In this document: positions 1 to 47,016 of the stretch, piece by piece
How positions within the stretch are numbered: the first letter of the stretch is position 1
Layout: every line of letters begins with the position of its first letter
IMG/VR virus record: IMGVR_UViG_3300036715_000269
Coordinates: 1 to 47,016 of that record
Reading direction: 5' to 3' (one strand)
Source of the DNA: a virus
DNA: 47,016 nucleotides
Notes under the pieces: generated by a model
The model's input: the letters and a program-made list of their open reading frames with translations, nothing else
What the model was told of the DNA's origin: nothing
Database searches by the model: none
Translations under genes and position numbers: made by a program

Positions 1-107
1 TGCGGAATGTTGTGAACGATCTCGCGCTCGCGCTCGTTGAGCTTCAGATAACGGTTCTGCCCGCGCATATACGAGTTCGTATAGACAGCAGCCATGAAGA
101 TATTCAA
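1..107 (-). CDS. dpdA: 5' end of dpdA (duplicate fragment at contig end)
   Basis: Complement of 1-107 encodes the first roughly 35 residues of the DNA base-exchange enzyme that is complete at 46073-46996. It is the same gene seen twice because the contig ends overlap. Start is TTG at 107, preceded by GGAGGT at a normal distance. Confidence 0.85.
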   Translation of the reverse strand, partial: MNIFMAAVYTNSYMRGQNRYLKLNEREREIVHNIP

Positions 108-127
108 TTGTGACCTCCGATCGTAAA
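1..127. repeat. Direct terminal repeat, left copy (127 bp)
   Basis: Bases 1-127 are identical to 46890-47016. Both copies hold the 5' end and ribosome-binding site of the minus-strand dpdA gene. A 127-bp exact overlap inside a gene is what a de Bruijn assembler with k=127 leaves at the ends of a circular contig, so I read it as an assembly overlap of a closed genome and not as a biological terminal repeat. Confidence 0.9.
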
Positions 128-128
128 A

Positions 129-148
129 GCAGGGTCGTGAGACCCTGC
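129..148 (-). terminator. Hairpin with U-tract in the dpdA leader
   Basis: A perfect 8-bp stem (GCAGGGTC/GACCCTGC) with a 4-nt loop is followed on the minus strand by TTTT. It lies between folE and dpdA, just downstream of a predicted -10 box. It could terminate transcripts running out of folE, or form a 5' hairpin on the dpdA mRNA. Confidence 0.55.
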
Positions 149-157
149 ACTCGTTAC

Positions 158-186
158 ATTATAACGATCGTCAACTTAATCAGCAA
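158..186 (-). promoter_or_regulatory. Sigma70-like promoter for dpdA-clamp-polB
   Basis: Minus strand TTGCTG-17-TATAAT, with the -35 inside the end of folE (181-186) and the -10 at 158-163. It faces dpdA across the circle junction. The predicted start, about 151, places the hairpin at 148-129 at the very 5' end of the RNA. Confidence 0.6.
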
Positions 187-1093
187 GACGGAGAAACTCG
201 GAACGGGTCTGAGCTTCGTCCTTGATAACGCCGCGAAGAGCTGTGGTTATCGTGTGGTGGCCCTGCTGGCAGATGCCTCGCGATTCCATGCACAGGTGAC
301 GCGCCTTGACCAGTACGCCCACGCCCAACGGCTGGAGGTGTTCTACCAATGCGTCAGCAATCTGATCGGTGAGTCGCTCCTGCACTTGCAAGCGGCGAGC
401 AAACATATCCGCCAAGCGCGACAGCTTGCTCAGGCCCACAATCTTGCCGTTCGGGATGTAAGCGATACTGACGGTTCCAAAGATAGGCGCGAGGTGGTGC
501 TCGCAGTGCGAATAGATGGGGATGTCTTTGACGATAACCATCTGGTCATACTTCTCTGCACCGTCTTCGAACACCTTGAGCAGCGAGCCCGCGTCCTTGC
601 TGTATCCGCTGCACCAGTGGCGCCACGCTTTGGCCACACGGGTGGGAGTTTCCAGCAAGCCTTCACGGGTTGCATCCTCGCCGATGAACTGGAGCAGACG
701 TGTGATGTTGTTCTCGAACGAACCTGCTGCATCCTGCTCCCAAGGGAACACGACCCATTGACCGCCGTAGAGCTTGCCCTCACGCTTGTCAATCAGCGCG
801 AAGAAAGGCTTGCCAGGATGCTCATCACACAGTTGATCGCAGGTGGCACCACTGTCGATCAGGTCGTCAATGAAGATGTTTGCATCAGCAGGAGTATCAA
901 CGAGCAGCAAGCCGGGCACCAGCGGGCCCAGCAGGTAGGCAACGGGAACGCCGCCACGTGGTACTGCATACGCTGCCAAACGCTGCCCAGCGGGGCGATT
1001 GCGCCCCCACTGCTCGGCGTACTGGTTGATCTGCTTTGCGAGTGCGGCAGCAAGGGCGCCGACTGCTTCATGGGTGAGGGTAATCTGTTTCAT
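176..1093 (-). CDS. folE: Phosphoribosyltransferase-GTP cyclohydrolase I fusion (FolE)
   Basis: 305 aa, two domains. Residues 1-~120 look like a type I phosphoribosyltransferase: PRGG at 45-48, the PRPP-binding motif IFIDDLIDSGAT at 73-84, and WVVFPWE at 113-119, resembling the purine-binding end of xanthine-guanine PRTase. Residues ~125-305 are GTP cyclohydrolase I with the zinc site SHCEHH (195-200) and Cys268 in CMESRG. FolE converts GTP to dihydroneopterin triphosphate, the first step towards preQ0. It is the last gene of the queE/gat-queC/queD/folE run and starts 9 bases after queD. FolE is normally about 180-220 aa, so the N-terminal domain is an addition. Seen: both motif sets. Inferred: the PRTase acts on guanine and feeds GTP to FolE. 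An unrelated base substrate is possible. Confidence 0.9.
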   Translation of the reverse strand: MKQITLTHEAVGALAAALAKQINQYAEQWGRNRPAGQRLAAYAVPRGGVPVAYLLGPLVPGLLLVDTPADANIFIDDLIDSGATCDQLCDEHPGKPFFALIDKREGKLYGGQWVVFPWEQDAAGSFENNITRLLQFIGEDATREGLLETPTRVAKAWRHWCSGYSKDAGSLLKVFEDGAEKYDQMVIVKDIPIYSHCEHHLAPIFGTVSIAYIPNGKIVGLSKLSRLADMFARRLQVQERLTDQIADALVEHLQPLGVGVLVKARHLCMESRGICQQGHHTITTALRGVIKDEAQTRSEFLRLAD

Positions 1094-1102
1094 GTGTTGT
1101 CC

Positions 1103-1561
1103 TTAGATGTGGAAAGAGGCGGAGCACTTTGCAGTCTCCTCGATACGAACGGAGGTGAGCGTGACACCAGTGCCCTCGAGCTGCTGTGGCCCAATGACTT
1201 CAACCAAGTGGCGGGCCATGTTCTCGGCAGTGGGATTGAACGGGGTGAAGACAATGGACTCCGCAAACATCAAATGGGAGTCATTTCGATGTGTATCACC
1301 AAGAGCATCACATGCCGCATTCATAACAGGGTCATCTTCCCATGCCAGGAACTTGTGATCCCAATTGTTCTCAACCCACATGCACAGCTTTTCTTTGATA
1401 ACACCGAAGTCAATCACACGCCCGACCGTGTCCAGCTCACCAGCTTCACAGACGAAGTGGATACGGTAGTTGTGGCCGTGCAGGTGACGGCACTTGTTCT
1501 CGTGACCGACTACACGGTGACCCGTGCTGATGTCGTGATAGCGTTCCGCAGTTTGTTTCAT
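1103..1561 (-). CDS. queD: 6-carboxytetrahydropterin synthase QueD
   Basis: 152 aa, the full length of a bacterial QueD. It converts dihydroneopterin triphosphate to 6-carboxy-5,6,7,8-tetrahydropterin, the second step of preQ0 synthesis. The zinc ligands are visible as His15 and the HLHGH motif (His28, His30), with the catalytic Cys24 just before. WDHKF near residue 67 and the PTAENMA segment are also family features. Its ATG overlaps the stop of gat-queC as ATGA, implying translational coupling. Confidence is high because of motif order, length and pathway neighbours. Confidence 0.93.
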   Translation of the reverse strand: MKQTAERYHDISTGHRVVGHENKCRHLHGHNYRIHFVCEAGELDTVGRVIDFGVIKEKLCMWVENNWDHKFLAWEDDPVMNAACDALGDTHRNDSHLMFAESIVFTPFNPTAENMARHLVEVIGPQQLEGTGVTLTSVRIEETAKCSASFHI

Positions 1562-2931
1562 GCTGATTCCTTATATTCAATTACTTCAGGGAGACCGTTA
1601 ATTTCAAAAGCCTTGCGACGCATGTAGCACGGGCCGCAGGTGCCACAGTGCAGTTCGCCAGCACGGTAACAGCTCCAGGTGAGGTGCATCGGGGCGCCAA
1701 TCTCGTTTCCGAGCGCCACGATTTCATGTTTCATAAGGTTGCCAACGGGCATGATAACCCGCATCCGCTTCCCATCACCAACGGCGAACGGTAAGAGGTC
1801 ATTAAACCGAGCAATGAACTCAGGTTCGTTGTCAGGGTAGGCACCAGCTTCCTCGAGGTTGTTCCCGAGGACGATGGTATCGATGCCGCGTGCTTCCGCA
1901 AAGGCAGTGGCCACACTGAGTAGCAGCAAGTTCCGCGCTGGCACCCATTCGTAAGCAAACTCTGCACCAGCTTCACCGCCTGCGACTTTGCTGTCAGGGT
2001 CGAGCAACGGTGAGTCATCCTTGCGATACACGGGGAGCGGGAACAGGGTCAAATCTGCACCGAGTTCCGCTGCGACTGCTTCAATCGCTTTGACTTCAGG
2101 TGCTTCAGCGCGGCTACCGTACAGGAAGTGAATCAGGTGGATGCTCATACCGAGCTCCTTCTGTGCATACGCTGCACTCACCACACTGTCAAGACCTCCG
2201 CTGCATACCACGAGCGCACGTTCACCCTGGACGGGGTCTGTGTAAAGCGTACCGGACGACATGCGGGACAGGTCGAAACGTGCCGCTGTATAGGGTGTCA
2301 ACATACGGGGAGCCCACTGCTTGGGCAGGTAGTCCCGCGAGCTTGCAAAGAACAGACCGAACTCGGTTTCAATCATCCAGATTGGACGGTAGTTCGCAGC
2401 GACGTAGATCGCATCGGTTTCGTCTTTGTGCGTCGCGAGGATCGCATAGCTGCCCTTGAGCTTGCAAACCACATCCAGGAAAGCCTGCCCCGTGGGCGCA
2501 CTGCGGGCCAGCTGCTCGGCGATCGCTGCACTGTCAATGCTAGTGGGAAGGCTACCCGTGCGAAGGCCCTTGTCGTTGGCAATGGTGCCGTTATGCACCA
2601 CGGACCAGCCGCCATCGCTGTAAGGTTGCTGATCGGACAGACGCTTCTCCAGGACGTACTCGGTAGTCGGTTCGGCTCGCAGGTTGCAGATCACCGTCGC
2701 CGACTCGCACAGCTTGGAGAGTGCAGGGGGAACCGTGCCTTCGCCGTTGCTACGCTTGACGTCATAATGGGCCAGCGGTTCGCTTTCACCGCTGGAGTTG
2801 ATGACGAACCCGCGACCGTCACGACCACGTTCATGGCTGTGGTGCCAGATGTGTTTCAAGATCGCATTGACTTGTTCCCGCTTCTGGTGCGTGTCAATGC
2901 GCTGCACCAGTGCGCCTATGATTGCACACAT
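1558..2931 (-). CDS. gat-queC: Glutamine amidotransferase-QueC fusion (Gat-QueC)
   Basis: 457 aa. The N-terminal ~230 residues form a class II (Ntn) glutamine amidotransferase domain: Cys2 directly after Met is the expected nucleophile, with CNLRAEPT near 82-89 and VVHNGTIAND near 111-120. The C-terminal half is QueC, which makes preQ0 from carboxydeazaguanine: PP-loop SGGLDS at 244-249 and a C-terminal zinc site with CGTCGPC (last Cys near 436). Plain QueC is about 230 aa. The Gat-QueC fusion is known from archaea, where it converts preQ0 in tRNA to archaeosine, and from phages such as Enterobacteria phage 9g, whose DNA contains dG+. I infer the same final amidation of DNA-bound preQ0 here. 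Its ATG shares one base with the queE stop (TAATG). Confidence 0.92.
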   Translation of the reverse strand: MCAIIGALVQRIDTHQKREQVNAILKHIWHHSHERGRDGRGFVINSSGESEPLAHYDVKRSNGEGTVPPALSKLCESATVICNLRAEPTTEYVLEKRLSDQQPYSDGGWSVVHNGTIANDKGLRTGSLPTSIDSAAIAEQLARSAPTGQAFLDVVCKLKGSYAILATHKDETDAIYVAANYRPIWMIETEFGLFFASSRDYLPKQWAPRMLTPYTAARFDLSRMSSGTLYTDPVQGERALVVCSGGLDSVVSAAYAQKELGMSIHLIHFLYGSRAEAPEVKAIEAVAAELGADLTLFPLPVYRKDDSPLLDPDSKVAGGEAGAEFAYEWVPARNLLLLSVATAFAEARGIDTIVLGNNLEEAGAYPDNEPEFIARFNDLLPFAVGDGKRMRVIMPVGNLMKHEIVALGNEIGAPMHLTWSCYRAGELHCGTCGPCYMRRKAFEINGLPEVIEYKESA

Positions 2932-3650
2932 TAAGCCACCTCAATAATTTTATGGACCTGCAATTGCAGGGTGAAACCGTTAATCATAACGGAACGAACG
3001 CACGCCTGGAGGTTGGCAGCATTGACCGTGCTGTCCTTGTCGTCGCAGGGTTGCAGATAGACCGGACCAAAGAACCCGTCATGGGGACGTGCCACGTGCG
3101 GGCTTGCACTGTGGTCAAGCGCACGCAAGGGAAGCCCATCAGCGTGGATGCTATCATGCGCCATGACATACTTGTAGGCAGCGATCAACGGGATCAGCTC
3201 GCGATTCACAAGACCTGTCTTCGGGCTGCAAACGATGAAGCACTTGTTCTTCTCGAACAGGTTGAGAGAACACATCTCTGCGAATCCGATGGTGGGCGGT
3301 GCGAGCGTTCCGTTCGTTTCAATCTGCACCGTGTAACCAGCGCCAAGCAGTGCAGCAACGAGCGGGTGAATGTTCTGGCGGAAGGGTTCGCCACCCGTAA
3401 TGACCACAAGGCTCGGGGCTTGCTTCTGCTCTTGCACGAACTCAAGGATGCCAGCGGGACTAGACGCCCATCGGTTGCTGGTGTAGTCGGTATCGCAGGC
3501 GGGGCATTGCAGGTTACATCCGGCGAGGCGGACAAACACAGCGGAGTGACCAGTGAAAGGGCCTTCGCCCTGGATGGTGTGGAAGACCGAATGGACTTGC
3601 ACAATGCCGTCAGTATCAAGACAGCGTTTTTCGATGCTCTGAGTATTCAA
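2931..3650 (-). CDS. queE: 7-carboxy-7-deazaguanine synthase QueE
   Basis: 239 aa radical SAM enzyme converting carboxytetrahydropterin to 7-carboxy-7-deazaguanine. The cluster-binding motif is CX3CX2C at Cys45, Cys49 and Cys52 (GCNLQCPACD). The QueE-type GEGP appears at 28-31 and the SAM-binding TGGEP near residue 85. Length fits the family. It is the first gene of the queE, gat-queC, queD, folE run, 93 bases downstream of the preceding gene, with its own predicted promoter and a strong leader hairpin in that gap. Confidence 0.92.
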   Translation of the reverse strand: MNTQSIEKRCLDTDGIVQVHSVFHTIQGEGPFTGHSAVFVRLAGCNLQCPACDTDYTSNRWASSPAGILEFVQEQKQAPSLVVITGGEPFRQNIHPLVAALLGAGYTVQIETNGTLAPPTIGFAEMCSLNLFEKNKCFIVCSPKTGLVNRELIPLIAAYKYVMAHDSIHADGLPLRALDHSASPHVARPHDGFFGPVYLQPCDDKDSTVNAANLQACVRSVMINGFTLQLQVHKIIEVA

Positions 3651-3693
3651 AATGATTCCGATAGGTTGCAGGCAAAGCCTGGAGGTTGCGGAT

Positions 3694-3719
3694 GCCGCCC
3701 CTGCACCAGTAGGGGCGGC
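3694..3719 (-). promoter_or_regulatory. Strong GC hairpin in the queE leader
   Basis: Perfect 9-bp inverted repeat (GCCGCCCCT/AGGGGCGGC) around an 8-nt loop, between a TATAAT box and the queE start. No U-tract follows, so it is not a standard terminator. It would form at the first bases of the queE transcript and may protect the mRNA or tune translation. Confidence 0.55.
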
Positions 3720-3726
3720 GGTGCGG

Positions 3727-3755
3727 ATTATAACCGCTGGTGCTTATTGAGCAGC
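3727..3755 (-). promoter_or_regulatory. Probable promoter for queE-gat-queC-queD-folE
   Basis: A perfect TATAAT lies on the minus strand at 3727-3732, about 77 bases before queE. A CTGCTG-like -35 sits about 17 bases upstream but is weak, so activity may need an activator. Confidence 0.4.
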
Positions 3756-4307
3756 AGGTGCAGCCGCTTCGGGCTTCACAATGCGGCCAGCCAAGCCGTG
3801 GAACTTCTTCCAGCGAGCGTATTCGGTGCGGATGTTGGCAGCGTTGAGGCCTTCGGCTTCACCAGCTTTCAACAGGTCAGCGACCGGAACGGGTTGGCCC
3901 AGATCAGCGGACAGCTTGTCAGCCAGGCCCCACACGCGGCCGCACAGACCGTTCGGACCTGGACGGCGGACACCGTTCTGCTCGGGTTGACGGTTGGCTT
4001 CCTTGGCAGCTTTGGCGTCTTCCTTAGCCTTGATCTTGGCAGCTTTTTCAGCTTCGACAGCAGCCTTCTTGTCTTCCTTTTCCTTCAGCTTCGCAGCCTT
4101 GGCAGCTTCGCGTTCGTCCTTCTTCGCCTGGGCAGCAGCGGCAGCAGCCTCCTTCTTGGCAGCGGACTCGGCGTCTTTCTTGGCCTTCGCTTCAGCAGCG
4201 GCAGCAGCTTTCGCGTCCTTGTCGGCTTGCTTGGCAGCGGCTTGGGCTTGCTGTTCTTCGTCGCTCAGGACAGGCTTGGTGACGGGCTTGGTTTCAGGTT
4301 TGCTCAT
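3744..4307 (-). CDS. Ala/Lys-rich protein with C-terminal NGVRRP domain
   Basis: 187 aa, function unknown. Residues ~1-105 are almost entirely Ala, Lys, Glu and Asp in a heptad-like pattern: a long charged helix or histone H1-like tail. Residues ~110-170 form a compact domain beginning NGVRRPGPNG and ending EYARWKKFHGL, which also occurs in the proteins at 5254-5853 and 42556-42999 and, diverged, at 4397-5080. Start is ATG at 4307 with AAGGAG 7 bases upstream. The basic tail plus Trp/Lys-rich module suggests nucleic-acid binding, but that is inference. It lies just upstream of the 7-deazaguanine genes. Confidence 0.8.
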   Translation of the reverse strand: MSKPETKPVTKPVLSDEEQQAQAAAKQADKDAKAAAAAEAKAKKDAESAAKKEAAAAAAQAKKDEREAAKAAKLKEKEDKKAAVEAEKAAKIKAKEDAKAAKEANRQPEQNGVRRPGPNGLCGRVWGLADKLSADLGQPVPVADLLKAGEAEGLNAANIRTEYARWKKFHGLAGRIVKPEAAAPAAQ

Positions 4308-4363
4308 GATAAACTCCTTCAGGTGAAATGGATTGGATAAACGTCTTGGGACGCGATTCGCAG

Positions 4364-4390
4364 TGTATAAGTCTGCCGCTCGGCGTGCAA
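4364..4390 (-). promoter_or_regulatory. Possible promoter for the 3744-4307 gene
   Basis: Minus strand TTGCAC-15-TATACA in the 89-bp gap before the Ala/Lys-rich gene. The spacer is short, so confidence is low. Confidence 0.3.
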
Positions 4391-4396
4391 GTAAAG

Positions 4397-5080
4397 TTAA
4401 GCGTTCAGTCTAACTTTCTGCCACTCACCGAGTGCAGTTGATGAGGTTGTTTTCTTGACGCCGTGGTTCTGCTCAAGCTCTGCCATGATGGTCTTACGAA
4501 GCGCGAGCACGGTAGCGGATTTCGTAGGCTTACCAGCTTCCTCCCACATCTTATCAGCAACCGACCAGATCACAGCGCGTGCGCCGCCCTTTGGGGCTGC
4601 TGGTGGTGCAGGTGGTACGGTAGCGGCGGCACTGGTGCGATCGGGGCCTGGGGCCGGCTGCTGTGCCACGCTGCCAGGGGTTACGGTAAGCGCCTCGGGT
4701 GTAAAGAGCTCCTGGAGCCGCGCTGCCTTGAAAGCGCCCTTGACGTACCTGTAGAATCCCGAGTCGTCCATGGAAATCTTGTTTGCTTGCTGCTGCACCT
4801 CGAACGGTTTTACGTCCGAGACTGGCAATCGTCTTGCAGCTTCGAGAACTAGGTCGTTGAGGTGTTGGCGGGAATAACCTTCGTACTTCTGGCCAGTGGT
4901 GTTCTGGTAGAGCAGTTTCATTTCAAGGTCTGTGAACGAAAGGAAGTCGCGCACTTCGTCAACCGGAAAGATGTATGTTGCAACGTGCGCGACCTCGATG
5001 TGGGCCAGCTGACTCAGAACAGTGTGGTCAGGGTGGGCATGGCGGAACACCATGGATTCGCGATCAACTAGAACATACAT
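4397..5080 (-). CDS. Unknown protein with diverged NGVRRP-type C-terminal domain
   Basis: 227 aa, not recognised. Residues 1-~125 look globular and begin MYVLVDRESM. A Pro/Ala/Thr-rich linker covers about 130-165. The last ~60 residues start KGGARAVIWSVADKMWEE and end GEWQKVRLNA, matching the position of the shared domain in its neighbours but lacking the NGV(R/K)RP signature and most conserved aromatics. The start is supported by AAGGAG seven bases upstream, overlapping the stop of the lipoprotein gene. It sits in the same transcription unit as two better-preserved copies. Confidence 0.7.
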   Translation of the reverse strand: MYVLVDRESMVFRHAHPDHTVLSQLAHIEVAHVATYIFPVDEVRDFLSFTDLEMKLLYQNTTGQKYEGYSRQHLNDLVLEAARRLPVSDVKPFEVQQQANKISMDDSGFYRYVKGAFKAARLQELFTPEALTVTPGSVAQQPAPGPDRTSAAATVPPAPPAAPKGGARAVIWSVADKMWEEAGKPTKSATVLALRKTIMAELEQNHGVKKTTSSTALGEWQKVRLNA

Positions 5081-5083
5081 AAT

Positions 5084-5257
5084 TCACTCCTTCGTCTTAT
5101 AGACCCATACGTTATCCGCACAGCGATACACGTCACGTGACGGAACCCATGTTCTGATCGCAGACTGTGCAGGCTCAGTTCTTACATACTCGCATCCGGT
5201 GGGCTTGCTGCAACCACACAGCAGGAGGAGCAAGCCCAGGAGGAAGGCGGTTCTCAT
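5084..5257 (-). CDS. Small predicted lipoprotein
   Basis: 57 aa. The start at 5257 is chosen over a longer upstream reading because its ATG overlaps the stop of the upstream gene as ATGA, and because it gives a clean lipoprotein signal: MRT, a hydrophobic leucine run, then the lipobox LLCGC. The mature part is about 40 residues with two more cysteines. It would sit in the inner or outer membrane facing the periplasm. Expression with early genes would suit an exclusion or host-envelope role, but nothing in the sequence shows one. Confidence 0.65.
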   Translation of the reverse strand: MRTAFLLGLLLLLCGCSKPTGCEYVRTEPAQSAIRTWVPSRDVYRCADNVWVYKTKE

Positions 5258-5853
5258 TTTGCAGCCCGGCCCTTGATGCCCATGAACTTGCGCCATGCGT
5301 AGAACTCGCAAGACACGTTCGTCCGATTCCAACCATTGGCGTCAGCAAGTGCAGCAAGCTCACCAGCCTTCACAGCAGGGTTCGCATCGAATGCAGCCCA
5401 CACAGCGCCACACACAGTACCAGCAGACGGACGCTTCACGCCATTGCGCTCTTCGCGTTCTTTCTGGATGGTGTAACCCTTGCGATCAACCTTCGGAACG
5501 AACGGGGCAGGGGTCTTCTCGACGCGAGCACGGGGTTCGCTCTTAGCAGGTGCGGGCTTCGTGTTGACTTCCTTGCCATCCACCACACGGCGGGAGGTTG
5601 CACCGTTCGAGCGAGCAGCGGATGCCATCTTGTCAGCGAAGCCTTTGGGGTCAATCATCTGAGCGAAAGCATTGCCGAGCGGTGTAGCCTTGGGAGCAAC
5701 CACTTCTTCCACTTGCTCAACTGGAGCAACGGTAGCGCGGAGGGCTTCGCGCATCCCGTCATTGTTCATCTTACCGTAGTTCTTCACGCCAGCTTCCTTG
5801 CACGCTGCACGGAGTTCCAGTTTGCCCATTGCTTCGAATTTATCGTTTGACAT
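5254..5853 (-). CDS. SAP/HeH-like N-terminus plus NGVRRP domain protein
   Basis: 199 aa. Residues ~8-42 (MGKLELRAACKEAG then MNNDGMREAL) resemble the short helix-extended-helix of SAP/Rho-N/HeH DNA-binding modules. A charged, Ala/Pro-rich middle follows. Residues ~136-194 are a copy of the shared domain (NGVKRPSAG, then EFYAWRKFMGI). The gene is the first in its unit: a near-consensus promoter lies upstream and AAGGA precedes the ATG at 5853. A DNA-binding or nucleoid-structuring role is an inference from two putative nucleic-acid-binding modules. Function is otherwise unknown. Confidence 0.78.
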   Translation of the reverse strand: MSNDKFEAMGKLELRAACKEAGVKNYGKMNNDGMREALRATVAPVEQVEEVVAPKATPLGNAFAQMIDPKGFADKMASAARSNGATSRRVVDGKEVNTKPAPAKSEPRARVEKTPAPFVPKVDRKGYTIQKEREERNGVKRPSAGTVCGAVWAAFDANPAVKAGELAALADANGWNRTNVSCEFYAWRKFMGIKGRAAK

Positions 5854-5889
5854 GATGTGTTCCTTTTCAGTGTTTGAGGGTTAGGTTCT

Positions 5890-5910
5890 ATGCACCTTCG
5901 TTAAGTGCAT
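5890..5910 (-). promoter_or_regulatory. 5' leader hairpin
   Basis: Perfect 6-bp inverted repeat ATGCAC/GTGCAT with a 9-nt loop. It begins at the predicted transcription start of the promoter at 5918-5945, so the mRNA would start with a hairpin. Confidence 0.4.
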
Positions 5911-5917
5911 GATCGTA

Positions 5918-5945
5918 ACTATAACAGGAATAATCAGGATGTCAA
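5918..5945 (-). promoter_or_regulatory. Strong sigma70-like promoter
   Basis: Minus strand TTGACA-16-TATAGT (-35 at 5940-5945, -10 at 5918-5923), the best consensus match in the window. It lies in the 138-bp gap between the helicase and the 5254-5853 gene and would drive the unknown-domain genes leftwards. Confidence 0.7.
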
Positions 5946-5991
5946 GAACTTCGGCAAAAATAATTTCTATCGAAGTCAAATTCGCAATAGG

Positions 5992-7695
5992 TCAGAACGG
6001 GATGTCGTCATCCATGTCTTCCGGTAACGCCTTGGGCGTAACCCGCCCAGCCTGTGCAGCAGTGTCAACGGTGGGCGCTGCTGTGGGCTCCTGCTGCTGT
6101 CCGAATGCAGTTCCATCAAAGCAGTGTCCAAGGATCTCGGGGTACTGCTTATTGATCCAGACGCGGAGGTGCGTCGCTGTCTTCACATCTGCAACCACAT
6201 TGAGCGCATCCTCCGTGCTCTCCGGGAACGCTGCACCAGTGCGCTCACGCCACCATTGGCGGGCCTTGCGCTGTGCGAACCCGTCATGCTGGATGCAGAC
6301 GTACTCGCTGAACGAACGGAGTCCGCAGTAGTACGACACCTTCACCATGGGCGGACGACCTACCTTCTCGTGCCTGCTGTACGTAATGTGATCAACCTTG
6401 AACACTTCCACCAGTGGCGCCTCACCTCGAAGCAGTTCGTCGCTTGCTGCTGTGGTCTTGATCTTTACTTGGAACGTGAATTCCGCTCCGCAGTAGCAGC
6501 AGTGAGTCACGCTGGCGTGATTGTAGGTCGCACAGCTTCCGCACAGCTTTACAGGTGCTTCGCCACCAGCCTTGGCACCCTTCTTGCGAGGGATCATAGG
6601 GTCGTTGATGGGTCCGAGCCGACGGGTGTTACCTGCAAAGTCCAGGACGAGGCAATTGTCTTTCCCGCCGAACGGACGTGTTCCGCGACCTAGCATCTGC
6701 ACCCATAACACCGTCGAAGCTGTGGGGCGTAGTACCACGATGCAATCGATGGCAGGGAAGTCAAAGCCTGTGGTCAGCACATTGTTATTGACCGCCACCC
6801 TGTACTTACCAGTCTTGAAGTCAGCGATCGCAGCGTCACGGGCAGCGTCACCCATCTTGCTATGAATGGCCACACTTGGCACGCCCATGTCGTTCAGCAT
6901 GTCCGAAATGTTGCAAGCATGTTCCACGCCTGACGCAAACACCAGCCAGTGATTCCGGTCGTGTGCAAGCTCCATCGCTTCCTTGACTGCTGCATAGGTG
7001 ATGTCTTGCTTATTGACTGCGAGCTGCAATTCGGAAGCAATGAACTCACCGCCCCGCATATGAACGCCATCCGTGTCGAGTAGCTGCTTCGTCTGCCGAG
7101 GGATCAGGGGTGCAAGGTAGCCCTCAGCGATCAGGCGGTTGAAAGCGTGCAGGCCAGTAATGTCAAATGCGACGTCTGTGAATATACCGTCCTCGGTGAT
7201 GTGCCCTGTGCCTAGGCGCCAAGGGGTGGCAGTAAGCCCAATCACCTTCAGGTGCGGATTGACTGCTCGCAGCGCGTTCAGGAATGCAAGGTACATCGTT
7301 TCATCGTTAGGGCTTACGAGGTGCGCTTCGTCAATGATAACTAGATCAACGAACCCGAACGCTGACGCTTTCTTAGAGACCGAACCAATACCAGCGAAGG
7401 TGATCTTGCGACCGAGGTCTTTACGGTTCAAGCCCGCGCTATAGACGCCAGCGGGTGCGCCAGGCCACAACGAAAGCAGCTTGTCGAAGTTCTGCTGGAT
7501 CAGTTCCTTCACGTGTGTCAGAACCATTACCTTCTGGCCTGGGAACTGGTAGAAGATGGACTGGAGAAACATCGCAATTATGACAGACTTACCCGTGCCT
7601 GTGGGCAGCGCAAGCACGGGGTTCCCTTGCTTCGTTCCGAAGTAATTGTAGAGACTGCTGACAGCCTCTATCTGGTACGAGCGAGGCTGAAGCAT
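5992..7695 (-). CDS. SF2 DEAH-box helicase with zinc ribbon and SSB-like C-terminal tail
   Basis: 567 aa. Helicase motifs in order: PTGTGKS (31-37), IDEAH (121-125), GLTATP (154-159) and QMLGRGTRP (near 331-339). A four-cysteine zinc ribbon follows (CGSC, then CCYC, ~383-402). The protein ends MDDDIPF, almost the same as the partner-recruiting tip of bacterial SSB. It is an ATP-dependent DNA translocase, probably in replication or recombination, next to a RecB-like nuclease. The ATG directly abuts the TAG of the nuclease gene. Family level is sure; exact role is open. Confidence 0.9.
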   Translation of the reverse strand: MLQPRSYQIEAVSSLYNYFGTKQGNPVLALPTGTGKSVIIAMFLQSIFYQFPGQKVMVLTHVKELIQQNFDKLLSLWPGAPAGVYSAGLNRKDLGRKITFAGIGSVSKKASAFGFVDLVIIDEAHLVSPNDETMYLAFLNALRAVNPHLKVIGLTATPWRLGTGHITEDGIFTDVAFDITGLHAFNRLIAEGYLAPLIPRQTKQLLDTDGVHMRGGEFIASELQLAVNKQDITYAAVKEAMELAHDRNHWLVFASGVEHACNISDMLNDMGVPSVAIHSKMGDAARDAAIADFKTGKYRVAVNNNVLTTGFDFPAIDCIVVLRPTASTVLWVQMLGRGTRPFGGKDNCLVLDFAGNTRRLGPINDPMIPRKKGAKAGGEAPVKLCGSCATYNHASVTHCCYCGAEFTFQVKIKTTAASDELLRGEAPLVEVFKVDHITYSRHEKVGRPPMVKVSYYCGLRSFSEYVCIQHDGFAQRKARQWWRERTGAAFPESTEDALNVVADVKTATHLRVWINKQYPEILGHCFDGTAFGQQQEPTAAPTVDTAAQAGRVTPKALPEDMDDDIPF

Positions 7696-8601
7696 CTAGA
7701 ACACCTCGTAAGCTGCACAGCCAGTCTGCTGGAGTTCCTTGGACAGTGGTGTCGGGTCGGCGCCTGGATTGGTGCAGTACCAGTTCCCGTCTTCGCGTGC
7801 TTCGCTATTGAGGCAGGTGCGGCAGTTGCGAGCAGGTGCGGCCTTGAGGTGGCAGACGGGTTTGTGGTCGCACCAGTTGCAAGCGAACCAGCCAGGCGAC
7901 TCATTGATCTTTGCGGGTGCTTGCTTCATCAGGATAATGGTGCGAGCTCGGTCTGCAAACTGGTCAGCGGTGGAGGTGTCGAGCGTAACGATTTCGAAGT
8001 AGAAGTCGTCGTCGTTCTTATTCACTGCACCGTACAGCGCGACGGCGAGGCCCATCTTCTGCATGTACGTGTTCATCTGAACGTAGTGCTCGAACTTGGC
8101 ACTGCGAACACCTTCCTTCACCAGCTTCTGGAACGACTTATCGTTATGCGTTTTGAACTCCAGCAGGCAAGGGGTGTTCGGTGGCAGATCCGGAATGCCG
8201 ATAGCCACACCATCGCCAGACCCGCCAAAGTGCCCGCCAACTCCACTGATGCGGAACTGCTTCCCGTTTTCGTCTTGCTGGTAGATCTGAACACCGATGG
8301 TGAGCAGTGCAGCAATGAAGCGACCCTCTTCCAAGTGCCCGCGGTTGAACAGTCGCAGGATGCGTCCGCCAAACTTGGGAACGGTCGCCCAGTGGAAGCC
8401 GTACCAGATAGCTCGACCACATTCCCCGCCAATGACGCTGGCGCCGAGGTGCGTGCGGAACGGGTCGTCGTGCCCGCGGTAAGCGTCACCGATGTGTGGT
8501 AACACCTTCTGCAAGTGCTGACGGTACGCTGCACCCTGATCAGCAGCGATTGCGTCCTCAATTGCCTTGAGGGTCTTGACTGCTTTATTTATCGATCTCA
8601 T
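7696..8601 (-). CDS. PD-(D/E)XK exonuclease, RecB/Cas4-like
   Basis: 301 aa from ATG 8601. This start is chosen because AAAGGA lies 7 bases upstream; a longer reading from 8628 would place that site inside the gene. The nuclease core is visible as GSGDGVA followed by LLEFKTHNDKSF (acidic, then E-x-K). The C-terminal third carries cysteines (CNWCDHKPVCH, then CRTC) that could hold an iron-sulfur cluster or zinc, as in Cas4/AddB-type enzymes. It overlaps the upstream deaminase gene by 17 bases and precedes the SF2 helicase, so a nuclease-helicase pair for recombination or end processing is plausible. Confidence 0.8.
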   Translation of the reverse strand: MRSINKAVKTLKAIEDAIAADQGAAYRQHLQKVLPHIGDAYRGHDDPFRTHLGASVIGGECGRAIWYGFHWATVPKFGGRILRLFNRGHLEEGRFIAALLTIGVQIYQQDENGKQFRISGVGGHFGGSGDGVAIGIPDLPPNTPCLLEFKTHNDKSFQKLVKEGVRSAKFEHYVQMNTYMQKMGLAVALYGAVNKNDDDFYFEIVTLDTSTADQFADRARTIILMKQAPAKINESPGWFACNWCDHKPVCHLKAAPARNCRTCLNSEAREDGNWYCTNPGADPTPLSKELQQTGCAAYEVF

Positions 8602-9007
8602 CACAGATCCTTTCAACGTGTATGCCACCGCGAGCTAGGAAGTCCAGCCCGTCTTCATTGCGATACACGTCGCGATAGAATACTTCTTTGACACGGGCAC
8701 CGAGCAACCTCTTGGCACATTCTATGCAGGGTGCAGTCGTAACGAATACGCTGGCGCCCTCGCTGCTCATGGTGCTACGAATAATCTTGTCCAGTGCGTT
8801 CTGCTCTGCGTGTATCACTTCCGGCAGTGTAGTGGAACCGTCCGCAGTTTCACAGCGGTTATCCCATCCGGTCGGAGTTCCGTTATATCCAGGAACCACA
8901 ATGTCGTCTATGACAATGACGCATCCAACCTGACGTCGTTCTGCACGCGATAGGCGTGCGTACTGCTCCGCCACTTGCATGTGAACCCGTTTGAACTTGT
9001 CTTTCAT
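8585..9007 (-). CDS. dCMP deaminase / ComE-type cytidine deaminase
   Basis: 140 aa from ATG 9007, which overlaps the upstream stop as ATGA. Zinc-dependent deaminase motifs: HAEQNA (His and catalytic Glu) and TTAPCIEC (PCxxC). It would convert dCMP to dUMP, supplying the ThyX encoded a few genes upstream, and so belongs with ThyX and MazG to a nucleotide-pool set. Confidence 0.88.
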   Translation of the reverse strand: MKDKFKRVHMQVAEQYARLSRAERRQVGCVIVIDDIVVPGYNGTPTGWDNRCETADGSTTLPEVIHAEQNALDKIIRSTMSSEGASVFVTTAPCIECAKRLLGARVKEVFYRDVYRNEDGLDFLARGGIHVERICDEIDK

Positions 9008-9195
9008 GGTAGTTTGTAGAGGTCGCGACACGGAGCGCAAACACCATTCACAAGCCGCGGGCTGAACTCTTCACAGAGCTTGCACTCTCCAGGCGCACCC
9101 TTGGGCATCATAGCAGCGCGTCTCCGCACCACTGCGATATCCGCTGCTTCTAGTTTCTCGGTATCGAGCGAAGCGCGATCTGCATCATCTGCCAT
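9004..9195 (-). CDS. TraR/DksA-type C4 zinc-finger protein
   Basis: 63 aa. The start ATG at 9195 has AGGA upstream. It begins MADDADRA, as TraR-family phage proteins do, and has a four-cysteine finger, CKLC and CAPC, separated by about 11 residues. TraR/DksA proteins bind RNA polymerase through the secondary channel and mimic DksA plus ppGpp; small phage versions are common. It lies just after an intrinsic terminator and overlaps the dCMP deaminase gene by ATGA. Whether it acts on host RNA polymerase here is inferred from the family. Confidence 0.75.
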   Translation of the reverse strand: MADDADRASLDTEKLEAADIAVVRRRAAMMPKGAPGECKLCEEFSPRLVNGVCAPCRDLYKLP

Positions 9196-9210
9196 ATTCT
9201 TATCCTCGTG

Positions 9211-9243
9211 AAAAGAGGGCACAGCCTCTCGACTGTGCCCTCT
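9211..9243 (-). terminator. Intrinsic terminator after the DUF669 gene
   Basis: Perfect 11-bp stem AGAGGGCACAG/CTGTGCCCTCT, 8-nt loop, followed on the minus strand by T residues. It lies 6 bases past the DUF669 stop and probably makes the DUF669 message more abundant than the downstream genes. Confidence 0.8.
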
Positions 9244-9248
9244 ACTGG

Positions 9249-10043
9249 TTAGCCTTGAGCAGGTGCAGCCCAAGGCGGGGTGGCGGCAGGTGCCTGAGCT
9301 GCGGCTTGCTGCATCCAGGGCGGGGTCGCACCAGCGGCAGGAGCTTGGGCGGGTTGCTGTGCAGGTTGTTGAACCGGAGCAGCTTGCGAAGCGGGTGCGA
9401 ACTGCTGTGCAGGAGCTTGAGCAGGTGCCGCAGCGGGTGCAGCTTGCCAAGGCTGCTGGGCTGCGGGCGGTTGCCATGCGGGTGCAGGCGCGGCTGCTGC
9501 CGGCTGCTGCGGCGCAAACTGCTGGGCCGGTGCTACTGCGGTGGGCTGCTGCGGAGCCCACGGGGCGGCGGGTGCCGCTGCCTGTGCATTGCCCCAAGGT
9601 GCCCCACCAGCGGCAGGAGCTTGGCCGGTGGGGCCTTCGACTTGCTCGTTGATGTTCTTGTAGGCGCTGATTTCGTTGCTCGCTTCGTAGTCACCGGAAG
9701 CGGCACGAACCTTGACCTTGATCTTCAGCGGGCGACCGTGGAGCTGTGTGCTGTCAGCAACCTGCATCACACCGACTGCATGGCAGATGGCGGACAGTTG
9801 CTTGTAGGCGATTTCCTGGGCCACAGGGTTCGCATTGCGGAGGTTGAGACGGGTGAAGACCTTGCGGTTCACGAACTGACCGTCGAGCACGGTGAAGCGC
9901 ATTGCGAGGAATGCACCGTTGCCGTCTTTGGTCGGCTTCATTTCCGACTCGTCAATCATCACGTTATACCAGCCAGCGGGGATCGCTTCCGCGACTCCTG
10001 CATCGGGTGTAACTTGGGAAGCGTCAAAGTTGAGTTGAGCCAT
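9249..10043 (-). CDS. DUF669 ssDNA-binding-type protein with long Pro/Ala/Gln tail
   Basis: 264 aa. Residues 1-~135 match the phage DUF669 family (MAQLNFDASQV, then IPAGWYN and KVFTRLNLRN); such proteins sit beside Sak-type recombinases and probably act as ssDNA-binding or recombination accessories. Residues ~140-264 are a low-complexity Ala/Pro/Gln tail punctuated by Trp (APWAPQQP-like units), like the flexible tails of SSBs. Six bases separate it from the Sak4-like ATPase, and a strong terminator follows. The repetitive tail may vary in length between relatives. Confidence 0.8.
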   Translation of the reverse strand: MAQLNFDASQVTPDAGVAEAIPAGWYNVMIDESEMKPTKDGNGAFLAMRFTVLDGQFVNRKVFTRLNLRNANPVAQEIAYKQLSAICHAVGVMQVADSTQLHGRPLKIKVKVRAASGDYEASNEISAYKNINEQVEGPTGQAPAAGGAPWGNAQAAAPAAPWAPQQPTAVAPAQQFAPQQPAAAAPAPAWQPPAAQQPWQAAPAAAPAQAPAQQFAPASQAAPVQQPAQQPAQAPAAGATPPWMQQAAAQAPAATPPWAAPAQG

Positions 10044-10048
10044 GGTAA

Positions 10049-10729
10049 TTAAACTCCTAAGATTTTGTTGAAAAGTTGCGTCAGGTGGGGCGGTTCTACG
10101 GGCGCGAGGACACCTGATCTATCCTTCGCTTCGTATTGCATATCAGGTTGAGTCTGCAGAAAACGGTATGACTCACCCTGAGGTGTCTTGTTGATACCAA
10201 GGCGGAACACCTCGTCAAAGAAATATGGGAGCTTCACTGCGAGTTGCTTGCCAGGCATTGCGGGGCCGTATTTGATAACACCAGTCAGCTCGTCCTTGGA
10301 CGGTTCCATCTTGGCGCTCATATACACGTTACGCCCAGGTAGGTCGCGGAAGAGGCGGATGGTGGTTTCCATCTTCTCAATCAGCTCACCGTATGCTTGG
10401 CGCGGATCCTTCACCTGCCGCTTTGCATTGTTGAGCACAACCTCAGCAATCTCGGACAGGCTATCGATGCAGATGGTTTGGAACTGACGTGCTTCCGCGC
10501 TACGACTGCACCAGTCGTAGACGTCACGCAAGTCATCCACTGTGGCAACCTTCACCATCGGGATCGCTACGCTACGCAAGGACAGCTCACCGCCCTCCGC
10601 GGAGATAAGGAACGGGGCTGGTGCAGTGCTCGTGAGGACGGTTTTACCCGCTCCCGCTTGCCCATAGACCAACACCTTCACGCCGTTGAGTGCAGCAGCG
10701 CGGTCGGTAGTTGTGAAATTCAATGCCAT
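10049..10729 (-). CDS. Sak4-like RecA-fold ATPase (AAA_24)
   Basis: 226 aa. Walker A GQAGAGKT at 23-30 and Walker B TICIDSL near 85-91. The family is a short RecA-core ATPase (Sak4) taking part in phage single-strand annealing or exchange. AAAGGAG precedes the ATG at 10729. Its neighbours, a DUF669 protein downstream and a DNA ligase upstream, form a typical phage recombination module. Generic 'phage nucleotide-binding protein' would be the cautious label. Confidence 0.82.
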   Translation of the reverse strand: MALNFTTTDRAAALNGVKVLVYGQAGAGKTVLTSTAPAPFLISAEGGELSLRSVAIPMVKVATVDDLRDVYDWCSRSAEARQFQTICIDSLSEIAEVVLNNAKRQVKDPRQAYGELIEKMETTIRLFRDLPGRNVYMSAKMEPSKDELTGVIKYGPAMPGKQLAVKLPYFFDEVFRLGINKTPQGESYRFLQTQPDMQYEAKDRSGVLAPVEPPHLTQLFNKILGV

Positions 10730-10744
10730 TAGAATGGGCTCCTT

Positions 10745-11629
10745 TTACATATCAATGGAATCGCGGAAACCGAGCCACACGGGGAAGCGTGGCGCGTCCT
10801 TGACGCCAATCTCGAAATGCTTGTATTTAACGATGGCACTGACCAGTCGGTCTCGCTGCTGCCAAATATGCTTTCGGTGCTGTGCAGTGTATCCCGTCCC
10901 GATTTTGAATGCAACACCTGTGACACAGTCCTCAACGTGTAATGCGCCCAGCGTATCCATAGGCACGAGGTTTTCTTGATGCGAACTCCGCTTCGTGTGG
11001 CCAAGCTCATCAAGCTGTGCCTCGTTTGCATTGTGCATCAGTTCCTCGAACCCTACGATCCGCGCTTCACCGTCAGAGAACCGCTTGAGCTTGAGCAGGT
11101 AGCCCTCGCGGGCGGTGCTCCTGCCATGCTTGTAGATGCCGTTCAGGTTACGCAGAATCAAACCCTCGTAACCTAGTCCGAGCATCTCCTGCTCATAGGC
11201 GAGCAGTTGCTCTTCGTTCTCGATCAGCTTCTGCTCAAGCAGCGTGCAGCGCGGGAACGGATTGGCACGGAACCAGCTTTGCAGGTCTTTAAGACGTTTC
11301 GAGTACGGTACGTCCGGGAGCGTGTAATAGTCAAACACGTAGAAGGTGAAGTCAGGATTTCCATCTTGCGACATCACTCCGCTACTGGTCTGACGATACA
11401 CGTCTTCCGCAAAGGCGGGCCCGACAATGAGCTCTCCGTCCAGCCCGTGCAGCAAAGCATCGCTCAAGCACTGCTGGACGTGTGCGTTCGGGATAGCCTT
11501 GAGGGTACGGCTTAGGGCCACACCGTCGCTGACCACACAGCGCACGCCGTCCAGCTTGGCACTTGCATACAGCGGGAACACCAGTGCCTTAGGCGCCTCC
11601 ACAGCGAGCATGGGCTTAAATTCTTTCAT
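10745..11629 (-). CDS. ATP-dependent DNA ligase
   Basis: 294 aa. Start at 11629 is fixed by an ATGA overlap with the short upstream gene. The adenylation lysine lies in KLDGVR (25-30). Later nucleotidyltransferase motifs include DGELIVG, FYVFDYY, YEGLILRN and LLKLKRF. The C-terminal OB-fold carries GVAFKIGTG. It seals nicks with ATP and is T7-like in length. It is encoded with recombination proteins and probably works in replication and repair of modified phage DNA. Confidence 0.9.
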   Translation of the reverse strand: MKEFKPMLAVEAPKALVFPLYASAKLDGVRCVVSDGVALSRTLKAIPNAHVQQCLSDALLHGLDGELIVGPAFAEDVYRQTSSGVMSQDGNPDFTFYVFDYYTLPDVPYSKRLKDLQSWFRANPFPRCTLLEQKLIENEEQLLAYEQEMLGLGYEGLILRNLNGIYKHGRSTAREGYLLKLKRFSDGEARIVGFEELMHNANEAQLDELGHTKRSSHQENLVPMDTLGALHVEDCVTGVAFKIGTGYTAQHRKHIWQQRDRLVSAIVKYKHFEIGVKDAPRFPVWLGFRDSIDM

Positions 11630-11802
11630 ACTGGCAAAGCCTCGCGACGGAGCTCGCCTGTCTTCTTGTCGCGCAAGGTAACAAGCATAGGCGGGCATTT
11701 GAACCCGAAAGACTTGGCCATGATATAGACCAGCTCCTTCGGGCGGTGCAGTTCAACGATCGCGATGTCCTGCTTCTTTGATTTAACGTCTGCCCAGGCC
11801 AT
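11626..11802 (-). CDS. 58-aa conserved-looking basic protein
   Basis: Short gene read directly from the minus strand: it begins MAWADVKSKKQD and ends RREALPV. It is well supported by its borders: its ATG shares a base with the TAA of the immunity gene (TAATG), and its TGA overlaps the ligase ATG (ATGA). It is rich in Lys/Arg and contains KCPPMLVTLRDKKTGELR, which could be a small beta-strand module. Function unknown. Confidence 0.75.
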   Translation of the reverse strand: MAWADVKSKKQDIAIVELHRPKELVYIMAKSFGFKCPPMLVTLRDKKTGELRREALPV

Positions 11803-12020
11803 TATCGGTTCTCCTGGATACGGACGTTGGAATAGGTAGCGCCAACGGACTTAACCAGCGTCCAGAACCAGCCAATGATCGTCCAGCCAAGCAGGATGTT
11901 CAATAGCCAGATGGAACCAGCATCGGGGTGGCGGCGCACGCTTGCGAGGACGCCCGGTAGCAGGTAGCCCATGGACATGAGCGCGACCAGCCACAGCAAT
12001 ACGAGACGAACAGTTTTCAT
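11802..12020 (-). CDS. Superinfection immunity protein (T4 Imm-like)
   Basis: 72 aa membrane protein with two hydrophobic segments (about 5-25 and 38-58). The segment LLPGVLASVRRHPD followed by LLGWTIIGWFWTLVKS matches the superinfection-immunity family typified by T4 Imm, which sits in the inner membrane and blocks DNA entry of related phages. The ATG overlaps thyX as ATGA. A small structural membrane protein is the alternative, but the GWTxIGW pattern is distinctive. Confidence 0.78.
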   Translation of the reverse strand: MKTVRLVLLWLVALMSMGYLLPGVLASVRRHPDAGSIWLLNILLGWTIIGWFWTLVKSVGATYSNVRIQENR

Positions 12021-12688
12021 GACAGCCCCTTGAATGCAGCAATTGAGAAGGGAACGATCGGCGTAACCAGTTCCAGCATGGCTTCCGCATAGACGCGGAT
12101 TTCCTTCTGTGCGTGCTCATGCAAGCGCAAGCGAAGGAAGTGGAACAGGTTATGCAGATCGACGGTGGCGAACATGCGGGAATAAGTTGAGCACGGAAGC
12201 ACAGCACGAGCCAGCTCACGTGGGCAACCTTGCGCCAATAGTTCCTTATAGAGCGCGAATGCGTCCAGCATAGCCTTCCGCATGTAGCTCTGCATCAGCA
12301 ATGCTTGCGGGTGCTGTGCGTCGGTTCGCATCTGCTTGTTCGATGTGCTTTGCTCGGTGATGTCGTACAGCTCGGGAACGTAGAACTCTTCCGGGAGCTC
12401 GCTGTAACGTGCGCTCACTTCGTTGTAAGACCACGTCCGGTGACGGTGCCACTGGCGAAACACGAACAGCGGTGCCTTGACTTCAAACGTGAATGTCACA
12501 GCTTCGAATGGACTGGTGTGACGGTTCTTCAGCAGGTATGAAATAAGCTTCTCGTCCTTGCCTTCGTCCTCACCCGTGCGCCAGTCAGCGTCATAGCTCA
12601 CCCGTGCAGCGCGGACGATGGACAGATCGCTACCCATGTGATCAACAAGGCGCACCAGCCCGTGATCCAATACTTTGATTTCGCTCAT
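12017..12688 (-). CDS. thyX: Flavin-dependent thymidylate synthase ThyX
   Basis: 223 aa, the normal ThyX length. The signature RHRTxSxNExSxRYS is at about 82-96 (within HRHRTWSYNEVSARYS). The enzyme methylates dUMP to dTMP using methylenetetrahydrofolate and FAD. It is linked to dCMP deaminase and MazG in the same run. Its gene overlaps both neighbours by ATGA, so translation is coupled. Confidence 0.95.
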   Translation of the reverse strand: MSEIKVLDHGLVRLVDHMGSDLSIVRAARVSYDADWRTGEDEGKDEKLISYLLKNRHTSPFEAVTFTFEVKAPLFVFRQWHRHRTWSYNEVSARYSELPEEFYVPELYDITEQSTSNKQMRTDAQHPQALLMQSYMRKAMLDAFALYKELLAQGCPRELARAVLPCSTYSRMFATVDLHNLFHFLRLRLHEHAQKEIRVYAEAMLELVTPIVPFSIAAFKGLS

Positions 12689-13119
12689 GTTGCCTCACCT
12701 GCTTTCTTTGCCTTTGCAGGCAACACAATTTCGAGGGCCGGCGAACCGGGCTTAACGATCAACGCTTGGTCAAATAGCTGGCGCTGCTCTTCCGTCAGCG
12801 TGCGATACTCCTTCAGCACGAGCGACGGTTTGTACTGCACCATATCATCCGAGCGAATACCTGCTTCTGCGAAGCGCGTCTTGAGCGCACCAAAGGCACC
12901 AGGATCAATTTCGCGGTTGATCGTGTGCTTACCCTTGAGGATCCAGCCGTCCGCGAGCGGTGCGCTATTGGTGCCCTCTGTGGGCGACGGGAAGTATGCA
13001 CCAAAAATCTTCTGCCGAAGCAGCATTTCAGACGCCTTAATCTTCTTGAGCTGCTCTTGCAAGCGATACCACTCAGCGAGGTCTTCTTGCGATACAGTGT
13101 TGGCGGGGATTGTGGTCAT
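12685..13119 (-). CDS. Conserved phage protein of unknown function
   Basis: 144 aa. It resembles a protein often found in phage metabolic blocks: a helical N-terminus with EQLKKIKASEMLLR, then a core with LADGWILKGKHTINREID, and an end with TLTEEQRQLFDQAL followed by KPGSPALEIVLP. I do not know its role. ATGA overlaps with mazG upstream and thyX downstream tie it to nucleotide metabolism or replication genes. Confidence 0.8.
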   Translation of the reverse strand: MTTIPANTVSQEDLAEWYRLQEQLKKIKASEMLLRQKIFGAYFPSPTEGTNSAPLADGWILKGKHTINREIDPGAFGALKTRFAEAGIRSDDMVQYKPSLVLKEYRTLTEEQRQLFDQALIVKPGSPALEIVLPAKAKKAGEAT

Positions 13120-13496
13120 TGCTGCACCTCGCCAAAGAGCTCCCCTTGCACGGATTCTACCTTGTCAGCGCGGGCCGCAGCGTGTTCGTCGGAATACTTG
13201 TCAGGGTAACGCTTGCGGAGCTTGTCGATGTTCGCTTCGCAAATGTCCGACAAGTCCAAGCCTAGTGCAGTTGCACCGAGCGCCACGTACCACATCAAGT
13301 CACCGAGTTCCTCTTTCAGGTTCTCTGTGTCAAGAGATTGGTTATAGGCGATATGCTTTTTCAGCGTGTCAGCAATCTCGCCACCTTCGCTTGCGATGCC
13401 TAGTTGGGCATGTTGCAAGTCTTGCACCGGAGTCGGGAAGGGTCGCGAGGTGCGTCCTGCCAACTTCTGATACTCATTCAACCCTATCACTTTCAT
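13116..13496 (-). CDS. MazG-like nucleotide pyrophosphohydrolase
   Basis: 126 aa, all-alpha NTP-PPase. Metal-binding motifs: EGGEIAD near 37-43 and EELGDLMWYVA near 62-72, then NIDKLRKRYPDKYS. The family hydrolyses (d)NTPs to monophosphates; phage versions may remove unwanted nucleotides. It is the first gene after the promoter at 13533-13561. Confidence 0.85.
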   Translation of the reverse strand: MKVIGLNEYQKLAGRTSRPFPTPVQDLQHAQLGIASEGGEIADTLKKHIAYNQSLDTENLKEELGDLMWYVALGATALGLDLSDICEANIDKLRKRYPDKYSDEHAAARADKVESVQGELFGEVQQ

Positions 13497-13512
13497 CGTT
13501 TTCTCCTTACTG

Positions 13513-13525
13513 GTGCGGGATGCAC
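13513..13525 (-). promoter_or_regulatory. Weak 5' leader hairpin of the mazG unit
   Basis: GTGC/GCAC stem of 4 bp with a 5-nt loop, starting at the predicted transcript 5' end. Weak alone; listed because its position matches the stronger leader hairpins at 129, 3694 and 5890. Confidence 0.25.
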
Positions 13526-13532
13526 AGACGTA

Positions 13533-13561
13533 ACTATATCGTGACTCACGTTAGCTTGCAA
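13533..13561 (-). promoter_or_regulatory. Sigma70-like promoter upstream of mazG
   Basis: Minus strand TTGCAA-17-TATAGT (-35 at 13556-13561, -10 at 13533-13538), in the 73-bp gap between the primase-helicase stop and mazG. The -10 and following bases (TATAGTTACG) match those of the promoter at 5918. Confidence 0.65.
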
Positions 13562-13569
13562 GTTTTAAT

Positions 13570-15798
13570 TCACAAGACATCAGGAAGGCTAACGATGCGA
13601 TAACACTTGCCATGGAAGTTCCATTCAGTCGGAATCTTATCCTTGGCGACCTCCACGATATACCCGCTGTCAGTCAAACTGCGAATCGTCATATCAAGCC
13701 CAGCAGTCTGGCCCAGCTTATGCTTGACGAATGCGTTCGTGCGCTGTAGGCGGATCTGCAGATACTTCCTAGCGACCACACCAGCCTTCCGCATTTCGTC
13801 CGGTAGCCCGTAACCCTTTGTCATGGGTTCTTGCAGGTACTGACGCAAGGTGCTCAGGAGCTTGCGCTCGCGCACCATATCACCGTCGCCCACGTCACCG
13901 TCTGTCATCTTGCGGCTCATGATACGGATGTCGCGCTTAACAATGTCCAGCGCCCATTCCGCGTGGGCTTCCGTGACAATGGGTGACAGGTGGTTGTCAG
14001 CGCACGCCAGCAGCCCAGCGATCTTGAGCGTCTTGAGGTGGGCACGGTTCCACATCTGGCGCCACGACTCGTCTTCTGTCAGGTTGATCTGCTTGTCACA
14101 TTCCTTGTCGAACCCGTCCAGCAGGTCTTGGGCTTCGCGAGACATAGCGACATCAACATACGAGTCCGGCGGGCACCGAGCTATCGTGTCCAGCACGTTG
14201 GCGAAGCGTGCAATGTGGTCATCGTGGAGCTGTGCGGACTGTGCAGGGTTGAGCTCAGGTCGCAGACCAGCATATTCCACCACAATGAAACGCGACATGA
14301 ATCCGTCTTGCATCATTGTGTTCGTTAGCGACTCGTAGAACGTGTCAGGTGTTGTTTCACCGATCATGCTAAAGGCGACCCCATTAGTCGCCTTGACATC
14401 CTTTTCCTTGTCGCTGTACCCAATACCGCCAACGATTGTTCCTGCACTGGACTTCTGATACAGGTTAGTCATTACAGTGCGGAGCGATGCCATTGGCCCT
14501 TCCGTATGGTCGTCGGACATCTTGCGAAGCTTGCGCCCCCACTCACCGGCCACATTGACAAAGCTGGTTCGCTGTGCCAACGACTTCACCAGTGCAGGCC
14601 CAGACGCATAGTCCGCGAAGTCAATGAAGTTTGAAATCATAGGGTCAGCAAGCAATATCCGGTGAGTGAGCTTGCTGATGCCGCTGTGCATTGCCTCCTT
14701 ACCTACTGCCGAACGTGCAACGAGCACGAGGTAGAGGTTAAGGCCTGACCCGCTGATGTTATAGGTGCGACCCATAAGGCCAGCAAAGAACCCGAGCGCG
14801 GATATGATTGCAACCTCGCGCACTGGTCGCGGTGCGATACTGTAAAGGTACTGAGCGATCTCCCCAATCCATCCAGGAGGCCAGTCCAGCGTTGAAGGGG
14901 TTTCCACAGGTAGCAATTGCCGCTCGGGCATACGCTGCACCAGTTGCGTGGCGTTGGCCTGTGCCGCTGCTGCCTGCGCCTCCTCGCGCTGCTGCCGGCC
15001 CCGAATCATGCCAAGGGTGCGGTCAAGGTAACGGTTATTCTTCTGCGCCTTGTCGCGCTGTCCAAGCCCGCTCAGTCTAAACAACCTGCGAACCTGTTCA
15101 TTGGACTTTGAGTAGAACGCAAGCATGGACAGCAACGACAGGTCAGCTTCAGACTGCGATGGGTAGCCCATGCCAGCCCAATCACCCGCCCAGAGTGCTT
15201 TATACTTGTCGCCGTTGGACGCATCCGCTGCACGCTGCCAAACAATTTCATCCGACTCAAGCTCCTGCACCTCCTGGAGCTCAATGGTGTTCGTTTGTGC
15301 AGCGGAACGGATTTCCTGCACCAGCAAGTCCAGAAGCTCCTGGCGGTGCTCCACTGGTTTGTCTAGCACGATATCACCCGTGCAGATAATGAACCGTTGC
15401 TGGCTATACACCTCCACGCCGTCGCGCCTGCAACCCGTGCCCACCTTACCCTTGATCCAGATGTGCAAGCCCTTACCGGAGCGTGAGCGTTCCGTGTAGC
15501 TGTCAAACGCTTGCACAATCTTCCAGAAACGGTCTAGCTGCTCTTGCGGGGTATCGGGTTTGACGTCAAGGTCAATGCAGGTGAAAGCGTCTTCCTCACC
15601 CAGGATAAACCCTATGCCTGCACCGTTGCCCCATGCTGCGGCCGCTGTGCTGGCGCTGTACCAATCTGCCCACGTACTTGGCGCGGTGACGCTTGCGTGC
15701 CTGCCCTGTACGGTGTAGGGGCTTTTATCTGGTGCAGCGACGCACCACTTGGGCACATAGCGCAGTTCGTCGGGTATGCGTTCCCATAATTGATTCAT
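13570..15798 (-). CDS. Prim-pol primase/helicase replication protein
   Basis: 742 aa. N-terminal archaeo-eukaryotic primase/polymerase domain: GIGFILG then FTCIDLDVKPD with the catalytic acidic pair near 76-79, and SGKGLHIWIKG near 107-117. The C-terminal half is a DUF3987/D5-like ATPase with a Walker A-like ARSAVGKE near residue 370 and SMIGETTPD about 100 residues later. It probably primes and unwinds DNA at the phage origin. Its ATG overlaps the AlpA-like regulator's stop as ATGA. The separate family B polymerase is encoded at 43120-45120. Confidence 0.8.
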   Translation of the reverse strand: MNQLWERIPDELRYVPKWCVAAPDKSPYTVQGRHASVTAPSTWADWYSASTAAAAWGNGAGIGFILGEEDAFTCIDLDVKPDTPQEQLDRFWKIVQAFDSYTERSRSGKGLHIWIKGKVGTGCRRDGVEVYSQQRFIICTGDIVLDKPVEHRQELLDLLVQEIRSAAQTNTIELQEVQELESDEIVWQRAADASNGDKYKALWAGDWAGMGYPSQSEADLSLLSMLAFYSKSNEQVRRLFRLSGLGQRDKAQKNNRYLDRTLGMIRGRQQREEAQAAAAQANATQLVQRMPERQLLPVETPSTLDWPPGWIGEIAQYLYSIAPRPVREVAIISALGFFAGLMGRTYNISGSGLNLYLVLVARSAVGKEAMHSGISKLTHRILLADPMISNFIDFADYASGPALVKSLAQRTSFVNVAGEWGRKLRKMSDDHTEGPMASLRTVMTNLYQKSSAGTIVGGIGYSDKEKDVKATNGVAFSMIGETTPDTFYESLTNTMMQDGFMSRFIVVEYAGLRPELNPAQSAQLHDDHIARFANVLDTIARCPPDSYVDVAMSREAQDLLDGFDKECDKQINLTEDESWRQMWNRAHLKTLKIAGLLACADNHLSPIVTEAHAEWALDIVKRDIRIMSRKMTDGDVGDGDMVRERKLLSTLRQYLQEPMTKGYGLPDEMRKAGVVARKYLQIRLQRTNAFVKHKLGQTAGLDMTIRSLTDSGYIVEVAKDKIPTEWNFHGKCYRIVSLPDVL

Positions 15799-16034
15799 GC
15801 ACCAGCTCCCCGACGGGCATCCAGAATAATCTTCCAGGCGTCGAGGTAAGTGTTCACCGTCGCCCGCTCCCAGATAAAGATCTGCCCCTTGATAAGGATG
15901 GGATCCGGGAGCTTACCCGTGCGGCGTGCGGAGAGGATTGTGGTTCGGCTCACGTCCAGCTTCTCCATGATTTCGCTGCTCGTAATGTAACGAGCGTCAA
16001 ATTCACGCTGGGCGTCATTTGTGGTTGACGTCAT
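15795..16034 (-). CDS. AlpA/excisionase-like helix-turn-helix protein
   Basis: 79 aa with one winged-HTH of the MerR/AlpA type: YITSSEIMEKLDVSRTTI, then GKLPDPILIKGQIFIWER. Such proteins are small DNA-binding regulators or excisionases; with no integrase here, a regulatory role is likelier. It is the first gene after the promoter at 16069-16097 and is coupled to the primase gene. Confidence 0.75.
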   Translation of the reverse strand: MTSTTNDAQREFDARYITSSEIMEKLDVSRTTILSARRTGKLPDPILIKGQIFIWERATVNTYLDAWKIILDARRGAGA

Positions 16035-16068
16035 AATTGTTTCCTGAGCGGGTGATTAACTTGCTCGC

Positions 16069-16097
16069 ATTGTAGCGGGTGGGCAAAGCAGTTGCAA
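16069..16097 (-). promoter_or_regulatory. Sigma70-like promoter of the replication unit
   Basis: Minus strand TTGCAA-17-TACAAT (-35 at 16092-16097, -10 at 16069-16074), 35 bases before the AlpA-like start. A weak GAGC/GCTC stem lies at the predicted 5' end. Confidence 0.6.
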
Positions 16098-16103
16098 CGA
16101 ACG

Positions 16104-16838
16104 TCACGGGATCCACTTCGGAGCCCCTTGAGCCTTGAGCTGCTTGAGTTCTTCTTGCCGTTGCGACAGCGGTGCAAGCAGGCACGCAATGGACTCACGC
16201 GCATTGTCCAGAATAAGCTGGGCCTCGATTTTCAATTGCTCCTCCAGCAGCTTAAGAGCTTCCGCTTCATCTACGAGGTGCTGACGGTATGCTTGGCAGT
16301 CCGCGATCCACTGCTGGTACTTACCAGACTTCTGTTCCTTGGCGATATGCTTTTCCACATTGCGAGGGCGCCCCCGTTGCTTGGGCGCATAGTCACGCAC
16401 ATCCACAGCGGTCTGCGATAGTTCGTACTGCAAGAACAGAAGGAGCGAATGTGCATCCGACACCAGGAACATGGGCTCACCCTTCCACCACTCCTCCGCC
16501 CTTGTGAAACAATAGCGAGCTTGGCGGTGATATTGGAATTGCTGGTTGAACCTGTCCCGGACGAATGGGTGGAATGGTTTCAATTCCTTTTCGTCGATAG
16601 GAGTGTTATCGAAAGGCATGTTCAGCGTTATGTTTATAGGCAACGAACCGAAGCGGAGAACTGTGGTCAGTACGCTGTCCCCTAGTACAGTCAATGGCCA
16701 CAGTTCTTGCGGGTAGCCTATGCTGGTAAGGTGTTCGCGCAATATCTGCTCCGTGTTTGCAAGTGCAGCGGGTAGCTCTGCAACCTTGTCAGGGTGGAAC
16801 AATTGCGGGGCGGGTTTGCATACTTTGAATTCGTACAT
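16104..16838 (-). CDS. Unknown 244-aa protein
   Basis: Not recognised. The start at 16838 is chosen because a promoter-like TTGTGC-17-TAAACT lies at 16867-16895, inside a longer open reading that would otherwise begin at 16985, and because the extra N-terminal residues look non-coding. The body is mixed alpha/beta with many aromatics; a short basic patch PKQRGRPRN occurs in the middle, and the last ~70 residues are a charged helix likely to be a coiled coil. RGRPR resembles an AT-hook, so DNA binding is possible. First gene left of the divergent non-coding region. Confidence 0.65.
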   Translation of the reverse strand: MYEFKVCKPAPQLFHPDKVAELPAALANTEQILREHLTSIGYPQELWPLTVLGDSVLTTVLRFGSLPINITLNMPFDNTPIDEKELKPFHPFVRDRFNQQFQYHRQARYCFTRAEEWWKGEPMFLVSDAHSLLLFLQYELSQTAVDVRDYAPKQRGRPRNVEKHIAKEQKSGKYQQWIADCQAYRQHLVDEAEALKLLEEQLKIEAQLILDNARESIACLLAPLSQRQEELKQLKAQGAPKWIP

Positions 16839-16866
16839 GGCGGGCTTCTGATATAGAATGTGGTGC

Positions 16867-16895
16867 AGTTTATTTGAAACGGGGTCTGAGCACAA
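16867..16895 (-). promoter_or_regulatory. Possible leftward promoter at the divergent region
   Basis: Minus strand TTGTGC-17-TAAACT, ending about 29 bases before the 16838 start. Confidence 0.4.
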
Positions 16896-17255
16896 ACGAC
16901 ATTGACTAGGGAGGGGGTGATAGCGAAAAGAATGAGATATTGCTGGCGGGCTAATGCAAACATATGAATTGAACTGCATTAGCAAAATAAGGACTCTTTA
17001 CCTAGCACCCAATTACATTTCAGTGGTCCCCCACGATACCTTCTCGAGCCTCCATCACCACTTAAATAAAGATTCTCAGGTCTCCCCTTGCTAATACTAA
17101 TAACGTAAAGAAAAGTGTGTGTAAGTAGTTGTTTTATATAGGGTATTAGGCGATTAGCAAGTCACAGCTATAAAGTTCGTAAATAGTAATAACCAGCAAT
17201 TAGCCCAGTGACATTTCATACCCGAATATCCGCTTCACCCCTCGTGTTCTGCAAA

Positions 17256-17284
17256 TTCATAAAATGTGCGACCGTTCATATACT
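17256..17284 (+). promoter_or_regulatory. Possible rightward promoter
   Basis: TTCATA-17-TATACT (-35 at 17256-17261, -10 at 17279-17284). It would start an RNA near 17291 that runs into the terminator at 17406-17429. Confidence 0.4.
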
Positions 17285-17290
17285 TTGTGA

Positions 17291-17430
17291 GAGGCGACGC
17301 TGGTGCTAATGCGACCGCCGCACTGTGGCCATATGGATTGCATTGTAATCAATGGGCGATGTTCTTACACTTGCACCAGCCCTCGCAGTTGCCACTATGA
17401 GGTTTGGCGGACTTCGGTCCGCCCTTTTTA
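17291..17430 (+). ncRNA. Candidate structured leader RNA
   Basis: About 140 nt from the predicted start to the terminator. GGCGAC-GCTGGTGC (17293-17306) can pair with GCACCAGC (17373-17380) and GTTGCC (17388-17393), giving a 14-bp helix with one G-U pair and a 7-nt bulge. With the terminal hairpin this gives a compact two-domain RNA ahead of the late genes. It could be a small RNA or an attenuated leader. No known family was recognised. Confidence 0.35.
17406..17429 (+). terminator. Intrinsic terminator with UUCG tetraloop
   Basis: Perfect 7-bp stem GGCGGAC/GTCCGCC around TTCG, followed by CTTTTT. It lies 18 bases before the first late gene, so transcripts from upstream promoters must pass it or restart beyond it. 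Confidence 0.9.
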
Positions 17431-17447
17431 TTCGAAAGGAGTGCTCA

Positions 17448-17738
17448 ATGAGCATAGGTAATAAGCATCCGCACTATCACAAAGACGTGCGACACTTGCA
17501 GAAGATTGACGTGTATCGTGTGCTCGTATTGTTCAACGTCACAGATCCGTGCATTCAGCACGCTGTCAAGAAGCTACTGGTCGCAGGTGGGCGCGGTGCA
17601 GGTAAGGACTTGGTCAAGGATGTCCAGGAAGCAATTGACAGTCTGCAACGATTCCAGGAGATGCGTGTGGAAGACACCACTCCGTTGAAACTACTCAACG
17701 AGCAATGCACCGTCGGAAAGGACAGGTTCCAGCCATGA
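17448..17738 (+). CDS. Conserved small phage protein, first late gene
   Basis: 96 aa. Start ATG 17448 has AAAGGAG upstream; a longer in-frame reading from 17352 would cross the terminator and is rejected. It contains HYHKDVRHLQKIDVYRVL and DPCIQHAVKKLL, then GGRGAGKD. The GAGKD stretch is not a Walker A motif in context. Proteins of this look sit near terminase genes of many phages; function unknown. Its stop overlaps the next start (ATGA). Confidence 0.75.
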   Translation: MSIGNKHPHYHKDVRHLQKIDVYRVLVLFNVTDPCIQHAVKKLLVAGGRGAGKDLVKDVQEAIDSLQRFQEMRVEDTTPLKLLNEQCTVGKDRFQP

Positions 17739-18052
17739 AACCACAATCGAAGACGATGAGCATGGTGGAAGCTGTGGTCAATACGGCCGTCGGGCTGGTC
17801 GTTGCAATGCTTGCCACTGCTGCGATATGCAAAGCCTACGGCATTCCTATGTCTTTGGAGAACAATGTCATTATCACTTTCTGGATGACGGTGATCAGTG
17901 TGGTGCGTTCCTATATCCTGCGACGGGTGTTTAATGCAGGGTGGCGTCCGCGCCTGCAGGCATGGTGGATATGCAAGCGGCCAGCAGTGGTGCAGTTCCT
18001 TGATCGCATGGCTGACGCCTACGGCAAGTCTGGTCGCGGACGGAAGTTCTGA
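17735..18052 (+). CDS. Small membrane protein near terminase
   Basis: 105 aa from ATG 17735 (ATGA overlap with the upstream gene). Two hydrophobic segments lie at roughly 10-34 and 43-62, then a basic tail with SYILRRVFNAGWRPR. It resembles a family of two-helix membrane proteins often encoded just upstream of phage terminases. Role unknown; a link with DNA ejection or packaging has not been shown. Confidence 0.7.
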   Translation: MKPQSKTMSMVEAVVNTAVGLVVAMLATAAICKAYGIPMSLENNVIITFWMTVISVVRSYILRRVFNAGWRPRLQAWWICKRPAVVQFLDRMADAYGKSGRGRKF

Positions 18053-18118
18053 ATGACACGCATTAACCTAGTTTCACCATCCGAGTCGGTGCCCAAGAGC
18101 TTGGCTCGAGGCGTGTGA
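18053..18118 (+). pseudogene. 21-codon ORF, possible remnant of a DenV-like N-terminus
   Basis: Begins directly after the previous stop and reads MTRINLVSPSES, then stops after 21 codons. The opening resembles the start of T4 DenV-type pyrimidine-dimer glycosylases (MTRINxxxxxEL). Nothing further of such an enzyme follows in any frame. It could also be a chance micro-ORF; no clear ribosome-binding site precedes it. Confidence 0.3.
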
Positions 18119-18154
18119 AGCCCATTGGTATAGATACGAAGGAAGACCCATCAT

Positions 18155-18619
18155 ATGAGCATCAACATTCGGCAGAAGGGGCAGGAAGGGGAGCGCGAGA
18201 TTCAGCGTGCCCTGGAGCCAATCGTTCGTAAAGTAATGGAAGCGGGCGGTTATGCACTACCTGACAAACCCATCATCCAGCGGAACCAGAATCAGTCTGC
18301 TGTGGGCGGCAGTGACCTGAGCAACACGTTCGGAATGTGCATTGAGGTCAAACGCCAGGAAGCACTGTCCGTCAATACGTGGTGGAAGCAATGCACTGAC
18401 GCGGCCAAGCAGAACGGTGAGACCCCTGTCCTGCTGTATAGGCAGAACGGGAAGAAGTGGCGCTGTGTGGTCATGGCGGGTGTTCCCCTGCCTGCACGCT
18501 CAACGCCTCTGGACTCACTGCTCATGTTCCGTGTCGAGATGTCGTGGGACGACTTCCTGGCATGGTTTGAGCAATGGGTTCAGCGTCAGCTGGTGCTGGG
18601 CCACGTTCCACGAGTCTGA
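18155..18619 (+). CDS. PD-(D/E)XK nuclease, Holliday-junction-resolvase-like
   Basis: 154 aa. Motifs: QEGEREIQ near the N-terminus (Glu), GGSDLS (Asp) and CIEVKRQE (E-x-K), followed by WWKQCTDAA. This matches small phage and archaeal (Hjc-type) resolvase-fold nucleases. It lies between the small late genes and terminase, where phages often keep a resolvase that trims branched DNA before packaging. The exact substrate is inferred. Weak RBS. Confidence 0.75.
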   Translation: MSINIRQKGQEGEREIQRALEPIVRKVMEAGGYALPDKPIIQRNQNQSAVGGSDLSNTFGMCIEVKRQEALSVNTWWKQCTDAAKQNGETPVLLYRQNGKKWRCVVMAGVPLPARSTPLDSLLMFRVEMSWDDFLAWFEQWVQRQLVLGHVPRV

Positions 18620-18629
18620 GGACGACAGC

Positions 18630-18659
18630 TTGCTAGATTGCTATCTAGACCGCTATACT
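18630..18659 (+). promoter_or_regulatory. Terminase/late promoter with operator-like palindrome
   Basis: TTGCTA-18-TATACT (-35 at 18630-18635, -10 at 18654-18659). Between them lies the palindrome CTAGAT-TGCT-ATCTAG (18633-18648), placed as a repressor or activator site would be. Predicted start about 18666. Confidence 0.6.
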
Positions 18660-18687
18660 CAGAGTGAATCATATCTTGGGGTATAGC

Positions 18688-19140
18688 GTGAGTGAAATGG
18701 CCGACACCTTAGGCAAGACGGAGCGCAAATTGCGCGATCGCTTTGTCGAGGAATATCTAGTGGATTACGACGCATTTGGCGCCGCGATCCGCATTGGCTA
18801 TTCGGAAGCATTCGCACGCCAATACAGTCAACAATTCATGCTCGAGCCGTATGTGCGGAAGCGCATTACTGCACGTGAGCAAGAGCTCGGCATCACCACG
18901 GAAGAAGACCAACACCGTCGGAAGATTGTGTCCGGTCTTTACCGCATTGCACACAGCCCTAAGTCCGCCGCGTCCGCTCAGGTTGCTGCATACAGCCAGC
19001 TGGCCAAGATTGTGGGCATCGAGGCACCTGTTAAGACACAGCAGGAAGTCCATGTCACCAGCGACAGCCCGGAGATGGGTCACTTGACCGTTGCAGAGCT
19101 CGAAGAGATCAAGAAGAAGCTCTATGTTAAGACTACCTAG
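18688..19140 (+). CDS. terS: Terminase small subunit
   Basis: 150 aa from GTG 18688. An earlier GTG at 18664 lies at or before the predicted transcription start; ATG 18697 is the alternative. GGGG lies upstream of the chosen start. The protein has the N-terminal DNA-recognition helices of small terminases (RFVEEYLVDYDAFGAAIRIGY, then PYVRKRI), a central oligomerisation part, and ends with a helix before the large-subunit overlap. It recognises phage DNA for packaging. Assignment rests on this pattern and position. Confidence 0.82.
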   Translation: MSEMADTLGKTERKLRDRFVEEYLVDYDAFGAAIRIGYSEAFARQYSQQFMLEPYVRKRITAREQELGITTEEDQHRRKIVSGLYRIAHSPKSAASAQVAAYSQLAKIVGIEAPVKTQQEVHVTSDSPEMGHLTVAELEEIKKKLYVKTT

Positions 19141-20536
19141 TGAGGTTGACCTAGACCGTGCCATCGCTGCCCAATCCTTTGCAGGGTTCGTCCGTGCAGC
19201 ATGGCACATCCTCGAACCGTCCTCGGAGCTGAAATGGGGATGGTCGCTTGACGCGATCTGTGCCCACCTTGAAGCAGTGTCGCGAGGTGAGATTAAGCGT
19301 CTGCTGATAAACGTGCCCCCAGGCTGCATGAAGTCGCTGCTCACAGGGGTACTATGGCCAGCCTGGGAATGGGGCCCACAAGGGCGCCCGGGGCTCCGCT
19401 ACCTAGGCACAGCGCATAAGCAGGATCTGGGCGTGCGCGATAACTTGAAGTGCCGCCGTTTGATTCAGTCCGACTGGTATCAAGCACGCTGGCCCTTGAA
19501 GCTCACCAGCGACCAGAACGCTAAGACCAAGTTCGAGAACGAATACACGGGCTTCCGCGAAGCGATGGCCTTTACCAGCATGACCGGCTCACGGGGTGAC
19601 CGTGTGTTGCTGGATGACCCCTTGTCCGTTGACCACGCGAACAGTGATGCTGACCTGAAGGCTGCCGAACTAACCTTCACCGAAGCACTGCCCACCCGTG
19701 TGAATAACGACGAGTCAGCAATTGTGGTCATCATGCAGCGGTTGAACGAAAAGGACACCAGCGGCATCATTATCAAGCGCGAGCTCGGTTACGTGCATCT
19801 ATGCCTGCCCATGCGCTACGAGGCAGAACGCAAGTGCTCCACGGTCATTGGTTTCCAAGACCCTCGCACTGTGGATGGGGAACTATTGTTCCCGGAACGG
19901 TTCCCTGAAGAGACGGTGGCATCGCTCGAGAAGACAATGGGCAGCTATGCGTCAGCGGGTCAATTGCAACAGCGCCCCGCTCCCCGTGAAGGCGGTATGT
20001 TCAAGAGGAGCTGGTTCAACGTGGTGCGTGCAGTGCCAGCAGGCACGAAGTTCGTCCGCGGATGGGACTTGGCAGCGACGGAAGGGGCGGGCGACTGGAC
20101 AGCTGGCGTCAAGATTGGACAGCAGGAGAACGGTCGCTTCATCATTGTCAATGTGACACGCGATCGCCTGGGCCCAGCAGGGGTGGAAAAGCTGCTCGTC
20201 AATACTGCCAGCCAGGACGGATATAACTGCAAGATTTCGATTCCACAAGATCCAGGGCAAGCCGGCAAGGCTCAGACGTCGTATCATGTGCAGAAGTTGG
20301 CAGGGTATCAGGTTAAGTTCAGCGTCGAGACGGGCGACAAAGCCACCCGAGCGGGTCCGCTTGCTGCACAGGCAGAAGCAGGGAACGTCGATGTCTTGGA
20401 AGGTGATTGGAATGATCCGTTCTTTGATGAATTGACTGTGTTCCCGAACGGTAGCAACGACGACCAAGTTGATGGAGCGTCCCGTGCGTTCAATGAGCTG
20501 GTGCTGAAGCGCCGTAATATGTTTGAATCCTTATGA
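19124..20536 (+). CDS. terL: Terminase large subunit
   Basis: 470 aa from ATG 19124, overlapping terS by 17 bases. ATPase: variant Walker A NVPPGCMKS at 63-71 and Walker B RVLLDDP near 165. C-terminal nuclease: RGWDLAATEG (first acidic residue), IPQDPGQAGK and DDQVDGASRAF (last acidic residue). It translocates and cuts the DNA at the portal. All core motifs are present, so it should be active. TerL phylogeny would predict the packaging mode. Confidence 0.93.
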   Translation: MLRLPSEVDLDRAIAAQSFAGFVRAAWHILEPSSELKWGWSLDAICAHLEAVSRGEIKRLLINVPPGCMKSLLTGVLWPAWEWGPQGRPGLRYLGTAHKQDLGVRDNLKCRRLIQSDWYQARWPLKLTSDQNAKTKFENEYTGFREAMAFTSMTGSRGDRVLLDDPLSVDHANSDADLKAAELTFTEALPTRVNNDESAIVVIMQRLNEKDTSGIIIKRELGYVHLCLPMRYEAERKCSTVIGFQDPRTVDGELLFPERFPEETVASLEKTMGSYASAGQLQQRPAPREGGMFKRSWFNVVRAVPAGTKFVRGWDLAATEGAGDWTAGVKIGQQENGRFIIVNVTRDRLGPAGVEKLLVNTASQDGYNCKISIPQDPGQAGKAQTSYHVQKLAGYQVKFSVETGDKATRAGPLAAQAEAGNVDVLEGDWNDPFFDELTVFPNGSNDDQVDGASRAFNELVLKRRNMFESL

Positions 20537-20543
20537 GGTCAAT

Positions 20544-22034
20544 ATGTCTAGACAAGTGAAGACAACAGGTGCAGCGTTAAGCCGCACACAGAAGCCCGTG
20601 ACGGTGATGTCTGTGCAAGCTGGTGACGGCCTGCAGAATGTTGTCGCTGGTCTGGGCACCGATCGCGATAAGATGTCGTATGGCTCTTATGAGCTGCCGC
20701 GCTTACTGCTCCGTCAAGAGCTGGAGAATATGTATCGCAGCAGCTGGCTCGCGAAACGCATTATCAACGCCGTCGCAGACGACATGACCCGCGAATGGCG
20801 AACGGTGATCTTTGATGACGATGACGACAAGCGTCAATTCGCTATTGAGAAGGCTGAAAAGAAGCTGCGAGTGAGGCCTCAGATCAATGAGGCGCTTCGG
20901 CTGTCACGCTTGTACGGTGGCGCACTGGTTATCATTGGCACCAAAGACAAGGACATGAGCAAGCCGCTCAACCCCGAGACCATTCGCAAGGGTGATCTGC
21001 AATGGTTGCGAGTGGTTGACCGTTGGCGCATTGCTTCGGGCCCTGTTCGCACGACTGACCTCGCGTCTCCTAACTTCGGTCTGCCGGAACACTACATCCT
21101 GGCGGAATCCACGGTGCAGGTGCATCACAGCCGCGTCCTACGATTCGACGGACAGCGCCTGCCTTACTTTGCATGGATGCAAAACGGCATGTGGCACGAC
21201 AGCGAGCTCCAGCACGTCATTGACAGCATTATGAACGCTGACACCACGTCCAAGGGCATCGCAACGATGCTATTTGAAGCGAATGTGGATGTGGTCACCA
21301 GTGAAGGGCTCAGTGATGCGGTAGCCACAAATGAAGGTGAAGCACGGGTCACGAAACGCTTCCAGCTTGCCGCAATGATGAAGTCGTTCAACCGGATGCT
21401 CCTCCTGGACGGCGGTGAGACCTACGAGAAGAAGTCAAATCAGTTTGCCAACCTCGACAAGATCTGGCTCCAGTTCATGGTCGATGTGTGTGGTGCAGCG
21501 GACATTCCCATGACTCGCCTGTTCGGGCAATCAGCAGCAGGGTTGAACGCTACGGGCGACAATGACGTCCGGAACTATTACGACATGATCAGTGCCAAGC
21601 AGGAAGCAGAGCTCCGCGCTCAACTGGAATACTTGGATGAGATTCTTGTTCGTAGCGAGCTGGGCACCATGCCCGACGACTACCGCTTCGACTTCAACTC
21701 GCTGTGGCAGATGTCCGATTCGGAAATGGCAACGATCCAGAAGACCCGTGCAGAGCGCGATCAGATTTACTTGCAGGCAGGTGTCGTGACAGAAGGTGTT
21801 GTCGCACGCGAGCTCAAGGAAGACGGAACTTACAAGAATCTCACAGACGAGGACATCAAACTCGCTGAGGAGCTTGCAGAGGCTGCACCAGACCCCGTGC
21901 TACCCATGCCTGGGCAGTTACCGCAGGGCGCACCTGCTGCACCAGTAGCAGGCCAACAGGGTAGTGGCACCAAGGCGCCGATCGCGGCCCCTGCCGGCCC
22001 TACACCAGCCCCTGCCAAGGGTAAAGAAGAATGA
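20544..22034 (+). CDS. Portal protein (DUF1073 family)
   Basis: 496 aa. ATG 20544 is chosen because GAGGT lies 6 bases upstream. It has the DUF1073 portal pattern: LENMYRSSWLAKRIINAVADDM, RLYGGALVIIG, and DIPMTRLFGQSAAGLNATGD followed by a long helical stem region. The C-terminal ~60 residues are Ala/Pro/Gly-rich and probably disordered. It forms the dodecameric ring at the head vertex. It follows terL and overlaps the head morphogenesis gene by ATGA. Confidence 0.9.
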   Translation: MSRQVKTTGAALSRTQKPVTVMSVQAGDGLQNVVAGLGTDRDKMSYGSYELPRLLLRQELENMYRSSWLAKRIINAVADDMTREWRTVIFDDDDDKRQFAIEKAEKKLRVRPQINEALRLSRLYGGALVIIGTKDKDMSKPLNPETIRKGDLQWLRVVDRWRIASGPVRTTDLASPNFGLPEHYILAESTVQVHHSRVLRFDGQRLPYFAWMQNGMWHDSELQHVIDSIMNADTTSKGIATMLFEANVDVVTSEGLSDAVATNEGEARVTKRFQLAAMMKSFNRMLLLDGGETYEKKSNQFANLDKIWLQFMVDVCGAADIPMTRLFGQSAAGLNATGDNDVRNYYDMISAKQEAELRAQLEYLDEILVRSELGTMPDDYRFDFNSLWQMSDSEMATIQKTRAERDQIYLQAGVVTEGVVARELKEDGTYKNLTDEDIKLAEELAEAAPDPVLPMPGQLPQGAPAAPVAGQQGSGTKAPIAAPAGPTPAPAKGKEE

Positions 22035-22909
22035 CTTCCCTGAACTTAACCGTTCACGCGAAGCAGCATCAGCACGTCGCGAAGATGCGGAAGAGGATTC
22101 GCGTGCTGAAGGGTAGCAAGCCGAACCGGAAGCTCGAGCTATGGTACAAGGTGGAACTCCTCAAGGTGGTGCGCTTCATCAAACAGCGCACCGAGGCGGA
22201 GCTGCTGCCCTTGCTGAAGCAAACGGAAGCAGTGTGGTCAAAGAAGGTACAAGGTGACGCCCTTATGGTGGGCGACGGTATCTGGGATGACATCAACAAG
22301 AAGATCAACGACCTTGCGGGCAGCTTTGGCGGGATACGAGATACGGCACAGCGCCTTGCCGCACTTGCTGCACAGAGATCGAAGGAAAGTGTTGATGCGA
22401 GCCTTGCAGCAGCCATCCGAGACAGTGTTAAAATTGATATCAGTGGTGCATTGGGAAGCGGGAGCATCGGGCAAGTGATGGAGAAAGCAATGGTTCAGAA
22501 TGTTGAACTGATTACTTCCATCCCTGACCAGTACCTGAACAAAGTGCGCCAGACGGTGTTCGAGGGTGTAGGCAAAGGCGAGCGTTATGAGTCAGTGGCG
22601 GAGCGAATTCAACACGTTGCAGACGTAACCGAGAGTCGAGCGAAACTGATTGCACGCGATCAGGTGAGCAAGATGAACGGGGCCTTTAATGAAGCCCGAC
22701 AGACGTCAATTGGAATTGATAAGTATGTGTGGAGCACGTCGCACGACGAACGGGTACGTGATACCCATGCGGACAACGACGGGAAGGTGTTCAGCTGGTC
22801 AGACCCGCCCGAAACGGGGCATCCAGGTGAAGACATTCAATGCCGCTGTGTTGCACTGCCATACTTCGACTTGGATGCAGAAGAAAAGAGCTTAGGTATA
22901 ACTGAATGA
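22031..22909 (+). CDS. Head morphogenesis protein, SPP1 gp7 / Mu gpF type
   Basis: 292 aa. The C-terminal third carries the family signature: RLIHRDQ-like LIARDQVSKMNGAFNEARQ, then WSTSHDERVRDTHADNDGK and HPGEDIQCRCVALPY. Family members are minor capsid proteins present in few copies, involved in head assembly or DNA ejection. The N-terminus is basic and helical. Coupled to the portal and protease genes by 4-base overlaps. Confidence 0.9.
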   Translation: MTSLNLTVHAKQHQHVAKMRKRIRVLKGSKPNRKLELWYKVELLKVVRFIKQRTEAELLPLLKQTEAVWSKKVQGDALMVGDGIWDDINKKINDLAGSFGGIRDTAQRLAALAAQRSKESVDASLAAAIRDSVKIDISGALGSGSIGQVMEKAMVQNVELITSIPDQYLNKVRQTVFEGVGKGERYESVAERIQHVADVTESRAKLIARDQVSKMNGAFNEARQTSIGIDKYVWSTSHDERVRDTHADNDGKVFSWSDPPETGHPGEDIQCRCVALPYFDLDAEEKSLGITE

Positions 22910-24117
22910 AGACCTATCAGGCAAACGACAGATTCACCCTTACCGGACGCGACGTAACGCCCGAAGGTTTTCTCGTCGCTCCTGGAGCACTTGCTCGCAC
23001 TGGCATTCAAGAATATCGCGCTTACGAATTGGGTCTGGACGCGGACGGCGTTGACCCGATGAAGATCGTTAGGCTGTACCGTTCCCCGCAAGAGGTGTTC
23101 GCACCTGACAGCCTTCGCAGCTTTGAAAACAAACCCATCACAATTGAACACCCCGCCAACGGCGTGGATGCTTCCAATTGGGGAGTCCTTGCCAAGGGTG
23201 AAGTCCGCGACGTGAAAGCGAGCGGTGACTTTATGCAGGGGACGCTGATCATTAAGTCCAAGGACGCAATCGATGCGATCCAGGGCGGTAAAGTGGAGCT
23301 GAGTAACGGCTACACGTTCGAACTAGACTGGACGGCAGGTACTGACCCGAGCGGTCGTGCTTACGACGGTCTTCAAAAGAACATTAGAGGGAACCACGTT
23401 GCAATCGTGGATTCAGCTCGATGTGGAGCGGCTTGCCGCATTTCTGATTCTCAACCTTTAGGAGTGACAAAGATGGCTGACGCCAAGCGAAAAGTCATTG
23501 TCGATGGCATCCCCGTTGAAGTGGATGACACTGCTGCGGCGGCTATCGATAAACTGACAAAGGACCGCGACGCTGCTGTGCAACGGGCAACGACTGCGGA
23601 AACGAAACTCAACGGCCTCAAAGTGGGCGACAAGGCTTGCACCCTTGATGAATTGGTCAAGCTGGTTGGCGACCAAGCCGCTCAGATTGAAACCATGAAG
23701 AAAGACGTGATGACTCCGGAAGCCCGGGACGCCATGGTCGCTGATTGGGCGAAACTGATTGGCGATGCCAAGAAGCTGGTTCCTTCACTGGTGACCGACG
23801 GCAAGACTTGCGTGGCTTTGCGCCGCGAGGTTGTGGCCACGGTTGCTGGCAAGGATGCCAAGGCCAAGGCTACCGTGGAAGCTGTGCTGGGCGGTAAGAC
23901 GCTCGACGCTGCTGACGCTGATACGGTTCGCGCTGCATTCAACGTGCTGGTCGCAACCGCTTCCGATGCTGGTACGCAAGCAACCGACAGCGGTGACGCT
24001 GCTCGCGTAGCTGCTGCGCTGGCTGGTGGTAGCAAGCAAGTGGCAGACGCCAAGCCTGTGGGCCGCGCTGCATTCCTCCAACGTCAGGCAGAAGCCTGGC
24101 AGAACAAATCCAAGTAA
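22906..24117 (+). CDS. Prohead protease (DUF2213) fused to scaffold
   Basis: 403 aa. Residues 1-~185 are DUF2213: EGFLVAPGALARTG, FENKPITIEHP (candidate catalytic His), VELSNGYTFELDW and NHVAIVDSARCG. Residues ~190-403 are a charged, helical, Ala/Lys/Asp-rich part typical of a scaffold, with LGGKTLDAAD and a C-terminus RAAFLQRQAEAWQNKSK. The enzyme would clip scaffold and capsid during maturation. An internal in-frame start at 23473 probably yields the scaffold alone. Confidence 0.85.
   Translation: MKTYQANDRFTLTGRDVTPEGFLVAPGALARTGIQEYRAYELGLDADGVDPMKIVRLYRSPQEVFAPDSLRSFENKPITIEHPANGVDASNWGVLAKGEVRDVKASGDFMQGTLIIKSKDAIDAIQGGKVELSNGYTFELDWTAGTDPSGRAYDGLQKNIRGNHVAIVDSARCGAACRISDSQPLGVTKMADAKRKVIVDGIPVEVDDTAAAAIDKLTKDRDAAVQRATTAETKLNGLKVGDKACTLDELVKLVGDQAAQIETMKKDVMTPEARDAMVADWAKLIGDAKKLVPSLVTDGKTCVALRREVVATVAGKDAKAKATVEAVLGGKTLDAADADTVRAAFNVLVATASDAGTQATDSGDAARVAAALAGGSKQVADAKPVGRAAFLQRQAEAWQNKSK
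23473..24117 (+). CDS. Internal-start scaffold protein (in frame within the protease gene)
   Basis: ATG 23473 is in frame with the protease gene and preceded by AGGAGTGACAAAG, a strong ribosome-binding site with 8 bases between GGAG and ATG. Translation from it gives 214 aa beginning MADAKRKVIVDG, exactly the scaffold-like region. Phage lambda makes its scaffold (Nu3) from inside its protease gene C in the same way. Confidence 0.7.
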   Translation: MADAKRKVIVDGIPVEVDDTAAAAIDKLTKDRDAAVQRATTAETKLNGLKVGDKACTLDELVKLVGDQAAQIETMKKDVMTPEARDAMVADWAKLIGDAKKLVPSLVTDGKTCVALRREVVATVAGKDAKAKATVEAVLGGKTLDAADADTVRAAFNVLVATASDAGTQATDSGDAARVAAALAGGSKQVADAKPVGRAAFLQRQAEAWQNKSK

Positions 24118-24129
24118 GGAGCTGACGAA

Positions 24130-24615
24130 ATGTCTAAACCAGATCTGACGACTTACGGCGGCTCCCTTCGGGATGTTGCCTATTCTGGCATGGTAGCGGA
24201 TATCTCCCCCGCGACCATTTTCTCCATGACGAACGAACTTGCACAGACCGTTGATTACGGTTATGCAGTCGCTCGCGGCACCACTGCTGACGGCACCTGC
24301 AAGGCACCGGCTGCTGATGCGGATGTCATTATCGGCATCTCCGTCCGTACCCCGATCCGCCCTGCTGACAGTTCCGGCAATGTGGCCTATGCACGTTACG
24401 ACAGCGTCCCCATCATGCGCCAAGGTTACATCTGCGCCATTGCGGCGGAGACCGTTACCCGTGGCACTGGTGTCCTGTCCCTCACTGCTCAGTTCGGTAA
24501 GCTCGGTGGCGTGTCCGCTGGTGCTGCTGGTGCTGGCCGTGTGGTCGTACCAGGCGCCACTTGGGAAACCTCCACCACGGCTGGTCAGGTTGGCCTGATC
24601 CGCATCGTCCAATAA
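24130..24615 (+). CDS. Head decoration / structural cement protein
   Basis: 161 aa, beta-rich and without charged clusters. MVADISPATIFSMTNEL, then YGYAVARGT and later VPIMRQGYICAI match the Gp24-like cement proteins that sit between protease/scaffold and capsid genes. It probably binds the expanded capsid surface. The assignment depends on both sequence pattern and position. Confidence 0.75.
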   Translation: MSKPDLTTYGGSLRDVAYSGMVADISPATIFSMTNELAQTVDYGYAVARGTTADGTCKAPAADADVIIGISVRTPIRPADSSGNVAYARYDSVPIMRQGYICAIAAETVTRGTGVLSLTAQFGKLGGVSAGAAGAGRVVVPGATWETSTTAGQVGLIRIVQ

Positions 24616-24636
24616 CTGACATAAGGAGCAATCAAC

Positions 24637-25680
24637 ATGCCTAAGCAAGTGCAAGTAATGGATGGCGGCGCTCTTCGTACCGTTGAGGTCGATGAGTCCC
24701 GCTATGCCGCATTCGACTCGGTGCGCCCTGCACTGAGTTCCATCCTGGCGACCGACGCCGCTTTCCAAGGGCGTGACGCCTCGGAAGCGATGTCGTTCCT
24801 GGTGAGCCAACTGGCTTACACGGAGAACCAGACCTTCGAACGTATGTATCAGCCGATGCAGTACGAGCAGTTGATTCCGATCGACTACTCCGCTGGCGAA
24901 TGGGCTGACAGCATCCGTTACGAAATCTATGACTTCGTCGGTCAAGGTAAGCGCCACAGTTCTGCTGGCTCTGACGTGCCGATGGTTGATGTGGGCTTCG
25001 CTGACAAGTCCTGGCCGGTGCTGTACGGTTCCATCGGTTACGACTACACCCAGGAAGAGCTCCGTCGCGCTGCATACCTCCGCCGTTCGCTGCCTGAGCG
25101 CAAGCTGGCCGCTGCTGTGGAAGGTTACAAGCGACACATGAACCAAGTGGGCCTCTTCGGTGAAGCGACGTCGAACATTACTGGTCTGTTCAACAATGCA
25201 CTGGTTCCCCAAGGCAACGCGCCTGTTGGTTCCTGGGGCACTGCTACCGCTGACCAGATCTTGAACGACATCAACACGCTCATCCAGAACGTCTGGACGA
25301 ACACTGCCTACAACGATACGATCGACACCATCGTCCTGGCACCGGCTGCACTGGCGAAGATTGCCAGCACTCCGCGTTCGACCACGTCTGACACCACGAT
25401 TCTGCAGTTCATCAAGTCGAACAACATCGCTATGCAACAGCGTGCGATCAGCATCGACTTCCAGCCTGGCTTCCAGCTGAACACTGCGGGCGTCGGTTCC
25501 ACCCGTCGCATGATGGGTTACGTGAAGAACCCGAACCGTCTGGTGATGCACATCCCTCTGCCGTTGCGCTTCCTGGCGCCGCAGCTCGTGGGCCTGGGCG
25601 TCCAAGTTCCGGGCGAGTACAAGTATTCGGGCGTGGAAATCCGCTATCCGAAGTCCGCATACTACATGGACAACATCTAA
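24637..25680 (+). CDS. Major capsid protein (DUF2184 family)
   Basis: 347 aa with the DUF2184 pattern: FLVSQLAYTENQTFERMYQP, IRYEIYDFVGQGKR, GYDYTQEELRRAAYL and the conserved end EIRYPKSAYYMDNI. It forms the shell (HK97 fold expected). ATAAGGAG precedes the ATG, a strong site fitting the most abundant protein, and a hairpin directly follows the stop. Codons look biased to C/G at third positions, as in highly expressed genes. Confidence 0.9.
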   Translation: MPKQVQVMDGGALRTVEVDESRYAAFDSVRPALSSILATDAAFQGRDASEAMSFLVSQLAYTENQTFERMYQPMQYEQLIPIDYSAGEWADSIRYEIYDFVGQGKRHSSAGSDVPMVDVGFADKSWPVLYGSIGYDYTQEELRRAAYLRRSLPERKLAAAVEGYKRHMNQVGLFGEATSNITGLFNNALVPQGNAPVGSWGTATADQILNDINTLIQNVWTNTAYNDTIDTIVLAPAALAKIASTPRSTTSDTTILQFIKSNNIAMQQRAISIDFQPGFQLNTAGVGSTRRMMGYVKNPNRLVMHIPLPLRFLAPQLVGLGVQVPGEYKYSGVEIRYPKSAYYMDNI

Positions 25681-25688
25681 GGCGCGGT

Positions 25689-25714
25689 GCAGGTGGGAGT
25701 TCGCTTCCACCTGC
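25689..25714 (+). terminator. UUCG-loop hairpin after the capsid gene
   Basis: An 11-bp stem with one G-T pair (GCAGGTGGGAG/CTTCCACCTGC) around TTCG, followed by CTGTCCTTTCC. The T-tract is interrupted, so it is probably a partial terminator or a 3' stabiliser of capsid mRNA. Confidence 0.6.
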
Positions 25715-25746
25715 CTGTCCTTTCCTTGAACAAACTGGGAATCAAA

Positions 25747-26004
25747 ATGGCGAAAGTCTTGGTCGAAAACACTCGGGAACACCCGATCGATATCAATTTC
25801 TTCAACCCTGCATCCAAGGAGAACGAAGTCATTTCCGTTCCCCCGTGCAAGATTGAAAACAACGAAAAGCAGAACGGCTGGCTCGAAGTCGATGCCGACG
25901 CGCTGAAAGCTGCACGCGAGAACAAGGGCGTCGAAGCCTACTTCTCCGTTGGCTACCTCGCCGTGACTGGTGAAGTGGCTGAAGAGCAACCTGCCAAGCA
26001 GTAA
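25747..26004 (+). CDS. Small unknown head-region protein
   Basis: 85 aa from ATG 25747 (GGGAA upstream); a longer reading from 25687 would pass through the capsid terminator hairpin and is rejected. Beta-rich with HPIDINFFNP and VGYLAVTGEV, acidic end. Position between capsid and neck genes suggests a minor head or decoration protein; no family was recognised. Confidence 0.65.
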   Translation: MAKVLVENTREHPIDINFFNPASKENEVISVPPCKIENNEKQNGWLEVDADALKAARENKGVEAYFSVGYLAVTGEVAEEQPAKQ

Positions 26005-26009
26005 CGGTC

Positions 26010-26372
26010 ATGACCCCTACCGAGTTCAAAGCACGCTTTCCCGAATTCGCTTCCGAGTCCGACGCGAGGGTTCAACTGTTCATTACAGATGCCGACCCTA
26101 TGTTTGACGTGGCGCGATGGGATACGTTCTACTCGTTAGGGGTCGCCAACTACGTCGCCCACTTCCTAACTGTGGCCAACGCTCAAGCTGCCGCAGGTGC
26201 AGCGGGCAAGATGTTGGACACCAGTACGCAGAAGAAGGTTGGCGACCTATCTGTGAGCAAGTCCGAAATGGCTTTGCTTGCAAAGTTGAAAGACCCGTTC
26301 ATGGCCACACCTTACGGTCTGGAATACCGCCGTCTGGCGCGGATCGTGGGCATGGGAGCCCTCGCAGTATGA
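26010..26372 (+). CDS. Head-tail connector protein (DUF4054-like)
   Basis: 120 aa, helical. FKARFPEFASESDARVQLFI at the start and TPYGLEYRRLARI near the end are typical of DUF4054 adaptor proteins that bind the portal. Overlaps the next gene by ATGA. Confidence 0.8.
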   Translation: MTPTEFKARFPEFASESDARVQLFITDADPMFDVARWDTFYSLGVANYVAHFLTVANAQAAAGAAGKMLDTSTQKKVGDLSVSKSEMALLAKLKDPFMATPYGLEYRRLARIVGMGALAV

Positions 26373-26854
26373 GCATCAGCAAAGCCACTATCACCGTCTT
26401 GAAGAAAGCGAACCCCGCTTTACTCGACAAGATTGTGGAAACGGCTGCACGCTTGCAACGTGTAAAGGTGGGCGTCCCCACTGGTGCAGGTACTGAACCC
26501 GAAGGAACACCGATCGCATTAGTTGCCGCCGTTCATGAATATGGAACCCAAGATGGACATATTCCTGAGCGCCCTTGGCTTCGCAATACCATCCGGGATC
26601 ACCTTGACGATTACAAGAGGTTGAATCGAATCAACGTCATCAAGTCTCTTCAAGGTAAAATGGAACCCGAAGTCGCAATGCAACAGCTCGGGATGATGGC
26701 CAAGGGTCACGTCCAAGACTTCATTGCGAACAACGATTACAAGTTGAACCCCAATACTGAGAAGCAGAAGGGCTCAACTCGGGCGCTGATAGATAGCGGT
26801 AACTTCCGTCAGTCCATTAACTACGTCATTGAACCGGAGGGGTCAAGTGCTTAA
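26369..26854 (+). CDS. HK97 gp10-like neck/tail completion protein
   Basis: 161 aa from ATG 26369 (ATGA with the adaptor gene). VAAVHEYGTQDGHIPERPWLR in the centre and KGSTRALIDSGNFRQSINY at the end are the hallmarks of gp10/tail-completion proteins. It helps join tail to head. Confidence 0.82.
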   Translation: MSISKATITVLKKANPALLDKIVETAARLQRVKVGVPTGAGTEPEGTPIALVAAVHEYGTQDGHIPERPWLRNTIRDHLDDYKRLNRINVIKSLQGKMEPEVAMQQLGMMAKGHVQDFIANNDYKLNPNTEKQKGSTRALIDSGNFRQSINYVIEPEGSSA

Positions 26855-27242
26855 CATTGCCGAACTACTTACTGACCCTGACTTCGTTCAGAACGTGACT
26901 ATCAACCGTCGCGTCAATCAGCTCGTCACTACTGGTGACGCGGCTGGTGAAGTAACGATCAGCACGTTCCTCCTCACCGTTCCAATGTGCGTGCAGCCTA
27001 TCAAGGACGCCGACGACTTGCTGGTGCTACCCGAAGGGCAGCGTTCCAACAAAATGATGAAGTTCTACAGCCTCCAGGCCATGTACTGCGACGACGGGGA
27101 CTTGCCTGCTGGTGCTACTGACGCACGCTTTGACGTGGTGCAGTGGGGAACAGAAAAATACAAGCTCTTGCACGTTCGGAACTGGTCCGACTACGGTTAT
27201 TATGAAGCAATCGGTGTCAATTCCGAAAGGTTGCCAACGTGA
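26847..27242 (+). CDS. Neck/head-closure protein (unassigned family)
   Basis: 131 aa. GTG 26847 is chosen because GGAGGGG lies 6 bases upstream; it overlaps the previous stop by 8 bases. It includes TTGDAAGEVTISTFLLTVPM and WGTEKYKLLHVRNWSDYGYY, a beta-rich pattern seen in collar or head-closure proteins. Role inferred mainly from its place between the gp10-like and terminator genes. Confidence 0.65.
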   Translation: MLNIAELLTDPDFVQNVTINRRVNQLVTTGDAAGEVTISTFLLTVPMCVQPIKDADDLLVLPEGQRSNKMMKFYSLQAMYCDDGDLPAGATDARFDVVQWGTEKYKLLHVRNWSDYGYYEAIGVNSERLPT

Positions 27243-27772
27243 TTGACCGTAATACACTCAACCGCGACATCCGCAAGGTGATAGCCCTTTGCACAGGGTT
27301 CGCACCTGCTGAGGTGCGCCCAGCAAACCAGCTAGGGGGCGCTACAGGCGATCGCTGGGCCACTGTCCTGATCCTAGCGCAGAAGAGCCAAGGCGACGCC
27401 CATACGTGGGCTAACGTGCCCAGCAGTCCTACAAAGCAAGTGACCGAGACAAGTGATAACCATGTGGCCATCACGGTGTCGGTGCAATTCTTTCGGCAAG
27501 ACGCGATAATGTCTGCCAACAAGTTACGGGACAGGATTACCCTGACTTCTGCATTGCAGTTGATGCAGAGCCTCGGCCTAGGTTACATTCGGTGCAGTGA
27601 GCCGAAAGACCTTTCCGCGGTCGTGAATGCGAACTGGGAGCAGCGAGCAGTCTGCGAACTTGACTTCTATGTTGTGAGCACAGAAGTTGAGAACGTGGAT
27701 ACGTTCGGAACCTTCACGTTCAATGTATCAACTGGAACAAATCTTCCTAACTACGAGGTGATCGAGCCATGA
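27239..27772 (+). CDS. Neck / tail terminator-like protein
   Basis: 177 aa starting at GTG 27239 (GTGA overlap; GAAAGG upstream). It contains IRKVIALCTGFAPAEVRPAN, VSVQFFRQDAI and LDFYVV near the end, like the neck proteins encoded before sheath genes of myoviruses. It would cap the tail tube and sheath. ATGA overlap with the sheath gene. Confidence 0.72.
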   Translation: MIDRNTLNRDIRKVIALCTGFAPAEVRPANQLGGATGDRWATVLILAQKSQGDAHTWANVPSSPTKQVTETSDNHVAITVSVQFFRQDAIMSANKLRDRITLTSALQLMQSLGLGYIRCSEPKDLSAVVNANWEQRAVCELDFYVVSTEVENVDTFGTFTFNVSTGTNLPNYEVIEP

Positions 27773-29235
27773 CTATACCTGTCAATAAGGTCGTAGATGT
27801 CAAAATCTACACGTCCCCGATCTTTCCGCAGCGTAAGGGCTTCGGTCTGCTGCTGATTATCGGGACTTCCACTGTTCTACCCGTTGCTGAACGGATGCGC
27901 GAATACAGCGACATCACGTCCATCGCAACCGACTTCGGTACGTCCTCCGAAGAGTACAAGGCCGCACTGGCGTTCTTCAGCCAGGCACCTGCACCGACCA
28001 CACTGCGGATCGGCCGTCGCTTTGTGACTGCTGTGTCTGGTGAAAACTTGGGTTCACTCAACTACACCAACACGATCGCAACCTGGAACGCTGTCACCGC
28101 TGGCAGTATGCAAGTCGCAATCGATGGCGTGAATAAAACGCTGTCCGCGATGAACTTCACTACCGACACCACGCTCGCTCTTGTTGCTGCCCGCATTCAG
28201 TCCGCACTGGTTGCCGCTGGTGCAGTTGGCGCCACGGTGGTGTTCCTGGGCAATCGCTTTGTGATCCGCTCCGGTACTACTGGCGCCACCTCGACGGTGG
28301 GCTACACCAGCACGACTGGCGCTGGCACCTACATCGGAACGATGCTGGGCACCGACGCAAGCGTTAGCCCGATTCTGTCTGCTGGTGCAGTGGCTGAAAG
28401 CGCCGCAACCTGCCTGACGAATATGCAGAACTATTCGACTGCATGGTATGGCGTGACCTTCACCAATACTGCATCCGTGCAGGACTTGAAAGACGCGGCT
28501 GCATGGTGCGAAGCACTGGTGAAGATCTTCGGCTATACCACGTCGGACATCAACTCCAAAGACCCGCTCCAGACTACCGACATCGGGTACTACATGAACT
28601 CGATGTTGTACCGTCGCACGTTCGGTATCTTTGATTCCACCGACCCTTATGCAGTGTGCAGCGCAATGGCCCGAGCCTTTGTGGTCAATTTCAACGAGCA
28701 GAACAGCACGCTGACCCTCAAGTTCAAAACCCTGCCGGGCTGCTCGCCTGAGAGCCTTACGTCCAACGACAAGACGGCGCTCGACGCGAAAAAGCTGAAC
28801 TATTACACGCGATTCGGCGACAGCGCAATGCTGGCGGAAGGCGTTATGGCGAACGGTGTGTTCTTCGACGAAGTGCATGGTCTGGATTGGTTGCAGAACG
28901 CAATTGAAACGAACGTCTTTGGCTTCCTCTACACTCGCACGACGAAGGTTCCGCAGACCGATCGCGGTATGCAGCTGATCGTCCAGCAGGTGGAAAAGGC
29001 GCTCGCTGACGGTGTGAATAACGGTCTGCTGGCTCCGGGCACCTGGAACGGCGATGAGTTCGGTCAGTTGAAGACTGGTGACTTCCTCAAGGCTGGTTAC
29101 TATGTCTATGCGGCCCCAATGGCCACACAGAACAGTAGCGATCGCCAGGCGCGCATTGCACCTCCCATCCGTGTCGCCGCCAAGGGCAGTGGAGCAATCC
29201 ACTTCGTCAGCGTCGGTGTTACGTTCGACCGCTAA
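27769..29235 (+). CDS. Tail sheath protein (DUF3383)
   Basis: 488 aa. The start (VNKVVDVKIYTSPIFPQRKG), LRIGRRF near 85 and the C-terminal KAGYYVYAAPMATQNSSDRQARIAPPIRVA-type segment identify DUF3383, the contractile sheath of AP22-like and related phages. This is the main evidence for a contractile tail. Residues ~95-200 form a Thr/Gly/Ala-rich inserted domain likely to face outwards. Confidence 0.88.
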   Translation: MTIPVNKVVDVKIYTSPIFPQRKGFGLLLIIGTSTVLPVAERMREYSDITSIATDFGTSSEEYKAALAFFSQAPAPTTLRIGRRFVTAVSGENLGSLNYTNTIATWNAVTAGSMQVAIDGVNKTLSAMNFTTDTTLALVAARIQSALVAAGAVGATVVFLGNRFVIRSGTTGATSTVGYTSTTGAGTYIGTMLGTDASVSPILSAGAVAESAATCLTNMQNYSTAWYGVTFTNTASVQDLKDAAAWCEALVKIFGYTTSDINSKDPLQTTDIGYYMNSMLYRRTFGIFDSTDPYAVCSAMARAFVVNFNEQNSTLTLKFKTLPGCSPESLTSNDKTALDAKKLNYYTRFGDSAMLAEGVMANGVFFDEVHGLDWLQNAIETNVFGFLYTRTTKVPQTDRGMQLIVQQVEKALADGVNNGLLAPGTWNGDEFGQLKTGDFLKAGYYVYAAPMATQNSSDRQARIAPPIRVAAKGSGAIHFVSVGVTFDR

Positions 29236-29252
29236 TCTAAGGAGAACAAAGC

Positions 29253-29678
29253 ATGAAACGCTATTCATTTCAAGACACCGTAATGGTCGTCAACGGTGTG
29301 GAAATCACCGGATGGGCTGACGGTGACGACGTCATTGACATCGAGCGCCGCAACGACAGCATCACCGACAAGATGGGTGCTGACGGTGGCATGATGATCA
29401 GCGTCGGTACTGACAAGTCCGGCAGCGTGAAAGTCAAGCTGATGCAGACCAGCCCGTCCAATGCGTTCCTGACGGGCATCATGTCCCTCCAGGAAGCGTC
29501 CGGCAGCTTGTTCGTTCCGGTGTTTGTCAAGTTCCAAGACACGTACCGTCAGGACTTGGCTATCGGGACGCAAGGCTACCTCAAGAAGCCTGCCAAGCTG
29601 ACCCGTGGCGCTCAAGGTAATACCCAGGAATGGGAGATCGTAGTTGAACGCTTGGACTTGGCGTTCGGTCTCGTCTAA
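29253..29678 (+). CDS. Tail tube protein (DUF3277-like)
   Basis: 141 aa. YSFQDTVMVVNGVEITGWADGDD and MGADGGMMISVGTDKSG are typical of the tube proteins paired with DUF3383 sheaths. AAGGAG precedes the ATG and a textbook terminator follows the stop, fitting a highly expressed gene. Confidence 0.87.
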   Translation: MKRYSFQDTVMVVNGVEITGWADGDDVIDIERRNDSITDKMGADGGMMISVGTDKSGSVKVKLMQTSPSNAFLTGIMSLQEASGSLFVPVFVKFQDTYRQDLAIGTQGYLKKPAKLTRGAQGNTQEWEIVVERLDLAFGLV

Positions 29679-29681
29679 ACT

Positions 29682-29710
29682 GTAAGCGGGCCTTGAGCCC
29701 GCTTACTTTT
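29682..29710 (+). terminator. Intrinsic terminator after the tube gene
   Basis: Perfect 10-bp stem GTAAGCGGGC/GCCCGCTTAC, 5-nt loop, then TTTT. It separates highly expressed sheath/tube genes from the chaperone and tape-measure genes. No new promoter is visible beyond it, so readthrough is expected. Confidence 0.9.
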
Positions 29711-29735
29711 CACCAATTATCCTGGAGGTTTTGAC

Positions 29736-30182
29736 ATGAATGAAAACACTACTAACATCGGCGGACGCACAATCTCTGTCGGCTACCTTCCGGCGCTCCA
29801 AGCCGTCAAGGTTCAAGTGGCAATTGCCAACCTTTGTGGCGAGGCGCTTTTCAAAGCAGTTGCTACGAAAGGGAGTAACCCCGAGGAAGCTGGCGCGGCT
29901 GCAATTAGCGCCCTGACCGCCAAGCTGGACAGCGAGATTTTGCTCAACGCGATGGACACGATCTTCAAGTACGTCACCATCGACGGCAAGCGCATGTCCA
30001 TTGACGAAGCCTTTGCAGGTGGTCGCAATAAGGAACTCTGGCAAGTGTTCTTCTTTGCGCTGAAAGTGAACTTCAAGGATTTTTTCTCCGAAAGCCTTTT
30101 CGCGTCAGTCAAAGAGAAGCTGACACCGGCGTCGAGCCTGTCGAGCTCGCCAACCTCAGCTGGTACTGCTGGCGCCCAGTAA
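29736..30182 (+). CDS. Tail assembly chaperone, zero-frame product (gpG-like)
   Basis: 148 aa. Helical core with GYLPALQAVKVQVAIANLC and LDSEILLNAMDTIFKYV, ending in a low-complexity Ser/Thr/Ala tail. It lies directly before the tape measure gene, where such chaperones always are. A slippery heptamer T-TTT-TTC at 30080-30086 allows a -1 shift into an open frame ending at 30325. CTGGAGG precedes the ATG. Confidence 0.83.
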   Translation: MNENTTNIGGRTISVGYLPALQAVKVQVAIANLCGEALFKAVATKGSNPEEAGAAAISALTAKLDSEILLNAMDTIFKYVTIDGKRMSIDEAFAGGRNKELWQVFFFALKVNFKDFFSESLFASVKEKLTPASSLSSSPTSAGTAGAQ

Positions 30183-30325
30183 TGCGGAACCCTCCGCTCT
30201 GCCGGCTAGTGGAACTGCAAGATGGCACATACACCATCAACGATCTTGCAGACTTCCACGAGGCGATGGATGCGGAGGACGAGCACGCTAGGCGAGTCGA
30301 AAAGGCTAGGAATAGGAAGACATAA
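29736..30325 (+). CDS. Tail assembly chaperone, -1 frameshift product (gpGT-like)
   Basis: Predicted 196-aa protein: 117 zero-frame residues to the slippery site (30080-30086), then 79 residues in the -1 frame. The -1 frame is open upstream of 30182 and reads ELANLSWYCWRPVMRNPPL before the short downstream reading frame, looking more conserved than the zero-frame tail. In lambda and many other phages the frameshift ratio sets the tail-chaperone balance. The -1 segment could alternatively be expressed alone from ATG 30182. Confidence 0.72.
30080..30086 (+). promoter_or_regulatory. Slippery heptamer T-TTT-TTC for -1 frameshifting
   Basis: Matches X-XXY-YYZ in the zero frame of the chaperone gene. 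A small CGAAA/TTTCG stem follows at 30089-30102, closer than usual for a stimulator. Confidence 0.65.
30182..30325 (+). CDS. Chaperone T-segment (47-codon ORF)
   Basis: 47 aa read from ATG 30182, whose A is the last base of the chaperone stop (TAATG); its own TAA shares a base with the tape measure ATG. It begins MRNPPLCRLVELQDGTY and has an acidic helix (DFHEAMDAEDEHARR). Most likely it is the C-terminal end of the frameshift product, though coupled independent translation is possible. Confidence 0.6.
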   Translation: MRNPPLCRLVELQDGTYTINDLADFHEAMDAEDEHARRVEKARNRKT

Positions 30326-32247
30326 TGTCCAATGTGATTGACAGTTTTCTCGTCGCGCTAGGGTTCCAGACGGACACCAGTGGCGCGGAGGAGTACAAGA
30401 AAAGTCTCGAGTCTGTCGAGAAGACTGTGGCCACAGTTATGGGAGCCGCAGCAGCGGCCGCGGGCATTATCGGCTGGGCGGTTCATAAGGCCGCTGCTTC
30501 CATGGGTGAGCTTTACAGCTTCGCAGAGCTCAACGAGGTCAGTGCTCGCAGCATGGAGGCGCTGGGCAAGATTGCAGTGGAGAACGACGGGTCGCTGGAG
30601 GGTATGAAATCCACAGTGCAGTCGCTCAACAAAGTGATCGGTGAAGCAGCCCTGGGCCTGGGGCGCGGTGCAATGACATTCGAGAAGCTGAATATGTCCG
30701 CAAAGAACGCGGACGGTTCGGTTAAGAATGTTGATGACATCCTGTCCGAGGTTGCTGACAAGATGCAGGGGCTCTCCAGGCAGGAGCAGCTCGCACTAGG
30801 CGCCAAGCTGGGCATTGACCCTCAGTTCGTTAAGGTGCTGGCACAGGGCTCGGAGAACCTGAAGCAGTTACGCGAGGAAGCGGAGCTCTTCAACCCTTTC
30901 AAGGAAGGGGATTACGAGCTGGCTGACAAGGTGGATAAATTGTTCATCAAGGCAAGCAAGTCCGTCGGCGTGTTCGCCAAGCAGATCGCGGTCAGCATGT
31001 TCCCCGTCATCAAACAGATGCTCGAGGGATATCTTGCATGGTTCAAGGAGTTCCGCAAAGGTGGGGCAGAGAACTTCGGCAAGGTGCTGAAGGTGATTGT
31101 GGCAGTGCTCCAGACGATGTGGGACTGGACTGTTCGTGTCATTACAGCGGTGAAGAACTTTATCAGCTGGCTTACCGAATTCAAAATCGTCGTATGGGCG
31201 TCTTATGCTGCACTAACTGCATTCGTTGCGATCAAGACGTATAACTTTTTCATGGATGCGGCGAAAGGTGTAATCGGGCTGACCCGAACCCTGCTCGCGT
31301 TCAATGCCACTGCTCTGTTCATACCGATCCTTATCGGTGCGATCATTATTGCGGTGGCGCTGCTTATTGACGAGTTCGTCAACTTCAAGGAGGGAAACGA
31401 ATCCTTCCTGGGCGACCTTGTTAAGGACTACCCTCAACTCCTGGACGTCATAAACAAGATCAGTGACGGCGTGAATGCCGTTATCTCTTGGGTGACGAAC
31501 TTGTTCAATGAGCTGCTACCTGCTTTCACCGACCTCGGGAATGCGCTGCTGCGATTGTTCACAGCACTGTGGCCAGTAGTGCAGTTCGTGTTCCAGGCCA
31601 TTGGCGTAATCATTATGGCGGTCTATCCGATCGTGCTGTGGTTGGCTACGCAAATCATCATCCTTATCACTTGGGCGATCGAGACTGCGATTGGGATTGT
31701 GACTTGGCTGGTGGAAGCGTTCGCGACGGTGGTCGGCGCCATTGCTACTGGTATCTCTTGGGTGACGAACTTCCTTGTGAGCGCATGGCAGCTCGCAGTG
31801 AGCGCGGTGTCTTTATCCATTGGAATTCTGGTGAGCCTGTTCACTGGTGCATGGGATGCCATCAAAGCGTCCTTCACTGCTGTGTTCGATTGGATCTCCG
31901 CCAGGATAGATTCGGTGGTGGGCGCGGTGAAATCCGCTGTGGAATGGGTTGGCAAGGCCACTGGGCTTGGCTCGGTACAGATAGCAGCGAGCGCACAGGG
32001 CGGCGGGGCCGGCACAGGCCTTTCTACGGGTGCAGCCAATACCCTTGCAAGCAATGGCCCGATCGGCGTAGCAGCGGGCCCGCAGCAAGGCGGCACCAGC
32101 AACATCACAACGACCACGACCGTGAATGTTCCGAGCATTGTGGTCAACAGTCCGGATCCCACGAAAGCGGGGCAGTCAGTTCGCGAAGAACTCAACAAAG
32201 CGAATCGCTCGTCGGTTCGTAACGGTCAATCGGCGGTGTTGCTATGA
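30325..32247 (+). CDS. Tape measure protein
   Basis: 640 aa. Helical N-terminal region (EEYKKSLESVEKTVATVM), then several long hydrophobic segments between about 295 and 510 (for example ALFIPILIGAIIIAVALLI), and a Gly/Ala/Thr-rich C-terminus before the end. It spans the tail tube and fixes tail length: at about 1.5 angstrom per residue, 640 residues predict a tail near 95 nm. The hydrophobic parts probably enter the host membrane at ejection. Order after the chaperone confirms the assignment. Confidence 0.9.
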   Translation: MSNVIDSFLVALGFQTDTSGAEEYKKSLESVEKTVATVMGAAAAAAGIIGWAVHKAAASMGELYSFAELNEVSARSMEALGKIAVENDGSLEGMKSTVQSLNKVIGEAALGLGRGAMTFEKLNMSAKNADGSVKNVDDILSEVADKMQGLSRQEQLALGAKLGIDPQFVKVLAQGSENLKQLREEAELFNPFKEGDYELADKVDKLFIKASKSVGVFAKQIAVSMFPVIKQMLEGYLAWFKEFRKGGAENFGKVLKVIVAVLQTMWDWTVRVITAVKNFISWLTEFKIVVWASYAALTAFVAIKTYNFFMDAAKGVIGLTRTLLAFNATALFIPILIGAIIIAVALLIDEFVNFKEGNESFLGDLVKDYPQLLDVINKISDGVNAVISWVTNLFNELLPAFTDLGNALLRLFTALWPVVQFVFQAIGVIIMAVYPIVLWLATQIIILITWAIETAIGIVTWLVEAFATVVGAIATGISWVTNFLVSAWQLAVSAVSLSIGILVSLFTGAWDAIKASFTAVFDWISARIDSVVGAVKSAVEWVGKATGLGSVQIAASAQGGGAGTGLSTGAANTLASNGPIGVAAGPQQGGTSNITTTTTVNVPSIVVNSPDPTKAGQSVREELNKANRSSVRNGQSAVLL

Positions 32248-32813
32248 GCGAACTGACAATCATTCCAAGGGGCTTCGGTGGGCTAGTGTTCGATGCTGTG
32301 TTCGAAGAAGATCACACGCTCGAGCTAGAGGTGACCGACAATCCGGTGGAGACTGGTGTCAGCATCACTGACCACGCTTTCATGAAGCCTTACAAGGTCA
32401 AGATCACCGCTGGCGTGTCTAACACCCCGCTGACGGTCAAGGACGACGGTTACGGGGAGGGCGACCAGCGTACCCGCGAAGCGTTCAAGAAGCTCGAGGC
32501 CCTTATGCGTACCCGCGAGCCGTTTGATGTGCAGACAGGGCTGAAGCTCTATTCGAACATGCTATGCACCAGCGTGAACACCACACAGGACGCAGGCACT
32601 GCGAACGTGCTGGTGTTCACTGCGGACTTGCGCGAGATTATTATCGTGCAGACGCAGGCGATCACATATCCGCCCCGTGCTTCCGGTAAAGCTGCAAACC
32701 AAGCGGGCAAGAAGAAGACGCAAGGTGAAAAGCAGTCGAAGGAAGAAACGGCCACAGTGAAGAAACAATCCCTAGCGAAACGCCTCACAGGTGCTTTCGG
32801 AGGGGGGAGGTAA
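32244..32813 (+). CDS. Dit-like baseplate/tail-tip protein
   Basis: 189 aa. Residues 1-~135 are beta-rich (FGGLVFDAVFEEDHTLELEVTDNPVETG), matching the N-terminal domain of phage Dit-like hub proteins. Residues ~145-189 are Lys/Gln/Thr-rich and probably disordered. It follows the tape measure gene with an ATGA overlap, as expected. Confidence 0.78.
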   Translation: MSELTIIPRGFGGLVFDAVFEEDHTLELEVTDNPVETGVSITDHAFMKPYKVKITAGVSNTPLTVKDDGYGEGDQRTREAFKKLEALMRTREPFDVQTGLKLYSNMLCTSVNTTQDAGTANVLVFTADLREIIIVQTQAITYPPRASGKAANQAGKKKTQGEKQSKEETATVKKQSLAKRLTGAFGGGR

Positions 32814-32821
32814 GATAAGCG

Positions 32822-33157
32822 ATGTTTGAGATCCCTGTAACAGCCGACGCTGCACAATCCTTCACGACCCAATTGGGTGACGCGAAGTTTGTGTTTGACT
32901 TGCAATGGAATGACCGGACTGCACAGTTCAGCTTGACCCTTACGAATGAAGACACTCAGCAGGTGTATTTCGAAGGGCTTCCGCTCGTACTAGGCACCGA
33001 TCATCTTGAGCCTTACAATTACGGCATCGGATCACTACTCGTGGTCGATACCAGCAACACGGGGCGCGAAGCTACGCTGACAGATTTCGGCGATCGCGTC
33101 AAACTCTATTGGTTCTCAGAGGACGAGAAAGCTAATGCAATCAGTGCGTCAGTATAA
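32822..33157 (+). CDS. Baseplate plug protein
   Basis: 111 aa beta-rich protein. FVFDLQWNDRTAQFSLTL and GLPLVLGTDHLEPYN match the plug domain described for cyanophage Pam3 gp18 and found in other simple contractile tails. It would close the tube end at the hub before contraction. It overlaps the next gene by 23 bases. Confidence 0.75.
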   Translation: MFEIPVTADAAQSFTTQLGDAKFVFDLQWNDRTAQFSLTLTNEDTQQVYFEGLPLVLGTDHLEPYNYGIGSLLVVDTSNTGREATLTDFGDRVKLYWFSEDEKANAISASV

Positions 33158-34064
33158 GCGCCACACGCAAGTCATCATCGGGAAGGGCGGTAACGGCCTC
33201 CTGATTGAGAACTTGCGGATTGCATTTGAGGTCGTTAAAGATCATCAGTCCGCTCCGAACAGTGCCAACATCAAAATCTATAACCTCAACGACCAGCATC
33301 AAGCGCAGATTCGCACCGAGTTCGACGATGTGATCTTGAATGCAGGGTACGAGGGCGCCGAAGCGGTTCTGTTCCGCGGTAACGTGCGCCATGTGTATCG
33401 CTACCGCGACGGGAACGACTGGATCGTTGAAATAGACTGCGGCGACGGAGACCGTGATTTCCGCGGAGCTGTGGTCAATGAAACCCTGTCCGCTGGTGTA
33501 AGCGACACACAGCTCGTTGAGCGTGTATGCGGTAACTTCAGCACGACCAAGAAGGGCAGCGTCAAGGGTGTAGGAGCTACACCCCGTCTCCGCGGCAAGG
33601 TGGTGAGCGGTAACGCTCGCACGGTGCTGGACGACATTGCACGTCAGCATGACTGCAATTGGAGCATCCAAGACGGACGCTTGCAGATCGTTAAGTCTAA
33701 CGGCGTGCTGGATACCGAAGCAATTTTGATCAACGATGATACGGGTATGCTCGGGGCGCCACAACAGGACGACAAGGGTATCAAGGTCAAGACCTTGCTC
33801 AATCCCATGTACCAGATCAACGGTCGCATCCATCTGGATAACGACAACATCAAAAAGAAGAAAAAGAAGATCGGTGAAACCGCTTCAGACGAAGACGTCA
33901 ACTCAACCAAGAAGCAGGAGAAAGAACCTGCACGCTTGGACCCTGACGGCATCTATAAGATTTACAAGCTGACGCATAAAGGTGACAACAGGGGCCAGGA
34001 TTGGGTCACTGAGGTTGAGTGCGTTAGCATGGACAGCGCGTTCCCGCAGAAGGGGGCGAAATGA
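33135..34064 (+). CDS. Baseplate hub protein (gp27/gpD-like)
   Basis: 309 aa. IIGKGGNGLLIENLRIAFEV at the start, NSANIKIYNLN and LFRGNVRHVYRYRDGNDWIVEIDCGDGDRDF-type hub segments; the C-terminal part is YKIYKLTHKGDNRGQDWVTEVECVSM. A Lys-rich loop (KKKKKK near residue 240) is inserted before it. It forms the trimeric hub that carries the spike. Confidence 0.8.
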   Translation: MQSVRQYKRHTQVIIGKGGNGLLIENLRIAFEVVKDHQSAPNSANIKIYNLNDQHQAQIRTEFDDVILNAGYEGAEAVLFRGNVRHVYRYRDGNDWIVEIDCGDGDRDFRGAVVNETLSAGVSDTQLVERVCGNFSTTKKGSVKGVGATPRLRGKVVSGNARTVLDDIARQHDCNWSIQDGRLQIVKSNGVLDTEAILINDDTGMLGAPQQDDKGIKVKTLLNPMYQINGRIHLDNDNIKKKKKKIGETASDEDVNSTKKQEKEPARLDPDGIYKIYKLTHKGDNRGQDWVTEVECVSMDSAFPQKGAK

Positions 34065-34684
34065 GTTCCGGTGTAGTAAGCGACATCCGCGATCAGGCAC
34101 AGAAAGCAGCCAACGGTGACGAGGCGTACAAAGCCCACATCGACGCGGCTCTTAAGAACCTGCATACCAGCCTTCCCGGAGTGGTGCAGAGCTACGATGC
34201 GGCCACGCAGACGGTAAGCGTGCAGCCTGCGATCAAGCGTGTGTTCAGCGAGAAGGGTGCCACACCTCTGCCCGTGTGCGTAGATGTTCCAGTATGCTTT
34301 CCAGGTGGCGGTGACTTCTACCTGACCTTCCCCGTGAATGCTGGTGACGACTGCATCCTGGTGTTCAGCGAACGCTGCATTGACTTTTGGCACGCGAACG
34401 GTGGCGTTCAGTTGCCCGCTGAATATAGATTACACGACCTTTCGGATGCGTTTGCAATTGTCGGAGTGAATAGTCAACCTCGGAAACTTGCAAGCGTGCA
34501 GACTGATGGTGCAGAGCTTCGCACCCGCGATCGCAGTACCTACATCAAGCTGACGAACGGTACGATCTACATCAAGGGAAACATCACGCACAGCGGTGGC
34601 ACAATCAGCAGCAACGGCAAGAACATCGGCTCGACCCATACACACAATGAGACGGGAACCGTCACGAATGGACCTAACCCATGA
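34061..34684 (+). CDS. Central spike protein (gp138/gpV-like)
   Basis: 207 aa. The N-terminal OB-like domain has LPGVVQSYDAATQTVSVQP and VPVCFPGGGDFYLTFPV, then a repetitive beta-helix (YIKLTNGTIYIKGNI) and the tip STHTHNETGTVTNGPNP. The HxH near the C-terminus is the pattern that binds iron at the tip of P2 gpV and phi92 gp138. It would pierce the outer membrane. Coupled to its neighbours by ATGA. Confidence 0.87.
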   Translation: MSSGVVSDIRDQAQKAANGDEAYKAHIDAALKNLHTSLPGVVQSYDAATQTVSVQPAIKRVFSEKGATPLPVCVDVPVCFPGGGDFYLTFPVNAGDDCILVFSERCIDFWHANGGVQLPAEYRLHDLSDAFAIVGVNSQPRKLASVQTDGAELRTRDRSTYIKLTNGTIYIKGNITHSGGTISSNGKNIGSTHTHNETGTVTNGPNP

Positions 34685-35037
34685 GAGTGAGACGCATTGA
34701 CAAGAACCATGACATGACCTTCGGTCGTGGTCGCGGTAACTTTGCTGACGCTGCTGAGTCGGTAGCACAGCGCGTGAAGACCCGACTCTACCTGCTGAAT
34801 GGTGAATGGTTCTTGGACACGACTGCTGGCGTGCCCTACCTGCAAAAGATCGCAACGAAACCCGCCGACCTTGCTTATGCCGAGTCGGTGCTGAAGCAGA
34901 CCATTCTGCAGACGGATGGGGTGGCCACAATTTCGCAGTGGCAAGCAGACCTCAATCCCAATAACCGTCGCCTGAGCGTGTCGTGCAATGTGACGACAAT
35001 CTACGGAACGATAGAGAACATAATGGTGACTATATGA
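34681..35037 (+). CDS. Baseplate wedge protein (gp25/W-like)
   Basis: 118 aa. RLYLLNGEWFLDTTAGVPY followed by VLKQTILQTDGVATI is the LysM-free gp25/W-like pattern seen in simple contractile tails. It connects sheath and wedge. ATGA overlap with the J gene. Confidence 0.83.
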   Translation: MRVRRIDKNHDMTFGRGRGNFADAAESVAQRVKTRLYLLNGEWFLDTTAGVPYLQKIATKPADLAYAESVLKQTILQTDGVATISQWQADLNPNNRRLSVSCNVTTIYGTIENIMVTI

Positions 35038-36185
35038 CGCAAGTAACAAGCCTTGGGTTCCTCCGCACCCGCTTAGACGAACGGCTGGACCAGCTCAAAG
35101 AAGCCTATCGCGACATCTACGGGCAGGACATCAGCATCGAGCCCGACGACATGGACGGTCAGTTCCTTGGAATCCTGTCCGAGCGCCTGTCCGACCTCGA
35201 CCAGCTTGCGGAAGACATCTACAACAGCTTCAACCCTCAGCTGGCAACAGGTGTAAGCCAGTCCCGGCTGGTGCAGCTTAACGGCATACGCCGCATTGCA
35301 GGCACGTACAGCACGGCAGACGCCACGCTCAATGGTACTCCAGGGGTAACAGTGCCTGCGGGCAGCTTGGTGAAGAGCTCGGTCGATAATACTTCCTGGG
35401 CAACCACTGCTGACGCTACCTTTGACGGGAACGGTCTTGCGACGGTGACGCTGAAGTGCGTGACGCTCGCAGCTATCACGGCAAGCGCAGCGACGCTGAC
35501 AAAGATTGACACCCCGATCTACGGCTGGTTCAGCGTAACGAACGCGAATGCTGCTACCGTGGGCCGCGCTGAAGAGACAGACGAAGAGCTTCGCATCCGC
35601 CGACGTGGAAGCACGAACACCCCTGCACTCTGCATCGTTGATGCTGTGTATGGCGGGCTGACAAACCTGTCCGGCGTGCGTCCTGCACGAGTCTATGAGA
35701 ACGCTTCGGACGTAGTTGATGGGAACGGGCAGGCAGCTCACTCCATCTATTGCGTCGTTGAAGGCGGTGTCGTAGCTGATATCGCTGCATTGATCTGGAA
35801 GAACAAGACAGCGGGAACCACGACGATCGGAACGACGAGCACTGTGGTCAATGACTCGCAGGGCCTGCCCCACACAGTAAAGTTCAGCCGTCCAGTTTAT
35901 TCGGACATCTATATCACTGTAAATGTGACAAAGCGCACGGGATACCCGACAGACGGTACAGCGCGGATCAAGGCTGCACTGGTGGCCTACGGTTTGACGC
36001 TGGGCATCGGAGAACCGTCTTTGGTCAGCAGGCTATACACTCCTGTCAATACTATCCCGAACCACTTTATCACCTCCATCTATCAGGGGCTTGCACCTGC
36101 TCCCGGAACTGCTGGAAACATCACTCCAACCTTTGACGGATTGATTCGCATCGATGCGTCACGCATAGTAGTGAATGAGACATGA
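35034..36185 (+). CDS. Baseplate assembly protein J-like
   Basis: 383 aa from ATG 35034 (ATGA). The start GFLRTRLDERLDQLKEAYRD, the Thr/Ala-rich Ig-like middle and RRRGSTNTPALCIVDAVYGGLTNLSGV identify the baseplate_J family (T4 gp6/P2 gpJ). It builds the wedge ring. The end carries NHFITSIYQGLAPAPGTAGN. Confidence 0.9.
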   Translation: MTQVTSLGFLRTRLDERLDQLKEAYRDIYGQDISIEPDDMDGQFLGILSERLSDLDQLAEDIYNSFNPQLATGVSQSRLVQLNGIRRIAGTYSTADATLNGTPGVTVPAGSLVKSSVDNTSWATTADATFDGNGLATVTLKCVTLAAITASAATLTKIDTPIYGWFSVTNANAATVGRAEETDEELRIRRRGSTNTPALCIVDAVYGGLTNLSGVRPARVYENASDVVDGNGQAAHSIYCVVEGGVVADIAALIWKNKTAGTTTIGTTSTVVNDSQGLPHTVKFSRPVYSDIYITVNVTKRTGYPTDGTARIKAALVAYGLTLGIGEPSLVSRLYTPVNTIPNHFITSIYQGLAPAPGTAGNITPTFDGLIRIDASRIVVNET

Positions 36186-36886
36186 CATCCGCTTACATTG
36201 ACCACGCTGTAGAGGCTCGTTCGCGGGTCGCTATGCAATACACCGAGAGCGCAAGGTTTCTAACGACCTTGTCCGCTCTTGCTGGTAAATGCCAGGAGCT
36301 GGAAGACGTCCTTCTGTCCTTGAAAGAAGTGAGTGACATCGATCTTGCTCAAGGGGTACAATTGGACGTGATTGGGGACATAGTCGGAATATCCCGTTAC
36401 ATTCCGAACGCTATGCTTCTACCCTTCTTCGGGTTTGACGATACTGCGGGAGGTTATGTTTTCGGTGAGGATGACAATCCAGCAGTTGGCGCACGCTTCC
36501 GGGACGAAGACGAACCGTATGCAGCGACCAGCGTTCTGGGCGACCCCGAGTTTCGTTTAATTATACGTGCGAAGATTATTAAGAACCATGCGATCGGAAC
36601 GAATGAAGACATCCTGGCGGGTATGGCGTACATCTTTCAAGGTGCGCTCAACGTCGTCGAAGACAATGGCGGGATGTCGATTCGTATTGCAGTGGGCCGA
36701 AACCTTTCGCTCGTTGAGCAGACCCTCGTTCGTCAGCTTGACTTGCTTCCCCGCCCGGGAGGCGTGCAGATCACTTCAATGGTCAGCTTCACTCCAGGTG
36801 CGTTCTTTGGGTTTGACGATCAAACAGGCGCTCTCGGGTTTGACGATGCGTCTCCCGTTGGCGGTATCTTTGCAGAGGAGTTTTAA
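36182..36886 (+). CDS. Baseplate protein I-like (DUF2612)
   Basis: 234 aa. DLAQGVQLDVIGDIVGISR and PEFRLIIRAKIIKNHAIGTNEDIL are the DUF2612 signature (wedge/fibre adaptor). The repeated FFGFDDxxGxxxFxx units near 82-95 and 210-225 are a known feature of the family. It attaches tail fibres to the baseplate. Confidence 0.87.
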   Translation: MTSAYIDHAVEARSRVAMQYTESARFLTTLSALAGKCQELEDVLLSLKEVSDIDLAQGVQLDVIGDIVGISRYIPNAMLLPFFGFDDTAGGYVFGEDDNPAVGARFRDEDEPYAATSVLGDPEFRLIIRAKIIKNHAIGTNEDILAGMAYIFQGALNVVEDNGGMSIRIAVGRNLSLVEQTLVRQLDLLPRPGGVQITSMVSFTPGAFFGFDDQTGALGFDDASPVGGIFAEEF

Positions 36887-36889
36887 TCA

Positions 36890-37927
36890 ATGACACAATA
36901 TACGAAACCGACCGTCCTTCCCGCATGGGGCGAGTCCGCTGGTGGTGCAGACGTTCTGCAACCTTCCAACGCAGAAATCCAGGCAGGCTGGCCCCTGACC
37001 AGTGTGCCCCCTTCTCGCAAGCGGTTCAACTGGATTCTGAAGTATCTCGCCCAGGGTGTACGGTATATGATGCAAATTGGCATCCCAGTGTGGGATGCTA
37101 CCGAAGACTACCCTGTGGGCGCTCGCGTACTTGCCAGCGACGGTAAGACATACAAGTGCATCCAGACAGGCATCAATAAAGATCCAACGACACAGACTGC
37201 ATATTGGACTCGCTGGGGCTTTACCCTTGCAGAACTTAATGCCGAGGCAACGACGCCAGCGCAGTTCGACAACAGCACATCGCTGGCAACGACCGCGTTC
37301 GTCAAGCGGTCAGGGCTTCTGTTCAATAGTTGGACAACCTATTCCGCGACGGGGAACATTCTCCTTGCGGATGCAGGCAAGCCAATCCAGCTTTCGCCGA
37401 CCACACCTATCACTTTGACGCTACCGGCTGCGAATGCAGCGCCGAGCGGCGTAGCGATTTTCCTGAGAAATACCGGGTCTTCCACCGCCACCATCCAGCG
37501 TTTCGGTAGCGACACACTCGTAGTTGGGATCGACGGGGCCAGGACATCAATCGTCGTGCAGCCTGGGGATGACCTGATGCTGATCACAAACTCAGTTAAC
37601 AATTGGTTTTGCGTCTCCGGGTCAGCACAGCTTTCTGGATCAGGCCAGTTTTCGGCATCCGTCAGCGGAAATGGCTACAAGAAGGGGCCTGCCGGTGAGA
37701 TTGATCAGTGGGTCTATGCGACTACGGGGACGACCAACGCCGGCAGCATGATGGTCACCCTGCCTGTCGCCTTTTCGTCAGGCTTCCTGTCTGCAATTGC
37801 CTGCTCGGCTAACTACTCTAATCCGGCTACTGCTGTCGGCATTGGCGGTGGAAGCACCTTGACCCAGATACAGGTATATTTCGCAGCGAACACATCCGGC
37901 GTATTTGTTCGCGTACTTGGAAAATAA
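36890..37927 (+). CDS. Tail fibre protein
   Basis: 345 aa. N-terminal anchor with WGESAGGADVLQPSNAEIQAGW, a chitin-binding-like YPVGARVLASDGKTYKCIQ, a linker with NSTSLATTAFVK, Thr/Gly-rich beta repeats, and a C-terminal domain GNGYKKGPAGEIDQWVYA like that of gp53-type fibres. The last part is likely the receptor-binding head and the most variable piece of the genome. Confidence 0.85.
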   Translation: MTQYTKPTVLPAWGESAGGADVLQPSNAEIQAGWPLTSVPPSRKRFNWILKYLAQGVRYMMQIGIPVWDATEDYPVGARVLASDGKTYKCIQTGINKDPTTQTAYWTRWGFTLAELNAEATTPAQFDNSTSLATTAFVKRSGLLFNSWTTYSATGNILLADAGKPIQLSPTTPITLTLPAANAAPSGVAIFLRNTGSSTATIQRFGSDTLVVGIDGARTSIVVQPGDDLMLITNSVNNWFCVSGSAQLSGSGQFSASVSGNGYKKGPAGEIDQWVYATTGTTNAGSMMVTLPVAFSSGFLSAIACSANYSNPATAVGIGGGSTLTQIQVYFAANTSGVFVRVLGK

Positions 37928-37940
37928 CGGAGGTAACACC

Positions 37941-38477
37941 ATGCGATTCAGCAAAACCACCGGATGCTTCTACCCCGACGACATCCAATACCAGAATCTG
38001 CCCGCCGACTTGATCGACGTCCCGCACGAGGATTTCGACACTGCGATGGCCCGCAATCCAGGCGACACGCTCGATGTCGTAAATGGCCGCGTCGTTGTTG
38101 TGCAGAAACCAGCCCTACCCGCTGCGGTGAAAGCTGCAAAATGGAGTGAAATTAAAAACGAGCGCGACCGCCGAATTCAGAACGGTGGTTACAAGGTGGG
38201 AACGAAATGGTTCCATTCCGACACGTTCAGTCGCACACAGCAGATGGGCCTTGTCATAATGGGTGCAAGCATTCCCGAGAACACGCCTTGGAAGACCATG
38301 GACGGGAGCACTGTGGTCATGACGCAGACGCTCGCTGGGCAGATCTTCGCTACTGCGGCAGGCAGTGACATTGCTATCTTCGCCACTGCGGAAGCGCACA
38401 AGGCAGCAATGGAAGCGTCCGCAGACCCTGCCACCTACGATTTCTCAACGGGTTGGCCTATGAGCTTCGGAGAGTGA
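37941..38477 (+). CDS. Tail fibre assembly-type protein (DUF4376)
   Basis: 178 aa from ATG 37941, preceded by GGAGGTAACACC; longer readings lack such a site. MRFSKTTGCFYPDD at the N-terminus is like tail fibre assembly proteins, and KWSEIKNERDRRIQNGGYKVG begins the DUF4376 region. It may be a fibre chaperone or a distal fibre part. Confidence 0.75.
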   Translation: MRFSKTTGCFYPDDIQYQNLPADLIDVPHEDFDTAMARNPGDTLDVVNGRVVVVQKPALPAAVKAAKWSEIKNERDRRIQNGGYKVGTKWFHSDTFSRTQQMGLVIMGASIPENTPWKTMDGSTVVMTQTLAGQIFATAAGSDIAIFATAEAHKAAMEASADPATYDFSTGWPMSFGE

Positions 38478-38478
38478 C

Positions 38479-38811
38479 ATGCTGACCACACTTGCGCTCG
38501 CGTTCCTTACTGTGTATGCACTTTGGGTCTTCTACCTTGCGGTGATGAACCTCAAGCGTGCGAACGACGCGGGCAAGCTGTCCAAGCCTGCAAAGTTCTT
38601 TGGCACCCCTGTTCTCGTGATCGGGTACGTGCTGGACTTTGCATCCAACCTCATATTCACCCTTCCGTTCCTGGACTTGCCCCGTGAGACCACTGTCACA
38701 GCGCGTCTCAAGCGGTATGCAAAAGGCCCTGACGGTTGGCGTAAGCGTGCGGCGCTGTGGTTCGCTGACGACATGCTTGACGATTTCGATCCATCCGGGA
38801 GGCACATATGA
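38479..38811 (+). CDS. Conserved phage membrane protein
   Basis: 110 aa with two hydrophobic segments (2-24 and about 45-65), then LPRETTVTARLKRY and a soluble end FADDMLDDFDPSGRHI. Proteins with this end are common near phage lysis genes; function not known. It could assist lysis. ATGA overlap with the next gene. Confidence 0.65.
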   Translation: MLTTLALAFLTVYALWVFYLAVMNLKRANDAGKLSKPAKFFGTPVLVIGYVLDFASNLIFTLPFLDLPRETTVTARLKRYAKGPDGWRKRAALWFADDMLDDFDPSGRHI

Positions 38812-39251
38812 TCAAGGTCGTATTCAGCAAGCGGGTTCATCCAGGCAGCTACCTGATCCGGGCTGTCACATGGTCCGAGTGGAGCCATTGCGAGCTACTA
38901 CTCCAGGACGGTCGTTTGCTGGGCGCTGCTGCCCCGCATGGTGTCGGTTATGACACGCTGGAGAACAGGCTCGGCATTGCCTCCGCGGTCGCTGTAATGA
39001 GCTTCCCAGGCGATGCAGGTGCAGCAGGAGCGTTCGCCACCGGACAGCTTGGCAAGCCCTACGACTGGAAGGGTGTTGTCGGTATCGGTCTCCACCGTGA
39101 TTGGGAAGAAGACGATTCGTGGTGGTGCAGTGAGTTTGTCGGTAAGGCGCTGCACGAAGGCGGGTTCATGCCCTACCGTGCAGCGTCCATTCAGCGCCTG
39201 ACCCCTCAGCATCTTTGGATGCTTGATCAACCCTTTGAAATTCTCAAGTAA
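38808..39251 (+). CDS. NlpC/P60- or YiiX-like cysteine hydrolase, endolysin candidate
   Basis: 147 aa. WSEWSHCELLL (His) and WWCSEFVGKALHEGG (Cys), with GKPYDWKGVVG between, form the permuted papain-like pattern in which His precedes Cys. Such enzymes cut amide or ester bonds, some in peptidoglycan. It begins in the lysis region after a membrane protein and is one of two candidates for the missing endolysin. No signal peptide. Strong GGAGG upstream. Confidence 0.72.
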   Translation: MIKVVFSKRVHPGSYLIRAVTWSEWSHCELLLQDGRLLGAAAPHGVGYDTLENRLGIASAVAVMSFPGDAGAAGAFATGQLGKPYDWKGVVGIGLHRDWEEDDSWWCSEFVGKALHEGGFMPYRAASIQRLTPQHLWMLDQPFEILK

Positions 39252-39261
39252 GGCCTTCACG

Positions 39262-39579
39262 ATGCAAGACTATGTAAGCGAGCTCCTAGGCATCAAGATG
39301 GCGACGTTGATCGCTTCGTTCCTTGGTGCTGTGGTCAGCCTAAGTTATGTTCCAGAACTAACGCGAGTGCGTCTATTCACCAGCGTGTTCGTAGGTACTT
39401 CTGTCAGCGTGTATGGCGTGCCCCTTGCGTCACATTACATGGGGATCCCGGATTCGCTTGAGCGAGCGATCGCTTTCTTCGCAGGTTTGCTCGCCATGCG
39501 AATGGTGCCCGTATTGTTCCATCTTGTTGATCGGTTCAAGAGCGTGCATCTCCCGTCAGTACCTGACGAAAAGGAGTGA
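39262..39579 (+). CDS. Holin-like membrane protein
   Basis: 105 aa from ATG 39262 (AAGG upstream). Three hydrophobic segments (about 13-32, 39-60, 68-85) and a short charged tail, matching class I holins. It directly follows the hydrolase gene and precedes another small membrane protein. Confidence 0.7.
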   Translation: MQDYVSELLGIKMATLIASFLGAVVSLSYVPELTRVRLFTSVFVGTSVSVYGVPLASHYMGIPDSLERAIAFFAGLLAMRMVPVLFHLVDRFKSVHLPSVPDEKE

Positions 39580-39581
39580 TC

Positions 39582-39884
39582 ATGGAACTCGTGCTCAACA
39601 TTGTGCGAACGCTCGCTTGCTTGTATGTGATCTATGTTTCACTGCTGTGCATCAACCGAATGTCGCGCTGCACGAATCACGTCGTCCGCACCGCATTCGT
39701 TCTGTTGGCAGGTGGTGCGCTCTCCGAGATTGTTTGGATATGGGAATTCGGGCATGTTAGACCCCTGCTCGGGTTCAGCATCTACGAACTGTTTGACACA
39801 GCGTGGATCGTCGGGGTCGCAATCTATGTCGGCATAAGTCAGTGCCGCAGAATCCAAGGAGTCGGAAATGAGACTTGTACTTGA
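39582..39884 (+). CDS. Second small membrane protein (holin/antiholin candidate)
   Basis: 100 aa from ATG 39582, chosen for AGGAG five bases upstream. Three hydrophobic segments. With the preceding gene it forms a pair of membrane proteins of similar size, as in holin/antiholin systems. The role is inferred only from topology and position. Confidence 0.6.
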   Translation: MELVLNIVRTLACLYVIYVSLLCINRMSRCTNHVVRTAFVLLAGGALSEIVWIWEFGHVRPLLGFSIYELFDTAWIVGVAIYVGISQCRRIQGVGNETCT

Positions 39885-40344
39885 GCGCAAGACTTACACA
39901 GCGCAATCCACCGTCGGAGAACTGTCCATTGACGGGAAGTTCCAATGCTACACGCTCGAAGACGTGGTGCGCCAAGACGGTGTCAAGGTGTATGGCAAGA
40001 CCGCGATCCCCTCGGGCGCTTACGACGTAACCGTAACCATGAGCCCCAAGTTCGGAAAGCTGATGCCGCTGGTCAATGACGTCCCGAATTATGCAGGGGT
40101 ACGCATTCACCCAGGTAACGACGCCGAAGATACGGAAGGTTGCATCCTGGTGGGCAACACCGTCGCGGAAAACTTCATTGGTGAGTCCCGTGCAGCGTTC
40201 GCGGAGCTGTACCCGCTGATCCTGGACGCCAAGCATAAGGGTGAAACCGTTACCCTCGTGATCCACGACAACATTCCGGCAGCAGACCAGCTCGCAGAGG
40301 CAACACCTGCCAAGCCCTGGGCAGGCAAAGAGAAGAAGGCTTAA
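39868..40344 (+). CDS. DUF5675-like protein, possible murein-acting enzyme
   Basis: 158 aa. The core GVRIHPGNDAEDTEGCILVG resembles the active site of L,D-transpeptidase-like folds (His, then TxGC), and TAIPSGAYDVTV fits DUF5675. AAGGAG lies 7 bases before the ATG at 39868. It sits within the lysis genes, so cell-wall hydrolysis or remodelling is plausible; activity is unproven for the family as far as I know. Confidence 0.68.
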   Translation: MRLVLERKTYTAQSTVGELSIDGKFQCYTLEDVVRQDGVKVYGKTAIPSGAYDVTVTMSPKFGKLMPLVNDVPNYAGVRIHPGNDAEDTEGCILVGNTVAENFIGESRAAFAELYPLILDAKHKGETVTLVIHDNIPAADQLAEATPAKPWAGKEKKA

Positions 40345-40346
40345 CC

Positions 40347-40715
40347 ATGTTCGGTCAATTGAAAGCATACCTGTGGCAGGCCCTGTGCGTGGCGCTAGGG
40401 GCCGCGCTGCTGTACTCGGGGTGGCACTGGTACGGAGCGCACCACGATCTCGGCCTGTGCCGGCAGCAGTTGGCCCAAGAGCAGCTTACCAGCGAGCGCC
40501 TCCGTGGTGAAATCACCGTGCAGAGCGCAAAGGTGGAGGCTTTGGGCAAAGAACAGGTCGAACGCGATAAGCGACTGACCCTTGCCTTGCAGCTTGCTAG
40601 TTCGAAGAGCAAGACGGCTGACGCTGCCCTGAAGCGTGCGGAAGGTGCTAAGGCGCAGACATGCGCGGAGGCGATGCCTGTGGTCAACGATATCTTAAAG
40701 GGGTTACAACCATGA
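40347..40715 (+). CDS. Inner-membrane spanin (Rz-like)
   Basis: 122 aa. One N-terminal membrane segment (about 9-27) followed by a long periplasmic helix with heptads (QQLAQEQLTSERLRGEITVQ), the i-spanin layout. It pairs with the lipoprotein at 41055-41312 to fuse inner and outer membranes at lysis. Unusually, a secreted nuclease gene separates the two. Confidence 0.8.
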   Translation: MFGQLKAYLWQALCVALGAALLYSGWHWYGAHHDLGLCRQQLAQEQLTSERLRGEITVQSAKVEALGKEQVERDKRLTLALQLASSKSKTADAALKRAEGAKAQTCAEAMPVVNDILKGLQP

Positions 40716-41053
40716 AGCTGACTTTCGCTGGAAAATTCTGGCTCACCTATGTCCTCGCGCTGGTGCTGTGTGCAGTTGCATTCAGTTCGCACGCTGCCAC
40801 CTGTGACATCAAACGAGACAAGAACGGTCGCATCTATCGCAGTGCGTCCGCTGTGGTGCATTTCAAGAAGGCGCACCCTTGCCCCGCTAACGGTACGACG
40901 AAGGGAGCCTGTCCAGGCTATGTCGTTGACCACATTGTTCCGCTGTGCGCCTGTGGGCAGGATGCACCCGCCAACATGCAATGGCAGGACTTGAAAACCA
41001 GCAAGGCCAAGGACGTGCTCGAGCGGAAGCAGTGCGGCGGGAAAGGGGACTGA
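40712..41053 (+). CDS. Secreted HNH endonuclease
   Basis: 113 aa from ATG 40712 (ATGA overlap with the spanin). A signal peptide (LTYVLALVLCAVAFSSHA, cleavage after SHA) precedes a mature ~85-aa domain with VDHIVPLCACG, NMQWQDLKTSKAKD and four to six cysteines. The DHIVPL-x(n)-N-x(n)-K order is an HNH nuclease. It would be exported to the periplasm, where disulfides can form. Perhaps it digests DNA at lysis or blocks incoming DNA. Confidence 0.82.
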   Translation: MKLTFAGKFWLTYVLALVLCAVAFSSHAATCDIKRDKNGRIYRSASAVVHFKKAHPCPANGTTKGACPGYVVDHIVPLCACGQDAPANMQWQDLKTSKAKDVLERKQCGGKGD

Positions 41054-41054
41054 C

Positions 41055-41312
41055 ATGCGAGCTCTTGTTCTACTCGCTGCACTGGTGCTCGCGGGATGCG
41101 CCAGCACTGCACCAGTCATCACCGAAGTCAAAGTCCCTGTCAGTGTGCCCTGTGTGAAACCCGAACAGATTCCACAGCGCCCGGACTACGAGACGCCCAA
41201 GCTCACCCCTGATGCTACCGACGGGAACAAGGTGCTCGCGCTTGCACGCGACTGGGCACGCTCCCGAGGGTACGAAGGCAAGCTGGAAGCTATTGTCTCG
41301 GAATGCCGTTGA
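41055..41312 (+). CDS. Outer-membrane lipoprotein spanin (Rz1-like)
   Basis: 85 aa. Lipoprotein signal with lipobox LAGC (Cys15), a Pro/Val-rich mature start (VPVSVPCVKPEQIPQRP) and a helical end (LARDWARSRGYEGKL). Fits o-spanins, though it is not nested in the Rz gene. Last rightward gene; its end overlaps the convergent minus-strand gene by 23 bases. Confidence 0.75.
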   Translation: MRALVLLAALVLAGCASTAPVITEVKVPVSVPCVKPEQIPQRPDYETPKLTPDATDGNKVLALARDWARSRGYEGKLEAIVSECR

Positions 41313-41481
41313 CGCAGGCCTGGCGGTAGTCCCCGCGATAGTCGGGCCACTTCCCGTGATACACAGCGTCGCAGTATTCCGCCTCCTGCCTCTGTGCTTC
41401 CTCCAGATCGCTTGTACCAGCAAAGCCCAGGGCCAGCAGAATGAACGCAAGCCCGAGGGCTGCTTTGACAGTGTTGCTCAT
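41290..41481 (-). CDS. Small single-pass membrane protein
   Basis: 63 aa. ATG 41481 is supported by ATGA overlap with the upstream gene. One hydrophobic segment (about 7-23), then a charged C-terminal part with CDAVYHGKWPDYRGDYRQAC. Unknown function. Its 3' end overlaps the spanin gene tail to tail. Confidence 0.6.
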   Translation of the reverse strand: MSNTVKAALGLAFILLALGFAGTSDLEEAQRQEAEYCDAVYHGKWPDYRGDYRQACVNGIPRQ

Positions 41482-41741
41482 GATAGGTATCCTTGATTGA
41501 TCAACCAGCCTTTGAAGGAATCGACGTTGCCCCAATGTACCTTCCCGCGATGCTGCCACTTGCCGGAGCTCGGGTAGTACATGACAGCGCCATACTGGCT
41601 GTCAATGCGGAACACGTTCTTTGACTGCTCCCGTGCAGGGATGCCCATCTGTTCCAGCTTCCCAATGTTCACCACTGCACGCGCTTCGCGCTTCGAGGAA
41701 GGCCGCGAGGGCGCGTTCATGTCGTCAGCCATATCGCCCAT
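41478..41741 (-). CDS. Unknown 87-aa protein
   Basis: SD AAAGG precedes ATG 41741. The C-terminal ~50 residues (NVFRIDSQYGAVMYYPSSGK, then WGNVDSFKGWLINQG) look like a compact alpha/beta fold seen in small phage proteins. No function assigned. Confidence 0.7.
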   Translation of the reverse strand: MGDMADDMNAPSRPSSKREARAVVNIGKLEQMGIPAREQSKNVFRIDSQYGAVMYYPSSGKWQHRGKVHWGNVDSFKGWLINQGYLS

Positions 41742-41752
41742 TTTGTTTCCTT

Positions 41753-42463
41753 TCAGTTGAGCCGTTTGAAGTCTTTACCACTGGATGTCACTTGCTGGTT
41801 CAACGACACGGTCTTGCCGTAGTCGCGTCCGTCGTGGAACGCACCAGCCCGCAGAGAGTTGTCAGCGCGGGACTTTGATGTGGTCAATGCTAGGCCTGCC
41901 TGCTCTAGCCACTTGTCATTTGCAGCAGCTTCGCGCTTATGCACGCCCACCAGCACGAGGGCAGTTCCCGGAGTGCTTTCTGTGTCCTGCTGAAGCATCT
42001 GTTCAACACGCTTGCGGACGCTATCCACTGTCCCGACGCAGAAACTGCGACCGTGCGGGCTGGTGGGCGACTTGTAACGTGCAGTCGCTTCGCGCTTGAC
42101 AGACTTGATCAGGTACTCGCTCATATAGCGGGCGGTGATCACATTGCTTTGTCGACCGACAAAACAATGCTTGTCCTTACCGCTTGTTCCGGTGGAGCTG
42201 TAGAAGTATTTGCAGAAGAACAGCTTGGCGACCGCATGGGCAAGACTGCGAGCCCACTTGTCCGCACTGATAACGATGTCTTGGCGCTCGCGCACCTCGT
42301 TAGACTGGTCGCCTGGCAGGTCGCTGATGGACAGGTTATGCTTCGCCAGCAGGTTGTAAGCCATGCGGAGTGCAGTCTCGCGCTCACCTTCGGTTGCTGC
42401 TGAGTCATTGCCCAGGGCAATCATCTTCTTGATACGCTCCAGAACCTTGTCTTCTACTGTCAT
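41753..42463 (-). CDS. DUF2786 domain protein
   Basis: 236 aa. The N-terminus (VLERIKKMIALGNDSAATEGERETALRMAYNLLAKHNLS, residues ~7-45) is the DUF2786 helical domain; the rest is a basic alpha/beta region with HCFVGRQSNVITARYMSEYL. Common in phages and bacteria, function unknown. It is first in its transcription unit, behind a promoter with a long inverted repeat. AGGAG lies 7 bases before ATG. Confidence 0.82.
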   Translation of the reverse strand: MTVEDKVLERIKKMIALGNDSAATEGERETALRMAYNLLAKHNLSISDLPGDQSNEVRERQDIVISADKWARSLAHAVAKLFFCKYFYSSTGTSGKDKHCFVGRQSNVITARYMSEYLIKSVKREATARYKSPTSPHGRSFCVGTVDSVRKRVEQMLQQDTESTPGTALVLVGVHKREAAANDKWLEQAGLALTTSKSRADNSLRAGAFHDGRDYGKTVSLNQQVTSSGKDFKRLN

Positions 42464-42495
42464 TTCGTTCTCCTAAGTGCGGTTAATATGTGTGC

Positions 42496-42523
42496 AGTAT
42501 AGCAGAACAGTTCGACTCGGCAA
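42496..42523 (-). promoter_or_regulatory. Promoter of the DUF2786 gene
   Basis: Minus strand TTGCCG-16-TATACT (-35 at 42518-42523, -10 at 42496-42501). One arm of a 14-bp inverted repeat fills the spacer. Confidence 0.6.
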
Positions 42524-42548
42524 GAATTATTTTTGAGTCGAACTGTTC
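42505..42548. repeat. 14-bp perfect inverted repeat (operator or terminator)
   Basis: GAACAGTTCGACTC (42505-42518) and its exact complement (42535-42548), separated by 16 AT-rich bases. Each arm contains the small palindrome GAAC-A-GTTC. Centres are 30 bp apart, about three helical turns. One arm overlaps the promoter spacer, as an operator would. There is no T-tract after it, so terminator function is less likely. Confidence 0.7.
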
Positions 42549-42555
42549 ATGCTGG

Positions 42556-42999
42556 TTACGCTGCCAACCGACGCTCGGGATGGTGACGACTCTCGTTCCG
42601 CTTTGCCACCTTCGCCTTGGCGGTGCGGCGCTCGACAGAACGGTGCTCCACCACTACCGCGCCCAGCTTGTTGAACTTGCGCCACTGGTAGTATTCAATC
42701 CGAGCATTGTTTGCGTTCCACCCTTGCTTCTCAGCAAGCGCCAACACGTATTGCAGCGTAGGCAGCTCGCCACCTTTGGCCAATACCTTATCAAGGGCAC
42801 TCCACACAGCGTCGCACCTGCCGCCCGCTTTGGGCCTGCGGACACCGTTTTGTACAGCGCGATCAGTTTCCGGGGCAGGTACTGCTGCACCAGCCAGGAG
42901 TGCATGGACTGCATCATGCACAGCAGCGGGAAGGGCTTCGGCTACTTTTTTGACGACAGCAGCTTCGAGAGCGGTTTCGTTGATCTGTTGGGTCTTCAT
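42556..42999 (-). CDS. NGVRRP-domain protein
   Basis: 147 aa from ATG 42999, chosen because AAAGGAG lies 6 bases upstream, while for the ATG at 43005 it would touch. Helical N-terminus (LEAAVVKKVAEALPAAV), then the shared domain at about 50-108: NGVRRPKAGGRCDAVW, GWNANNARIEYYQWRKFNKLG, and a basic C-terminal tail. Like its relatives at 3744 and 5254 it is unrecognised. It has its own promoter with an inverted repeat at the start site. Confidence 0.78.
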   Translation of the reverse strand: MKTQQINETALEAAVVKKVAEALPAAVHDAVHALLAGAAVPAPETDRAVQNGVRRPKAGGRCDAVWSALDKVLAKGGELPTLQYVLALAEKQGWNANNARIEYYQWRKFNKLGAVVVEHRSVERRTAKAKVAKRNESRHHPERRLAA

Positions 43000-43010
43000 G
43001 ATCATCTCCT

Positions 43011-43053
43011 TTGCAGGGTCATGGGAGCGTTATTGCTACCCATGACCCTGTAA
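43011..43053. repeat. Inverted repeat at the start site of the 42556-42999 gene
   Basis: CAGGGTCATGGG (43014-43025) and CCCATGACCCTG (43039-43050) are perfect 12-bp arms; three further pairs, one a wobble, extend the stem to 43011-43053. The loop is 13 nt. It begins at the -10 box of the promoter on the minus strand and lies directly before the ribosome-binding site, so it may be an operator or a translational hairpin. Confidence 0.7.
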
Positions 43054-43080
43054 TATAAGTGACGTTCGTTAGGTATGCAA
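43052..43080 (-). promoter_or_regulatory. Promoter of the NGVRRP-domain gene
   Basis: Minus strand TTGCAT-17-TATATT (-35 at 43075-43080, -10 at 43052-43057), in the gap after the polymerase gene. Confidence 0.6.
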
Positions 43081-43119
43081 TACCATATTCATGTATTCGT
43101 GTGAGGGAAGTTTGCGATC

Positions 43120-45120
43120 TTATGTAGGGGTAGGCTTACACGCATATCCGATGTCTTCCAGCATACGGTTGGCCTCTCGCTCATACCAGTCATAATCAAT
43201 GTCTTGGGGAAACACCTTGGGCAAGTCCATCAGAGGCACTGCACCCTCGGAACGGGGCACCTTGTTCCCGCTGTCCGCATACACAATTTCACCCTCTTCG
43301 CCTGCTTTGTAGTACCAGCGAATGGACTTGCCCAGGAACGTGCCATCCTTCACCGCGCCACCCTTGACAGTACGCACGGACACGAACTTACGAATGTCCG
43401 TGCAGCCGCGAATCGTCCGGTGCAGTGGTGCGCCTTTGGTAAGCAGTGCAATAACTGCATCTACACATATCTGGTTCGTCGGGTTCTTGTGAAGCTGGTC
43501 GGAGGGCTTCTCTGGACTAGCATAGGCGCCTTTCGTCTTAACCTTGCCGTCGGGCTTCACTGCGATGTAGTTATTCACGTCACGGGAATAGACTGCCGTG
43601 TAGGTTGTTTCCTCAGTCTCGAACGCTGTGTCAATTTCCCACTGCTTGATCACTGCTTCCATTTCAGCGTGACGCACCTTGGGGCACTTGATCACGATGC
43701 CGTCTGTGTTTGCGCTGACCACATTGATTCCACGTATCTCTAGGCGCTCAATCAGCATAAGCAGCGACAGCTGACCCGTCACCGTTACCTGAATCAGCAG
43801 GTCAGGGGAGTACAGGACAGACCACTTGCTTCCGAGCTTGCCGAAGGAACCGTTAATCGTGATCTTCAAGGAGTCAGCGACGACCTTGTTGCCTGACCGC
43901 TTGGCGTCCAGACGCTTGTTCACAAGCTGCTGATAGACGCGAAGGAAGTTTGTGCTGAGGTGATGCGGGTACAGGCCCAAGTTCAAAATGATTGCAGGGT
44001 AGTAAGAGGTCACGTCACGGTCAACGATGATAGTGTGGTCATCCGCTCTGTGTGCTGTGCATTGCTCGGAGCTATGCAGCCCACCAATTCCCATTCGATA
44101 CACGCCACCAGCGATCTGAAGTTTGAGCTCTTTCAGCTCCGCAGGCATACCAATGTTCCCATCCTCGCTCACAATGAAGTCTGCACGGCGCACAATGTCC
44201 AGCGCCCAATTCATAAGCGGTGATTCGTACTTAATGAACGCGGGCACCCTGTAACGGTAGCGCGTCCCAGGCTCGATCGTTGGGCGCTGCACCCTGCACC
44301 CGTTCAGCTTTTCGATCTCCTGCGCAATGACCGACTCAGCAATCTGTGCATCGGACTTGGAACGCAGATCAACCCCGTATTCGTTGCTGAGGGTTTCGCG
44401 GAGCGAAATCTGTTCCTTCAAGGACTCATGTAGAATAGCGGTGTTCGTCAAGTCATTCACGCAATACCAGCGAACGATCGCAATCTGGTCTTCGGTGAGC
44501 AGTACCTCGGGATGGAACGGTAAGTCCTGCATCCGTGGTGCGTGCAAGCGTCCGCCGTAGATCTTCAAGCTGGCCCGCAGTGGTGCCACCTCAATCAGAT
44601 CGATGTGGTCTGGTCGGATGCTCTTTACTTTGAACCCGCGAAGCACGTCCGAGGGGCGCGTTCCATTCACAATGATGTCGTTCGTTGCTTGCTTGAGCTG
44701 GGCGCAATTCTTACCAGCCAGCGCAAGCGCCAGAATTGGTAAGTCATAGCCCCAGCTATTGAACCCCACGAGGCAGAAGTTATTCACAATCCATTGCAGC
44801 TTGTTCGCATCGAAATCACTTGTTCGCGTGCGCTCAAAGTAGATCACCTTCCCTGTCACAAGGGAAGTGAAAGCGATCAGGAAATAATTGACATAACACT
44901 CGATGTCGAATATGAACCGTTCGCGACGTGCAGCAGCTATCGGCAGCTCCCAATCCTCGAACATCGCCACGCGGAACGCTCGTGCTTCTTCCAGGCCGGG
45001 CAGGTAGTCTGGGCTCTCCCAAGTGCGGGCAGGTGGTGTCCTCTTGGGCTTCTCCAGCTTAGGAGGTTTCGGGGGCGGTGTATCGTCCCAGAAGAACCCC
45101 GCCATGTCTGCTCTTGCCAT
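43120..45120 (-). CDS. Family B DNA polymerase with 3'-5' exonuclease
   Basis: 666 aa, short for the family. Exonuclease: FDIECY (71-76), FNSWGYDLPIL, and WYCVNDL. Polymerase: motif A DVTSYYPAIILN near 370, motif B KITINGSFGKLGS near 425, motif C ANTDGIVI near 475 (NTDG instead of the usual DTDS). The N-terminal ~40 residues are Pro/Lys-rich. It replicates the phage genome. Its ATG shares a base with the clamp-like gene's stop (TAATG), and both follow dpdA in the same unit. The NTDG variant occurs in other phage polymerases and should be active. Confidence 0.92.
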   Translation of the reverse strand: MARADMAGFFWDDTPPPKPPKLEKPKRTPPARTWESPDYLPGLEEARAFRVAMFEDWELPIAAARRERFIFDIECYVNYFLIAFTSLVTGKVIYFERTRTSDFDANKLQWIVNNFCLVGFNSWGYDLPILALALAGKNCAQLKQATNDIIVNGTRPSDVLRGFKVKSIRPDHIDLIEVAPLRASLKIYGGRLHAPRMQDLPFHPEVLLTEDQIAIVRWYCVNDLTNTAILHESLKEQISLRETLSNEYGVDLRSKSDAQIAESVIAQEIEKLNGCRVQRPTIEPGTRYRYRVPAFIKYESPLMNWALDIVRRADFIVSEDGNIGMPAELKELKLQIAGGVYRMGIGGLHSSEQCTAHRADDHTIIVDRDVTSYYPAIILNLGLYPHHLSTNFLRVYQQLVNKRLDAKRSGNKVVADSLKITINGSFGKLGSKWSVLYSPDLLIQVTVTGQLSLLMLIERLEIRGINVVSANTDGIVIKCPKVRHAEMEAVIKQWEIDTAFETEETTYTAVYSRDVNNYIAVKPDGKVKTKGAYASPEKPSDQLHKNPTNQICVDAVIALLTKGAPLHRTIRGCTDIRKFVSVRTVKGGAVKDGTFLGKSIRWYYKAGEEGEIVYADSGNKVPRSEGAVPLMDLPKVFPQDIDYDWYEREANRMLEDIGYACKPTPT

Positions 45121-46073
45121 TACTGCCTCATCCCGATAATTGCGCCACGTATTCTGTCACCGAAGAACATGCACGGATTAGGATAGCATGACCAGTCAAC
45201 GGACGTCGCTGTGCCTTGCAGTAGGTTCAGCATCTCAATCTGATAGACGCCACTGTGGTGAAACCCGTCAATCTCGTAGCCCGCACCTTCGGTCTCTTCG
45301 TCATGGGTGCATACACGCCCACCCTTGAACAACACTCTACCCATCTTGTCAACGAAGGGCCTGATTGTCTTAAGACCTTCAAAAAGTCGCGGGTCAATTG
45401 GGGTGGGGTTGCTTTCACGGTTCAGCACTTTGGTGAGGTCGGGCCACTTGGTTTCGAATAGCTGTGTCCGGATCCACCTGTTCCCGCTGTAATGGAACGT
45501 AATCGCATTGTCGGTCATCTGTGCATACTGCGGAGCTTCGTTAATGCGGAGCATCTCTTTGATCGCTGCACGGGGTACGTTGAGCGGCTTTGGAAAGGTA
45601 GCGCCTGTCCAGTATTCAACGAGGACGATATTGTTCGTTGCGAATGCTGACTGGCCCAGCAGCAGGACACCGTTCGACCATGGGCGCGAAGCATCGTCCC
45701 CGATAAAGGGTGCAACGGTTTTCAGGGCGCGGAGCATTGCTTCACCTTCGATAGCCACATGCTCTCCCTCGGGCATGACGTGCGGCGTGTCACCCTCAAC
45801 GCAATCAACAAAGGCCTTGAACTTACCGCTCTTCACAGACAGGCGCCCCGCTGGTGTAAGCGACAGGGTCACCGTCTCATTACAGTTCGCGATCGCCTTG
45901 ACAAGAGACTCAGCTTTGGGCTTGCACGCAATGTCAAAGGGGATAGGGCTGCACAGCGCGAGCATCCCGTTATAACCGCGGACAGTTCCGTTCTCGATAA
46001 CGAAGTGCGTCAGTGCAGGTAAAAAGTCTTTCTTGGCGACAGCGCCTTGAACAAACTTGAGGGATGTAAGCAT
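45120..46073 (-). CDS. Sliding-clamp-like (DnaN-fold) protein
   Basis: 317 aa. Spaced features follow a beta-clamp: SLKFVQGAVAKKDFLPALTHFV at the start, WIRTQLFETKWPD where clamps have the loop before the third domain, and the end CMFFGDRIRGAIIGMRQ matching the terminal 'MPMRL' strand. Length is a little under bacterial clamps (~365). It would tether the coupled polymerase. Similarity is visible but not strong, so structure prediction should confirm it. Confidence 0.6.
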   Translation of the reverse strand: MLTSLKFVQGAVAKKDFLPALTHFVIENGTVRGYNGMLALCSPIPFDIACKPKAESLVKAIANCNETVTLSLTPAGRLSVKSGKFKAFVDCVEGDTPHVMPEGEHVAIEGEAMLRALKTVAPFIGDDASRPWSNGVLLLGQSAFATNNIVLVEYWTGATFPKPLNVPRAAIKEMLRINEAPQYAQMTDNAITFHYSGNRWIRTQLFETKWPDLTKVLNRESNPTPIDPRLFEGLKTIRPFVDKMGRVLFKGGRVCTHDEETEGAGYEIDGFHHSGVYQIEMLNLLQGTATSVDWSCYPNPCMFFGDRIRGAIIGMRQ

Positions 46074-46996
46074 TAGAAGAGCTCCTGGATATGTGCAGTC
46101 AATTGTTCATAGTTGTTCTTTGCGTTCATCATTGCATTCACAACACCGTAGGCCCATAAATTATACGCTGCACGCGATTCATAGACTTGAGATAATCGTT
46201 CGTATGTGAACCCCTGCGACTCCAGCGTCTGCAGAACGAAGTCCTGCTCGATGGGTGATAGTGTGGTTGCATGTTGCCCAGCGTCGTGCCTGGAGGGCGA
46301 CTTCTCGGATACGGACAGCGGGCCCCATTCAGGGGTCACAATGCTGCCGAATGCAGCAGACTGAATCCAGGAGGACGAGTCAACGCTGTACCACGGATAA
46401 CGCTCCATGATTGGAATCGCTGTGATACCGAATCCATGTACCTTGAGCCGCGGGCGACCGCTACCGTCCGTGAGGTACTTGTCCCACATACGGTCGAGCC
46501 AGATGCAAAGCTGCTTCGTGGAGCTGCCCACCATACCGCCGAGCGTGATATATTCGTAGTTCTTGACGTAGTGCTCAAGGTAGCGTTCATCCTCACCAGC
46601 GTGGAAGCAGGGGAGAGGCTTTGCTCCGAGCTGCTCCATTGCGAGCTGGTTCTGGTACGTCTTGAGCGGGTCACCAATACCGTCAAGCACGGACGCCATC
46701 ACGACACCGTCTTCGACCCTCCAGAGGTCCATGTTCCGCTTGATATAATCGCAGTACGTGGGCAGGTCAATTTCAACGCCCAAGGTGTATGCAGAGAACG
46801 CTCCCGAGTCCAGGAACACGCTTGCATTGTCTGCTCGCATCTGGTCGATATAACGCTGTGAGCCGATGTAGTGGTACGACTCCAGGATGTGCGGAATGTT
46901 GTGAACGATCTCGCGCTCGCGCTCGTTGAGCTTCAGATAACGGTTCTGCCCGCGCATATACGAGTTCGTATAGACAGCAGCCATGAAGATATTCAA
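46073..46996 (-). CDS. dpdA: DNA guanine-transglycosylase DpdA (TGT-like)
   Basis: 307 aa. FLDSGAFSAY (61-70), then VMASVLDGIGD and YITLGGMVGSS, are the TIM-barrel motifs of phage DpdA enzymes, relatives of tRNA-guanine transglycosylase; the acidic residue of FLDSG would be in the active site. The CxCxxC zinc motif of tRNA enzymes is not visible, as expected for short phage forms. It would exchange guanine in DNA for preQ0. TTG 46996 is the start: GGAGGT lies 6 bases upstream, whereas the next ATG (46984) is too far. The TAA shares a base with the clamp ATG. Confidence 0.85.
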   Translation of the reverse strand: MNIFMAAVYTNSYMRGQNRYLKLNEREREIVHNIPHILESYHYIGSQRYIDQMRADNASVFLDSGAFSAYTLGVEIDLPTYCDYIKRNMDLWRVEDGVVMASVLDGIGDPLKTYQNQLAMEQLGAKPLPCFHAGEDERYLEHYVKNYEYITLGGMVGSSTKQLCIWLDRMWDKYLTDGSGRPRLKVHGFGITAIPIMERYPWYSVDSSSWIQSAAFGSIVTPEWGPLSVSEKSPSRHDAGQHATTLSPIEQDFVLQTLESQGFTYERLSQVYESRAAYNLWAYGVVNAMMNAKNNYEQLTAHIQELF

Positions 46997-47016
46997 TTGT
47001 GACCTCCGATCGTAAA
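46890..47016. repeat. Direct terminal repeat, right copy (127 bp)
   Basis: Exact copy of bases 1-127. Removing one copy leaves a unique circle of about 46,889 bp in which dpdA is intact and folE lies directly upstream of it on the same strand. Confidence 0.9.

Follow-up and report, generated by a model that had tools for sequence, protein, structure and literature searches.

Two questions are raised by the 7-deazaguanine genes of an uncultured phage known from an IMG/VR virus record: which modified base would they place in the phage DNA, and what may be the role of an additional domain carried by one of the enzymes that they encode? The window, that is, the whole stretch of 47,016 nt that was analysed, had been credited in a preliminary description with dpdA, folE, queD, gat-queC and queE. 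The answer begins with how these genes are arranged, as the window is linear and the set is divided between its two ends.

Layout of the gene run on a circular assembly

Sequence comparison found positions 1–127 of the window to be identical to positions 46890–47016. This exact 127-bp terminal overlap closes the contig into a 46,889-bp circle, on which the genes do lie together, as had been proposed. The overlap resembles the k-mer overlap of an assembly and is thus best read as evidence of a circular assembly, not of packaged terminal repeats. The coordinates first given for the five ORFs also proved right, and all of them are on the minus strand and matched their expected families. Read along this strand of the circle, the order is queE (3650–2931), gat-queC (2931–1558), queD (1561–1103), folE (1093–176), dpdA (46996–46073), the gene for a DNA polymerase processivity factor or clamp (45120–46073; phrog_947, 9e-77), which is next downstream of dpdA as in NP1 and 9g, and polB, for a family B DNA polymerase (43120–45120; phrog_1252, 2e-222). 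The seven genes form a single co-directional run.

The preliminary description had the gene set interrupted by a promoter and a hairpin, and only the latter is found. Direct reading of the sequence between folE and dpdA reveals a hairpin (129–148, minus strand; GCAGGGTC-loop-GACCCTGC on the plus strand) with a perfect 8-bp stem, followed on the operon strand by TTTT. It is absent from the output of the consensus scan and could possibly work as a weak terminator or attenuator. By contrast, the consensus scan of this gap found no sigma-70-like promoter; the TATAAT in it lies only ~6 nt past TTGAC.

The gene set is ordinary for its kind. The Nipunavirus NP1 and Quinobequin-P09 (Queuovirinae) share with the window the gene order, Gat-QueC and a DpdA that is 76–78% identical. 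The operon of NP1 is the same apart from one inserted ORF, a homing-endonuclease ORF located between folE and dpdA, where the window has the hairpin. Quinobequin-P09 has already been assigned to the dG+ group (PMC6884629). In 9g, where function was established experimentally (PMC6884629), FolE, QueD, Gat-QueC, QueE, DpdA, clamp and PolB are likewise encoded in one run, but with an extra ORF between gat-queC and queE.

DpdA, the preQ0 pathway and the predicted base

The base exchanger encoded at 46073–46996 (minus strand) is a DNA guanine transglycosylase of the DpdA1 type (phrog_887, E=3e-91), in agreement with its earlier assignment. Its TTG start at 46996 has GGAGGT ~6 nt upstream, and the N-terminus, MNIFMAAVYTN, is common to NP1 and nearly to CAjan. 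Alignment gave identities of 78% to NP1, 70% to CAjan, 69% to 9g, 67% to Iggy (for which DNA modification data reportedly exist), 32% to Dp-1 and 19% to E. coli Tgt. In an ingroup sequence tree, the protein is in a clade with NP1, 9g, CAjan and Iggy relatives, and not among proteins of another function. An earlier tree whose outgroups were E. coli Tgt, Rosebush and Dp-1 was discarded for its false long-branch joins, and the ingroup tree took its place. The AlphaFold model (pLDDT 92.5) has the TGT fold, its best PDB matches being archaeal, eukaryotic and bacterial TGTs, and the two conserved Asp residues, D63 and D206, are invariant. In addition, H187 aligns with His196 of 9g, and a His at this position marks 9g-type DpdA (DpdA1) and is absent from DpdA2 (PMC6884629).

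The set of enzymes from GTP to preQ0 had been described as complete with its motifs intact, and this is borne out: FolE, QueD, QueE and QueC are all present, and every catalytic motif checked by alignment to 9g and NP1 is intact. The correspondence between motifs and catalytic residues, in these enzymes and in DpdA, is assumed here from knowledge of the families. QueE (2931–3650, minus strand; TTG start; phrog_2076, 2e-53; 52% identical to 9g) has the radical-SAM motif CNLQCPAC, and QueD (1103–1561, minus strand; PTPS, 2e-25; phrog_2389, 7e-50; 53% to 9g) has its Cys and HGH. In the GTP cyclohydrolase I domain of FolE (residues 125–305; 176–721, minus strand; PF01227, E=4e-70), the zinc and catalytic Cys and His residues (C197, H199, H200, H266 and C268) are present and are invariant in 24 relatives. 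Gat-QueC (1558–2931, minus strand; PF06508, 2e-52; GATase_7, 3e-6) joins a class II glutamine amidotransferase (Cys2) to QueC in one protein. It is 65% identical to the NP1 protein and aligns over its full length with that of 9g at 52% identity; Cys2, NLRAEPTTE, HNGT, SGGLDS and a zinc motif of four Cys are kept, as in 9g. The presence of the genes, their order, their intact motifs and their close relation to tested enzymes are thus directly observed.

Both 9g and CAjan had been invoked for comparison. The comparison with 9g stands, as Gat-QueC and the gene order match, whereas CAjan is the poorer model because it has no Gat-QueC and makes dPreQ0. The DNA modifications of both phages have been measured, and CAjan with a mutated dpdA loses the modification together with its restriction resistance (PMC6884629). 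Furthermore, folE, queD and queE of 9g complement E. coli mutants, and its gat-queC and dpdA put dG+ into DNA (PMC6884629).

In the proposed pathway, FolE, QueD, QueE and QueC would convert GTP into preQ0, and DpdA would exchange chosen guanines of the phage DNA for the 7-deazaguanine base in a TGT-like reaction that releases free guanine. The nitrile would become an amidine through the action of the glutamine amidotransferase domain of Gat-QueC, giving mainly dG+ (deoxyarchaeosine) and possibly some dPreQ0, and the modified DNA would be shielded from host restriction enzymes. What we infer is the reaction in this phage, what it produces, how much of the G is replaced and that the DNA is protected. 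Very probably, the window holds a complete gene set of the known, 9g-like dG+ type, which would place mainly dG+ in the virion DNA by base exchange and protect it from restriction. The predicted product is dG+ because this is the base that the matching Gat-QueC of 9g gives.

Gene content has been wrong at least once as a predictor of the product, since dG+ was predicted in this way for Dp-1, which actually carries dPreQ1 (PMC6884629), and this counts against the dG+ reading. The same pathway could instead lead mainly to dPreQ0 (or dADG) in DNA, if the Gat domain were inactive or acted elsewhere. Indeed, DpdA alone inserts dPreQ0 (PMC6884629), and the loci L045 and L046, which belong to the DpdA clade of the window, have a plain QueC without Gat, so a DpdA of this type can work with operons limited to preQ0. 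Nevertheless, such an outcome is improbable here, as the Gat motifs of the window are intact in a full-length protein and the Gat-QueC of 9g does give dG+ (PMC6884629). It is hardly credible that the operon serves to raise queuosine precursors for host tRNA instead of modifying DNA. The preQ0 pathway is common to queuosine synthesis, but the operon includes a DNA-type DpdA that is near DNA-acting DpdAs and far from Tgt, the DpdA of 9g failed to complement an E. coli tgt mutant (PMC6884629), and no queA, queG or queH was noticed among the ORFs scanned.

As a separate observation, L045 and L046 are close DpdA relatives of the window in which QueC has no Gat, so the predicted modification type switches inside one DpdA clade.

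A phosphoribosyltransferase-like domain fused to FolE

The FolE of the window has 305 aa and is longer than a normal FolE. Its residues 1–122 (728–1093, minus strand) are a separate domain that was absent from the preliminary description. Searched alone, this domain was not recognised by Pfam, and a sequence search of the PDB gave weak matches (E about 0.03), all of them xanthine/guanine PRTases. With the whole FolE model, the best 50 Foldseek matches were all FolE and are uninformative about the N-domain. The identity of the domain was settled by profile comparison, in which a profile of 13 relatives aligned with E. coli Gpt (hhalign; probability 95, E=3e-8). As in Gpt, there are a PPi loop, a PRPP loop with the catalytic Asp, and purine-contact Lys and Trp residues, here Lys103 and Trp113; PRGG and IDDLIDSGAT are also conserved. 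It differs from Gpt in its fusion to FolE and in the deletion of the flexible catalytic loop. This loop of ~25 residues is missing from every fused copy and present in the standalone proteins of L016 and L048. Thus, of the features of a type I purine PRTase, the PRPP loop, the PPi loop and the purine contacts are found and the flexible loop is not.

When viral contigs were scanned with the N-domain only, 27 loci were found. The domain is fused to FolE in 11 of them (L005–L015), and a DpdA homologue is nearby in all 11; the other 16 (L016–L031) lie in T4-like contigs and encode the PRTase on its own, FolE, if seen, being a separate gene. The fusion is also present in 20 of the 37 DpdA-selected loci that cover folE, some of which are overlapping pieces or near copies, and it is found both with and without Gat. 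The FolE tree requires at least five state changes, and its deepest branches include fused copies, a pattern consistent with an old fusion that was lost several times. The fusion also occurs in isolated phages, including NP1 (extended FolE of 297 aa), PaMx25, Quinobequin-P09 and VpKK5, in which the protein is annotated merely as GTP cyclohydrolase; by contrast, the FolE of 9g has 204 aa and no phosphoribosyltransferase domain. The literature searched, which excluded work on four additional 7-deazaguanines and Iggy, yielded no description of the fusion.

Among ~85,000 cellular species genomes, two short peptide patterns recovered one relative, in Sinorhizobium psoraleae. There, the fusion is beside queD, queC, queE and a queF-like gene, and the equivalents of Lys103 and Trp113 are lost. 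This phage-like que cluster with a degenerate PRTase–FolE fusion lies on a bacterial scaffold (L079:2847–6796); a search for DpdA in that genome, run without a positive control there, gave no match.

Several other loci deserve mention. Instead of the fusion, the DpdA1 locus L048 has a standalone PRTase, flexible loop included, in the slot between queD and folE. The same slot is taken in two DpdA operons (L049:4099–4500 and L052:4755–5147) by a gene that resembles nucleoside 2-deoxyribosyltransferases (PF05014, E about 1e-10); undetected deoxyribosyltransferases have been raised as a possibility (PMC6884629). The QueD ORFs of L043, L049 and L052 are divergent, with an HGH motif that reads HGY (CRxLHGYAL), and are putative QueD. 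In T4-like contigs, as at L016:3733–9645, a standalone PRTase ending in WVVFPWE is accompanied by FolE, a YhhQ-like transporter, a QueE-like radical SAM gene and a gene resembling those for IMPDH or GMP reductase. The case for guanine salvage from the gene neighbourhoods of the T4-like L016–L031 was considered weak, since a search of six of these contigs for DpdA or TGT found neither.

Given the TGT mechanism, each exchange by DpdA should set one guanine free. Guanine, GMP or PRPP is the probable ligand of the fusion domain. Salvage of the guanine released by DpdA and sensing of guanine nucleotides to tune FolE seem about equally likely, and the missing flexible loop argues against efficient catalysis. 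It is tentatively proposed, with somewhat less than even confidence, that the phage FolE of 7-deazaguanine operons has an undescribed and ancient Gpt-like domain for dealing with the guanine that DpdA sets free, either through re-ribosylation to GMP for a renewed supply of GTP or through GMP/PRPP sensing that would set FolE flux.

The domain might also be a dead relic or a structural extension without any ligand role. At 15 predicted ligand positions, picked from knowledge of Gpt, identity averages 90% against 50% elsewhere, and 0 of 20,000 random sets equalled this. The conservation of ligand residues argues against a relic, even though R46 is variable, D80 is G in L007 and the loop is gone from all fused copies. 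Similarly, the FolE of 9g, CAjan and Iggy has no such domain, as would suit a dispensable extension, but the fusion extends across deep branches of the FolE tree, and neither K103 nor W113 varies among 24 sequences with overall identity as low as 43%. A domain with no ligand role is therefore regarded as unlikely.

Virion module and affinities of the phage

Queuovirinae are siphoviruses, and the window differs from them in having a contractile-tail module, with a tail sheath gene (phrog_205, 1e-122) and baseplate hub and wedge genes. By its gene content, the phage is probably contractile-tailed. The best match of TerL (63%) is from Rhizobium phage RHph_X3_2, a phage with queuosine genes of its own and a short FolE. 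The replication and queuosine module is homologous to that of 9g and NP1, whereas the siphovirus structural module and terminase typical of the subfamily were not found. The phage is not filed in Queuovirinae because its operon and polymerase genes are Queuovirinae-like and its structural module is not. The tail sheath and baseplate genes (27769–29235 and 33135–36185), together with the Queuovirinae-like replication/queuosine module, make the genome a modular chimera. An ORF at 38808–39251 matches phrog_1128 and is enoyl-CoA hydratase-like.

The dG+ type of DNA protection, best known from siphoviruses, would thus extend to an uncultured contractile-tailed phage. Since the dG+-type operon occurs here with a different structural module, the queuosine–replication block appears to travel as one piece. 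The part that deserves follow-up is the FolE fusion. A guanine-PRTase-like domain in this position raises a question that has apparently not been asked, namely how phages deal with the guanine that every base exchange sets free. If the proposed role is true, a by-product of DNA modification would be coupled to the synthesis of its precursor.

What the first reader, a model, noticed from the sequence alone, without database searches (positions are those of the whole stretch)
46073..46996. Complete 7-deazaguanine DNA hypermodification pathway: dpdA, folE, queD, gat-queC, queE
All enzymes from GTP to preQ0 (FolE 176-1093, QueD 1103-1561, QueE 2931-3650, QueC inside 1558-2931) and a DpdA-type base exchanger (46073-46996) are present with motifs intact. 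On the circular map they lie together, interrupted only by a promoter and hairpin. Established for phages such as 9g and CAjan: these genes replace guanines with 7-deazaguanines and give resistance to restriction. The modification of this phage is inferred.
Basis: partly seen in the sequence, partly recalled or inferred. Interest (0 to 1): 0.85.

Follow-up and report, generated by a model that had tools for sequence, protein, structure and literature searches.

The report
Phage guanine-modification operon, two-domain FolE
This phage carries a complete, known set of genes for replacing guanines in its own DNA with altered bases that block restriction enzymes, and its first enzyme carries a fused, apparently undescribed purine-salvage-like domain that may recycle the guanine thrown out of the DNA.

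Summary
The window is a complete phage genome with 127-bp identical ends. It encodes folE, queD, gat-queC and queE plus dpdA, in the gene order of phage 9g; the 46073 ORF and its TTG start hold up. DpdA is 70% identical to 9g DpdA and its model matches solved TGTs and DpdA (Z 17). Gat-QueC is 51% identical, full length, to the 9g enzyme that with DpdA gives dG+, so dG+ is the likeliest product. Known pathway, new member.

Residues 1-121 fold like xanthine-guanine phosphoribosyltransferase (Z about 12), with PRPP- and purine-contact residues kept at 91-100% in 96 diverse sequences but without the flexible loop. The fusion recurs in 142 ORFs in the loci held here, mostly beside dpdA; two stand-alone copies sit beside folE or queC. 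No held paper joins DpdA with a phosphoribosyltransferase. DpdA should release one free guanine per exchange, so I propose salvage of that guanine to GMP; ligand sensing is the main rival. Nothing biochemical is shown. A TATAAT-plus-hairpin element precedes queE and dpdA. The virion genes encode a contractile tail, unlike siphoviral Queuovirinae.

The parts
46073..46996 (-). dpdA: 7-deazaguanine DNA transglycosylase (307 aa, TTG start); its start is repeated at 1-107
   Evidence: phrog_887 5e-94; 70% to 9g DpdA; model Z 17.2 to solved DpdA 7ui4 and Z 17.5 to TGT
176..1093 (-). folE ORF: fusion protein PRT-FolE (305 aa)
   Evidence: TIGR00063 above cut-off; AF2 model pLDDT 92.7
731..1093 (-). 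N-terminal phosphoribosyltransferase-like domain (residues 1-121), XGPRT-like
   Evidence: XGPRT in PDB by profile E 3e-7; Z about 12 to XGPRT; conserved ligand residues
179..712 (-). GTP cyclohydrolase I domain (residues 128-305)
   Evidence: Z 24.7 to M. tuberculosis FolE
1103..1561 (-). queD: 6-carboxytetrahydropterin synthase-like
   Evidence: phrog_2389 7e-50, PTPS 2e-25
1558..2931 (-). gat-queC: class II glutamine amidotransferase domain fused to QueC
   Evidence: phrog_10428 7e-201; QueC 2e-52, GATase_7 3e-6; 51% to 9g Gat-QueC
2931..3650 (-). queE: radical SAM 7-carboxy-7-deazaguanine synthase (TTG start), CX3CX2C present
   Evidence: phrog_2076 2e-53
129..148 (-). GC hairpin between folE and dpdA, with TTATAAT at 158-164 upstream
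3694..3719 (-). GC hairpin before queE, with TTATAAT at 3727-3733 upstream
45120..46073 (-). DNA polymerase processivity factor (clamp), downstream of dpdA
   Evidence: phrog_947 9e-77
43120..45120 (-). family B DNA polymerase
   Evidence: phrog_1252 2e-222

Best explanation
This is a self-contained operon for post-replicative 7-deazaguanine modification of phage DNA. FolE, QueD, QueE and the QueC half of Gat-QueC make preQ0 from GTP, DpdA swaps a 7-deazaguanine base for guanine in DNA, and the amidotransferase half converts the nitrile to the amidine of archaeosine before or after insertion. The expected mark is dG+ on part of the guanines, which shields the DNA from restriction enzymes. Each exchange should release one free guanine, and each new base costs one GTP. 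The XGPRT-like domain fused to FolE most likely binds PRPP and a 6-oxopurine and returns guanine to GMP, next to the enzyme that consumes GTP. Shown by sequence and predicted fold: the genes, their families, the fusion, the conserved ligand site. Inferred: all activities in this phage, dG+ as product (about 0.65), guanine salvage as role of the fused domain (about 0.45). The confidence given is for the pathway and its role in DNA modification.
For: All enzymes present and in 9g order. DpdA 70% to 9g and 69% to CAjan DpdA; Gat-QueC 51% full length to 9g Gat-QueC. In E. coli, 9g dpdA plus gat-queC gave dG+ in plasmid DNA and EcoRI resistance (PMC6884629). DpdA model Z 17.2 to 7ui4. PRT domain: XGPRT by profile and fold, ligand residues 91-100% conserved, fused to FolE in 77 of 80 viral loci, with dpdA within 4 kb in 65, stand-alone copies next to folE or queC.
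Against: No nucleoside or enzyme data for this phage. Gat-QueC is only 51% identical to the tested one, and 9g gat-queC did not replace E. coli queC for tRNA queuosine. For the PRT domain: about 22-27 residues holding the XGPRT flexible loop are absent, 9g and CAjan do without the domain, and hosts usually have their own guanine salvage.
Confidence: 0.88

Rival explanations
1. The pathway is active but the main mark is dPreQ0 or dADG rather than dG+, because the amidotransferase domain is weak or acts otherwise.
For: Mixed marks are known, e.g. nt-1 with dPreQ0, dG+ and dADG (PMC6884629).
Against: Gat domain keeps Cys2 and aligns with 9g over its length; Vid5 has dG+ (PMC8306585).
Confidence: 0.25
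2. The fused PRT-like domain is a sensor, not an enzyme: it binds PRPP, GMP or ppGpp and adjusts FolE activity.
For: Ligand residues kept while the flexible loop is lost; a PRT-like protein with bound ppGpp is among the fold matches (5vog); domain fused to the first enzyme of the pathway.
Against: The proposed base-contact residues D80, K103 and W113 are kept too, as expected of an enzyme; no data on regulation.
Confidence: 0.3
3. The fused domain acts on preQ0 or G+ and makes its nucleotide, so that part of the modified base enters DNA through the polymerase.
For: Domain is tied to the preQ0 genes, including copies next to folE and queC.
Against: DpdA makes this step needless; every locus from the PRT scan on a contig above 25 kb has dpdA; no deoxynucleotide steps seen.
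Confidence: 0.1
4. DpdA here is a tRNA-modifying enzyme and the operon supports tRNA archaeosine or queuosine, not DNA modification.
For: It has the TGT fold, and tRNA TGTs score as high as DpdA in the structural comparison.
Against: 70% identity to 9g DpdA, which modified DNA and did not replace E. coli tgt (PMC6884629); it sits next to clamp and polymerase genes.
Confidence: 0.03

Closest known systems
Enterobacteria phage 9g dG+ pathway (Nonagvirus, Queuovirinae; PMC6884629)
   Same: Same gene order queE, gat-queC, queD, folE, dpdA, clamp, polB; DpdA 70%, Gat-QueC 51%, FolE domain 64% identical
   Different: 9g FolE is 204 aa without the PRT domain; an extra gene lies between queE and gat-queC in 9g; 9g is a siphovirus
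Pseudomonas phages NP1 and Quinobequin-P09 (Nipunavirus)
   Same: Same operon including the PRT-FolE fusion (297 aa) and Gat-QueC; DpdA 76%, Gat-QueC 64%, PRT-FolE 69% identical
   Different: 58-kb genomes; their modification is predicted (PMC6884629), and the fusion is annotated only as GTP cyclohydrolase
E. coli / Y. pestis xanthine-guanine phosphoribosyltransferase (Gpt)
   Same: Fold (Z about 12) and PRPP- and purine-contact residues
   Different: Phage domain lacks residues matching about 58-84 (flexible loop) and is fused to FolE
Caudoviricetes sp. ctfzr933 (MW202455)
   Same: Nearest listed relative of the virion module; tail sheath 93% aa identical
   Different: No DpdA or FolE; annotated with thymidylate and hydroxymethyl-pyrimidine synthases instead

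Membership tests
Phage DpdA (9g type) | Sequence family | tested here: met
   phrog_887 5e-94; 70% to 9g, 69% to CAjan
Phage DpdA (9g type) | TGT fold | tested here: met
   Z 17.2 to DpdA 7ui4, 261 residues, rmsd 3.5; Z 17.5 to TGT
Phage DpdA (9g type) | Conserved Asp residues and the His that distinguishes DpdA from DpdA2 | tested here: met
   D59, D101, D202 and H183 invariant in the alignments; taking H183 as the published His196 is my reading of the alignment with 9g
Phage DpdA (9g type) | Insertion of a 7-deazaguanine into DNA | not testable with these tools
   needs LC-MS or expression
Bacterial DpdA (NF041059) | NCBI equivalog cut-off | tested here: not met
   16.1 bits against 200
Gat-QueC | Class II amidotransferase domain with Cys2 joined to QueC with SGGxDS and zinc cysteines | tested here: met
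   MCAII, SGGLDS, CX7CX2CX2C as in 9g; phrog_10428
GTP cyclohydrolase I (FolE) | NCBI equivalog TIGR00063 cut-off | tested here: met
   219.9 bits against 181.6, for residues 127-303
QueD and QueE (NCBI equivalog models) | NCBI equivalog cut-offs | tested here: not met
   QueD 67.9 against 89.25; QueE best 84.2 against 200. Phage families phrog_2389 and phrog_2076 match strongly, so they are filed as phage QueD and QueE
XGPRT (Gpt) for FolE residues 1-121 | PRTase fold of the XGPRT kind | tested here: met
   Z 12.1, 111-112 residues, rmsd 2.7-3.1, 25% identity
XGPRT (Gpt) for FolE residues 1-121 | PRPP motif and purine-contact residues | tested here: met
   D76, D77, D80, G82, T84, K103, W113 aligned and 91-100% conserved
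XGPRT (Gpt) for FolE residues 1-121 | Flexible loop and NCBI equivalog cut-off | tested here: not met
   XGPRT about 58-84 has no counterpart; 18.6 bits against 138. So it is called XGPRT-like, not XGPRT
Queuovirinae | Replication and deazaguanine gene block | tested here: met
Queuovirinae | Siphovirus (non-contractile) tail | tested here: not met
   Tail sheath gene 27769-29235 (phrog_205, 1e-122); virion module like MW202455, recorded as a myovirus. Not filed in the subfamily

The most novel reading that the evidence does not exclude
Many deazaguanine phages carry a built-in guanine recycling enzyme: a loop-less XGPRT-like domain fused to FolE that turns the guanine released by DpdA into GMP, closing the purine budget of DNA hypermodification and pulling the exchange forward.
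Probability: 0.42. Interest if true: 0.7.

Novelty: new variant of a known kind. Interest (0 to 1): 0.5.

Why it matters
The operon itself adds one more member to a known anti-restriction DNA modification system, here on a contractile-tailed phage. The part that is new, as far as the papers that could be searched show, is the PRT-FolE fusion. It is widespread, its ligand site is strongly conserved, and it poses a testable question: where the displaced guanine goes and how the phage pays for thousands of base exchanges per genome. If it is a sensor instead, it would be a control point for FolE in infected cells.

Tried and rejected
Inner ATG (46984) as dpdA start: rejected in favour of TTG 46996 (ribosome-binding site, conserved N-terminus). 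A classical sigma-70 promoter before dpdA: not found; only the -10-like element is supported. Stand-alone PRT genes beside unfused FolE: none in the loci. Lack of dpdA in 15 short records shows nothing, as they are fragments. Cui 2023 (10.1093/nar/gkad657) could not be read, so an earlier mention of the fusion there is not excluded. The FolE tree has weak support; it shows only that the fusion state changed several times (at least 11 changes on the tree, 3 forced by well-supported branches). Sampling for searches used PRT motifs and is biased towards their presence; much less so. Foldseek's listed rows for PRT-FolE showed only FolE; the XGPRT matches came from the VIA second look.

Full report
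What is there. The window is a complete virus record of 47,016 bases with an identical 127-bp repeat at its ends, so dpdA at the right end and folE at the left end are neighbours on the circular map. On the minus strand the order is queE, gat-queC, queD, folE, dpdA, polymerase clamp, family B polymerase. Family searches confirm every gene.

Pathway. DpdA is 70% identical to 9g DpdA and 69% to CAjan DpdA; Gat-QueC is 51% identical to 9g Gat-QueC over the whole length with Cys2, SGGLDS and the zinc cysteines in place; the gene order equals that of 9g apart from one extra gene there. In E. coli, 9g dpdA with gat-queC put dG+ into plasmid DNA, while CAjan, with plain QueC, carries dPreQ0 (PMC6884629). 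The DpdA model (pLDDT 89) matches tRNA-guanine transglycosylases and the solved DpdA 7ui4 at Z 17. In alignments of 34 and 31 relatives, D59, D101, H128, H183 and D202 are invariant. I conclude with confidence that this is a 7-deazaguanine DNA modification operon, and with less (about 0.65) that its product is dG+.

The folE ORF codes for 305 aa, whereas 9g and CAjan FolE have 204 and 196. Residues 128-305 are FolE. Residues 1-121 are a phosphoribosyltransferase-like domain. A profile of 30 such domains finds XGPRT among solved proteins (E 3e-7); 29 of 30 members match NCBI's xanthine phosphoribosyltransferase model (best E 8e-10, the window's own domain far below the cut-off), and 20 match Pfam Pribosyltran. 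The AlphaFold2 model (pLDDT 92.7) superposes on E. coli and Y. pestis XGPRT with Z about 12 over 111-112 residues, rmsd 2.7-3.1 A, 25% identity in the tightest rows. The alignment places D76, D77, D80, G82, T84, K103 and W113 on XGPRT D88, D89, D92, G94, T96, K115 and W134; that these residues bind PRPP and the purine in XGPRT is established knowledge. In 96 sequences below 80% identity they are 91-100% conserved, while the average column's top residue reaches 41%. XGPRT about 58-84, which holds the enzyme's flexible loop, has no counterpart. So the ligand site is kept but catalysis is not certain.

Distribution. A search of IMG/VR with the domain profile gave 80 loci; in 77 the domain is fused to FolE, in 65 dpdA lies within 4 kb, and all loci without dpdA lie on contigs under 25 kb. 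Of the three unfused cases one is cut by the contig end (L145), one is a separate gene just upstream of folE (L201), and one is a separate gene just downstream of queC (L205). Over all loci held, 142 fused ORFs were counted, some of them the same contig fetched more than once. Among isolates the fusion is in the Nipunavirus group, the 42-kb Pseudomonas and Stenotrophomonas phages, and Vibrio phages such as VpKK5, annotated only as GTP cyclohydrolase. On a FolE tree the state changes several times, and L072, inside a mostly unfused group, has a degraded copy, as expected of occasional loss. No paper in the library holds both DpdA and phosphoribosyltransferase, and preQ0 with phosphoribosyltransferase and phage listed only an E. 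coli queuosine paper. One key paper (Cui 2023) is not held, so priority is not proven.

How it may work. A transglycosylase of this kind releases one guanine per base inserted (established TGT chemistry). The unique genome has 26,033 guanines per duplex; at the 7.55% dG+ measured in Vid5 (PMC8306585) about 2,000 guanines are freed per genome, which for an assumed 100 genomes in 1 fL is 0.3 mM. A guanine phosphoribosyltransferase tied to FolE would return this base towards the GTP pool that feeds FolE. This is inference from fold, residues and association. The missing loop and the lack of the domain in 9g and CAjan count against it; a ligand-sensing role is the main rival and a role on the deazaguanine base itself a weaker one.

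Regulation. TTATAAT occurs twice in the whole genome on both strands together; both copies are intergenic, on the operon strand, one before queE and one before dpdA, each followed within about 20 bases by a strong GC hairpin. The dpdA element recurs in L007, L008, L009, L018 and L034 with different but still pairing stems, and a similar one precedes queE in L007 and L009; L006, L010 and L012 have another arrangement. No -35 hexamer at normal spacing was found. Two transcription starts, one for the synthesis genes and one for dpdA with the replication genes, are plausible; the folE-dpdA hairpin may also end the first transcript.

Genome context. The replication and modification half resembles Queuovirinae, but the virion half codes for a contractile tail: a sheath, and a module related to MW202455. 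That relative lacks dpdA and folE and is annotated with hydroxymethyl-pyrimidine synthesis instead, which suggests that one virion module is paired with different DNA modification systems. I therefore do not file the phage in Queuovirinae.

Verdict. The core finding is correct and of a known kind. The PRT-FolE fusion makes it a new variant and gives it moderate interest.

Noticed in passing
window 17000-41000, tail sheath 27769-29235 (+): The virion module encodes a contractile tail, related to MW202455 (sheath 93% aa), while the replication and deazaguanine block is Queuovirinae-like: a module swap between siphovirus-type and myovirus-type phages.
   Followed up: partly
L125 (MW202455) 39541-42211: The nearest virion-module relative lacks dpdA and folE and is annotated with thymidylate and hydroxymethyl-pyrimidine synthases, so the same virion module seems paired with another DNA modification.
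   Followed up: partly
window 158-164 with 129-148, and 3727-3733 with 3694-3719, minus strand: The only two TTATAAT copies of the genome stand before dpdA and queE, each followed by a GC hairpin; the element recurs in several relatives.
   Followed up: partly
window 3744-4307, 5254-5853, 42556-43005, minus strand: Three small proteins of unknown function share a C-terminal domain (NGV[RK]RP...G..C..VW) and match the same PHROG families: a paralogous set near the modification and polymerase genes.
   Followed up: no
L072:4004-4927 (+): A PRT-FolE with the PRT motifs degraded (no RGG, DLVLNTG instead of DDLIDSG), lying among mostly unfused FolE on the tree: perhaps a domain on the way to loss.
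   Followed up: no
L126 (MEWP01000016.1, Zixibacteria MAG): A PRT-FolE fusion followed by a dpdA on a contig binned with a bacterium; probably a phage contig or prophage.
   Followed up: no
window 8585-9040, 12017-12688, 13116-13496, minus strand: dCMP deaminase, thymidylate synthase-like and MazG-like pyrophosphatase genes: a nucleotide metabolism set in the same half of the genome as the deazaguanine genes.
   Followed up: no
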